A stretch of 64,000 bases of DNA, from positions 4,712,001 through 4,776,000 of the forward strand of contig OZ014416.1 of NCBI GenBank assembly GCA_963965975.1, in the 5' to 3' direction. Source of the stretch: Xestospongia bergquistia. Taxonomy: Eukaryota > Porifera > Demospongiae > Haplosclerida > Petrosiidae. Within the stretch, counting starts at the first letter, position 1. Each line of letters opens with the position of its first letter. A program made the translations under genes and the position numbers. This document shows positions 1 to 64,000 of the stretch, one piece after another. The notes below the pieces were generated by a model. The model was not told where the DNA came from, made no database searches, and worked only from the letters and a program-made list of their open reading frames with translations.

Positions 1-3000
1 TTCTATTGCTTTTGTTTCAATTATTATGGTGTTGTCATTTCTTGCCATCTTAATGTGTCTTTTACATTATAATTGTCAGTAAGAGTGACATATTGTAATG
101 TATATTCTATGTGTATCAAATGTAATTTTGTTTTGTTTACTCTATTGCTTTTATTTTACGTTTAATGGTGTTGTCATTACTTACAATGTTAATTTGTCTT
201 TTACAATATAATAGTCCATAAGTGTGATATATTGCGATATAAATTCTATGTGTATCAAAAGCAATTTTGTCGTTTTGTTCACTTTATTGCTTTTGTTTCA
301 TCTTTTATAGTGTTCTCGTTACTTGCCATATTAATGTGTCCTTTACAATATAATAGTCAATAAATGTGATATATTGTAATGTAAATTCTATGTGTATCAA
401 ATGCAATTTTATCGTTTTGTTCACTCGATTGTTTTTCTTTCAACTTTTATGGTGTTGTCATTACTTGCCATCTTAATGTGTCTTTTACAATTTAAAAGTC
501 AGTAAATGTGATATATAATATATATTGTAATGTAAATTCTATGTGTATCAAATGCAATTTCGTCGTTTTGTTCACTCTATTGCTTTTGTTTAAACTTTTA
601 TAGTGTTGTCATTACTTGTCATATTAATGTGTCTTTTACATTATAATAGTCAGTAAAAGTGATATATTGTAATAAAATTCTATGAATATCAAATGCAATG
701 TTGTCGTTTTGTTCATTCTATTGCTTTTGTTTCAACTTTTATGGTTTTGTCATTTCTTGCCATCTCAATGTGTCTTTTACATTATAATAGTCAGTAACAG
801 TGACATATTGTAATGTATATTCTATGTGTATCAAATGTAATTTTGTCGTTTTGTTTACTCTATTGCTTTTATTTCACGTTTAATGGTGTTGTCTTTACTT
901 ACAATGTTAATTTGTCTTTTACAATATAATAGTCAATAAGTGTGATATATTGCGATATAAATTCTATGTGTATCAAATGCAATTTTGTCGTTTTGTTCAC
1001 TTTATTGCTTTTGTTTCAACTTTTATAGTGTTGTCATCACTTGCCATCTTAAATGTGTCTTTCACAATATAATAGTCAATAAGAGTGATATATTGTAATG
1101 TAAAATCTATGTGTATCAAATGCAATTTTGTCGTTTTGTTCACTCTATTGTTTTTCTTTCAACTTTTATGGTGTTGTCATTACTTGCCATCTTAATGTGC
1201 CTTTTACAATTTAAAAGTCAGTAAATGTGATATATAGATATATTGTAATGTAAATTCTAAGTGTACCTAATGCAATTTCGTCGTTTTGTTCATTCTATTG
1301 CTTTTATTTCTACTTTTATGGTGTTGTCATTTCTTGCCATCTTAATATGTCTTTTACATTATAATAGTCAGTAAGAGTGACATATTGTAATGGATGTTCT
1401 ATGTGTATCAAATGTAATTTTGTTTTGTTTACTCTATTGCTTTTACTTCACGTTTAATGGTGTTGTCATTACTTACAATGTTAATTTGTCTTTTACAATA
1501 TAATAGTCAATAAGTGTGATATATTGCGATATAAATTCTATGTGTATCAAAAGCAATTTTGTCGTTTTGTTCACTTTATTGCTTTTGTTTCAACTTAAAT
1601 AGTGTTGTCGTTACTTGCCATATTAATGTGTCATTTACAATATAATAGTCAATAAATGTGATATATTGTAATGTAAATTCTATGTGTATCAAATGCTATT
1701 TTGTCGTTTTGTTCACTCTATTGTTTTTCTTTCAACTTTTATGGTGTTGTCATTACTTGCCATCTTAATGTGTCTTTTACAATTTAAAAGTCAGTAAATG
1801 TGATATATATATATATTGTAATGTAAATTCTATGTGTATCAAATGCAATTTCGTCGTTTTGTTCACTCTATTGCTTTTGTTTAAACTTTTATAGTGTTGT
1901 CATTTCTTGTCATATTAATGTGTCTTTTACAATATAATATTCAATAAGTGTGATATATTGTAATGTAAATTCTATGTGTATCAAATATAATTTTGTCGTT
2001 TTGTTCGCTCTATTGCTTTTATTTCAACTTTTATGGTGTTGTCATTACTTGCCATCTTAATGTGTCTTTTACATTATAATAGTCAGTAAAAGTGATATAT
2101 TGTAATGTAAATACTATGAATATCAAATGCAATGTTGTCGTTTTGTTCATTCTATTGCTTTTGTTTCAACTTTTATGGTTTTGTCATTTCTTGCCATCTT
2201 AATGTGTCTTTTACATTATAATAGTCAGTAAGAGTGACATATTGTAATGTATATTCTATGTGTATCAAATGTAATTTTGTCGTTTTGTTTACTCTATTGC
2301 TTTTATTTCACGTTTAATGGTGTTGTCATTACTTACAATGTTAATTTGTCTTTTACAATATAATAGTCAATAAGTGTGATATATCTTAATATAAATTCTA
2401 TGTGTATCAAATGCAATTTTGTCGTTTTGTTCACTTTATTGCTTTTGTTTCAACTTTTATAGTGTTGTCGTTACTTGCCATGTTAATTGTCATTTACAAT
2501 ATTAATAGTCAATAAATGTGATATATTGTAATGTAAATTCTATGAGTATCAAATTCAATTTTGTCGTTTTGTTCATTCTATTGCTTTTGTTTCAACTTTT
2601 ATGTTGTTGTCATCACTTGCCATCTTAAATTTGTCTTTCACAATATAATAGTCAATAAGAGTGATATATTGTAATGTAAATTCTATGTGTATCAAATGCA
2701 ATTTTGTCGTTTTGTTCACTCTATTGTTTTTCTTTCAACTTTTATGGTGTTGTCATTACTTGCCATCTTAATGTGCCTTTTACAATTTAAAAGTCAGTAA
2801 ATGTGATATGTAGATATATTGTAATGTAAATTCTAAGTGTACCAAATGCAATTTCGTCGTTTTGTTCATTCTATTGCTTTTATATTAACTTTTATGGTGT
2901 TGTCATTACTTGCCATCTTAATGTGTCTTTTACATTATAATAGTCAGTAAGAGTAATATATTGTAATGTAAATTCTATGAATATCGAATGTAATTTTGTT

Positions 3001-6000
3001 GTTGTTTTCACTCTTTTGCTTTTGTTTCAACTTTTATGGTGTTGTCATTACTTGCCATCTTAATGTGTCTTTTACATTATAATAGTCAGTAAGAGTGATA
3101 TATTGTATTGTAAATTCTATGTGGAACAAATACAATTTTGTCGTTTTGTTCATTCTAGTGCTTTTATTTCAAGATTTTTGGTGTTGTCATTACTTGCCAT
3201 CTTAAATGTGTCTTTTACAATATAATAGTCAATGAGAGTGATATATTGTAATGTAAATTCTATGTATATCAAATGCCAGTTTGTTGTTTTTGTACACTCT
3301 ATTGCTTTTACTTTAATTTTTATGGTGTTGTCATTACTTGTCATCTTAATGTGTCTTTTACAATTTAAAAGTCAATAAATGATATATATATATATATATT
3401 AATGTAAATTCTAAGTGTATCAAATGCAATTTTGTTGTTTTGTTCATTCTATTGCTTTTACTTCAATTTTTATGATGTTGTCATTACTTGCCATCTTAAT
3501 GTGTCTTTTACATTATAATAGTCAGTAAGAGTGATATATTTTAATGTAAATTCTATGAATATCGAATGCTATTTTGTCGTTTTGTTCATTCTATTGCTTT
3601 GCTTCAACATTTATGGTGTTTTCATTATTTGCCATCTTAATGTGTCTTTTGCATTATAATAGTCAGTAAGAGTGATATATTGTAATGTAAATTCTATGAA
3701 TATCGAATGCAATTTTGTCGTTTTGTTCATTCTATTGCTTTTGTTTGAACTTTTATGGTGTTGTCATTACTTGCCATCTTAATGTGTCCTTTACAATATA
3801 ATAGTCAATAAGTGTAACATATTGTAAAGTAAATTCTATGTGCATCAAATGAAATTTTGTCGTTTTGTTTACTCTATTGCTTTTGTTTCACGTTTAATGG
3901 TGTTGTCATTAGTTACAATGTTAATGTGTGTTTTACAATATAATAGTCAGTAAGTGTGACATATTATAATGTAAATTCTATGTATATCAAATGCAATTTT
4001 GTCGTTTTGTTCACTCTATTGTTTTCTTTCAACTTTTATAGTGTTGTCGTTACTTGCCATATTAATGTGTCTTTTACAATGTAATAGTCAATAAGTGTGA
4101 TATGTTGTAATGTAAATTCTATCTGTATCAAATACAATTTTGTCGTTTTGTTCATTCTATTGCTTTTACTTCAACTTTTATGGTGTTGTCATTACTTGCC
4201 ATCTTAATGTGTCTTTTACATTATAATAGTCAGTAAGAGTGATATATTGTAATGTAAATTCTATGTGTATCCAATGTAATTTTGTCGTTTTGTTTATTCT
4301 ATTTCTTTTATTCACGTTTTATTGTGTTGTCATTACTTACAATGTTAATGTGTCTTTTACAATATAAATGTCAGTAAGTGTGATATATTATAATGTAAAT
4401 TCTATGTATATCAAATGCAATTTTGTCGTTTTGTTCACTCTATTGTTTTCTTTCAACTTTTGTAGTGTTGTCGTTACTTGCCACATAAATGTGTCTTTTA
4501 CGATATAATAGTCAATAAGTGTGATATATTGTAATGTAAATTCTATCTGTATCAAATACAATTTTGTCGTTTTGCTCATTGTATTGCTTTTACTTCAACT
4601 TTTATGGTGTTGTCATTACTTGCCATCTTAATGTGTCTTTTACATTATAATAGTCAGTAAGAGTGATATATTGTAATGTAAATTCTATGTGTATCCAATG
4701 TAATTTTGTCGTTTTGTTTACTCTATTTCTTTTATTTCACGTTTTATTGTGTTGTCATTACTTACAATGTTAATGTGTCTTTTACAATATAATAGTCAGT
4801 AAGTGTGATATATTGTAATGTAAATTCTATGTGTATCAAATGCAATTTTGTCGTTTTGTTCACTCTATTGCTTTTCTTTCAACTTTTATAGTGTTGTCGT
4901 TACTTGCCATATTAACGTGTCTTTTACAATATAATAGTCAATAAGCGTTATATATTGTAATGTAAATTCTATGTGTATCAAATACAATTTTGTCGTTTTG
5001 TTCATTCTATTGCTTTTAATCAACTTTTATGGTGTTGTCATTACTTGCCACCTTAATGTGTCTTTTACAATATAATAGTGAATAAGTGTGATATATTGTA
5101 ATGTAAATTCTATATGTATCAAAAGCAATTTTGATATTTTGTTCACTCTATTGCTTTTCTTTCAACTTTTATGGTGTTATCAAAAGTTGCCATCTTAATG
5201 TGTCTTTTACAATATAATAGTGAATAAGTGTGACATATTGTAATATATATTCTATGTGTATCAAATGTAATTTTGTCGTTTTGTTTACTCTATTGCTTTT
5301 ATTTCAACTTTTATGGTGTTGTCATCACTTACAATGTTAATGTGTCTTTTAAAATATAATAGTCAATAAGAGTAATATATTGTGATGAAAATTCTATGTG
5401 TATCAAATGCAATTTTGTCGTTTTGTTCTATCTATTGTTTTTGTTTCAAATTTTATAGTGTTGTCATTACTTGCCATTTTAATATGTCTTTTACAATATA
5501 ATGGTCAGTATGTGTGATATATTGTAATGTAAATTCTATGTATATGAAATGCCAGTTTGTTGTTTTTGTACACTCTATTGCTTTTATTTTAATTTTTATG
5601 GTGTTGTCATTACTTGCCATCTTAATGTTGTCTTTTACAATTTAAAAGTCAGTAAATGTGATATATATATATATATATTGTAATGTAAATTCTAAGTGTA
5701 TCGAATGCAATTTTGTCGTTTTGTTCATTCTATTGCTTTTATTTCAACCTTCATGGTGTTGTCATTACTTGCCATATTAATGAGTCTTTTACATTATAAT
5801 AGTCAGTAAGAGTGATATATTGTAATGTAAATTCTATGAATATCGAATGCAATTTTGTCATTTTGTTCATTCTATTGCTTTTGTTTCAACTTTTATGGTG
5901 CTGTCATTACTTGTCATCTTAATGTGTCTTTTACAATTTAATAGTCAATAAGTGTGATATATTATATTGTAAATTCTATGTGTATCAAATGCAATTTTGA

Positions 6001-6940
6001 TATTTTGTTCACACTATTGCTTTTCTTTCAACTTCTATGGTGTTGTCAAAGCTTGCCGTCTTAATGTGTCTTTTACAATATAATTGTCAATAAGTATGAT
6101 ATATTGTATTGTAAATTCTATGTGTATCAAATGCAATTTTGTCATTTTGTTCACTCTATTGCTTTTCTTTCAACTTTTATGGTGTTGTCAAAACTTGCCA
6201 TCTTAATGTGTGTTTTACAATATAATAGTCAATAAGTGTGATATATTGTAATGTAAATTCTATGTGTATCAAATGCAATTTTGTCGTTCTGTTCACTCTA
6301 TTGCTTTTCTTTCAACTTTTATGGTGTTGTCAAAACTTGCCATCTTAATGTGTCTTTTACATTATAATAGTCAGTAAGTGTGATATACTGTAACTATGTG
6401 TAGTAAATGCAATTTTGTCATTTTATTCATTCTATTGGTTTTATTTCAACTTTTATGGTGTTGTCATTACTTACCATCATAATGTGTACTTTACAATATA
6501 ATAGTGAATAAGTGTGACATATTGTAATATATATTCTATGTGTATCAAATGTAATTTTGTCATTTTGTTTACTCTATTGCTTTTATTTCAACTTTTATGG
6601 TGTTGTCATCACTTACAATGTTAATGTGTCTTTTAAAATATAATAGTCAATAAGAGTGATATATTGTAATGAAAATTCTATGTGTATCAAATGCAATTTT
6701 GTCGTTTTGTTCTATCTATTGCTTTTGTTTCAAATTTTATAGTGTTGTCATTACTTGCCATTTTAATGTGTCTTTTACAATATAATGGTCATTATGTGTG
6801 ATATATTGTAATGTAAATTCTATGTATATGAAATGCCAGTTTGTTGTTTTTGTACACTCTATTGCTTTTATTTTAATTTTTATGGTGTTGTCATTACTTG
6901 CCATCTTAATGTGTCTTTTACAATTTAAAAGTCAGTAAAT

Positions 6941-6974
<34 letters not shown>

Positions 6975-9900
6975 AATGTAAATTCTAAGTATATCGAATG
7001 CAATTTTGTCGTTTTGTTCATTCTATTGCTTTTATTTCAACCTTTATGGTGTTGTCATTCTTGCCATATTAATGAGTCTTTTACATTATAATAGTCAGTA
7101 AGAGTGATATATTGTAATGTAAATTCTATGAATATTGAATGCAATTTTGTCGTTTTGTTCATTCTATTGCTTTTGTTTCAACTTTTATGTTGCTGTCATT
7201 ACTTGTCATCTTAATGTGTCTTTTACAATTTATAGTCAATAAGTGAGATATATTGTAATGTAAATTCTATGTGTATGAAATGCAATTTTATCGTTTTGTT
7301 CACTCTATTGCTTTTATTTCAACTTTTATGGTGTTGTCATTACTTGCCACCTTAATGTGTCTTTTACAATATAATAGTCAATAAGTGTGATATATTGTAT
7401 TGTAAATTCTATGTGTATCAAATGCAATTTTGTCGTTCTGTTCACTCTATTGCTTTTCTTTCAACTTTTATGGTGTTGTCATTACTTGCCATCTTAATGT
7501 GTCCTTTACAATATAATAGTCAATAAGTGTAACATATTGTAAAGTAAATTCTATGTGCATCAAATGAAATTTTGTCGTTTTGTTTACTCTATTGCTTTTG
7601 TTTCACGTTTAATGGTGTTGTCATTAGTTACAATGTTAATGTGTGTTTTACAATATAATAGTCAGTAAGTGTGACATATTATAATGTAAATTCTATGTAT
7701 ATCAAATGCAATTTTGTCGTTTTGTTCACTCTATTGTTTTCTTTCAACTTTTATAGTGTTGTCGTTACTTGCCATATTAATGTGTCTTTTACAATGTAAT
7801 AGTCAATAAGTGTGATATGTTGTAATGTAAATTCTATCTGTATCAAATACAATTTTGTCGTTTTGTTCATTCTATTGCTTTTACTTCAACTTTTATGGTG
7901 TTGTCATTACTTGCCATCTTAATGTGTCTTTTACATTATAATAGTCAGTAAGAGTGATATATTGTAATGTAAATTCTATGTGTATCCAATGTAATTTTGT
8001 CGTTTTGTTTATTCTATTTCTTTTATTTCACGTTTTATTGTGTTGTCATTACTTACAATGTTAATGTGTCTTTTACAATATAAATGTCAGTAAGTGTGAT
8101 ATATTATAATGTAAATTCTATGTATATCAAATGCAATTTTGTCGTTTTGTTCACTCTATTGTTTTCTTTCAACTTTTGTAGTGTTGTCGTTACTTGCCAC
8201 ATAAATGTGTCTTTTACGATATAATAGTCAATAAGTGTGATATATTGTAATGTAAATTCTATCTGTATCAAATACAATTTTGTCGTTTTGCTCATTGTAT
8301 TGCTTTTACTTCAACTTTTATGGTGTTGTCATTACTTGCCATCTTAATGTGTCTTTTACATTATAATAGTCAGTAAGAGTGATATATTGTAATGTAAATT
8401 CTATGTGTATCCAATGTAATTTTGTCGTTTTGTTTACTCTATTTCTTTTATTTCACGTTTTATTGTGTTGTCATTACTTACAATGTTAATGTGTCTTTTA
8501 CAATATAATAGTCAGTAAGTGTGATATATTGTAATGTAAATTCTATGTGTATCAAATGCAATTTTGTCGTTTTGTTCACTCTATTGCTTTTCTTTCAACT
8601 TTTATAGTGTTGTCGTTACTTGCCATATTAACGTGTCTTTTACAATATAATAGTCAATAAGCGTTATATATTGTAATGTAAATTCTATGTGTATCAAATA
8701 CAATTTTGTCGTTTTGTTCATTCTATTGCTTTTAATCAACTTTTATGGTGTTGTCATTACTTGCCACCTTAATGTGTCTTTTACAATATAATAGTGAATA
8801 AGTGTGATATATTGTAATGTAAATTCTATATGTATCAAAAGCAATTTTGATATTTTGTTCACTCTATTGCTTTTCTTTCAACTTTTATGGTGTTATCAAA
8901 AGTTGCCATCTTAATGTGTCTTTTACAATATAATAGTGAATAAGTGTGACATATTGTAATATATATTCTATGTGTATCAAATGTAATTTTGTCGTTTTGT
9001 TTACTCTATTGCTTTTATTTCAACTTTTATGGTGTTGTCATCACTTACAATGTTAATGTGTCTTTTAAAATATAATAGTCAATAAGAGTAATATATTGTG
9101 ATGAAAATTCTATGTGTATCAAATGCAATTTTGTCGTTTTGTTCTATCTATTGTTTTTGTTTCAAATTTTATAGTGTTGTCATTACTTGCCATTTTAATA
9201 TGTCTTTTACAATATAATGGTCAGTATGTGTGATATATTGTAATGTAAATTCTATGTATATGAAATGCCAGTTTGTTGTTTTTGTACACTCTATTGCTTT
9301 TATTTTAATTTTTATGGTGTTGTCATTACTTGCCATCTTAATGTTGTCTTTTACAATTTAAAAGTCAGTAAATGTGATATATATATATATATATTGTAAT
9401 GTAAATTCTAAGTGTATCGAATGCAATTTTGTCGTTTTGTTCATTCTATTGCTTTTATTTCAACCTTCATGGTGTTGTCATTACTTGCCATATTAATGAG
9501 TCTTTTACATTATAATAGTCAGTAAGAGTGATATATTGTAATGTAAATTCTATGAATATCGAATGCAATTTTGTCATTTTGTTCATTCTATTGCTTTTGT
9601 TTCAACTTTTATGGTGCTGTCATTACTTGTCATCTTAATGTGTCTTTTACAATTTAATAGTCAATAAGTGTGATATATTATATTGTAAATTCTATGTGTA
9701 TCAAATGCAATTTTGATATTTTGTTCACACTATTGCTTTTCTTTCAACTTCTATGGTGTTGTCAAAGCTTGCCGTCTTAATGTGTCTTTTACAATATAAT
9801 TGTCAATAAGTATGATATATTGTATTGTAAATTCTATGTGTATCAAATGCAATTTTGTCATTTTGTTCACTCTATTGCTTTTCTTTCAACTTTTATGGTG

Positions 9901-10656
9901 TTGTCAAAACTTGCCATCTTAATGTGTGTTTTACAATATAATAGTCAATAAGTGTGATATATTGTAATGTAAATTCTATGTGTATCAAATGCAATTTTGT
10001 CGTTCTGTTCACTCTATTGCTTTTCTTTCAACTTTTATGGTGTTGTCAAAACTTGCCATCTTAATGTGTCTTTTACATTATAATAGTCAGTAAGTGTGAT
10101 ATACCGTAACTATGTGTAGTAAATGCAATTTTGTCATTTTATTCATTCTATTGGTTTTATTTCAACTTTTATGGTGTTGTCATTACTTACCATCATAATG
10201 TGTACTTTACAATATAATAGTGAATAAGTGTGACATATTGTAATATATATTCTATGTGTATCAAATGTAATTTTGTCATTTTGTTTACTCTATTGCTTTT
10301 ATTTCAACTTTTATGGTGTTGTCATCACTTACAATGTTAATGTGTCTTTTAAAATATAATAGTCAATAAGAGTGATATATTGTAATGAAAATTCTACGTG
10401 TATCAAATGCAATTTTGTCGTTTCGTTCTATCTATTGCTTTTGTTTCAAATTTTATAGTGTTGTCATTACTTGCCATTTTAATGTGTCTTCTACAATATA
10501 ATGGTCATTATGTGTGATATATTGTAATGTAAATTCTATGTATATGAAATGCCAGTTTGTTGTTTTTGTACACTCTATTGCTTTTATTTTAATTTTTATG
10601 GTGTTGTCATTACTTGCCATCTTAATGTGTCTTTTACAATTTAAAAGTCAGTAAAT

Positions 10657-10690
<34 letters not shown>

Positions 10691-13340
10691 AATGTAAATT
10701 CTAAGTATATCGAATGCAATTTTGTCGTTTTGTTCATTCTATTGCTTTTATTTCAACCTTTATGGTGTTGTCATTCTTGCCATATTAATGAGTCTTTTAC
10801 ATTATAATAGTCAGTAAGAGTGATATATTGTAATGTAAATTCTATGAATATTGAATGCAATTTTGTCGTTTTGTTCATTCTATTGCTTTTGTTTCAACTT
10901 TTATGTTGCTGTCATTACTTGTCATCTTAATGTGTCTTTTACAATTTATAGTCAATAAGTGAGATATATTGTAATGTAAATTCTATGTGTATGAAATGCA
11001 ATTTTATCGTTTTGTTCACTCTATTGCTTTTATTTCAACTTTTATGGTGTTGTCATTACTTGCCACCTTAATGTGTCTTTTACAATATAATAGTCAATAA
11101 GTGTGATATATTGTATTGTAAATTCTATGTGTATCAAATGCAATTTTGATATTTTGTTCACACTATTGCTTTTCTTTCAACTTTTATGGTGTTGTCAAAG
11201 CTTGCCGTCTTAATGTGTCTTTTACAATATAATTGTCAATAAGTATGATATATTGTATTGTAAATTCTATGTGTATCAAATGCAATTTTGTCATTTTGTT
11301 CACTCTATTGCTTTTCTTTCAAGTTTTATGGTGTTGTCAAAACTTGCCATCTTAATGTGTCTTTTACAATATAATAGTCAATAAGTGTGATATATTGTAA
11401 TGTCAATTCTATGTGTATCAAATTCAATTTTGTCGTTCGGTTCACTCTTTTGCTTTTCTTTCAACTTTTATGGTGTTGTCAAAACTTGCCATCTTAATGT
11501 GTCTTTTACATTATAATAGTCAGTAAGTGTGATATATTGTAACTATGTGTAGTAAATGCAATTTTGTCATTTTATTCATTCTATTAGTTTTATTTCAACT
11601 TTTATGGTGTTGTCATTACTTGCCATCTTAATGTGTCCTTTACAATATTATAGTCAATAAGTGTGACATATCGTAATGTATATTCTATGTGTATCAAATG
11701 TAATTTTGTCGTTTTGTTTACTCTGTTGCTTTTATTTCACGTTTTATGGTGTTGTTATTACTTACAATGTTAATGTGTCTTTTACAATATAATAGTCAAT
11801 AAGTGTGATATATTGTAATATAAATTCTATGTGTATCAAATGCAATTTTGTCGTTTTGTTAACTCTATTGCTTTTGTTTAAACTTTTTTAGTGTTGTTGT
11901 TACTTGCCATATTAATGTGTCATTTACAATACAATAGTCATTAAGTGTGATATATTGTAATGTAAATTCTATGTGTATCAAATACAATTTTGTTGTTTTT
12001 GTACACTCTGTTGCTTTTATTTCAATTTTTATGGTGTTGTCATTACTTGTCATCTTAATGTGTCTTTTACATTATAATAGTTAGTAAGTATGATATATTG
12101 TAATGTAAATTCTATGTGTATCAAATGCAATTTTGTCATTTTGTTAACTCTATTGCTTTTATTTCAATTTTTATAGTGTTGTCATTACTTACAATGTTAA
12201 TGTGTATTTTACAATATAAGAGTCAGTATGTGTGATATATTGTAATGTAAATTCTATGTATATCAATCGCCAGTTTGTTGTTTTTGTACACTCTATTGCT
12301 TTTATTTTAATTTTTATGGTGTTGTCATTACTTGCTATCTTAATGTGTCTTTTATATTATAATAGTCAGTAAGAGTGATATATTGTAATGTAAATTCTAT
12401 GAATATCGAATGCAATTTTATTGTTTTGTTCACTCTATTGCTTTTGTTTCAACTTTTATGGTGTTGTCATTACTTGCGATCTTAATGTGTCCTTTACAAT
12501 ATAATAGTCAATACGTGTGACATATTGTAATGTAAATTCTATGTGTATCAAATGTAATTTTGTCGTTTTGTTTACTCTATTGCTTTTATTTCAACTTTTA
12601 TGGTGTTGTCATTACTTACAATGTGAATGTGTCTTTTACAATATAATAGTAAGTAAGTGTGATATATTCTAATGTTAATTCTATATGTATTGAATGCTAT
12701 TTTGTCATTTTATTGATTCTATTGCTTTTGTTTCAAGTTTTTTGGTGTTGTCATTTCTTGCCATCTTAATGTGTCCTTTACAATATAATAGTCAATAAGT
12801 GTGATATATTGTAATGTAAATTCTATGTGTATCAAATGCAATTTTATCGTTTTCTTTACTCTGTTGCTTTGTTTCAACTTTTATGGTGTTGTCATTACTT
12901 GCCATCTTAATGTGTCTTTTACTTTATAATAGTCAGTAAGTTTGATGTATATATATATATATATATTTTAATGTAAATTGTATGTGTTTCAAATGCAATT
13001 TTGTTATTTTGTTCACTCTATTGCTTTTATTTTAACTTATATGTTGTTGTCATTACTTTCCATCTTACTTTGTCTTTTACATTATAATAGTCAGTAAGTG
13101 TGATATATTGTAATGTAAATTCTAAGTATATAGAATGCAATGTTGTTGTTTTGTTCACTCTATTGCTTTTGTGTCCACCTTTATGTTGCTGTCATTACTT
13201 GTCATCTGAATGTGTCCATTTAAATATAATTATCTAAATGTGTGTCCTTTACAATATTTATATCATAATGTAAATTCTGAGTGGATTGAATGTAATTTTG
13301 CTATTTTATTCACTATATTTTTTTTTGTTTTCACATTTAT
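1..13340. repeat. Satellite array, ~142-bp monomer, about 94 copies
   Basis: The whole stretch is head-to-tail copies of one AT-rich monomer of about 142 bp. Landmarks recur in every copy: CTATTGCTTTT, GGTGTTGTCATTACTTGCC, TTAATGTGTCTTTTACA, ATAATAGTCA and TGTAATGTAAATTCTATG. Monomers differ by scattered substitutions and by short internal TA-repeat expansions (for example near 3380, 5665, 6945, 10660 and 12945). The array starts before the window. On the right it decays over the last few monomers (about 13190-13340) into unique sequence. Variant monomers recur every 4 to 6 units in the first 3 kb, showing higher-order structure. All reading frames here are short and arise from the repeat itself. 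Confidence 0.97.
3781..11148. repeat. Tandem duplication of a ~3.7-kb, 26-monomer satellite block
   Basis: About 3781-7428 and 7496-11148 are near-identical at an offset of 3715-3716 bp, which is 26 monomers. The offset shifts by one because the second copy has an extra T near 8026. Only a handful of other differences are visible, for example near 6389/10105 and 6677/10397. Single monomers elsewhere in the array differ far more than these two blocks do, so the duplication is much younger than the array. A further partial copy (about 11140-11570) resembles 9700-10130. Confidence 0.9.
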
Positions 13341-13383
13341 GACGCTGGATTTATGCATAAATGTGACAAGTGTTCTATTCTTT

Positions 13384-13556
13384 AGATAACTTCCCAGTAA
13401 TAACTTCTCGCGTCATTGATAAAATCAGGTCTTTACCACTCTCCTCCACTGATTATAATAAACCATCTTTTGTCGAAACAGTTATTGAATCTACTTCAGG
13501 GGCTTGTCCACAACCTACTAGTCAACTGCTTTTATCATCAAATGAACGCTCTTAAA
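13384..13556 (+). other. Exon-like segment at the satellite edge
   Basis: A reading frame richer in G+C than its surroundings follows a pyrimidine-rich stretch ending in TTTAG (to about 13383). It runs about 57 codons to a TAA and is followed at once by AATAAATAAA. The composition (SRVIDKIRSLPLSS, PTSQLLLSSNERS) looks protein-like, and it could be a terminal exon. No upstream exon is visible because the satellite begins just before it. I do not recognise a family. Confidence 0.3.
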
Positions 13557-13677
13557 TAAATAAATCAGTAAAAGGTTCACAGAATACATTATGAGTATTT
13601 ATACTATATTGATCTGATCACTATATATAGAGAAGTGTTTATTCAGTAGCTCTCCTCATAACAGGTACATATGTCAG

Positions 13678-14070
13678 ATGGTATATGAAAAACGTAATAT
13701 GAAGAGGCACTTTATGGGAGCTAAACATCTTAATACTCTATTGGAGGTAAATGACATTACAGCTATGTAGTATTAGAAAAGTTTACATTATTACAGTACA
13801 TAAAGAAATCTCTCTCATCTAATACTGAGAGAGATACTCAAGTTTACTTCAAGTTTCAACTTCGTCCTGGAGTGATTGAATTAGGTAAATTACACATTCA
13901 AAAATTAAACAGGATTTAATTATCATCATCATCATTATTATTATTATTATTATGTTCTTTTGAGCAATATGGCAGACACAACACATTAGAAGATCATGAT
14001 GTTTCAAATCCACCATCACTACCTGAAGAAAGCAATGAAGTAGGTCACATTGATGAGAAGATAATATCAG
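13678..14070 (+). other. Three exon-like segments of an unrecognised gene
   Basis: The segments are 13678-13746 (CAG before, GAG|GTAAAT after, 23 codons, begins MVYEKRNMKRHF), 13797-13884 (TTACAG before, TTAG|GTAAAT after) and 13965-14070 (TTTTGAG before, ATCAG|GTAATT after; frame QYGRHNTLEDHD). The first two join in phase. The third does not join the second in its only open frame, so one boundary is wrong or the gene is broken. The third segment is repeated in inverted orientation at 15406-15511. No family recognised. Confidence 0.35.
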
Positions 14071-14273
14071 GTAATTCCAAACTGTGTAAGTATGATATTT
14101 GTGTCTATAAGTATTTATATATGTATGTAATGAGATACATCTTATGACTTTATAATCTATACATTTTTAATTGACAACTTTATATAACCCTGAGTGCTTT
14201 TTAAACAATTACTTCTTTACTAAAAGGATCATAGTAGCATAGTATGACTCTCATAAGAATCTACAATAAGTCG

Positions 14274-14322
<49 letters not shown>

Positions 14323-15149
14323 AATTGAATGGACACATTCAGATGACAAGTAATGACAGCATCATAAATGTGGAAACAAAATGAAGAGAGCAAATAAAAG
14401 GACAAAATTGCATTCAAATATAGCCACAAGATTTGTGAAATTATGAAACAGAATCAATCAGCCAAGAAAATTAATTATCTCCCAGTTATAATAATAAATA
14501 CCGAAAGCACAACTACCTACTTGTGATATTTACTACAATATTCCGGGAGTACCTGCAAATAAATTTGTATCACCATGTATGTTTCCTTATAATTCTCTTA
14601 TAGCAATCAATGTGTAGATTTGTTCATTATAGTTTGATGATTTCCTTTGAGGTTTCACACCAGAACACAGAGACACCTATTAAAGTACATACTGGTATCA
14701 TAGAAATAGTATATAGCACTTCTGATAGTTCAAAACCAATATCACATATTGTGTAGTAACTTCAATTAAGTTGTCACTAGTTTCCATATGTATTAGATGT
14801 ATATGTATATAGTGTCACATACAGAGTAGTATCTAAATGTGTACATGTGTACACATGTGGACACACTTCACAGTCACCACACATAATTTTATAATTATAG
14901 CTTTTATGTAACTTTCTGTTACATAATGTGCATCTTGGATATTATGAGCTCTTACATTCTATTTGTTATTATTTAAAATATAATTGAACTTGGAGATAAT
15001 TAATTTTTTTGGCTGAATGATTCTGTTTCATAATTTCACAAATCTTGTGGCAGTATTTGAATGCAATTTTGTCCTTTTATTTGCTCTCTTCATTTTGTTT
15101 TCACATTTATGATGCTGTCATTACTTGTCATCTGAATGTGTCCTTTCAA

Positions 15150-15213
<64 letters not shown>

Positions 15214-15582
15214 TAATCGACTTATTGTAGATTCTTATGAGAGTCATACTATGCTACTATGATCCTTTTAGTAAAGAAGTAATTCTTTAAAAAGCACTTA
15301 GAGCTATATAAATTTGTCAATTCAAAATGAGATGTATCTTATTATATGCATATATATATATATACTTATAGACACAAATATCATACTTAAACAGCTTGGA
15401 ATTACCTGATATTATCTTCTCATCAATGTGACCTACTTCATTGCTTTCTTCAGGTAGTGATGGTGGATTTGAAATATCAGGATCTTCTAATGTGTTGTGT
15501 CTGCCATATTGCTCAAAAGAACATAATAATAATAATAATAAAATCCCGTTTAATTTTAAATGTGTAATTTGGCAATTGAATT
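13875..15582. repeat. Large inverted repeat, ~600-bp arms, ~480-bp spacer
   Basis: The left arm (about 13875-14495) and right arm (about 14978-15582) are reverse complements with scattered differences. Both arms contain the exon-like 106-bp segment, a TA microsatellite (14275-14320 and 15158-15207) and a divergent monomer of the satellite seen upstream. In the right arm that monomer runs about 15055-15160. The spacer (14496-14977) is unique AT-rich DNA and includes a perfect 16-bp palindrome, ACATGTGTACACATGT, at 14843-14858. Confidence 0.88.
15406..15511 (-). pseudogene. Inverted duplicate of the 13965-14070 exon-like segment
   Basis: On the minus strand this 106-bp segment keeps the same length, frame and splice-like ends as 13965-14070, including ATCAG|GTAATT. 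Two codon changes are visible (H to P and V to I). It sits alone in the right arm of the inverted repeat with no partner exons on its strand, so it is probably a passenger copy and not a functioning exon. Confidence 0.45.
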
Positions 15583-15589
15583 TTTAGGC

Positions 15590-15976
15590 TTTGGCGGTTA
15601 CTACATGGCGTTCAAAAGAGAAACTGTGCTATCACTATGACTATGAGAGCGAAAGACGAATACATCACTACGTGCAAACTGATAATGTTCAGCTTTCTTT
15701 ACCGAGAAGAAGGAATAAGATATCTTTATTTTCCGTATGCAAAGCTATTGGTGATGCTAGTATGATAGAAGAAACAGACTCTCAATCAGATCTCTATACT
15801 AATGGCGTTCTAAGTCAACTATCTCGGCTGCATCCCTTGACGACACAGCGCATTACTGAGTGAACTCGATATATGCATATGCATTGAAGGCAGTGTACTT
15901 TCTCCTTGTCTTTCAGAAAAGATTACAATTCTATTTGAAAAATAAACTGACTGTAGATCGCCTACATTTGAAGGTA

Positions 15977-16035
<59 letters not shown>

Positions 16036-16222
16036 TATTATTCTTATTGTGTAATAGTGGACCATTGTTTATTTTCTTAAAACTAGTAGGACTGATGTTG
16101 CAGTGACAATTACACAAGCAAACTTTGTTGTGAAGCTCAATCAAAGAATATCTAGTACAACATTGCTTACCTTCTCAATTCAACTGTTACTTGTAACACT
16201 TTACAGTTCAATAAACTTATAG
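15590..16222 (+). other. Coding-like segments just right of the inverted repeat
   Basis: An open frame at 15590-15863 follows TTTTTAG and is unusually G+C-rich for the region (contains TTWRSKEKLCYHYDYES and SLPRRRNKISLF), ending in TGA. A short exon-like segment follows at 15917-15973 (TTTCAG before, AAG|GTAATA after; KRLQFYLKNKL). A third frame at 16090-16222 ends in TAG and contains AATAAA. The phases do not join into one message. They may be relics of a broken host gene. A TA microsatellite occupies about 15978-16033. No family recognised. Confidence 0.3.
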
Positions 16223-18769
16223 TGACTACCCACAATGTACAGTTTGCTTTATTATGAGATTAAGTAATTGAGGTAATTATAGTCAATTGATTCAATTTTT
16301 ATTACATTATTTTGAAAATAAGATACAATTACCACTGAAATTGCCATTATTTCAAGACTAGTAATTACTTGCATTTCATTTGTTACCATTACAACATCTC
16401 TATATTTCATATGTAGAATATTGTATTCCTTCCTTAACCAATAGACATTCAGGAAGAACTATAAGAAATTAAGACTAAATGTTAGAAGACAAGTTTGACA
16501 AAAACTATGTGAAATTGAGAACTTTATAAATGGTTTCAGGTCTAAACGCTTAGGAAGAATCAAAAGTTTCATCAGATGTTAAACTAAGTAACTAAAAATA
16601 AAGTTATTTTAAATTTTAAATAATTGTCAGAATACCATCAGGTTATAGGACAACAAAGATTTTGAATGGACATTTGAGTATGTCATATTCTTTCATTTAT
16701 ATAATTTATGTAGCTTTCCTTATTTTCCAAACATTTCAATGATAAAGTGAACATTACAGTGACAGTTATTGCTGAAGTGAAATCATTAGTACATGCTTTT
16801 ATCACTGAAATGAAAGGTATGTTGTTATAGTTTTCTGAACAACTATATTATTTATATTTTAATTAATAGGGGCATATTGTACATACTTTCAAAGGAGAAG
16901 AAATAAACTTACAAAAATAATCTTTGATATGCTTCATAAAAACATTTATATAGGCAGATAATATAGAACTACCTGTTTACTGTATTAATTATTACTTCCT
17001 CTCTTTCAGCCTCAGTCATTTAAATAACTTTCATAGCCACTTCCATATGCCACACGTTACCTATACATACTTTACTAAATGTATCAGAAGTGATACAGAG
17101 AAATTAGCTAATATCTCAACATAATTATTTAAAATTATCATACGCTCCTAATCATTTGTATCATCATCATGTTGATTGTCACTAGTAGAGTAAACTATGT
17201 AGTTCATATAAACTTACTAATCATTGAATGTGTAATAGACAACACAGTAAAAGATTATTACAGAATAGACTACATGACGATACAACAGACCACAAGACTA
17301 TAGGACAATTTTCCAATAGACCACATCACTACAGGATGATCCTCATATAGTCACAAAATGGAACCTACCAGGCCACCACATAAGTATAGCATGAGTGCTT
17401 TTTTTTTCTAAACTAGACAAAGTTGTTGCTTTCTAGTGTCTAATAAATACAGCAATAAAATGTTGTATACTAAAGCTATATGTATGTACCATATTGAAAT
17501 CAAGAAGTTATCTCATTTGTATGAATTTCTATTACATTTGCACTACATCTAGAATATTGATCATATGTAAAAGTTCCTAAACAAACAGATATACTTCACA
17601 ATCAGTAAAATTTTCACTTCATCTAATTTGCTATTACTTAAGTACTCCAGATGAAGATAACAACAATGTAATAAATAACGTGACAACATCCTGTATCTAT
17701 AATTACATTGTAATAATATTCATAGTACTCTATATTACAATTAAGAGATCTGTTACAAAAATAGTACAGTTCTGTATATTTTAGCCTAATCATCAGCTTT
17801 TCAAATGTCATAAAATTACACAAATGGAATAGATTATTGTAACTGTAAAGTAGATATGTTTCAGAATACACCTAGGTTTTCATATACAGTATAATGTTGA
17901 AGTCCACTTTATGTATTACTAGCTTCTATATGTAAATGTACATTGTTCCATGTAAACAAAGTTATACAGTTTCAATACCAGTAAATTAACCAAATGTCAT
18001 TAATTACAAGCCTGGTTATTACACTACTCCACACCTGTTCTATATATATATGGTATTCTCATAATGAATACTATCAACATTATCTATGTACTCTTAATAG
18101 AAGGAATTTATCTTTTATTAAAGGGTTATATAAAGTTGTCAATTAAAAATGTATTATCTTTTATTAAAGAAGGAAGTGACTTATAGTGTAGAGTTCATAA
18201 ATCTTATGTCATAATTGTTTGATGTTTGTCCCATTAATGAATGATAAGTTGATAATAATAATTTATAATTAGTTTATTATATTTAGAGGAACAGTATATG
18301 ATCATTAAAGAACATAATCTACTTCATCTGACAGGAGTAGTAGATAATTTAGGTCCTCTTTCCCTTTGAAGCAGTGAATGAAGACTTACTACAATATATC
18401 ATGACTCGCAATAAATGGAAAAACAAGTATTCTTGTATTAAAGTACCATTTAAGTTAATATTATCATAATTATAGGTTGTCAGGTAATGCTCTCATGTAC
18501 TCTTTCAGTCTTCAACAGCAGACAGTGTGGAAGTATCTCTGAGAAATGCGTGTTCATAATCTACAAGTAGAGCTTAATATTGTGTTTGACAGTAGGTTAT
18601 CAAAAACAATTAAAGCTAATCATTTTTGTTCAAAAGACAACTTTTAAAATTATATTATAATAAGTATTATATAGGAACTCTGTTATTGACTTGTAAACCA
18701 CATGTTGATTGTATAATGTTGAACAAGAGCTATGAATGATTGATTATCTATGATGTAAGACAACATTAC
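16223..18769. other. AT-rich intergenic DNA, no gene seen
   Basis: Only short frames occur here, none with splice-consistent neighbours or a recognisable motif. From about 17930 the sequence is duplicated near 23040 (see the segmental duplication). Confidence 0.6.
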
Positions 18770-20385
18770 TATATACATGGATAGTTATTAAAATGTCTAT
18801 TACGGACAACTTTAAACGTTAATTTATCAGGAATAACTCTTTCTTCCTAATATTCAGGGTAAAGAGACCACACCTAATTTTACGATTGCCACAACAACAC
18901 TCCTATGCATAGGATAGTTATAAAAATGACTATTACAGACAATTTCAAACCTTACGTTACCAGCAATAACTCTTTCTTCCTAATATTCAGCGTATAGACA
19001 TCATATCCACTTTTTCAGTTGCCACGACAACACTCCTATGCATAGAATAGTTATAAAAATGACTATTACAGACAATTTCAAACTTTAAGCTACCAGCAAT
19101 AACTTTTTCTTTCTAATATTCAGTGTAAAGACACCACACCTAATTTTACAGTTGCCACGACAACATTCCTAAGCATAGAATAGTTATAGAAATGACTAAT
19201 TTTAAACCTTAACTTACCAGCAATAACTCTTTCTTCCTATTATTCAGGGTAAAGACATCACATCCACTTTTTGGGTTGCCACAACAACACTCCTATGCAT
19301 AGAATAGTTATAAAAATGACTATTACAGACAATTTCAAACTTTAAGTTACCAGCAATAACTCTTTCTTCCTAATATTCAGCATAAAGACACCACACCTAA
19401 CTTTACGGTAGCCCCAACAACACTCCTATGATATAGAATAATTATAAAAATGACTACTACAGACAATTTCAGACCATACGTTACCAGCAATTACTCTTTC
19501 TTCTATATATGCAGGGTAAAGACACCACACCAAATTTTACAGTTGCCATGACAACACTCCTACACATAGAATAGTTATAAAAATGACTATTACAGACAAT
19601 TTCAAACCTTAACTTACCAGTAATAACTCTTTCTTCCTAATATTCAGGGTAAAGAGACCAAACCCAACTTTATGGTTGGCACGACAACACTCCTATGCAT
19701 AGAATAGTTATAAAAATGACTATTACAGACAATTTCAAACCTTAACTTACCAGTAATAACTCTTTCTTCCTAATATTCAGGGTAAAGAGACCACACCCAA
19801 CTTTACGGTTGGCATGACAACACTCCTATGCATAGAATAGTTATAAAAATGACTATTAGAGACTTACATTACCAGCAAAAATTGTCTCTATAATTATTCT
19901 GCCATTTCTGGGAAGAGATACCACACCTACTTTTAAAATTACCGTAATTGTATCACTACATAACATAACAGTTAAGCTAAATAAAAGAGAAATGTATAAA
20001 ATGTAATAATAGTAATAAACACAGTATAATGACATACTTTACATGATAATTACAAACTTCATTAACATTAACTTAATCCAATGTTAAGTATGTTGTATAA
20101 CTACTTGAAATAAACTACATTCACATTCAAACTGACATATCAGTTCAACATATCACTCTAGACAGATTATACTAATAAAATGATTAGATCAAAATAAATT
20201 GTGACTACTTTTGATGTTCAATTTTGTTTATATTACACTTACCTTAAAGTGTTCATTTGTATTAACTAAGTCTATACATTCTATTCTCTTCTATGTCCAG
20301 TATATGAGGTAAATAGATCAGAGAGACTGGGAGCACTAGCTTTGTAGCCATGAGGTATGTTCAAATTTTTAACCCTCTGTGTATA
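17930..20385. repeat. Segmental duplication, copy 1
   Basis: Three blocks recur in the same order in copy 2: about 17930-18115 (CCTGGTTATTACACTACTCC), 18220-18395 (TTTAGGTCC and GAAGCAGTGAATGAAGA) and 20233-20385 (AGATCAGAGAGACTGGGAGC). Between them lies the 18.8-19.9 kb tandem array. On the minus strand the last block could form a short first exon beginning ATGGCTACAAAGC near 20353, followed by a GTAAGT donor near 20240, but its frame closes before the donor. Confidence 0.8.
18770..19960. repeat. Tandem repeat, ~132-bp unit, about 9 copies
   Basis: Units recur near 18902, 19035, 19168, 19292, 19423, 19558, 19690 and 19822. Each carries CCTATGCATAGAATAG, AAAAATGACTATTACAGACA, CAGCAATAACTCTTTCTTCC and a GACACCACACC-like segment. 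The unit is usually about 132 bp, with one ~124-bp variant. The sequence is unrelated to the 142-bp satellite. The last unit decays around 19860-19960. Confidence 0.93.
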
Positions 20386-23039
20386 TGTAATATTTAAAAT
20401 GTAAAATGTAAAATGTAAGTAAGAATGATGGAAAGCCATTCCTTGTACTATTTTGAGTCATTATTTCCTCCTGGGATAACTATACAATTACTATGCTAGC
20501 AGTGTTATTCAATGTATTCTGTTGTTATTCAGTCAATGTTAGAAGAAATAAATTAAGAACACAGGATATGTGAACAATGTAGGAAGTCAGATAAAATAAT
20601 ATATATTATAATAACAACTGTACAATACAAAGAATATAAAACCAATACATTCAAGAATGTCTTAAACATTTCACTTATTCTCATAATAATGATATCTTTA
20701 TACATTATGTACTCAGTACAAATACATTTCATCAACAGCTATATCCTCTGATGTCATTGTTCAAAACCTACAAAGTAAGATAATAAAAAAACACTAAATG
20801 TTATAACATAATTAACTACAACAGTGACTCCTCAATCATTTTGTCCTAGTCAATATCAGGATACTTTTGAGTGTTTTGTTTATTTTGTGGATAAACTAAC
20901 ACAACTATCATCACAACGTCAGTAACATAACTATAGATATCACAATATAATTATATTACATTACATTATAATGATAGAATTACAGACTTGATACAAAACA
21001 AGTTCTTTTTAAAACTAACTCAAACTGGTTTGTAATCAATACCACTATATGTACTGGTATCATTGCTTAACATTAGTCCTATGTACCAAATGTGACTATA
21101 ACAATGATATTCAACAGTCATTAACTGTTTTGGAACTTAAAGTGTATGTAAGCAAATAATTTATTGCTCTTACCTAACTATGTGTGAATATGAAGGAAAG
21201 TATAAAAAAACATTTATATGGAAGGTTTAGTAATTATTATAATTGCTGAACTAACAACTTGTGAAGACCTTGATGATTACATATGTGGAGGATATGTCCA
21301 ATGAATGTACCACTCTAGCTTATGTATACACATTGACTTAAATTTATAATGCTTGTATATATACTGTAGATCTGGAAGTCATGAGAAATCCCCAAAATCA
21401 TTAAATATAACTAAGTACTCTGAGTTTCTTTGCATTCATGTCACTAAATAATGTCATTATTATCTTAAAGATCTAACTTAGAGTGGTAAAGTGTATACTT
21501 TATATAGTATGGATTATAGGAGAAACTGTCTAATAAAATGTATTGGCATTTTTGATATGTCACTTAACTGAACTCAAAACACACCACACATCACATTTTC
21601 TCAATTCTTTCTAGTTTTTAAACACTCAATTATATTTCTTAATTCCAAATACATACACTAAGTACATGTAAGTCTATTGACTCACATAACAAACTATTAA
21701 TGGAATATAATGAAATCATTGTTATGTACACAACATATACTAGATAACTTTATGTCATCTATTCCAATATTACTTATAGAACACAGATACATAGATTATG
21801 TATTTATTATATACATGTGTAATTAGTAATTTAATAATTATGGCTACTTAACTTTTATATGACAATCTCAATGACAGTAGACAGTTATATTATATAGATG
21901 TCCCTATTAAGAGGAAGCAACAGATACCCTAACTTTGTTTATTACTGAAGTACAATAAAGACTAGAATATAATGATTTAGACTACATATATATTGTTCAT
22001 ATAGAAAGTGACAATTACCTAACTAATGAAACATTACACAAAATCTTATATCTCTAACAACTAATCAATTCTACAACTAATGAACTACATGACTTGTCAT
22101 TAGTTTATTATTAATAAGAACAGTTACTACTTTACAGTATCTCATTATATATTATTCAATAGTAAATATCATTTATTGATTAAATTAACTGATCAATTTA
22201 CTATTCTAGTTGTTTTATAGATGAAAGATTCAATTAACAAACTAGCTTTATTGCATGGACTTTGAAACTGACAAATTATATTTCATTGGACAGTATTATT
22301 TATTCTCTTATGATTTATCAAAGTCAACATAATGTTTAATATTATGATAACTATAATTAGGATCTAGTTTATAGGAAATAGTATGATGGATTCCTGACCA
22401 GCTGTGACACATTTCACAGTTATTTGGTGAAGTAGGTGTGTTAAATAGTTATGCCATTATGGTCGTAGACTTGGCTTCTTCTATTCTCTTAAAAACATTT
22501 TGATGCAATAGTACTGCTAGTAATGTGATTGATCTCATTGACAACCTCTTATAATGTACATAGTCCAGTGCTCATTCTATTTAGTCAAAATTTGATGGCA
22601 GTTTACATGATATTATTGTAATTTACTAGCTGGTAGCTCCAGCTGTTACTACTGTGATTAATTCCTTTAACATATCTGGTCCCAATTCGTTTTATAATTG
22701 GCATGTAGTTGTTCTGTAAATGTGATTTATCAACAGTAGGTAGACCAACAGTATAGTCTGTCTAAAATATTCAAGCACTGCTGATGGACTAGATTGAACG
22801 AATTGAATTACATGACGTATGAATATGAAGGGGACATTCTCTGCAAAATCAAACACTTCTCCAGATCTTACATTGGATAATGTTTACTTTTAACAATTGA
22901 TTATTAAACAATTATTCTTGATAAATGTACAAGTAATGTTGTTTATCTACACACAGTAAACAAACATGTCAATTATTTATAACTCATATTAACAAAAAGA
23001 CATCATCATATAAAAGATAATACAGACCTCAATTAAGTC
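20386..23039. other. AT-rich intergenic DNA, no gene seen
   Basis: I see no open frame above about 60 codons with coding character, no RNA gene and no further tandem array here. Confidence 0.6.
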
Positions 23040-24720
23040 AAATGTACATGTACAATTGTTCCATGTACTTCAGGAAACATAATTATAGTTTTAATATCAG
23101 TAAATTTACTACATGTATATGTTAGGTTCATTAATTACAAGCCTGGTTATTACACTACTCCATACCTGTTCTATATGGTATTCTCATAATGAATACTATC
23201 AACATCATCTATGTACTTAGTAGAAGGAATTAATCTTTTATTAATAAATAAATTGACTCACAGTGAAGTGTGTTAGAGTTCATTAATTTTATATCATCAT
23301 TGTTTGATATTTGTTCCATTGATGAATAAGTTAATTATAATAATTTATAATTTAGTTTATTATATTTAGAAGAACAGTATATGACCATTAATGGACACAA
23401 TCTACTTGGATAATTTAGGTCCTTTCCTTTTGAAGCAGTGAATGAAGATTTTCATGGGTCACAGTGAATGGAAAAGCATTTTTGTAATATAGTTACAATA
23501 ATCAAGTACATACATATATTAAAAAATGACTATTACAAACAATTTTAAATCTTAAGTTACCAGCAATAACTTTTTCTTCAACATATTCTGTTATTACTGG
23601 GAGGAGACACCACACTCATTTTTTAAATTGCCACGGCAACATTCCTATGTATAGAGTAGTTATAAAATGGCTATTACAGACACCTTCTAACCTTAACATA
23701 TTCTGCCATTTCTGGGAGGAGACATCACACCTACTTTTACAATTTCCATGACAACATTCCTATGTGTAGAATAGTTATAAAAATGACTATTACAGACAAC
23801 TTTAAATCTTAAGTTACCAGCAATAACTGTTTCTTCAACATATTCTGCTATTACTGGGAGGAGACACCACACCCATTTTTTAAATTGCCATGGCAACATT
23901 CCTATGTATAGAACGGTTATAAAAATGACTATTACAGGAAATTTTAAACCTTAAGTCACCAGTAATAACTGTTTCTTCAACATATTCTGCTATTTCTGAG
24001 AGGAGACACCACAACCATTTGTTAAATTGCCATGGCAACATTCCTATGCATAGAATAGTTAAAAAAATGACTATTACAGACAATTTTAAACCTTACGTCA
24101 CCAGCAATAACTTTTTTTTCAACATACTCTGCTATTACTGGAAGGAGACACCACACCCATTTTTTAAATTGCCATGGCAACATTTCTATGTATAGAGTAG
24201 TCATAAAATGGCTATTACAGACACCTTCTAACTTTACATATTCTGCCATTTCTGGGAGGAGACACCACACCTACTTGTACATTTGCCACGACAACATTCC
24301 TATGTATAGAATAGTTATAAAAATGACTATTACAGACAACTTTAAATTTTAAGTTACCAGCAATAACTGTTTTTTTAACAAATTCTGCCATTTTTGGGAG
24401 AAGACATTACACCCACCTTTTAAAATTACTATGACAACATCCCTGTGTACACAAGTATCATAAAAATGACTATTATAGACAAGTTTAAATCTTAAGTTAC
24501 TAGAAAAACTGTTTCTTTAACATATTCAGCATATTCAATTTTGTTTATATTACACTTACCTTAAAGTGTTCATTTGTATCAAATAAGTCTATACATTCTA
24601 TTCTCTTTTATGTCCCAGTATATGAGGTAAATAGATCAGAGAGACTGGGAGCACTATCTCCAGTAGCTTTGTCTTCTTATCTGCCATGAGGCATGTTCAA
24701 TTTTTAACCCTTTGTAATTT
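23040..24720. repeat. Segmental duplication, copy 2
   Basis: This is a direct repeat of about 17930-20385, shorter by roughly 0.8 kb because its internal array and spacers are shorter. Shared blocks are 23080-23235, 23310-23455 and 24540-24715. The minus strand of the last block again starts a short open frame (ATGGCAGATAAGAAGACAAA, near 24688), but its N-terminal residues differ from copy 1. Confidence 0.8.
23520..24545. repeat. Tandem repeat, ~142-bp unit with ~113-bp variants, about 7 copies
   Basis: This is the same family as the 18.8-19.9 kb array. It shares ATGACTATTACAGACA, TTACCAGCAATAACT, CACCACACC and CTATGTATAGAATAG. Units recur near 23644, 23758, 23901, 24042, 24185, 24298 and 24440, giving steps of about 141-143 bp with two short steps of about 114. 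Because 141 is a multiple of three, reverse-strand frames stay partly open across units. I treat those as repeat artefacts. Confidence 0.92.
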
Positions 24721-25139
24721 CAGGATTAATTATAATAATGAAATGTATAATAAATTTAATGACCACCTCTTATCTATCAGTACAAAATTTGATTACATTG
24801 ATGTTCACAAATAAACTTATAATCACTTGATCTCAAACTGTTTCTAAATCTACTGGAACTGATCTTGACTGGACAAAGTCATCAAAACTAATGTTAGTCT
24901 AAAATGATTGAGTGAATCAGTGAATATTAGAGAAGAACAAACTACCAAATTATTGATACCTTTAATATTTTAAAGTACTCTTATTTGTATGTAATTAAAA
25001 TGAAGGTATTCAATATCTACATATAAGTCTACTTACTTTAAGGAATGAATGAAGTATATTGGTATTGAAAAGTTGAGTGTCTCAGGAGTTGATAATAACA
25101 ACTAAATAGTTGATTATATTAAACTATATAATAAAATGG

Positions 25140-25330
25140 ATAAGTTTATAGATCAATATATGGATGAATGGATGTATAAGAAGATAGACAAAATGGACAT
25201 ATAGACAGGTAGAGTAATAATGTGTGAACAAGGAGACTAAGTGATAAATGGATAGATGGACTAGTGAATGGACAAATGGATAGATAAACAAAGTACTAGT
25301 AATAAGATAGTTTGATAGATAACTAGATGA
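25140..25330. repeat. Degenerate GGATA/GATGAAT-type simple repeat
   Basis: The stretch is dominated by imperfect GGATAGAT, GAATGGA and ATGGAC units. The same style of degenerate tetranucleotide sequence fills several introns after 55 kb. Confidence 0.7.
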
Positions 25331-25550
25331 ATGTACTCTATGTTACATAACATAATGTATTGTATTTAATATCTTCATAACAATGGAGTGATATCAAGTG
25401 TCAAATCTAAATGAAAGAATCAGACTCATACCAATACCATGGACTGGGAATCAAGATAGTATAATTAGTATTGGCCTTTGCTTCTGAAGTTTATATTCTC
25501 TTTAGTATTCTCTACTTCTTTTTAATAATCATATATTCTGTCATTATCAG

Positions 25551-26530
25551 GTGACTCTTGAGATAATTCATGTTCAAATGATATGTATTTCAGATACTTG
25601 TATTATTGATATGGTAACTCTACATAGTATGTGCTTTATGAACTGGTTTGTGATCATTAGGTTGTCAAAATATTTGGTGAACAGTGTTCATTATAAAGTC
25701 AAAGTTAATCCTTTTTCAATGAATCTTTTCTATGGATCTAGATGGGTATGGTCTTTGGTGTGTCTGTCATCAAGACTAGTTGATCATAGTACAGGAGGTT
25801 ATGACTCATATGGAGATGACTGTGATATCTTAGTATATGACTTTGGGACTGGTTTGTGTTCATTAGATTGCTCGTCATAAAGTTGAAGTAAAATTTCCTT
25901 TAATAAACCTTTAACATGGAACTAGATGGTTGTGGTCTTTGGTATATCTAGTGATCAGACTTAATTGATCCTATTATAGGAGGTCATGGTACATACTGAG
26001 CAGATATTGGATGACAATATGAAGGTATTGTGATAGGAAGCACTGTTGATAATGTTGAGTTGAAAGGAGATTCTTGTCATATTCTGTGTTGTGTTCTCCT
26101 TTGGTTGTTTAAAAGGAAAAAGTCAATTTTCAATATTAGGAACTTTGAAATATGGAGAGCAATTTGTAGATGAGAGATCATTTGATATCATTGTTGGGAA
26201 ATCTGTTATAAATGTAACAATGATAAAAAGTAATTATACACATATTGGCTTCTCACATAACAATCATTGGGTTTTTGAGACAATACTATCTTAAACTATC
26301 TATATTCTCTTAATACTCTTTACTTACTTTGTAATAAACAGATTTCATATCACTATCAAGTGACTCTTTGTAAATTGGACCAGATAAAACCAGGTGAACG
26401 AGATGTAGTATATTTTAGTGATATAAACTTGACAAATGATCTGGAGACTACTCCCTACAAAATATGAAGTATCAGCTGAAAATATTATTGATGGAATTCA
26501 ATTAATAATACGTTTTGAACTGAATGTTGA
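25551..26530 (+). pseudogene. Eroded coding-like sequence, unrecognised
   Basis: Open stretches at 25551-25880 and 26091-26294, and again near 26366-26450 (contains DQIKPGERDVVYF), have protein-like composition but stop early. They do not connect through convincing splice sites. Within it, about 25640-25860 and 25853-26060 are diverged tandem copies of a ~215-bp unit (GACTGGTTTGTGTTCATTAG; TGGTCTTTGGT). This may be the remains of a gene with a repeated domain. No family recognised. Confidence 0.3.
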
Positions 26531-26673
26531 AAATGTTCATAAACATAAATAGATGCGTGTGGTCTCTGATCTACTTGAGTCAATTATGGTAGAAGGGATG
26601 GTAATTATATAAAATATTGTAACCATTACATCTAGTTGTTAGAGTAGGTTGTGTTGACTGCTGATTAAGGAGG

Positions 26674-26685
26674 GGGGGGGGGGCG
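26674..26685. repeat. Poly-G run upstream of the central gene
   Basis: A run of about 12 G sits in otherwise AT-rich DNA, just upstream of the proposed promoter region. Confidence 0.8.
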
Positions 26686-26739
26686 CTTCAGGTGTTCAAT
26701 CTAATTGCATGTCACAGAACAAAGTGGTTCCTTCTTTGA

Positions 26740-26849
26740 AGGTAGTTCGAGATGATTTGAGCCACACAAATCGTCATATGACGCAATTATCATCACGTGC
26801 TAAGAACTGAAGAAACGTATTATCGGTGACTTAGTAACAACTAGCCTAG
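26740..26849 (+). promoter_or_regulatory. Putative promoter and untranslated first exon of the central gene
   Basis: A locally G+C-richer patch holds a perfect 12-bp palindrome CGTCATATGACG (26772-26783), an E-box CACGTG (26794-26799) and an AP-1-like TGACTTAGTAA (26827-26837). It ends in a strong donor, CCTAG|GTAAGT, at 26849/26850. The next acceptor is in front of the ATG exon near 27155 or 27161. A noncoding first exon ending at 26849 therefore fits. The transcription start itself cannot be seen. Confidence 0.45.
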
Positions 26850-27182
26850 GTAAGTATGTAAATTATAAGATAATAAGAAAAATTATATGTAGATAGTGTG
26901 AATCATATGTCATACAGACGTTTGAAGTACTCAGTGTCCTCTGCATACTTGTATGAGATACTTCCTATAAACGTCTGATTTCCGAGCAAATATACATATT
27001 TTTATAATTTAGTGTATTGTTGAGCTGATTCTGATATATAGTCAGTGTTTACAACATTTTATTTTATAAAGTGACATGCATAACACTTTATACTATAACT
27101 GATATATTTACATTTATATCTAATGTTTTATTAGAGCTCTAGGTCAACTTAACAGTAACAGTCAAGGGCTGCCAGGTGTTCA

Positions 27183-30100
27183 ATGGCAGCTCAGCTATCA
27201 GAAAAAAAGTTATTAGAAGAAGAGCAGGAGAGAATTGTAAGTATATTATTAACTAATCTATTATACTACATGTGTTAGTGTACAATCAATACATTACATG
27301 TTATATGATAAATATGATGATGTAGTAAGTGAGTACTCTAACTCTTATAGTAGACTAGTGTCTGGTATTGTTAATATTAGTTGTAGTATAGTCTAATTGT
27401 CTAGTTTAAGTTTTATTAAATATAACTACTGTAAAAATATTGTCACTTTGTGTATTATATATTGGACCTGTCCTATAGTTCTATTAGTCTCATATAATAC
27501 ATGTACTTGTTTTTAAGTACATAATTAATATAAACTCAATTATTATTTTTGAGTGCCAAAAATAATAATTGAGTTTATTTTAATTATGACAAGGTAACTA
27601 ATCTGAATGGTACAACAAAGTCTCACCTTAGTTTCTATGTGGTTCATTAATCATTATGCTTAGGAATGTGATAATTACCTTATTAGAGCCCAGAATGACA
27701 GGTATACAAAAGCACATGTGTTCTCAGCAAAAACAATTCCTTGTTTTTTAGCGATACAATAAACTTAAATGAAAGAAAAAACAGACTTATTTACAAAATT
27801 TAAAAGATGTGTAAAAGACATCTAGAGCAATGTGAAGTTGAAATAGAACCATAGACTAAATTAGAATACAAATATTATGCTATAGAAGCTAAAGTTTAGC
27901 ATTATTCTGGACAATCTAATAGATCAAAGCCACACATGTGTCATCAAATCTAGCCTATTATTGCCCAAGACAAATCCTGCAATTGTTAACTAGTGTAGTC
28001 TTGTATTTATAGTATATTCATAATACTTATTACATCTTGTTCTTTTTATAAAATATTGTCACTTTCTGTATTGTGTATTTTACCTGTCATATAGTTTTAT
28101 TAGTCTCATATAATACATGTAGTTGTGTATGATTTACTATTTTTAAATATAATGACTTGTTATATAGGACTATTGTCTTTGGGAGTCTGCTAGATACGGA
28201 AATGTACACAAAGTGAAGCAATTACTCCAGAATGGAGCCAACTTTAAATCTTGTCATAATGATGTAAGATCTTATTATAGTATTATTTATTGTTATTATT
28301 TATATCTACTAATTTAGTAATTAATTAAAAATACATAGACTTAATGAGTATTGATTGTTTCTAGCTGTGTTTATATTGTGTATACACAGATATATAATTG
28401 GATTTATTTCATATATTACAATATATTTGTTTATCATATAGTATGAATTGATTGGATATATACCACCTCCTACAACACCTCATACTATAGCTTACGTCAA
28501 TGGTCACAAAATAATAGTAGATGTTCTTGAAAATGCAGGAGCTACTCCTGATTATGTAAGTGTATAAAAGTATAGTATGTAGTTGATGTCAATATTTGTA
28601 ATTACTAGAATACTTGTTTGTTATATTGATATCATGTACATGTACATACTTGTATACAACATGAAAATGTCTCCTAGTTATTATCAAGTCCTAATACACA
28701 TATCAATACATATATTGTTTATGTCTAGTTTTCTCCATACTACCTTTCTTATTACTAGCTACTAACTATAGTATTAGTTTAAAGCATATTATGTCACACT
28801 AAGATACAGCATACAGTGTCAACAATTGCCATCATATTACAGTTATAAAAGAAGTTGTCACAAATTATATAAACAATTGATGTCACAACAGTGACACCCA
28901 CATCCATTCCTCACAAGTGTATATATTAAATTCCAATGCTACTAGAGCACAGAGTTAGCATTCTTTGTTACCTAATCTTATACCTTGTTAGAAGCCTAAT
29001 TTTAGTCCATATCAATATCAGGAGCTGTTCATATAACAGATACAATATTCATTTTAATAGAGATCCTATCATTCCATCTACATTTAGAATAATATGTAGT
29101 CATCTTTGAGATTTAGTACAAAGTATTCAGTAAAATTGATAGACTTGTGTCAAACATTTATACAATAATTATTAGAAGAATACATGTATATATAAAGAAC
29201 TGGGAAATTAATTAGTTGTTTGTTGTACTAGTCACAATTATATGTAATTAAACTCAACACTTGTATATACTGTTGTATTTATTATGATGTATATTATCTG
29301 TATTTACTTGTTATGATTTATTAGAATGAAATTATGTTAGCAGCTGCTGCATTTGGACTATCAAACATCTTAAAAGACAGTATTCAGAAGAAGGCAAATG
29401 TAAATTATCAGGACAAACATGTAGTAAGTTATCATCTTATAATAATGAACGATTGTTTACTAGTAACAGAAGTTAAGAATTCTGAACGATTGTTTACTAG
29501 TAACAGAAGTTAAGAATTCTTATCATTAATTTGATGACTACTAGTTTGTGGATATAATGTATTAATATAATATAAAGTTATAAATATAAAGTTGCTATTC
29601 TATATATGTGACCATAAATACAAAAATGATGCCTAATGGACAAGCAAATTTAGAACAAACGCTTGTGTAGAAAGACTGCTATGCATCCATCTTAAGCAAG
29701 AAGTCAATTTAGTTTACATTGAGCTTGTCAGATGCTGAATTTTAATAACTTCCTGTTCAAGATGGCTGCATCAAGTGTTAGTTCAAAATTTCTTTGCTGT
29801 TAGATACTATTTTCATATTTATGGTGACATATAAAGAGTACTTTATCCATTTAGTCTTATATATTGTTAGCTTTATTGTGAAGATTTCTTGTTCTACAAG
29901 TTTTAGTTTGTTAATTGTCTAGTATTGTTTATTATTGAAGTTTTAGGTATAGTTATGCTTCTACAAACAAGTAAATAGAGAAAATTTCTAAAATAGAAGC
30001 AAATTTATGGATGGGTATTGTGTAACATCAGTCTATTATAAAGTATCCCAAAAAGATAGTATGATTGCAATTTCATCATCCCTATATATAAATAGCACAG

Positions 30101-33100
30101 TCATAGAATGCAACAACATATCACTGGTATTATTGAAGTGATATAAATGTGATTGGTTAATATCTTAAATTATTTGTACCACCGGTGCTATTATATAGAG
30201 ATGATTTAATTTCAATCCTTACTAATCCTAGACTCCAAAAGATGCTGGAGTTCTTGGTGAGAATAATCTACCAACTTTATCATTCCTATTACAAGGTTAA
30301 TAAATTTTTCTGATGTTTTTTACTACATAGTACAAATAAGTTTGGACACTAGCTTGTGACACCTTGTTACACAGACCAGGCCCATAGCAAGCTATTTTTA
30401 GTTGGTCAGGCCAGGATGTGGGTGTAACCAATTAAACACACCCTATTGGCATGCCCAGTTTTCTATTTTGTTTTTTTTTCTCAATATTTTGAAAAGATGC
30501 TACTACGATGTTCGGAGTTACTAATAAATTCATTTACTATGACTTTTGTATCAAGTAAATCAGTTCTATCCTTATGTACTGTGTAGGATCATCAAGTAAT
30601 GTAGGCGCTCTTGCATAATCTTTGATCTAAGGTATGTTTTAACACATCTTAATGTGCTGCATAATCTTTCCAATGATGAATTGGTAGCTGGGATCACTAA
30701 CAGTAGCTGCATTAGGTGCTGTACTTGTTAGATAATAGAAAGCTGGCCAGAAGAGAGAGATGCTAAGTAATCCTTGATGTTGAATATTGTGATGGTTTCG
30801 TTATCTTTGAAATTAGCTGCAAGCACTCTTAGCTGGACATAAAATTCGAATGCCAGGGTTACCACTTGATGGAATAGTTTCTTTCAATTTCTGGAAAATG
30901 CCTTCCCTTCTTGGAGAACATTTGATAAGCTTACTAATTTCGTGAGTAAGTTCAAGAGCATTCTTCATAACCTTTGATTTTTTAAAGTGTCGCAAGCTGC
31001 CAAGTTAAGGGTGTGCCCATAACAGTGAGTAAATATAGCTTTTGGTTCAACTTCACTTATCCTTTTGGCAATACAACTTCTGCTCCCTGACATAGCACTA
31101 GTACCATCATAGCATTGTCCTCGTAATTTCCCAATATTCAAGTTAAATCTTTGAAATAGTTCTATTATGATAAACGTTAATGTTGCTGCATCAACAGGGT
31201 TTCATTTAGAAAAATGGACAAGGGTGTGTGGCAAAATAATACTTAGAGAAAATTTAGGGGGCAAAGGAACTGTGTGCGTCAGTGCACCCTCTAGGGGAGT
31301 CTGGACGCATCCCCTCCAGAAAATTTTTGATTTTAGACCCTCTGCGATTGCTTCTCGTACATTTCCAGACCATTTGTGGTTTTCAAATGACATGGAACAG
31401 AAAGAGTAGAAGATTAGCAGTTTAAGTTAAAAACTGTATATTCTCCTTGTGTTTAGCCTAAGGTTGTCTTATACTGTATATTCTTTGTGTTACGTTTCAG
31501 TTCTGTATTCATTACATCCAATTACCCCTTGAAAAAAAATTGCTAACCTAATTTCCAAGGGGGGGGGGGTGAGACTCTGGCAAGTTGGGCCAATTCCCCC
31601 CCCCCCCCCCCCTAAATGAAACCCTTATCAATTGAATAAACTTGGTATAAACCTAGAAATTCCTCATGCACTTGGAAATGATCGGTCACCCAACATAGAA
31701 ATATAGTAACCTGTTTTTTGTTGGAAACATCTGTGGTTTCATTTGCCATTACAATAAGAAATGGTGTTGATTGGAGTGTAGAAACTATATTACGTAGGAT
31801 TGAAACACCCATTATTTTAATCATTTCATTTTGTATAGTAGCACTGACATAAACATCTTTTTGTTTCAAATACTATGCCAATATCTGATCTTGTTCAGCA
31901 TTCATTTTTAGCAGTTGAATAATATTGCTGTCACACTCATTTTTGTCACCTCTCAATGGAAGTGCCTGTTGACTGAGGAATTTCAAACAATTCATTCTTT
32001 CATACAATGCATGTTCATTTTTCAACTTTGATGCATGTTGCTGTGACAGCATCTCACCAACATCAGGAACTGTACATGGAATTGTTACCAATGTCTCCAC
32101 TGCCGCATCATGGCAGGCACTTTGCTCATGGTATCTAAATGCAATAGTGGCATCTTTCCAATTATGGAAACCATGTGTGACAAATGCTAGATCAGCTCTA
32201 GTACTGGACTTCATTCCTTTTATTTTAAAGCTCATTAAACACATATGACTAAAGACAGATTCAATGGATTCACTTATTAAACCAACCTGGCTGAAAGCTT
32301 CTTTCTACAACCTTAGACTTTCCAAATGGCCTCTTTGGAAAATGAAAAGCTTTTGGTTGATGTGGTTTTGATGGTATAACCACATTTTCATTAGTTATCA
32401 AAACAGATTGAGAACTTGAAGCAATGAATTGTACACACACGCACACACACACACACACACACATGTGTTTTACATAAAACCACACCCAACAATGCAATAA
32501 TAATATTAATTAATTAACGTCAGCAAAGTTGGTCCGGCCCAAACCTGACCAACCGGACCGTCTCCTATGGCCATGACACAGACTATCATTATGTCATTAT
32601 AGTTTCCTTTATGTGCTCCTAATACTCTTTTTAAAGGTCACTTAGCTAAGATGATATAGCCCATAAGCCAAAAAGGCATTACTAATGTATCAGTTATATC
32701 CATATATGGAAATAGATACAACTGTGATTTCAACAAAAGTTAGTTATGAAGTTGTATGCTTTTTAATGATGCTCATGTACTCCTGATAGTACACAGGAAA
32801 CATTCTCAATCTTCTACTGTCTACTATTAGGATATGAATATTATCAGTCAAATATTTAGTAATATTCCTAGTAATATAAAGAGAGTTAGTGGCTAATCAG
32901 ATAAGATTTTGAGATAATCATTGTATATTATAAGAACCACAATCATAGCTACCAAGTTTCACGAAACCTATTCAGTATGCATTTTCTTGAATTTCAGTAT
33001 TTTATTACTGCATTTCAGTATATTTTTTCCAAGAATGTCACACCAATATTTTTCAAAATTAGCATACATTGCAAAAGAGATTATACATTAAATTTATAGG

Positions 33101-36100
33101 AAAGATTACTTTCATTTGTGCATGACTTTGCCTTAGCTAGTAGAGAGTCACTGAATGATGATAGCTCACAACACTGAATTGCCAACTGCAACTGCACTAA
33201 TGTCATCCATGCTTAGGCTGGAAAATGTGACCCAATCCGTATTCTACTCCGTAATTTCCGTATACCGTATTTTATGGCACAATTCCGTACGAAATACGGA
33301 CAAATCCGTACGCTTGGTAGCTATGCACAATGTAAACAAAAGATGGACTTCTAGTAAAACCTCTAAACTGTCATTATTATAGCAAATAACATAAAATGTT
33401 GTTATGATATGAATAATGTCACTATGATGTAACTGATTGACTTTATATATTTATCTACTGTAGTATTGATAGTTATCCCATAAGTTCCCATTGATGATTA
33501 CACTCATCATTAAAAACGTGGGCCTTATTAATTACCCATGATGAGTATCTACCTTACATAATTATAAGTAATTAATTTGTAAGCACGTTTTTTTATTGTT
33601 TTTTTCTTTCTATAGTATCATCGGACTGCTTTGCATTATGCTTCAAAGGAAGGACAAATTGAGATAGTACAGTTACTATTAACAGCTGAGGCAGATCCTA
33701 ATATTTGTGATGAGGTTTGTATTATGTATAGAGATGGTTTATATTTTATATACTTGTGTATTCTGTTTACTCCATATACATGTATGTAATACTACTATAC
33801 ACTCTCCAAGTTGAGAAGAGCTACTCAGGCATGTAAATAACTTTGCTGTTTTATGTGCTATCCACATGGGACTTGGACCAATCAATTCAGCTTGCATGCA
33901 AATGCATATTTTGTAGATAAAATTTGGCTCTATAGTGTATAGTAGTATTATATACATGTACATGGAGTAAACAGAATAGTAGTAAACTATAAAGCTCCAT
34001 ACATTTCAATGGCATACTTTCATGATACTTCAAGTTTTGTACCTTTAAGGATTTAATGAATAACTATTTTCACCTTAAGAAGTCCGCCGTCTGTCACATG
34101 GCAATTCAAAATTATAGTTGTAATTATATGAACAGATGTTTTATTATAACAATTATTATTATTAAAATAATAACCAGGTATTGTCTTAAGGCAGCTATAA
34201 AGCCACCAAGGCTCTGAATAAACATAACCTTTTTATCAAAGAAGGAGGCTGAGAATGCCTGATAGAGGTAGTAGATTTGGCTTTACGATCAAAATCATCA
34301 ATGACAGGCATTGTTTCAGAGATCCTGAGTCTATTTACACCTGTAGAGTTCCTCAAAATAGTCATAGACACTTGCAACAACCTCCTTTGTTTGTGACCTC
34401 AGTCTCTTTTCCCTTTGATATCTTCACGAACACAAGAGAAATTGTGGTGTGTTTGCATGCCATGCATGTGAACTAATAATGAATATGAAAGTGCTTGACC
34501 TCTCTGAGGTCTTATCCAGAGACTTTCTTTATTCTTTTTAGCCTCCTCAAGTGACCTATACCACAGAATGCAGACAAGAGATATCTCACATGATATGCAA
34601 GATGATAATTGATGACTCATTTTCTATTCGATCAAACGTTGCCATCTACTGGGTACTTTGCACTCTAATTGACAAAAGCTCCAACACTTTCCAACTTCTT
34701 AGTAAACGTTAGTAATTCTCCAATTATAGCTTTGGTGCCAGTATTTTTAGTTTGCACTCAATGTATCGACAAAGATAACTGCCAAAATTTAATAAAACTC
34801 ATAATTTTCCAAAAAAGTATTTTTACAAAATTCTCACTTTAAAAAGTTGGAAGATGTTATAAGCTGTATGCTTGAATTGTTGAATCTTCACTGAAAGCTG
34901 TGCTTTTTTAAAAAGGTTTTTCAGACTTTTAAATCTTTTTGTTCATTTGACTGTCCTTTTGGCAGTATTCGTAAGAAGTACAGAAGTTTTGCCACCATCC
35001 ACTATAGCTTGGTGGCTACCAGTGCTGTTTTTGCTGAGTTAAAGCAGTTTAAAGCCATTTGCCCGGATCACAGACACACACACACACTGACAGACTCGCT
35101 ATGCACCCATGAGCAGCGAGGTTAATTATAATGTACTTCCATGCTAATTACATATAATAGGAGAGGAAATGTGTGCCTATCATTAGCACGACAAATCTGC
35201 ATATTGTCAGCAGTGATGTCTATATTAGAAAGATGCCTCTAGTAGAAATGTTAAAATATAATGTCACCAATCCTACCTACTATATTGTAGTTATTCATAT
35301 ACAGTACAGATGTCTCTCCTTTGTCTGTTATCTTTCATTTGCATCGATTAGGAAATTTTTAAACTTTATTGTAATATTGAACAGTAATTAGTAATTGAAT
35401 TGTAGTCACATTCACATTATCTATTGTTTATTCTTTTTTAGTATCAACAGACTGCTTTGCATTATGCTTCAAGTGAGGGACATTCTGAGATAGTTCAGTT
35501 ACTATTAACAGCTAAGGCAAATCCCAATATTTGTGATTTGGTATGTATTACATATAGAGATGGTTCATATTACATGTACTTGTTTATTATATTCACTCCA
35601 TGTACATGTATGTAATACTACTAGTATATATATTATATCAGTACAGGATATTTAACAATATACGTGAACATCACTAAACATGACACAGACAACATGAATC
35701 AGCAAACTTATACTGCCCTAACTCTTGAACTAAATTGTCATTTCAATATCTTGTATTCAAGCTTTATAATTGTTAAGAGAGTAGTAAGATATTCTATTAA
35801 ATTAACATGGCAGATCTTTTCTTAAAAGTTTCTGTTACATTATGTTACTCCAGAACAGCCAAAATATAATAGAAAGTTAGCCTCTTTCCATTCTAATTAA
35901 TTAGGAACTAGTAAAATATTTTCGGACCCAGAGGGTGCTTATTATTAGAACATGCAAATATGTATTGACAGAACTATGTCTACATTGGAGAGGTGCCTAT
36001 AATGAAAATCTTAAAATGTATTCACACCAATGCAACTTATGATGTAGTGATACATACACAATACAAGAGACGTATTCTTTGTCATTTTCTTTTATTAGCA

Positions 36101-39100
36101 AAGCTTAGCTAGTTTTTAAATGTAAAGAAGAGTTAGTTAGGGTCCTATTAGTTTAATGTTTGTTCAATAGTACCAGGAACATACAAGAATTATCAATAAG
36201 TGTTCAACTGCTGTTATGTTTGTGTTCTAAACATTATTTAAATGTGTTCAATAATTATTCCATATAAGGGATATGCACTTAAGTTCACAGTACTGTTAAG
36301 AATGTCTTGGAAACAATGAATAGAATTGCTATTACCAATGGTGAGGAAAATGAAGAAACTAAGAAAAAGGTCTTATGCATCGAAAGAGTGTTTAGAAGAA
36401 GTTTGCTTAGAGGTTCTTGAAGCTTTTGTCATCAAGGAGATGGAAATAGTTGAATAACTTTATATTTTTTTATAAGAGAAGCTCTTTAGCAATACATGAA
36501 AACTAATCTTAGGCTTGACGAGATGCTGGAGTCTATTGAGAATGTTGTACTAGCTCTTTGTTCTCATTTGTAAGGGTAATGAACAGAACTTTCTTTGCTA
36601 CATAGTACAAAAAAATTAGGACACCAATACATGATACCTTGTCCACACAGATGACGAGTATGTAGTATAAATTTCTCATATGTCCTTTCAGTACTTTTTA
36701 AAGCACACTTTGCTAAGAGGTTACAGCCCAGAAGCCTTAAAACTATAAAACACTTAGTAATATCCAATAGAAATAGTTATAGAAGTTAGAGGTTCTTTGC
36801 GATGTTTGTATATTCCTAATGAACACACTATGTCAGTAATATGTGATTTTGTGTAATATAAATAGGATCTTCTGTTGTTATTAAATCATTTATTACATTT
36901 ATAGTGGGGACATAGTTCACTTCATGCAGCATACTGGCATCATGAAATAGACATTTTGGAGCTCTTATGTTCCTTAGGAGGAGATGTAGACCAAGTTAAA
37001 AACGTAAGTGATAAATATAATAATATATTTACTGTATATGATGACAAGGACATAGTGATCTTACATGTTATGATATATTATAAACATGACCTAATTATAT
37101 GTTGGTACATGTCACAGATATAATATACTATTTATTTTAATAGGATGACTTACTTTTGACTTCAGCTAAAAATGGTGATATACATAATGTAAATGTAGCA
37201 CTTACATCAGGTGCTAATGTCAATGTTCATTTTCTCTATGTTCATCCATTTGTGGAGGTTAGTATACTGATTATAGTATATGTATTGTTAATAGTAGTTG
37301 TGGTCTATTAGTGAATACATTAGTACTACTGTAAGGTCATAAAATTGGAGTGTTGAAACTTCTTGTTTTTTTGAAAAATTCTATTATTCATGCAATTAAA
37401 TTTGCATGTTAAATTTTGAGTTAAATACTTTACAAACAAATTAATGAAAAATATTTACTTTATTGCACATTAACTTAAAGGTTTATTGATACTAAACTAC
37501 ATATAATACAAACTAATATTAGAAGTAATAGTAATGGGATATCTATTATTGTTATATTAAGGCATCATGTCATGAGATACAGGTAAACACAATGTACAGT
37601 GACTAACAAAAAATGTACATTCTATGACAATTGATGTTTGATTGAGCAATCAACATTGTGACAGGTCATACAATCACTACAAATGTTATGTGCTCTAATT
37701 AAGTAGTATAAAATATCAATTTTTCTGAAAATAGCATTTAGCCAGCCATATTAACTTTAATTATAATACCTGTGTTTTATGTGGGTAGTCAATTTATTTA
37801 TTATCTTAGGTACTGAGATGATAACAATTTATGTCTAAAGGAAACTACTGTTTTTGTTTTTTCTTTAACTATGTAGATATTTAACAGAAACACGATCATA
37901 AATAATTAAATGATAAGGCCAAATGCCACAAATATCTTAGGGACATGAGGGCTATTTTAAGTTTACTAGGATGAATTCTGAAACAATCTGAGATAGTAAA
38001 ACCATATATGTGTCATATTTGTATATACAAATCAAAGAAAATATATTTTAAGTACATGATACAGACAATATGAACTAGTATTTTTATTGCCTGCTATCAT
38101 AGCTGGTGATCCTAAATTGTCATTTCAATATCTTTTATTCAGGCTATAATTCTTTTTTTAGTAGCAATCTATTGTTATCAATTATTAAGACAGAACGACT
38201 TGGTATCAAGAGTTTCTGATAGTTGTTAGTCCACAACTGACAAAGTATAAATTGTTGTAGTCTACAACAAAAATTTTAGTCTATTTCCATTGTAATTAAT
38301 TAGACACTCATGAAATTAATTAAGGAAACCAGAGAGTGACTATATTACAACAAGCAAAAGTATGTATTGTCAAAAGTGATTTCTATATTGAAAGGTGTTA
38401 CATTAGAAATGTTAAAACAAAATGTCATCAATACTACCTACTATATGGTAGTTATTTATATACAATACAGATGTCTCCTTTGCCTGTTATCTTTCATTAT
38501 CAAGCTTATTTTTTTTAAATTTATTGTAGTATAAACAATTATTAGTATTTAATTTGTAGCCACATTATTTTACTGTTTATTTTTTCTATAGTTTTATCAG
38601 ACTTCTTTGCATTTAGCATCACGGAAAGGTCATGTTGAAGTAGTTCAGCTACTATTAACAGCTAAGGCAGAACCCAATATTTGTGATAAGGTTTGTATTA
38701 TGTATAGAGATCGTTTTTATTACATATTCTAGTGTATTGTTTTTACTCAATATACATTTAGGTAATACTACTAGTATGTATTATATCAGTACAGGATATT
38801 ATAATGATATACATATAGATGTACATCACTAAACATGATACAGAAACATGAACCAGCAATCTTATGCAACTCCTGCCTTAACTGTTGAAGCTAAATTGTC
38901 ATTTTTAATGTCTTGTATTTGGGCTTTGTACTCAATTAGAAATTAGCTTTTGAAGAGTGCCAACATTCTATGCAAGTAACTCTGGTTTAACTATGGATAC
39001 AGCACCATTAGTTCGTGCCTTTTTTCACAGATGACGTGCTTGCAACTTGAACATTATTCGGTCGACAATACCTACCCAACGACTATGACACTCCATTGCC

Positions 39101-42100
39101 TTTAAAATATTCACAGTTTCTCTCTCAATCTCTGGATAACTAGTGGCAATTATCATGTCATATAAATTCATAGATTTGTGGGAGATTCTTCTAGACAACA
39201 CTGCCTAATAGAATGGCTATTAGCTCTCACACACAACTCTTCAGCAGGGTCTTGCCTTTCTCAAGCCTACCAAAGGGCTGTCACTCTTTTTAACAACATT
39301 TATGTGTGCTATAAATTCCTATTTGGCTATAATATCAGAGCTCAGACACAATCTGACCAGAAGCTGCCTAGCCTATCTTCATAATATAGTTTGGAGGCAG
39401 ATCACTTGATAATGAAGGCTGGGAGGACCTATAACTATGTTTTTCACTTGCTAGCAACAGCTGACCCAACTCTGTATTAGTGGAACTAAATCCTTCTCTA
39501 TTAATTTCCTTTATAGGCCCAACCTTGCTAAGCAACATTTTGAGCCATGCCCATTGTGCCTGGAGGCAAATCATTTAACAAAGGCATGTGTGCTAGCACC
39601 CTTAGTTCACTGATTTCTTCAATTACCCTCTTCCATAACAACATCATCCAAGAATCAGCCCTCTCCCAATGGAATTCAAATATTTATCTCATAGAATCCA
39701 GGGTGCTTGTATGCTGCCTGGTACCTGCTGTTACAAATGCCAGTAGTTTCAGACACGGCTTCTTCATTGCCCTTGATTACTCTCAGCATTGATTGCACAA
39801 GTTACATTAAGAACTAAGTCTCCTAAATGACCTCTATAGCAGATCCTTCTAAATATGATTTATAATGAAAAATGCTAACCTTAAATTTTGAATTATATTG
39901 TATATGTTACAATAATTCATCTTACAATAATTAATCTTTCATTATTACTATTAAAACAAAAGACCAACCTTACAGTTAGATTTATTAGACAATAATCACT
40001 GATATACCTTTAACAGTTGCTATCATGTCTTCATTAATGTTATTGATGTAGTCAATTGAATCAGAGCACACATGATTGTAGCTGAATCACATGATATGAA
40101 TTTTATTTTAGTCAGTTAATAAAGTTTGTTGGACTTTACCTTTCATAATCTTATTATACTCTTACAAAATTTTCCATTTGACCATACTCTGAGTATTGTT
40201 GACCAGGTGTTTAAATGAAGCATTTTACACAAGTCAGATATTGTAGTTTAGAAATAATGTGAATAGACAAATAATGATATCATAATTCTTTACAAAGGTC
40301 AATGGGTGTGGTTTGTGATGTGGTTTCTTTGTGTGCTTATATCTTTTTTCTTCAATATTGAATTTGTGTGTCTTAATTTGTTAGCTTGTTTAGTGACTCA
40401 ATAATAATGTCATATAGTGACATCATGGAATGAGATATAGCTAATAAAGAGGATATGTTCCTACTAAAGTTTGTTTGTCGCATGTGTTAGCTGCTGTTGG
40501 TAGTTTATATTGAATATGTACAACATATTGTGTAGTTACTTGTCATATTATACAGTGTAATACAATTGTTGTGATGGAGTGTACTGATGACTGGTTTCAT
40601 TGACTATGTAGTTTACTGTCTAATAGTTTCTTATTTTTTTATTATTTAACTTTGCTTCTTATATTTCCAGATAGGACGTACACCTGCACATCTTGCAGCA
40701 GAGGAGGGACATGCTGACATAGTAAAATTGTTAATTGAAATGGGACAAGCTAACATCAATGCTAAGGATTTGGTAAGTCACAGTAATTGTCTTACAAAGC
40801 ATGTCATTGTGTCAAATTATGACCAATCAAGTAATTTAAAATACATCATTTGTGGTTAACAAATTAATAGGACTTAAGGTGATTCAGTAAGAAACATACT
40901 CTACAGCAACTGTTCTTTAGCAGTTATAGATTGTTTTAATAATTAAAATTATAGTACATTTAAATGATAACACAAATGCTTATTATTGATGAACTTCATT
41001 TAAGTCAGTAAGTGAATGACCAAAAACTTGTACCTTCGTTATGTCATTTGTAACATAGTGATGAGGCTATTCTCATTTCAAAGAGTGGAGAAAGACTTCT
41101 TGTCAGTCATAGTCACTACAAAATACAATATAAATACACATGCACTGTGTTTTACAAGCAAGCAACATAATACAATGATAGTTTAGTTGTAATAAGTGGT
41201 CTCAGCACTACATCCTTCGGTGTTTCTTATTAGCAAAAAAATGCTAAGCATTCGGTAATGTCTTGGTATTTGAATGCACTACAATATTTATTTTTCACAT
41301 TACTATATATAGTAATATAAATAAGACATATTGTTGTACATATAGTTGACTGTGAACCTACAAGCATGTTGTATGATATAAATGTATCATTGTAGACTGT
41401 GAGTGTACTCATACAAACAAAGTGCATGTACATATGATGTTCCAAAGATATTCTTAACAATCTGTACCTTGTAAGGTTGTCATTATTGTGTACAGCTTGT
41501 TTATTTGAAAAATCAGGATTAGTTTCTTGAAAATTACAGAACAGTGAAGTAGTGTAAATTTGCATAATATATTAGTATTGATGATGTCAACTATTTGTTC
41601 ACGTAATAATGATGTAATGACACTCCAATAATACACTGGTCATACATTTAACTTCTTACTAGTGTCTGTGATATAAAAGAACATAATGTATCTTTTATTT
41701 TATTGGATCCTTATATTTACTTATTTATTGATAACTGGTTACATTGACTGTATATTTTATTGTCTAATAGTTGTTCTTTTGTAAGTAAATAACCTTGTTT
41801 ATTATGTTCCTAGAGAGGATGTACACCTGCACATTATGCAGCAGAGGGAGGACATACTGACACAGTAAAACTGTTAATTGAAATTGGACAAGCTGATATC
41901 AACACTAAGGATAGAGTAAGTCACAGTAATTGTATTACAAGACATATGTTTGTACCAAATTATGACCAATGAAGTAATTAAAATTATTTCATCTATTTCA
42001 TAAGATATTCTTTTACTATCTGCATTTTGTAAAGTTATTATCATTGATTTTCTTGTAAGGTTGTAATCATTTTCTACTATATCAACAACTTCTTTGTTTG

Positions 42101-45100
42101 GCAGTCTAAAAGTTCATTTAAGTAGTGTACATTTATAAAATGCATTTTCATTGATAATGTCAACCATTTGCTAAAATACCATGTCACAGTTTTTATTTCA
42201 TTAACTGATGATTACAATTACATGGATACATTTTGGGTTTTGTGTATTGGATGAATGTGATGACTAATAGCAAACTATTACAGTTGAAATATGTTCACCT
42301 AGTTCAATATTACAGACATAGCATGGCATTATAAAAAAAATCATAACAATTACTGCATTATAATAATCATATAATGACGTGTGGATAGTACACTTGCCAT
42401 ACAGTTCACTTCTTTGTTCACTATCAAATGAATGTGTTACTTACCAGTAGTAGATTGAGTAACAGATATACCATTTCTTGAGTAATGTAATCATGTTTGT
42501 CAACACAACATAACATTGCAACTTGTAATACCTTACAAGTATTGTTGTTGTTACCATGGTGATCAATACAGTAATTTAAAATTGACAATGAGTTTTAAAG
42601 ATGGTTCACCTTTTGCTGCATACTTTGCCATATATATACCATAAGTATTTACATCAATAATTAATAGAACATCAATATTGGTATTCCAGTGTGTAGTTAG
42701 GAGGGATCATTTATAAAAGTAATTAAAGTCGTTTGAACAATACTGTTAGATATTTTATTACATGTGATAAAAGAATGAGATACAGTTATAATGTTGTACA
42801 GGGCTGGGTACCAACTTAATTGTATATTTACCTTTTAATTTACCCACTCCCTTTAAATATTTTGGGATTATAATGACAGTATGTTCTTTCGTTCTCTGTG
42901 TAGCCTTTTTCTTAACTTCACACACACATTACTAGGTTCAATGCCTGCATGTATTGCTGGACAATCCACTAAGACTTTGTCCAATCCTTTGAAGACAGAT
43001 ATCTTTTCCTTGGCAATGCAACCTTGTTTTCATACTCAAGGGTTCCTAGAAACTGTCTATCAGCAATCAAACAGTTACAGTTTGTTTCACAGATACACAT
43101 GTATACAGCTTGAGTGTAACATTACTTTAGACCTTTAAAAAATCTATGAAATACTTCAATAGATATGATGTTGTACAAAATTTGATATTGCGTGACATTT
43201 CTAAAATGTGATCAGAGTACGATGAGGTACTGGTAATCACCATTAATTGTTGCAAGCATTGTTGCATATTGACCAATATACATATTTTAGAATAAGTTTT
43301 CTACTATCTTATATTTGAATGTCAATTTTAAATTTTTCAAATTATTCTTTGGCTCCCTATCTAACAGCTGCTTCTTTTAATAATTAAAAAGTACAATATC
43401 ATATCAGTTGCAAATTGGCTCATTCATGGCTATGGGTACTACTCAATATAACATCAATCCCATAAGTATATAACTAGCTGGATAATAGACTTCATAGAAG
43501 TAGAATGATGTAGGACTAAAAGAAGGTCAGGTCAATCATTATCATCTGAAGAGTGTCCAGAAAATGATTGGAGGATATTTGTGCTTCTAAATTGTTGATA
43601 CAGTGATACCAATAGTGAGACATGTCCTGTACCTTTGCTACACTCCTTTATGGATGCGTCATAGGCTGCTGAGACGAAAATCTCTGAAAATGGATCCAAG
43701 AACTTCAATTGTATGATTATAGCATCATTAGGATTGCTTTTTAAATATATACTTGACTGATAAAAAATATTGGTGATGCTTTATGTTCAATTGCTAATAA
43801 GGAATCAAGTAAGGCTTGATAATTGCCAAACAATCATTTATTCATTGAGCATGCATATTTGATCAAGTTGTTAATTTTGTCAGATACAGGGTGTTGATGA
43901 ACAGTAAAAGGTGGGTCTTTTTATCCAAATACCATTATAGACAACGACATACGTTTTTGGATAATTATTAACCTGTCACATTTCTGCAGGATTTTCACCT
44001 AGTAAATGATGAATGATGGTGTCTTCACTTTGTTGGTTATTACGAAGTGGAACATATGAAGAATTTTATGTCTAAACTAATGCAACATCATCATTTGTTT
44101 TTTGAATTTCAGTATCCTCTTTATTTGTCACTATTTCTGGTTGTATATCAGTAAATGGAAGGTGAGCAGCACTGGAGACTTGGTCAATTGAAACATCTTT
44201 GTAAAAAAAGATTGTTATCTTTCAACTTGGTGTCTTCGAACATATATATATAAACACCCAAGGGTTCTATTAACCTAACATTGAATTGCTATTTCTTATA
44301 TTGAATTGCTATTTTATTGCTATTGTAAATTTAAAATCAAGAGCTAGACCATTCAGTTCTTCATGTCTTTCATGATGTTGTTGTCTTATTCTTCCTGTTT
44401 TCTGTGATGTAAAAGACCAGAAATTATTTGGGTCCTTATATTTAGCTATCATACTCTGTTGTCATCTCTGTTGTTCTTTCTGTCTAATCCAGTTTCCAAT
44501 TTATTTAGTAAGTAAATTTATATATTGCCTATATTCCAAAAAGTACAGGCAATAAATAGGCTTAATCACTTCAAAATTAATGTGTGTACACAGAACAGTT
44601 ATTTACTATTTCAATTTTGAAATTTTCATAAAAAGTAATGTTTCCTTTTAAAATATGGCAATTTTTTATATTGGTACTTGTTCTGATGTTTCTTGTCACT
44701 GTCAATTCCACACCCAATATGGTTACACTGGCATTTGCCTCACTTTTACTTTTATCTCCATTTACCACCATCTACTACAGGCAATGAAAAATACTAAATT
44801 GCAGAACCTTGCCACAATTTCTATAGTTATGGTTGTTTGTTTGCAATTATCATGCTGCCACGACATGTGGACTTGTAAACTGCTTAGAATGAATGGGCAA
44901 TAACAGTTTATGCAAACATTCTGAGAGTGTTGTATTCTTTGCTAATATTAATATGCACAATGCATACAATTACCAACCACTTTATATGCTTCCTAGCCAC
45001 CACCACCACCCTTGATAGCTTCACACCAAGACAATGTAAACATTTTACAAAAATGCCTCTTTGTTGTCCACTGAAGTGATTTTCGATAACAGTTTGTACA

Positions 45101-48100
45101 CAATAGCTAGCATGTACAAACTTTTACCTCTAAATATCTTTATAGCAAGTAGTAACAATATTCATAGATGTAATGGTATCATTTGGTTTATTAAGGCTAA
45201 AGGGTATTATAACATGTGTATTTTTACCCTTATACATTGTAAGTTGAATTTGAGTGTCTTGATGTCCTATCATGTTTAATGCAAATGTCATAATATGTTA
45301 TCATTGGATGTAGTATAGCTAAAAAAGGTAGTTTGTTAGTGACTTGTAAGTATATTTTAGTTACTATTTATAGTTTATATTAAGTGTGCTGTATAGGTGG
45401 TGTAGTCATAGCATTGGTCAGATTTGATATGATAGTATAATAGTTATAGTTAGTGTGATTTTTGTAATTAAATTTCCTTTCTGTTTTCTAGCTTAAAGAA
45501 ACACCAGCACATTATGCAGCAATGAAGGGTCATGTTAATGCTCTAAAGGTATTAATTGAACTGGGACAAGCTGATATAAATGCTAGAAATGAAGTAAGTC
45601 ACATTACGTTACTTATGAATTGTTTCCATTGATGTATTACATTTTAATGTGGCATTTAACAGCCTCTCTGATACCCAGACTGCTCATTAATTCAATAGTT
45701 TGAAAACATGTTCAACAAAATGTTCCAAGAACAATATTCAAATCATAGAGAAAATACACACAAAAAATATTTAAGTGTGTATAATTACAATGATGTTTTT
45801 ATCATTATTATGTTTCTTTCATTTAGCATCCAATGTAACACAACATTGCTTTTATAATATCAAAATTCTTAAAAACTCAAATAACAAAATTTTCGTTGTT
45901 GCTCTGGTTTGAAATTACATAGCATTATGTATTAATCGTACATTATAATCTAGATTTCATTAATAATGATTTAAAAGTTGTATACTTTAATGTTTTATTT
46001 TCACAGAATGGGGATTCTCTCTTGCATCTTGGTTGCGCAAATAGTAAAGTAGATGTGATTTCATATCTACTTCACACTGGAAAAGTCGATCCTCTTGCTC
46101 ATAACAGTCATAGAAAAACGCCATTAGAAGAAGTACAACTGAATGATCCAAACAGATTTGAAATATTGAAGATGTTTGAGCCATTTGCAAAATGTCATCG
46201 AGACTTTCCAGTTGATTCATATAGAAAAGTAATTTTTTGTGGAAACATGTCAGCTGGAAAGAGTTCATTAGCCCAATGCATTATATATCGTGCTGATAAA
46301 CCTGCTAATTATTACTACCACCCTTCTAAATGCATCGAAGACGTGCCATTACAAACTGCTGGTATTAACTATTATAATGTTCGTAGTCATGAAGTTGGCA
46401 ATATTATTCTTTATGATTTTGCTGGTCATCAAGAATATTATAGTAGTCATGAAGCTGTACTGGAGAATCTTATGTTAAGAACTCCTGCAGTTTTTACAAT
46501 AGTGATAGATTCAACCAAAGGTTGTGACTACTTCAAGAAACAGTTGTATTACTGGTTTAACTTTATTGAAAATGTTTGCGCTAATTTAACGAAACCATCT
46601 CAAGTGATTGTCGTTGGGAGCTATGCTGATCAATTCACTGACTGTTTCAATGAATTCAAGTTGCATGTTGATTATGTTGTTAAAGATGCCATTCGTAAAC
46701 AAGAGTATAGAGGTTTTGTTTCCATGGAGTGTCATCGCCCAGGTGGAAAAGGTTTCCCTGAATTCATTGTTCACCTTCATGAAAGTTGTGAGGCTGTTCT
46801 TGATAAGTCTGACAGCATTAGCTATTACTGCCATATGCATTATGCCTACCTCCAAAAACTACAGAAAGTAGCTATTAGACTTAATGACCTTATTGAAAGC
46901 CTAAAAACTCTTGATGATCCTTTCCTCCTTTCAGATGAAACAGTTTTGGTTGATTACTTGTCAATTCTCAGTGACAGTGGTATTGCTCTGTTTCTGAGAA
47001 ATAAAGTAAATTCTAATAGTTGGATTGTAATCAACAAATCAAGTATTCTTGCTGAAGTTAATGGTGTTCTTTTTAATCAGACCATCAAGCGTCTTCCTAT
47101 ACCAACCTCTAGCAACACTGGTATTGTCCATGTTTCTGTTTTACAAAAACTCTTTCAAGACTATGATATAATTATGCTTATTGATTTTTTAATAAGCATG
47201 GAGTTTTGTCATGTTATTGATTCAGACACACTGAATACTATTACTACCAACCTATCTTCATCAGATCACATTTCTAATGTTGATGTTCTTTTCTTTCCAT
47301 CTCTCATCACTGCTGAGCCTCCTTCAGATTTAAATGATCATTTCAAGAATGGGTTTGGTTGGTGTTTATATTGCCCTAATAAATTTCAATTTCTATCTGT
47401 TCGCTTCCTTCATGTTCTTATACTTCGATTAGCATATCTATTTTGCCTTCCTCGTCAACCTAAAGCTGATGAATTAGAAACAGAGTCTCCTATGGAGCAG
47501 TTGAATCGTCGTTGTACAGTATGGAAGAATGGTATTTATTGGAAACATACAAATGATGTAGTAGTGGAAGTGACAGATAATAATAGATGTGTCACTGTAT
47601 TTGTTTCCAATGTCAAAGGAGTTGAAAGTAAAAAAAATTGTTGTTCTGTTATAAAACTAGTTTGTTCTCTTCAAAAGCAGTTTTGTCCATGTGAAATTAA
47701 AGAGTACATCATCCCTTCTGGATCTTTAGCTGACATCCGTAGTAAGGAAATTTCGAAACGAACACTCTATGTAGTAAATGATGTAGCTTGAGGAATGCTA
47801 GTTAATGAGGAAATATTTGACCATAATGAAGTTCAAGACAGCTCAGTCAATGTAGAACATATTTGTGCACATGAACCATACATCTCCCTTGCACCAGTAG
47901 TCATCTATGCCTTATTCTCTAGTAGTAAAGCCAATAAACATATTCCAGAGAGATTATTTCAGCATATACGAGAATTTGCTCCAAGTATAATGTCACATTA
48001 TAAAACATCCAAAGGCAGCACCTATTCTGATGTTACCAGTCATCTCAATGACTATAGCTTTTTCACTGGAAAAAATCCCTTGGTAAGTAATAGTACTATA

Positions 48101-50119
48101 CTAAACCTAATACATGTCCTCATTATTATGTGATATATGACACTGTACATATTTGTATGTGAACACAATCAATTATAACTTAACATATTATCCTTGTACT
48201 CATTATTTCAAGAGATATATTTTATTGAATTTAAGGTTCTCTCAAGTCCATGTTTAACACAAGATGAGATAATAGAAATCTCAAAAGATCGCTTTCAATC
48301 TAAAAACATTTCAACTATAAAAGGTTTGATATACATATTTGAGTGTATATCTAAGGACACTATGTAGTAAACAATAGCTTTCTTATTATAGTTAGTGTGT
48401 ATACATATACTTTGTCATCATTTATGATTCTGATCTTTTGGATTTGTTAGGAAAACGTCCTGAGAAGTGTGACCTCCTACAACTAATGGCAGGTATTGCT
48501 TTTAAGTGGTATATTATTGGTGAATGTCTTGGAATTCAATACACACATTTGGCTACTTTACAAATACAAACTTCAGGAGATATTGATAAACTTGCTGAAG
48601 TACTACAACTTTGGATGGATACAATGCCTAAACCTGTCACTTGGAACACTATTTTACAGACAATAGAAGGTCCACCTATTGAAAGTAAATCTACTGTCAT
48701 GAAGATAGAAGAGTTCTTAAAATGTGAGTACTTATATAATCCCAGCAAAGTAGGTAATTGTATTTTTGTTAATTTTGCATTTGTGTTTTCACTAAAAAGC
48801 ACCATCATGTTTTGCTTGAGGAAACATAACCTTGTGTGTTAGCTAGTAGGAGAAATTTATTAATATTAATACTTGGGTAACCAATAATAATCATAGTTAG
48901 TTTTGTTATTATTTATGTAGCCAAGACAAAGGGAAAAAATGATATTTGTGATGATCTGCTGGAGCTATTGACCACTATTGGTAAGATATTGTTAATATGT
49001 ACTGGTTCACTACAGAAATAAACACATATAGTAATAAGTAATTATACTTAATAAAAATACTTTATCTGATAAATGCATATATATCAAATATATACTGTAT
49101 TTAATAATTGTTTTAACCAAAAAAATTTTTCTTTTATACTAATAATTTTCTATAACATTTTAAGTTTAAATTTACTTATTCAGATGTACTGTATTAAGTT
49201 TAGTAATTTTCTAATCCACTTTATTTTCAATATATTTTATCTTTTTTTGTCACAAATTTTATAGAAGACATAACACAAACAGACCAAAACATTACTGAGC
49301 AGCAAAGTAATGGTAAGTTTATATTACTTAACTTGTGCATGATTACATAATGATTATTAGATAACTAATTAAATTACTTTATATCCTTCACAATGAAAGT
49401 GTTAATGAGTCTGTTAGTAAGGACAGTAACACAGTTAGTGGAAAGATGATATAAATTATTAATTCCATCAATTTTGTGCATATTTCATTTTGTTGTAGTC
49501 ACTACTATTAAGTTTGGCAATTTTCTGAGCCATCCCCAAATTGACAGATACTTTTATTTATGACATTAAAAATTTAGAGATTATTACAATAGTTATTAAA
49601 TTCTTATGAGATTTATTATTAAACTTCCTTTCAAAGAATGGATATTCAAGCATTATACTAAAATTACATACTATAAGAACAAAAAAGATATTATAATTTG
49701 CTATATTAAAACATAATGGAAGCTATACCTTCAATGTTTGTTTGATTAAAACACTAGTAATTATTGTCATTGTACAACAAGCTCATCAAAGTATATTTTA
49801 TAACCTGATAGTATAATATTATTCTTTTTGATATAGTTAACAATTATTATTATTATGGTGGTTGGTGTGTAGTGTCAGTAATTGTAGCTTTTTTTGCTAT
49901 AATAATATGGTAAGTTAAAAAGATGATTGTTACAGTGCTTCATATAAAGTAATACTTTGTGTGTGTGTAAGAGTAATGTACATGACTCCTGTAAATAACT
50001 GTTGCATTCTTTTGATATACAGTAGATATTATTTGTATAAACTGCAATGTCATGCCATAGTCATCAACATAATGACTCAATTAATCTATTATCATTTTTG
50101 TAGGTATATTACCTCATGA
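27183..50119 (+). CDS. Ankyrin-Roc-COR-death-domain protein with C-terminal membrane anchor (DAPK1-like, no kinase)
   Basis: Nineteen coding exons join in phase: 27183-27236, 28168-28263, 28442-28555, 29325-29423, 33616-33714, 35442-35540, 36905-37003, 37144-37257, 38592-38690, 40671-40772, 41814-41915, 45492-45593, 46007-48082, 48236-48323, 48451-48723, 48921-48980, 49265-49312, 49837-49909 and 50104-50119. They sum to 3813 nt, or 1270 codons plus the stop. Order: short charged start (MAAQLSEKKLLEEEQERI), 11 ankyrin-type exons (residues 19-393), Roc (about 465-640), COR (about 660-880), linker, death domain (about 1115-1205), polar linker and one hydrophobic segment (about 1250-1266). One in-frame TGA at 47789-47791 (codon 988) lies between COR and the death domain. 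If respected, the product is a 987-residue soluble protein. The order matches DAPK1 minus kinase, as known for that family. A signalling role is inferred. Confidence 0.85.
27531..27577. repeat. Perfect 20-bp hairpin in an intron
   Basis: TAAACTCAATTATTATTTTT and its exact reverse complement are separated by GAGTGCC. It could be a very short MITE relic or an RNA hairpin. Confidence 0.85.
28168..45593 (+). CDS. Ankyrin-repeat exon block (11 exons)
   Basis: Exons 3 to 13 each encode about one ankyrin unit of 32-38 residues. Every intron among them is phase 0, so units can be duplicated or lost without breaking the frame. Typical motifs are TALHYASKEGQIEIVQLLL (33616 exon), TSLHLASRKGHVEVVQLLL (38592 exon), TPAHLAAEEGHADIVKLLI (40671 exon) and TPAHYAAEGGHTDTVKLLI (41814 exon). 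Exons at 28442, 29325 and 37144 are more divergent. Exons 33616, 35442 and 38592 are close paralogues and share flanking intron sequence, as do 40671 and 41814. This is the signature of recent unit duplication. The block is probably a protein-binding surface. Confidence 0.88.
29447..29520. repeat. Perfect 37-bp tandem duplication
   Basis: Two identical copies of a unit that starts GAACGATTGTTTACTAG and ends TTAAGAATTCT lie just after the exon ending at 29423. The duplication looks recent. Confidence 0.92.
31195..31626. mobile_element. 432-bp MITE nested in the hAT element
   Basis: AGGGTTTCATTTAG at the left end and CTAAATGAAACCCT at the right end are perfect inverted repeats. They are flanked by a 5-bp duplication ATCAA (31190-31194 and 31627-31631). 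Removing it restores the transposase frame across the site (SID followed by AATL). The interior holds a G run (about 31560) and a C run (about 31596-31612) and no coding capacity. The insertion postdates the hAT copy. Confidence 0.85.
32440..32463. repeat. CA microsatellite
   Basis: A run of ACACACAC lies inside the hAT element near its 5' end. Confidence 0.9.
32944..33325. mobile_element. 382-bp MITE with 13-bp terminal inverted repeats
   Basis: CATAGCTACCAAG begins the element and CTTGGTAGCTATG ends it. The flanks carry a 6-bp direct repeat CACAAT (32938-32943 and 33326-33331). The right half is rich in CCGTA/TACGG motifs. It has no transposase and is probably mobilised in trans. Confidence 0.78.
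33759..33978. repeat. Inverted repeat, 45-bp arms, 130-bp spacer
   Basis: The arms 33759-33803 and 33934-33978 are reverse complements with two mismatches. The left arm corresponds to sequence shared with the introns after exons 35442 and 38592. The right arm and spacer are therefore the additions. Confidence 0.88.
34085..35120 (-). mobile_element. Intronic insertion with transposase-like remnants
   Basis: This stretch is richer in G+C than the intron around it and is absent from the paralogous introns. Minus-strand open fragments (34399-34620 and 34195-34380) and the overlapping frame RLRSQTKEVVASVYDYFEE resemble the N-terminal helix-turn-helix region of Tc1/mariner or IS630-like transposases. 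They are broken by several stops and frame changes. A short CA run lies at about 35080-35090. I found no clear terminal repeats. The family assignment is weak. Confidence 0.35.
38980..39800 (-). other. G+C-richer intronic insertion, antisense coding-like remnants
   Basis: The sequence interrupts intron DNA shared with the paralogous introns. The minus strand has protein-like stretches (SYPEIERETVNILKAMECHS; AWLKMLLSKVGPIKEINREG) with stops between them. I do not recognise the source; it could be a mobile element or a processed host fragment. Confidence 0.35.
42740..44580. other. Intron DNA with unrecognised antisense remnants
   Basis: In the long intron before the exon at 45492, the minus strand at about 43500-43740 has an open stretch (FLDPFSEIFVSAAYDASI; GHVSLLVSLYQQFRS) of transposase-like composition. 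No terminal repeats or intact gene were found. The rest of the intron to 45491 shows nothing I can name. Confidence 0.25.
46007..48082 (+). CDS. Large exon: last ankyrin unit, Roc GTPase, COR, linker (one in-frame TGA)
   Basis: The acceptor is TTTCACAG|AATGGGG and the donor CCCTTG|GTAAGT. The exon opens with a final ankyrin-like unit (DSLLHLGCANSKVDVISYLL). The Roc nucleotide-binding motifs are all visible: P-loop GNMSAGKSS (residues 472-480), the switch threonine in PLQTAGI (507-513), and DFAGHQEYY (530-538). GSYAD (597-601) stands where Ras-type GTPases have NKxD, as is usual for Roc. COR follows, with a winged-helix-like stretch SWIVINKSSILAEVNGVLF. After codon 987 (NDVA) comes TGA, then the same frame stays open for 97 more codons up to the donor (GMLVNEEIFDHNEVQ through FFTGKNPL). 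The open, well-composed frame after the TGA suggests a recent nonsense change, a readthrough site or a base error, not a normal terminus. Confidence 0.85.
48236..48723 (+). CDS. Death-domain exons
   Basis: Exon 48236-48323 (ends phase 1) joins 48451-48723 through G|GA. The second exon reads as a death domain: W..IGECLGI near its start, a central DKLAEVLQLWMD, then PVTWNTILQTIEGPP and IEEFLK at the end. Spacing and hydrophobic pattern match DAPK, ankyrin and UNC5-type death domains. Such domains form homotypic contacts in apoptotic and innate immune signalling. This part lies downstream of the in-frame TGA, so it is only made if that codon is bypassed or is not real. Confidence 0.82.
48921..50119 (+). 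CDS. C-terminal exons with single membrane-spanning tail
   Basis: Four short exons (48921-48980, 49265-49312, 49837-49909, 50104-50119) join in phase after the death domain. They encode a polar linker (DITQTDQNITEQQ), then YYYYGG and a hydrophobic run WCVVSVIVAFFAIIIW. The protein ends four residues later (YITS, TGA 50117-50119). A lone hydrophobic segment at the extreme C-terminus, with no signal peptide, fits a tail anchor with the signalling domains in the cytosol. The anchor spans an exon junction (ATG|G, phase 2) with a good GTAAGT donor. Confidence 0.72.
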
Positions 50120-50473
50120 GTAATCCACTTTGAAATTGTTGCTATCAAACTTCTTCTCTGTTGTACACACAATGCAAGACTATTAACAATCTTAATGATG
50201 TTCTTTGTATCAAGTCCTCATTTTTCCATTCTATTATATAGAGTTGTTGCTATCTAGTTAATACTTTAATTAGAAGATTATATAGGTGTCACTATTATTC
50301 TCTGCATTCTTGTTGCTTATATAATATTAAGAATCATTTAAAGTTCTCAAGTATGTGTTATTTAAATATATTACAACATATAGTCAATAGGAACAATTTA
50401 AAATTGAACATTTTAAAATCACCAATTACTTTCATATCCTACAATAATTAGTAATTTTCTACAATACATTACT

Positions 50474-50479
50474 AATAAA
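50474..50479 (+). terminator. Candidate polyadenylation signal of the central gene
   Basis: AATAAA lies about 355 nt after the terminal TGA. The sequence is AT-rich, so chance occurrence is possible. Confidence 0.3.
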
Positions 50480-50929
50480 TAGCAGTGACTAGTTATCTAA
50501 TGTAGTGTCTTTATTGATGAGTAGATTGATCAATAAGACATTTAAAGAGTTAAACTAGTTGGTCAAGTTTATCTTGTACATCCTACAATAGTGACATATA
50601 ACTAGAATATATAAAATTGTACTAACTTGACTAGCTAAGTATTGTATTGTTTGTAGTATTAGTTCCATTATTATCCGGTCATCAATGTGTCTAGGAGACA
50701 TATCCATCCACCCTCTTTAGTCTTAGGAAAGAAAGGAATGACATCATGATATTAACATAAGAGAGCAAATGTATCAGCATTTTTTTCTGACTCACTAATC
50801 TATGGAAATAAGAGATCATGTAATATATATATTAACTAACAATGTTATATTATCAAACATCCTACATGAACATAACTGAACACAGATTATTTAGTCAAAA
50901 ATTTCTAACTAAATAAGAAGGAGCTATTG

Positions 50930-51385
50930 CCCAATGCATGACCATATTTGGAAGGTCATCTAAGCCATCTACAAAAACTGTTTTCATTTCTTCCTCTTCA
51001 TTGAGACTATAATTATGTTAATATTATTTAGTTATACAACTCACAGCTTGAGTTAACATGTCCACCTTTCTTTAACATACTGGAACTGTTTCTTAATATT
51101 AAATCCATTGCAATATTCTCCTCCTTCTAATGTCTTATCTTGATATATACCAGTACCCACAGACATATATCTAATAGAAAATGTCGCTCTGGTATTCCCA
51201 TAGACTAGTCATACAAGTTGATCTCTTTCATAGCAAACTCACATGAATTATTAGCCATAACACCTCCATCAACATACTTGCCTTGATAGGGCTAAAATAC
51301 ATTGGAGCAGCCCTAGTTGCTCTAGCTGCGCATGCCTTCCAGGCAGGAACCATGAAAGGTAAGGAATAATAAATATCCATTTTAG
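50930..51385 (-). pseudogene. Patatin-like phospholipase A2 fragment (iPLA2-like)
   Basis: On the minus strand VPAWKACAARATRAAPMYF is followed, after a one-frame change, by YQGKYVDGGVMANNS and EFAMKEINLYD. Then come a stop and YMSVGTGIYQDKTLEGGE. In patatin-family lipases W..AR(A/S)..AAP.YF, the catalytic DGG motif and a SLGTG strand occur in this order. The serine (GXSXG) half of the active site is not visible. A further short frame lies at about 50950-51010 (NEEEEMKTVFVDGLDD). The frame change could instead be a splice site (TTTTAG before CCC), but no donor supports it. It is most likely a broken host-gene fragment. Confidence 0.55.
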
Positions 51386-51728
51386 CTCCATATTAAAACT
51401 TACTGTCTGTTAGTTCTGGTTTATCTGTCATAAAGTTAATAAAGAATTGAACTTTAATTGGAAGCTGTTCTTTGATAACAATACATATCATTATTCTAAC
51501 AAACAAATGTTCATAAGTACATATTATATTAATTATACTTTGGTTTATGTATACTGTTAAATGGAGTATCTCCAATTTCTCTTCAGGTCAAGATTACATG
51601 TTTTATAGCATCTACATTGATGTATTAGTAGACTTAGCTACAAATTTCATTGGTAGAAAATGAGGATGTCGCTTCAAAGCTTCCAACATTTCCAAGCCTT
51701 CCTTATATCAAGCCCAACAAAGTATAGG

Positions 51729-52237
51729 GTCTTGGACTAGTGGAAGAGTACAAAGAAAATGGATCTATCAAGCAATTTATACAAAAGAATGAAGCCATTT
51801 CTTTTGTGCCATCCAATTTTGTTTGTGTTCGTTGGGATGGATTAAAAACTGAAATACCAGACAATGACAAGATGAAGAGCTACTCAGACTATTTTGACCA
51901 AACATGGATACATGGTCAGTTTAAAACACATATGTGGAACTACTTTGCTCATAGTGGCCCAAGAACCAACAATCGTTTAGAAGGATGGCACATTTAGAAG
52001 GATGAACAGTGAGAAAGGCACATCCTAACTTCTATGAAGTGCTTGAACTCTTTCAAAAAGAACAAGCAGCTACTGAAGTCACTATTTACAGCTATAGTAG
52101 AAGGATTACACAAAACTAAAAGTCGAAAGGTAATCCAAAGAGAAGAGAAGATAAAATTGCTGAAAGATGAATTTACTAATGGAAATAGAAGCATTGAATC
52201 ATACATTTCTGCAATTAGACAGTGTTGTTTCATTTGA
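51729..52237 (+). mobile_element. MULE transposase C-terminal fragment
   Basis: The frame GLGLVEEYKENGSIKQF, AISFVPSNFV, then MWNYFAHSGPRTNNRLEGWH matches the C-terminal end of MULE-type (FLYWCH-associated) transposases. The motif RTNN.(L/V)EGWH is characteristic. After EGWH a TAG and a one-base insertion near 52015 break the frame, but recognisable sequence continues (HPNFYEVLELFQKEQAATEV, then KSRKVIQREEKIKLL in a third frame). No zinc finger, catalytic core or terminal repeat was found, so it is a truncated relic. Confidence 0.68.
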
Positions 52238-52309
52238 TTAGATATACTTTTTCAGACTAGATAGATAATTACAATTAATTCATTATCACTAAGTTAGCAC
52301 CTGTTAAAC

Positions 52310-52392
52310 GTTCTGGGATTAGATATTTTGGGATTAGACATTCTGGGATTAGACATTTGGAATTAGACATTCTGGGATTAGATATTGTGGGA
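52310..52392. repeat. Short tandem repeat, ~19-bp unit, 4-5 copies
   Basis: Units of ATTCTGGGATTAGACATT and close variants are repeated head to tail just after the MULE fragment. Confidence 0.9.
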
Positions 52393-52608
52393 CGCTTCTT
52401 GCTTTAATGCCCACACCTTTTCTTTCTCCTCTACAGAGAGACAAACCACTTCTTCATTAAGTTTATCTCTTTAACAACAGTCACTTACTCTTTCCTTTGT
52501 ACTAGTGTATTATCAATTACAATCTATACAATAGATCATAATTTCCCATATTATATCCTTTTCTAGGAAGTCTCCTTTTGTTCTGATATTCGTCATTGAC
52601 TGATTGCA

Positions 52609-54777
52609 ATGCTCTCGTCTCCCCTACCTCCCTCTTCTGTGTCGACTACCACATCTTGTTCACTGGATTATTCTAGTATCTATATTTGTAAAATAGATAT
52701 TAATCTATTACAGAAACAATCAACTAATCCATCAATAAATGAAGACAAAATTGATGTGGGTAGTGATGATGAGGTGAGTTGAGAGTGGGTGTGGTACAAT
52801 TCATATGAGTGGGTGTGGCATTATTTTAATGAATGGATATTATGTTAGTTGACTATATTTGAATATTTGTTATTTAACATACATGCCGTACACACAGTCT
52901 TCTCTCTCTATCACGTACACACATACACACAGGTATTGAACCAGTAGTAGATCAATCTCATTTAACTCAAGTCCAGAATGGATTTGGTAGACAAAATACA
53001 ATGTCTACCATGTTCCAAAGTGAAGATTAATAAGTGTTTAATTAATACAACTATTAAGTTTATATTGTTCATCTTAGAAAGAAAAGTGCTCCTGTCACTG
53101 AGTCCTCTTTCATATTGTATCATTAGTAATAACGCAAAACATCTCTAGAATTACCTAGATCTGCATCCTCTGTATCTGTCCAATCATCATCTTCAGAGAG
53201 AAGTAAATTTAAAGGATTACTTGGTGCAATTAGACATGTAAGTTCACATCTATAACAATTTTAATTCTACCTCTCTATAAAGGTATTTAAAAACATATCA
53301 GATAATCTCTGTATATATCTGTATATTCTACTGTTATTATAAATGGATATTGACACAATGTTATTTTATTAGAAAGTAATGTAATTTATTAGCATTCTTT
53401 GTTCGTTTAGAGTCCTATAACATTTGGGAGGAAGTATAAAACTCCACACCCTCTACTACTGATATGACACTAGTTATGTTAGAGCTAGAACAAATGATGA
53501 AGAAACTGTTTTCAGTCAATTGTGACATCAATAAATGTATTGATAGTATTGTTGTTGTGGTTTCCATCTTTTTTGTATTTGGTAACAGTTATCCATTTCT
53601 AATACAATAACTCAGATAATTTAAATTTGTTTGTCTGAATTGACATTTGCATATTTTGAGAGTGAGTACAGCTTCTTTTAAAGTAACGAAGACAAACATT
53701 GAGGGTGACCAAGATGATCATCCACATTTTGACTAAATACAACAATATCATCACGATAGGCTGAGGGTATTCTGTGCAGCACTATATAATCCAAATGACC
53801 ACAAATTACAAAAGGCCAAATGGAGTTGTAAAAACTGATTTCTCTTGAGTTTCTTTAGAGAGAGGAATCTTCCAATACCTCTCTGTGCATGGAAGGAATG
53901 TATTTTCTTAGTAGATTGATATGATAGATCTTTAATTGATTTTCAAAATCTACTTTCTATCTGCTACTTTTGAGCCTAAGTGAAAACCATTAATTGGCTG
54001 TATCTGTAGTCTTGAAGTCATTTACACTGAGAAGGCTATTACTGGTACACTAGGAATATCAGCCATTTTAACAATATTGGTTCAGTTAATGAATTTGTAT
54101 TTAGTCATTTGGAGATGATCACTAAAGTCAGTCTCCATGAGCCAAAGTATATAGCAATCACTGACAAAAAAATATCAGGGCTACATAACAATGACACATT
54201 AAAACAGTTAAATTGTACATATTAAATAATGTTTTAGACAGACATATCATCTGTATATACATTCAGGTAAGACTCTCTATCATTACATCATTACATTGAT
54301 ATAACCTTATTGAATATATATAGAGAATATGTTATTGCTGATTTATTATTTTTGTTGAATAGACAAAAAAAACCACACTTTTCTCTAGACAGTTAGTCAC
54401 ATTCCTTTCACAGACAGCTTTTTTATGGGATACAATTCTATTCTGATGATCAGCTGGTCGATTCTTTTTATTAGATAGAGGTATACTTCACTGCATGGTC
54501 TTCCAGAGATATGTCCAATTCTTTGTCAAGTAATGAGTGAGGCCATATCATCTTGTGCTGAATTATTAAATTATGATGTAAAAGCAGTAGAGATTGAAGT
54601 GACTCTACCTTGTCCAGAGAAGCACAAACAGAATGGGAAAATACATGGTGTGATAATCAAATATAACAATGGCCACTTTATCCTGTTGAGTCTGAAATGA
54701 CATTTGAAGTGACTAATATGAGATATATAGCTTTGCTGGTTTAAAGGTAAATTGTCATTTGACGCTCTTGTCAAGTT
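52609..54777 (+). other. Exon-like segments upstream of the IP3-receptor-like region
   Basis: 52609-52773 starts with ATG, encodes 55 codons rich in Ser/Thr (MLSSPLPPSSVSTTT) and ends GATGAG|GTGAGT. An exon-like segment near 53145-53238 (SASSVSVQSSSSERSKFKG) follows CTCTAG and ends CAT|GTAAGT. It joins in phase to one starting at 53411 (SPITFGRKYKTP), which soon stops. Another frame, 54480-54700, follows TTAGATAG (TSLHGLPEICPILCQVM; KAVEIEVTLPCPEKHKQ) and ends in TGA. They could be the 5' part of the downstream gene or a different gene. I do not recognise them, and the phases do not all agree. About 53540-54200 shows nothing clear. Confidence 0.35.
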
Positions 54778-56353
54778 ATTACTTTGTGTATTTGTTCATA
54801 TATCAAGCTCACTAGTTCTTACTAGCTTGCCTGATGGACATTTAGGTAAAGATCTGTCAACAATCAAATCTATTATTAATTAAGATAATTAATAATCTTT
54901 TTATTATTTTCATTCTTTACAGCCACAGATAATGGTCTAGGCTAATGTATGCTGTGAGAGAGGTTTATCAGTCGGATATCCTAGGTACATTCTTAGGTAT
55001 CCTTGATTCAATCCTTCAGACCATTAAGGTCAATAGTCGCTATCATGTGGAGCCGTCTCAAAAAGATATATGATACAGTGTGTGAATGGTGGTAAAGCAA
55101 GTGGATCATTTAATCCATCAGTGAGTTTATTTACTTTGTGTGTGTGATCTCTTTTGTTTACAGGCTGAATTGGTTGAAAATTTTGTCAAAGACACTTGTC
55201 TCTTTCGTGTTTTACATGCCCAACCTAGTAAACAAAGAGGAGAAGATGTGAGACTATTAAAAATGCTATACATAATATTTTACAGTAACCTATTAATCAA
55301 TACTATATTATAGTATTTCTAGTAATACTAGTTGAGTAGTTGGAGTGGGAATAATACTTGTCTCATCCATTAAAGCAGATAATAAAATATTATGATAATA
55401 AATGCCAAACCGCAAGTTTTGTTTATGATAACAATTGCTTATATTCATTGCAAATATATTAATTTTTATTATTGTTCAGGTTTTTCCTGAAGATCCTATC
55501 AAACTGGAGTCAGTCAGTGAAAAAGGACATCATATATTATGTGTATCTAATGCTATCACATCAAGGTATAATGGAGATATAATATAGTGTCCTTATATGG
55601 TATTGAACTGTCTTCATTCTTCCATCAATTTATGTATTTATCCATTTATCCAGCTACCATTAATTTATTTATTATTAATACCTATCTGTCACAGTTATTG
55701 GATATGAGTACATGTACACTCACATTATGTACATATAGTCATACCAATACAAGTACACAGATGTGTATCCAATATACCTACATGTATTAATGAAGTCTTG
55801 TACTGTTCTTAGATATGAATTAAAGATGTCTGTCACTGACTCTGTCTTTGTCATTTATTCACAAACCAAAATTCATTCTCATATCCCTCACAAAACACTA
55901 AGAGTAAGAAAGTACTTCATTTTGATTGGTCATGCAATGTCATGTGACTATTACATCATTAGGGGTGCAATGTGATCAGTTTTTTTAATATGAAATGTGA
56001 GGCATACATTACAGGACATGGTTCAATAGCAACTGACATCTTACCTGAGTCAATCAAAGAAGATGTGATATCAGTAGGTAAGGATCAAGTACAAAAATAC
56101 AGTTAACTGAATTGGATTACTCTTAGTGGGTGCAATGAAAAAGGAGAGTGTTTGGCACTCAAGAAGCTCCACCTATTTTTGGAGATTGCTTCTCGCAGCT
56201 AGAGAATATTAACAGGCCTCTTAATAGTAAGTGATGTTATTATTATCACGACAACAAATAGACACCATAGTAAAAGCAATGATTATAAGATCTTGTTTTG
56301 ATAATTGTTAGATAATATTTTTTTATGTCATAATAACTAAAACTTAATCCTAG

Positions 56354-57541
56354 AGTTGATCATGAATATGGTGACAAGTCTCAATGTTGTATTAAACACT
56401 TACCATCTCATCAGTATTTAGCTGTTGTACAAAATGGACACCACACTGAGGTAGTGGTCTTTGAATGAGTAGCAGGAACAACATTTAATGTAATTGTTTT
56501 GTAGTTAGTCTTAAAGAAAATAGCTGCTGGACAACCAAAGGATCCTGAAGTCACATTTAGTCTTTTGTCAGTTCAAGGGTTGAGTTGTTAGACTGATGGT
56601 AATATCAAACTCCCTCTCTCTCATTAGCAAACAAGAGTGATTACTAAAGGTAGTCATGTTGAGATTCAACACAAACATTCAGGCAAGAACTTAGTAGTTC
56701 AAAGTAAGTTTATCAGATAATAATAATAGCATATAGTGAACATATATTGTTTATAGACAAGTCTTGTTTACAGAGAACATACTCTATATATTGTCAATAT
56801 TGTAGAAACTCCAACAATAAAGCAACTAGTTGAAAGTATGCTTTTATCGTTCATGTTCAAAAATTTATTAGTGTAGTGTATGAACTCTTTTTCTTTTATG
56901 TATACTTTTACATCATTGTTTTGTCTCCTTATATCTTGGACTAGAGGACAGTAATACAACACATCAACATCACTTTTATCTTGAAGAGGTACACATTGAA
57001 TGGTCCAAGTAATTGGTTATGATATATTTTACTTGGACTTGTATTACAATATTTACTTGTTATGGTTTTATTCTATTAGGTGAATGCTGACTTGATTCAT
57101 GAGTATTATTATGTGTCAGGTGTAGCAGCTATATTGAAGGAATATATGAAAGAAGTAAGAATTAATGGATAAATACATAGATGGATGTATATAACACCTA
57201 GCTTGATTACTATTGTTGATGTTTATCTTATAGTTCACAACTGATACTAAACTTGTAGCATTTCCACTATTGGATGAACTTCTTGAAGTTAAGTGATTGG
57301 ATTAGTGGTAAATGTTATCAGAAGAGTCGAGTTAATATGTTCAGAGTAACACAAGTAATATAGATATGTAATATTTAGCTACACCTTGACTATCTCTTGC
57401 AGGGAGTAGACTTACTTGTTGGATTCCTCTCTTTAATTAATGATATTGAAAACAAAGAGTATGTTTGTATGTACACGATGTTGTTTTAATAATTGTCATT
57501 GTGTCTTTAGATTATTGGAGTTGTATAAAAAAATATCAGTG
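56354..57541 (+). CDS. In-frame exon run: MIR-like region and following helices
   Basis: Exons 56354-56450, 56505-56570, 56628-56703, 56806-56835, 56945-56988, 57080-57154, 57234-57287, 57403-57458 and 57511-57541 join in phase with no stop. The introns between them are 54-115 nt. They encode YLAVVQNGHHTE, GQPKDPEVTFSLLS, ITKGSHVEIQHKHSG (MIR-like), DLIHEYYYVSGVAAIL, LVAFPLLDELLE and LVGFLSLINDIENKELLELY. The last pieces look like the RIH helical repeats that follow MIR domains in IP3 and ryanodine receptors. This block is part of the longer IP3-receptor-like locus. Confidence 0.55.
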
Positions 57542-57792
57542 GTATTATAACGATATGTTGAGTCTTCTAATAAAACGTCACTTCTTTATTTAGCAGAGAA
57601 AAGGTTTATGAATGTCTTGTTTAGCAAGATGAGGAATTAATGGATAATTTGGATTACATACAAATGAAAGCATGAATGCCTGGTTAAAGGAATGGACAAA
57701 GAAATATCAAACAGACAAATGACAGATGTGAACCAAATGAATATATAGAGAGAGGTTGTAGATAATCAAATAAAATTCATCTTATTTGACAG

Positions 57793-58261
57793 ATTGCTCA
57801 CTGTATTGATATAGAAAAGCTCTTGATTACTTTAGTGAGAGATGAAAGGTGAACCACTTACCTTAAAAGTCTGCATTTCATAGTATATCTGTCAGCTCTA
57901 TAATGGAAAAGCTTGTACAAAGACTTACTGATAGTCCTGAATATACTAACCATATTAAAAATAACCTGGTAAGACACATAGTAATATATTTTAATATTTG
58001 TTCTTTCTTTCTCTCTCCTAGGATGCATCAACCCTTGACTTTTTAAGCACACTGTGTTTTAGTGCTGGGAAGCCAGTTAGAATTTTACAGAGTAAGTATC
58101 TACAACTCTTTTGTAGTTGATTTCATATTGAAATTGCCAAAGTTGTAGATAATCCAATAAAATTCAACTTATTTACAAAAATAATATTAATTTTGATACT
58201 CATGTATTGTCTACTTTCTTTTCTAGATATTATTCTGAAAAAAATCATATCATCTGAAGAA
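57793..58261 (+). CDS. In-frame exon run: RIH-like helices, with a 47-nt intron
   Basis: Exons 57793-57848, 57896-57968, 58022-58091 and 58227-58261 join in phase. They encode IAHCIDIEKLLITLVRDE, MEKLVQRLTDSPEYTNHI, LDFLSTLCFSAGKPVRIL and ILKKIISSEE. The order resembles the ITPR1 stretch EIDTFVSLVRKN followed by FLDYLSDLCVSMNKSIPV. Intron 57849-57895 is only 47 nt, yet gives the only open frame. Confidence 0.55.
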
Positions 58262-58664
58262 GTCAGTTGAAGTTATTTGATTTCTCTTTTTTGAATCTCC
58301 TTCTTTATAGATTTCTTTTTTTAGAACAGAAATAGATCAAAATAGACAACTTTGTTTCTCTTTCCCAGAAAAATTAAAAGGACCAATTCGTAATGTATGT
58401 TCTAAAGTAAATCATGTGGAAATTAATATACAGTTATGCATATATCTATTCTGTACATCCATATCATTGCCATGCATCCATTCATCAGTTGTTATGTATT
58501 CATATTGTATATTTATTTTTGCCCATATTATATGTCCATTTGTAATGATTTTACATCCATTCATTTGTTTTATGAATCCATTTACCCATATTATGCATTA
58601 GTCTCCTCATATTATGTGTCCATTTACTGATATTATGTGTCCATTTATATTTATTATATTGCAG

Positions 58665-59753
58665 GAAACTGCCAGAATCAATAGAAAAGTTTTTTGATTT
58701 TTTTTTGTTTCTCATCTTAAACTCCTCAGTTGAATTTGCAAAGTAAGTTAATATTGTATAAATAAAGATTGATGTAACTATGGTGACTAATGTTAATACT
58801 TGATTCATTGACATAGGGAGTCAATTTGGATTCAATTCATTTCATTTGTAATGAAAAGAAGTACATTACCTTCCAACAAGCTCTTACTCCAGTCAGCATA
58901 TTTGGACTTTGTTATTTCAGCTTATGTTGACCTTAGTGTTGAAGAGAGTGCCACAGATATTGACAATGTTTGGCACTGTTATGTAAGTTGTGTGAGGGTG
59001 ACAAATGTGACTGTTGTGAAGATGAAATATTATAAAAGAAAAGTATCTATTAATATTAATATGTTGTAGTAATGAATAGTCTATGACATGAGATGTGACT
59101 TTAAGGTATATATAACAGCAATTTTACATTTTAACAATATTGGAATGACATCACTTCAAATCCAATGAATGCTATTAGAGATGTATATGCTGCTATTACT
59201 AATGGACAAGAAATCAGAGAATTACAACACTGCATCAGGACATTTCTCAGTATAAACAAGGTATAGAAATGATGTTTATTATTGTTTTAATTATATCTGT
59301 TATATCTTGTTTTGTTAACTGTCATTATTATATTATTAATCAACTTTCATTAGTTGGTGTATGCTAAAGAAGAGATTGAAGGAAAAGTTGAACTGATAGC
59401 TCAGATGTTGTCAGTAATCTACAGGGAAGAGTCTGAAATCAATGAAGTTATTGTAGTTTTGACTGGTATTATCAATGGAATGCATGATCAATCTCACCCT
59501 GGTAAGAATTATATATATCATCAAAATTTATTAAATTCTCTCTCTCTCTTTTGGTGATAATTCTTATAAGGTTGTCAAATATGAACAAAAGAATCATTAC
59601 AAAGCAACAGAAAGGACTGAAAAGATCTTTCAAGTAAAAAACAGGTAACATACCAACCTATATATTGTATGTTATATTTCAATTTCTTTTCATTGCAGAG
59701 CTGTTTGTGTTCTTTATGTATTTTTCAAACTGTTAACTTATAAAACTCTATGG
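58665..59753 (+). CDS. Exon group with an acceptor lacking AG
   Basis: 58665-58742 (KLPESIEKFFDFFLFLILN) joins 58817-58982 (ESIWIQFISFVMKRSTLP through DNVWHCY) in phase. The next open block, 59141-59260, is 40 codons long, phase 0 at both ends (WNDITSNPMNAIRDVY), but is preceded by TTAACAATAT instead of an AG. 59354-59501 (KEEIEGKVELIAQMLSVIYR) follows in phase. 59571-59644 and 59699-59753 join each other but sit one base out of phase with 59501. Helical content throughout fits RIH-type repeats. Confidence 0.5.
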
Positions 59754-60827
59754 GTATGTAATGGAGGAAGGTTTAGATGATTGGGGATGGAAATGTATGC
59801 ATCATCAAATCTTCATTGTATCCTGTTTTCCTGTCTTTTAGAAATTTATATATGATTTCAAATATCTCAAATCTAAAGTATCATCTGATGATCCATACAT
59901 TCCTGTTAATGAAGCATTAAAAGTATTGATGACTGAGGACTATCATTTGTCTTACCAGGACCCTGAGTTAATAGATGAATGTGATAGATTGATAAAATAG
60001 ATGAATGGATGGATTGATAAATGGATGGATAGTTGAATTTTAGGTTCTCTTTCTGTTTAATGAAACTGTTTGCAGGATATTGTGAAAATTGCTCATGATC
60101 ACCTTCATCACCTCTTTTCTGAGAATACCTATAAATGTTTTGATATGAACAAAAGTGAAGGTCAACAACTCATCAAAATCCTCATTGACTTATTGAATTG
60201 TGAAATAATGAACTAAGACTAAGCAGTACACTATTATTATATGATATATACCAGGAGGAGAACATCATCTTTTGTGATGCTCAAATCTCTTACATTGTAA
60301 CACCTTCTTAAAAGCAAGTCTTTGATAATATGTTAAAAAGGGGTTCATTTTCTAATGAAAAGAAGTTGTTACTTCATATGTTACAAGGAAAAGCTGTTAC
60401 AGGTCTTATATTATTTACTGGTTGAGTTATGATTGTCTCATTCTTTGTTGTTTTAATGTCTAGTGATATTAATGAGAATGTTACAATTTTTTTAAATGGT
60501 GTTGCTAACATTTGTATTATTGATGAGCATGAAACTCAACCACAAGCTTGTAATCAAGGCATTGTTTTTAGTACTGCTATGAAGTTACTTGTTCAACCTT
60601 TATGTAGTGAATTACCCTTCCTTTTTCCCTCCTCTCTCTCTCTCTCTCTCTCTAGGTGTTTTAATGTCATATTGATATATGTTCTACAGTTCTGTTCTGG
60701 TAATAATGAAGAACAAGAGGAACTATTAGTATTAGCTTGTCATCCTCTATAAAGAATTGCTCGACGAAACAAACAAGTAAATGCTGTCATTCTGTTTATA
60801 ATTGTGCATGAATTAAATTTTTTATAG

Positions 60828-61887
60828 GTCCAAATTAAAATTTTTGCTAACTTTCTTAATTTTCTTGATGTTAAGATTGCTGTGTCATCAGTGACTCGTG
60901 TTTTAACTGAAGTAAATTTAAAATTAGTCTATTTATTAATGGTTCATCCTCTCTGCATAAGTTTACTTGTTTTTTGATTACTTTTTTATAAAGAGTTTGA
61001 TGTTAGTTGTCACTCTTCTTTATTTCAGAATGTCTCTAACAATAAAATATTGTGTCATAATATTTCTGAGACATACATCAGACAAGTATTTACATTGACC
61101 AGTACAGGCTCTACTTCAGAATATTGTGAATTCTTCACTACACTTGAAGCTGTGATGAAGGTAGTAATACATTATATCATTATAAATCATTAGTACATCA
61201 TTATTACATCATAACCTCACAAGTCATCTCGCCATGTATCCATAATACTAAAGAACTACCAGGAATTAATTGCACAGTTGTTTGCTGAAGGCAGACATGA
61301 ATATTTTGGTCAAATTATGTTGTCTGACAGTCATCAACAACAATTGAAGTTATTAATAGATGTAAGTAGTAGTACACATGTACTGTCTGCATGTCTCTGA
61401 TCTGTCTATATGTATTTTATCTGCATGTGTCTTTGTCTGTCTGTGTACATCTTTTGTCTGTCTATGTCTCTTTGTCTATCTGTACATACCTTTTGCCTGT
61501 CTTTATGTCTCATTGTCTGTGTACATCTTTTTGTCTGTCTCTGTCTCTTTGTCTATCTGTACATACCTTTTGCCTGTCTTTATATCTCATTGTCTGTGTG
61601 CATATGTCTTCCACCATGTTTCTTTGTCAGTCTGTATGTCTATTGTCTGTCTGTGGACTGTTTGTCTGTCTGCCAAGTTATTATATAATATCTGTCTGTT
61701 TATACATTTTTGAATAAACACTTCATTTAGTTTGAGTTATGTTTTAATATTAGGCTAATGATGATGATCATCATCATCTGTTGCAGTTACTTGCTCTCAC
61801 AGATTTGTTGTCTACATCATCTGAAGGACAATGTAAATATGTTGTAAATGTCTGTCAAACTATCTACACTGTTGATAAACTAGTGAG
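60828..61887 (+). CDS. In-frame exon run: RIH-associated-like helices
   Basis: Exons 60828-60911 (IKIFANFLNFLDVKIAVSS), 61029-61160 (ISETYIRQVFTLTSTGSTSE), 61263-61361 (ELIAQLFAEGRHEYFGQIML) and 61754-61887 (HHLLQLLALTDLLSTSSEGQ, then IYTVDKLVR) join in phase without stops. They parallel the ITPR1 order HGRNVQYIKFLQTIVKAEG followed by HLVELLAVCTEGKN and PLDDIVRVV. This is the strongest evidence for the family call. Confidence 0.58.
61378..61700. repeat. TGTC-rich simple repeat with an ~89-bp internal duplication
   Basis: Intron DNA made of degenerate TGTCTGTC units. An ~89-bp segment (around GTACATACCTTTTGCCTGTC) occurs twice in tandem. All three plus-strand frames stay open for about 90-110 codons because the repeat lacks TAA/TAG/TGA. 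These are not genes. Confidence 0.88.
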
Positions 61888-61983
61888 GTATGTATTAATA
61901 TCCTCTTTATGTAGTCATCAATTCATGTATTCATCCCTACCTATTTATTCATTCATCTATTCATCTTTATATTTATTCAATAG

Positions 61984-63650
61984 AATTATTAGCAGTAAAG
62001 ACATTCCAATCAAGAGAAAAAAGCCATTTGCTCGTCTTCCTAACTTGTCTCATCTCAATACAGAGAAAAACTCACTTGTATCTATTGCTGTCTTATAAAA
62101 AAATTAGTAAGAAAAAGATTATTTAAACTTATTTTGAACAAACTATATTTAGATCATTTTGGGATCATTTGGAACAATGCTCTATTTTGATGGCTTCTTT
62201 GCATGAGGGTTTATCTCATGGTCATATTGATATAGAGGATGTAAAGCTTAAACTGAGAGTTTTATTCTCACAGCATCTAAGTCTTACTATAAGTATGACT
62301 ATTGCACAATAACCTCACTCTCTCTCTCTTTCTTTCTTCTCATTTAGTAAGTTTTTGGAAGAAATAACAAGAGATTTAGATACAATATTGAAGATTCCAT
62401 CCCTATTGCTATATTTAGTTGATGGTCTTGTACCATTAGTTACATCATTCTGTATTAAATTGTTTGCTCACAATAGCTCTACACTAACTAGTAAAGTCTA
62501 TTCCCATTTACTAACACCTAAAGTACTGGCTGTCTTAAAATCAGTTGGAGATGTAGTAATTGTGAGGGTGACAAATGAAGTCTAAAACCATGTCACTATA
62601 ACAATGTAGAATTTGATAAAAAAGCATACAGGTGTGCTATTGACAACAAGGAACAAACTTATCATTAGACTTTCTGCTTTCATAGCTTATAATTATACTT
62701 TATAATACCTTCTGAAGATGATGTTGCTATAAAAGAGGTACTGAATGGAGTGAAAGTTAGGGAAGGAGGGAGCAGATTACAACTAAACAAAGCATGTCCA
62801 TTTAAAATTGTGTCTAATTAGGCCATCTGCCATTTCTCACTTCAACTGTAGGCAAGAATGTTAGGTAAAAAATCCTTCACTAGTCCTGCTGTGAAGGAGT
62901 ATGAAGAAAAACCAGAACAGGAAAGATTGATGAATTTGAAACATTTGTTTGCAATTACAAGACTACATATGAAGGAAAAGCATCAACAGTAAGAAAGGAC
63001 ATCAGTAAGTAAATGAGTGATTTTTGTAGATGAAAGTAGAGAGGGAGAGGGAAAGAGAGAAGAGAGATAGAGAGACGAGGTGGGAGGGAGAGAGTCTAAA
63101 ATGCAATAAGAGAAAGAAAAGTAGTTGTAGTAGTAGATGTTTTTGGACAATAGTTAAACAAGTCATTGAAATTACAATATTTTCTACTTATTTATAATGT
63201 AGTTAATAATAACAAAAATTATCATCTGGTACTAGTTTCAATGCACTAGTTAAATTGTTTACAGATTATGTAGTTCACACTGCTGATGAGTTAATATTAA
63301 TGTTTTTCATGAAGTACATTACTATGATAATTCTATAGGTAACTTACTTGTCATTTATCAAAAATTAATGGTCTACTCGAATTACTTGAGTATATTTATC
63401 CACTCATATGTCCTATTATTTGTCAATTCATTTACCCACTCACTTAGTTCATCAAACTAGTATCCATTCATTTGTCTGTCCATGTCTTTCTGTTTCCATC
63501 CATTCTGCAGCATTCTTTATCAGCAATCACATCAACCTTTCACTTTTAAAGAGAGTGCTAACCTTGACAATGTCTTACTGACTACACAACACGTTTTATC
63601 TGGTGTAGTTACAACATTATAATCCAGCAATGTTTGAAGAGTGAGTATTG
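61984..63650 (+). pseudogene. Right-hand part of the IP3-receptor-like locus, disrupted
   Basis: 61984 onward (IISSKDIPIKRKKPFARLP) joins the previous exon in phase but reads into TAA before its likely donor near 62107. 62153-62290 (SFWDHLEQCSILMASLHEG; LRVLFSQHLSLTI) resembles the ITPR1 segment containing MWKLFENFLVDICRACNN. 62348-62585 (FLEEITRDLDTILKIPSLLL; HLLTPKVLAVLKSVGDVV) is one base out of phase with it. Weaker exon-like pieces follow at 62852-62990 (PAVKEYEEKPEQERL), 63266-63339 and 63512-63620 (SANLDNVLLTTQHVLSG). The locus continues past the window edge. Confidence 0.45.
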
Positions 63651-63769
63651 TTAACTCCCACATATAATTAAACAACTATATTCTATTCAGACAGTATAAA
63701 AACAATCCAAGAAGCACTAGTTCAAAAAAATCACATGAGAAGGTGGATATGTCACCATTGACAGTTTTT

Positions 63770-63860
63770 ATCATCCATTGTTTCATTCTTCCATCTCTTT
63801 ATCAGTCCATCCATCAATATTTCCAATAATCCATTAATCTATCTATTCATCCATCCATTT
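63770..63860. repeat. Degenerate CATC/CCAT simple repeat
   Basis: The stretch has imperfect CCATCCAT and ATTCATC units. The same style of sequence occurs in introns near 55615, 58440-58660, 60000 and 63410-63510. Confidence 0.75.
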
Positions 63861-64000
63861 ATTACTCATTAATATTCATCAGAAAATATAATAATCATTG
63901 ATGTTATTAATAGTATCCTGTTCATATACATATCACTTTCTATCATTATATCTTTTACAGGTCATGTTGTATTTGGTACATCCTAAAGATGTAATAGCTG

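Follow-up and report, generated by a model that had tools for sequence, protein, structure and literature searches.

The locus at 27183-50119 (+) of the window, by which we mean the whole stretch of 64,000 nucleotides that was analyzed, is best read as one copy of a large kinase-less family of animal Roco genes, and this copy appears to have been disabled by a premature stop at codon 988. The family is predicted to have the order ankyrin, Roc, COR and Death, with a hydrophobic tail in a subgroup of its members. From the sequence at hand, we give this reading a probability of about three in four. The initial annotation had presented the architecture as an unusual signaling design of a single gene, but the architecture is that of a whole family, with at least 92 loci in this genome. 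Since the flagged locus carries a premature stop, the family matters more than the locus itself.

The count of at least 92 loci with a Roc-COR exon in this 146-Mb genome is a lower bound obtained from the union of two whole-genome searches. The Roc-COR exon of the window up to the stop (594 residues) was the query of the first search, which gave 74 loci at 48–100% identity as the best 74 of 294 candidates. These comprise the window itself, 17 loci at 78–84% identity and 56 at 48–54%. Fourteen of the 17 are located in the interval from 4.4 to 7.6 Mb of contig C6, and the 56 are found on C1, C6, C7, C8, C2, C4 and C5. The Roc-COR frame has 622 residues in the window versus 667–761 residues in the 73 other loci. 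The second search was conducted with the exon of the relative L047 and gave 65 loci (the best 65 of 380 candidates), 18 of which overlap none of those from the first; stops inside the exon are present in two of the 65. The loci referred to below as the 20 nearest are 18 at 78% identity or more, the window included, plus two at 53–54%. No close relative was found among 20 stretches, 18 of which came from the Roc list while two flank the window.

The gene model was rebuilt from splice sites and reading frames. It consists of 19 predicted exons on the + strand, with an ATG at 27183 and a final stop that ends at 50119, and amounts to 3813 nucleotides (1270 codons and the final stop). All junctions, as predicted from the sequence, have GT donors and AG acceptors, each of the 18 introns is at least 127 nt long, and the start phases are 0 for exons 1–14 and then 1, 1, 1, 1 and 2. 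The encoded order is ankyrin units, Roc, a COR-like region, a death-like domain and, last, a hydrophobic segment. The exons, splice sites and phases thus agree with the earlier proposal of 19 exons in one phase-consistent message, but the message is interrupted by an in-frame TGA at 47789-47791 within exon 13 (46007-48082).

Exon 1 (27183-27236) provides the ATG start and 18 residues, and exons 2–12 encode ankyrin or ankyrin-like units of 32–38 residues, all in phase 0-0. Six of these eleven exons pass the Pfam Ank cut-off singly. They are exons 5 (33616-33714, 37.6 bits), 6 (35442-35540, 38.7 bits), 9 (38592-38690, 35.8 bits), 10 (40671-40772, 40.7 bits), 11 (41814-41915, 37.3 bits) and 12 (45492-45593, 32.3 bits). 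The degenerate unit of exon 2 (28168-28263) and the weak repeat of exon 7 (36905-37003) score 14.5 and 16.5 bits, both under the cut-off. When taken alone, the ankyrin-like unit of exon 3 (28442-28555, 38 residues) has no Pfam match, and the degenerate ankyrin-like units of exons 4 (29325-29423) and 8 (37144-37257, 38 residues) have no ankyrin match. The spliced N-terminal 450 residues were matched by PF12796 with an E value of 1.5e-66 and by PF00023 with 8.1e-65, bearing out the ankyrin units that had been read from this DNA. Ankyrin exons have been duplicated along with their flanking intron DNA: 33560-33797 is 82–83% identical to 35387-35623 and 38537-38773, a further duplicate is formed by 40582-40849 and 41726-41992, and all such duplicates in the window are 79–83% identical.

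Exon 13 contains the last ankyrin unit, Roc, the COR-like region and a stretch beyond, and it ends at the same donor position in the three relatives L046, L048 and L047. Exons 14 (48236-48323), 16 (48921-48980) and 17 (49265-49312) are predicted linkers; L046 and L048 have a homologous stretch for the first and a similar stretch for the second, and L048 has a similar stretch for the third. The ankyrin array and the other upstream parts were read in the window copy, and one ankyrin unit was read in each of L046, L048 and L047. The DNA of exon 1 (27130-27245) has 18 matches in the genome, on C6 and C10. It is found 5–34 kb upstream of the Roc exon in 8 of the 92 family loci, the window included, although the far ones may be those of a neighbor; this recurrence fits a putative gene start there. 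Upstream of the ATG, no Pfam family was found at an E value of 0.01 or better in the three + frames of the 10 kb at 17182-27182, which is in line with the kinase having been called absent.

The window also contains repetitive DNA. At 2-13230 lies a satellite array in which a 142-bp unit (also as 425 bp) is repeated about 92 times with 83% matches, and diverged minisatellite-like repeats of 114–143 bp, mutually alike, occupy 18781-24527. In intron 4, a frame at 30965-31198 (−) matches DUF4371 with 20.3 bits, under the cut-off of 32.1, and we take it to be probably a decayed element of the hAT type.

The in-frame TGA is located at codon 988 of 1270, ahead of the Death and tail exons. We compared this site with the three relatives, whose exon 13 is 84% (L046), 81% (L048) and 48% (L047) identical to that of the window copy. 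All three code across the aligned position with a sense codon there and without a break in the alignment, and the flanks of the site are closely similar in L046 and L048. Since the relatives code through a site with conserved flanks, the TGA is read here as a premature stop. The conventional product of the window copy would consequently end before Death and tail: the normal reading of this copy is predicted to give an ankyrin-Roc-COR protein of 987 residues that lacks Death and tail, or else a message removed by nonsense-mediated decay.

We considered whether the TGA might come from a mistake in sequencing or assembly, or might be a polymorphism in which one allele carries the stop, such that the gene is intact in the population. 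The remainder of the gene model is intact, and stops in the Roc-COR exon are known for only three of the 92 loci, the window included, both of which speak for such a reading. However, the other two loci with stops (C2:11174845 and C10:3436949) indicate that disabled copies occur in the family, and we consider it rather unlikely that the gene is intact. We give a smaller chance again to a functional copy that would yield the full-length protein, either through splicing of a short in-frame intron over the TGA (e.g. 47742-47801, 60 nt) or through readthrough of the stop codon. Frame-keeping GT-AG pairs were indeed found around the TGA, and past the stop the Death exons of the window and L046 share 94% identity and differ in few amino acids. 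Yet L046 and L048 have the supposed intron as conserved coding sequence, reading straight through borders that both of them possess, and the alignment with L047 treats it as coding too; the candidate of 60 nt also contrasts with the 18 introns of at least 127 nt in the model. Because the relatives code through, a mini-intron over the TGA was judged unlikely. We propose instead that the window copy was disabled by the premature stop.

The death-like domain is encoded by exon 15 (48451-48723). Its score with PF00531 is 14.4 bits for the exon alone and 15.3 bits for the spliced C-terminus, below the cut-off of 22.6 bits. The corresponding scores of the relatives are 14.0 bits for L046, 22.7 for L048 and 30.5 for L047, two of the three being above the cut-off. 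The death domain of the initial annotation is therefore supported in the family by L048 and L047, but in the window copy it scores under the cut-off and lies beyond the premature stop. A Death profile built from four members was compared with solved structures and matched 18 distinct chains at E values up to 10, with a best E of 0.026. Fourteen of the 18 are FADD or RIPK1; these matches are suggestive but not individually significant. Against DAPK-like C-termini, the Death profile gave nothing useful (E 0.39).

Genome searches were conducted with the death exons as queries, and each gave 150 places, as the best 150 of 947 candidates for exon 15 of the window and the best 150 of 899 for the death exon of L047. 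Death-domain-like exons are very numerous genome-wide also by PF00531 (best 150 of 983 candidates). In all 20 nearest loci, the window included, a death exon is present downstream on the same strand, 0.6–0.9 kb past the matched stretch. Among the best 150 candidates per search, one is present within 5 kb downstream on the same strand in 18 of the remaining 72 loci. At least 38 of the 92 family loci thus have a death exon within 5 kb downstream, and for 54 of the 92 none was found among the best 150 candidates per search. In the controls, no death exon was found within 5 kb upstream on the same strand (0 of 92) or downstream on the other strand (0 of 92).

An ankyrin-Roc-COR gene followed by a separate Death-tail gene would accommodate the stop between the two parts in the window copy and the abundance of death-like exons in the genome (best 150 of 947 candidates), but it is very improbable in view of the Death exon kept at 0.6–0.9 kb on the same strand in 20 of 20 nearest loci, the Roc-COR frame that reaches its donor at the same position in L046, L048 and L047 ahead of any stop, and the window exons that stay in phase. 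Tiny linker exons were also predicted around the Death exon in relatives, after it in L046 (3232-3285, 3597-3644 and 4392-4445) and before it in L047 (2714-3300).

The hydrophobic tail segment is encoded by exon 18 (49837-49909), and exon 19 (50104-50119) supplies the last residues and the final stop. The C-terminal segment GWCVVSVIVAFFAIIIWYI has a Kyte-Doolittle mean of 2.46, the highest among all 19-residue windows of the protein, and the hydrophobic segment of exons 18–19 ends a few residues before the final stop. A second, weaker hydrophobic stretch with a mean of 1.85 lies inside the COR-like region. The hydropathy and the position near the end agree with the final hydrophobic segment described earlier; this segment nevertheless lies beyond the premature stop in the window copy and is found only in a subgroup of the family.

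The DNA of exon 18 has nine matches in the genome, five of which (the window included) are downstream of a family Death exon while four are near none of the 92 loci. At C6:6698736 there is a tail exon 99% identical to exon 18 of the window, and none of the 92 Roc loci is within 8 kb upstream of it. A protein search with 23 tail residues found four places, compared with the nine found by DNA, and missed L048. In L048, on contig C10, the match to exon 18 lies downstream of the Death exon and its reading is again hydrophobic as judged by eye. No match to exon 18 was found in the 8.5 kb of L046 examined. Instead, L046 has a different predicted last exon about 4 kb past the matched Roc-COR stretch; it encodes a strongly hydrophobic segment and a few polar residues before its stop. 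This second tail exon, its borders likewise predicted, is followed by DNA that resembles the window sequence past its own stop. The L046 tail stretch has 17 matches at about 11 places, and at four of these places it follows one of the 20 nearest loci at a distance of no more than 8 kb. One or the other of the two dissimilar tail exons is present downstream in 9 of the 20 nearest loci. With these two tail queries, no tail was found in the other 11 of the 20 or among the remaining 72 loci; the Death frame of L047 meets a stop shortly past the matched domain. The tail hence looks like a feature of a subgroup, and the exchange of tail exons suggests that it matters in that subgroup.

The predicted Roc GTPase domain (46226-46621), with the P-loop GNMSAGKSS and the motif DFAGHQEYY, scores 30.2 bits with PF08477 against a cut-off of 27, consistent with the Roc GTPase named at the outset; the three relatives score 32.8, 34.1 and 28.1 bits. 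For the COR-like region (47009-47716), Pfam gave only COR-B under its cut-off of 27 bits, with 18.0 bits in the window, 15.7 in L048 and none in L046 or L047. COR-B likewise scores 19.1 and 18.6 bits in the DAPK-like loci of the same genome when scanned in this way. We then compared COR profiles. The profile of four family members aligned with two DAPK-like COR regions over 200 columns with an E value of 1.7e-5 and a probability of 78%, and with two LRRK-like CORs over 27 columns with an E value of 0.039. The DAPK-like pair compared with the LRRK-like pair gave E 0.046. No match to solved structures was found with the family COR profile. The COR that had been claimed is thus weakly supported by the profile match and not by Pfam.

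These comparisons place the family, by its COR, nearest to the DAPK-like loci, and the COR-like region is judged by its profile to resemble the DAPK-like, not the LRRK-like, genes of the same genome. A relationship to LRRK was rejected on the 27 columns aligned at E 0.039. The single Roc match by tblastn at E 0.1 among 28 loci was to the LRRK2-like L020, with 28% identity over 87 columns, so that Roc alone favors no DAPK relation. The loci L020 and L022 resemble LRRK2 and LRRK1, with ankyrin, LRR, Roc, COR and kinase frames as read by eye. The comparison with DAPK1 made at the start is consistent with the shared domain order and with the COR match. No Pfam match to a NACHT or NB-ARC ATPase was found in the exons and spliced pieces scanned.

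Roc, COR-B and Death were found in a row at two other loci, L037 (C10:3215237-3217680) and L045 (C9:6282547-6285128). As judged from their Roc, COR and Death parts, these appear to be better candidates for the DAPK1 of this genome. That the window gene is an orthologue of DAPK1 from which the kinase was lost is scarcely credible, despite its ankyrin, Roc, COR and Death in the same order and its COR closest to the DAPK-like of the two kinds compared, given these two loci, the first with kinase exons adjoining on the same strand, and the lack of any tblastn match between the window protein and the examined parts of either at E values up to 10. In L037, the kinase exons at 541-1167 (−) come right after the Death-bearing frame 1417-2598 on the same strand, as if DAPK-like genes were in tandem. 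Six matches to the kinase exon adjoining L037 were found genome-wide, and no family locus is near any of them. Elsewhere, at C8:7278547-7298911, there are three long single frames of 1639–1871 codons with Roc and COR-B, one of them near a kinase-like frame as judged by eye.

The dN/dS ratios among the window, L046 and L048 were examined; pairs with L047 were omitted, their dS being saturated in Roc-COR and exceeding 1 in the other parts. For Roc-COR up to the stop, the pairs gave 0.32–0.48, which indicates purifying selection on the Roc-COR of the family. For exon 13 past the stop, the pairs gave 0.44–0.89. The value of 0.89 is for the window and L046 (15.5 against 4.5 changes) and may reflect relaxed constraint in either of these copies or just the small counts. 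The Death exon gave 0.17 for the window and L046 (5.0 against 7.0 changes) and 0.53 and 0.66 for the other two pairs.

The family has both similarities to and differences from known systems. In the available text of two reviews, ROC domains are regarded as GTP switches that may dimerize once GTP is bound, and DAPK1 is said to combine its Roc-COR with a kinase and a death domain (PMC6337361, PMC4104024); the former also places DAPK1 in a third group of Roco proteins (PMC6337361). The family shares with DAPK1 the ankyrin repeats, Roc, COR and C-terminal death domain, and its COR matches the DAPK-like loci of the same genome. Unlike DAPK1, it was found without a kinase, with a tail in a subgroup and in at least 92 loci of one genome. 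The placozoan Trichoplax is described as having at least 17 ROCO genes with domains that include death and CARD; a kinase is not named among these domains in the excerpts available (PMC4104024). Those genes are fewer than the loci described here, and the same excerpts do not mention ankyrin repeats or membrane tails (PMC4104024). Animals are credited with up to forty Roco domain combinations in the portion consulted of another report (PMC11378527), and the ankyrin-Roc-COR-Death order may be among them. Judged from titles and the opening lines of abstracts, the open-access papers found in PMC with the terms used include none on an ankyrin-Roc-COR-Death family in sponges or on one with a membrane tail.

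Expansion and one repeat unit per exon are features that the sponge family shares with the LRR-ROC-COR genes of brown algae, which have been proposed as immune receptors (PMC11378527). The algal genes differ in having LRR instead of ankyrin, and no death domain or tail is noted for them in the part of that paper available (PMC11378527). Large lineage-specific Death and TRADD-N sets are reported for the sponge Amphimedon, where death-like domains often occur with ankyrin repeats (PMC8195603). In contrast to the present family, those sets are centered on TRADD-N, and the Roc-type GTPase in the available text concerns DAPK and prokaryotic systems (PMC8195603). According to the available excerpts of a further study, the LPS response of a sponge involves GTPases and ankyrin proteins (PMC8242945), which is no more than suggestive here.

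Since the family apparently lacks a kinase, its likely output is the death domain. In intact copies, the ankyrin repeats may recognize a partner or ligand, Roc-COR would switch dimerization through its binding of GTP, and the death domains would in turn cluster adaptors or each other. In tailed copies, this clustering would take place at the cytosolic face of a membrane. The scheme of ankyrin binding, Roc-COR switching and death-domain clustering in intact copies is tentative, and in its details it could well prove wrong. The ankyrin units, multiplied together with flanking intron DNA, may constitute the variable sensing part, and the family is plausibly receptor-like. More speculatively, the family may represent a further intracellular receptor repertoire of animals beside the NLRs and the TRADD-N proteins, made up of about 100 or more Rocos in which exon-duplicated ankyrins would sense, Roc-COR would switch and Death would signal, with some members membrane-bound through interchangeable tail exons.

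Roco GTPases have been studied mainly through LRRK2 and DAPK1, both of which carry a kinase. With at least 92 loci that apparently lack a kinase, the present family would offer a natural experiment on how a GTPase switch works when joined to a death domain, both in members that have a membrane tail and in members that do not. If its copies vary among individuals or respond to microbes, the family would represent a little-noticed system of innate recognition in an early animal lineage.
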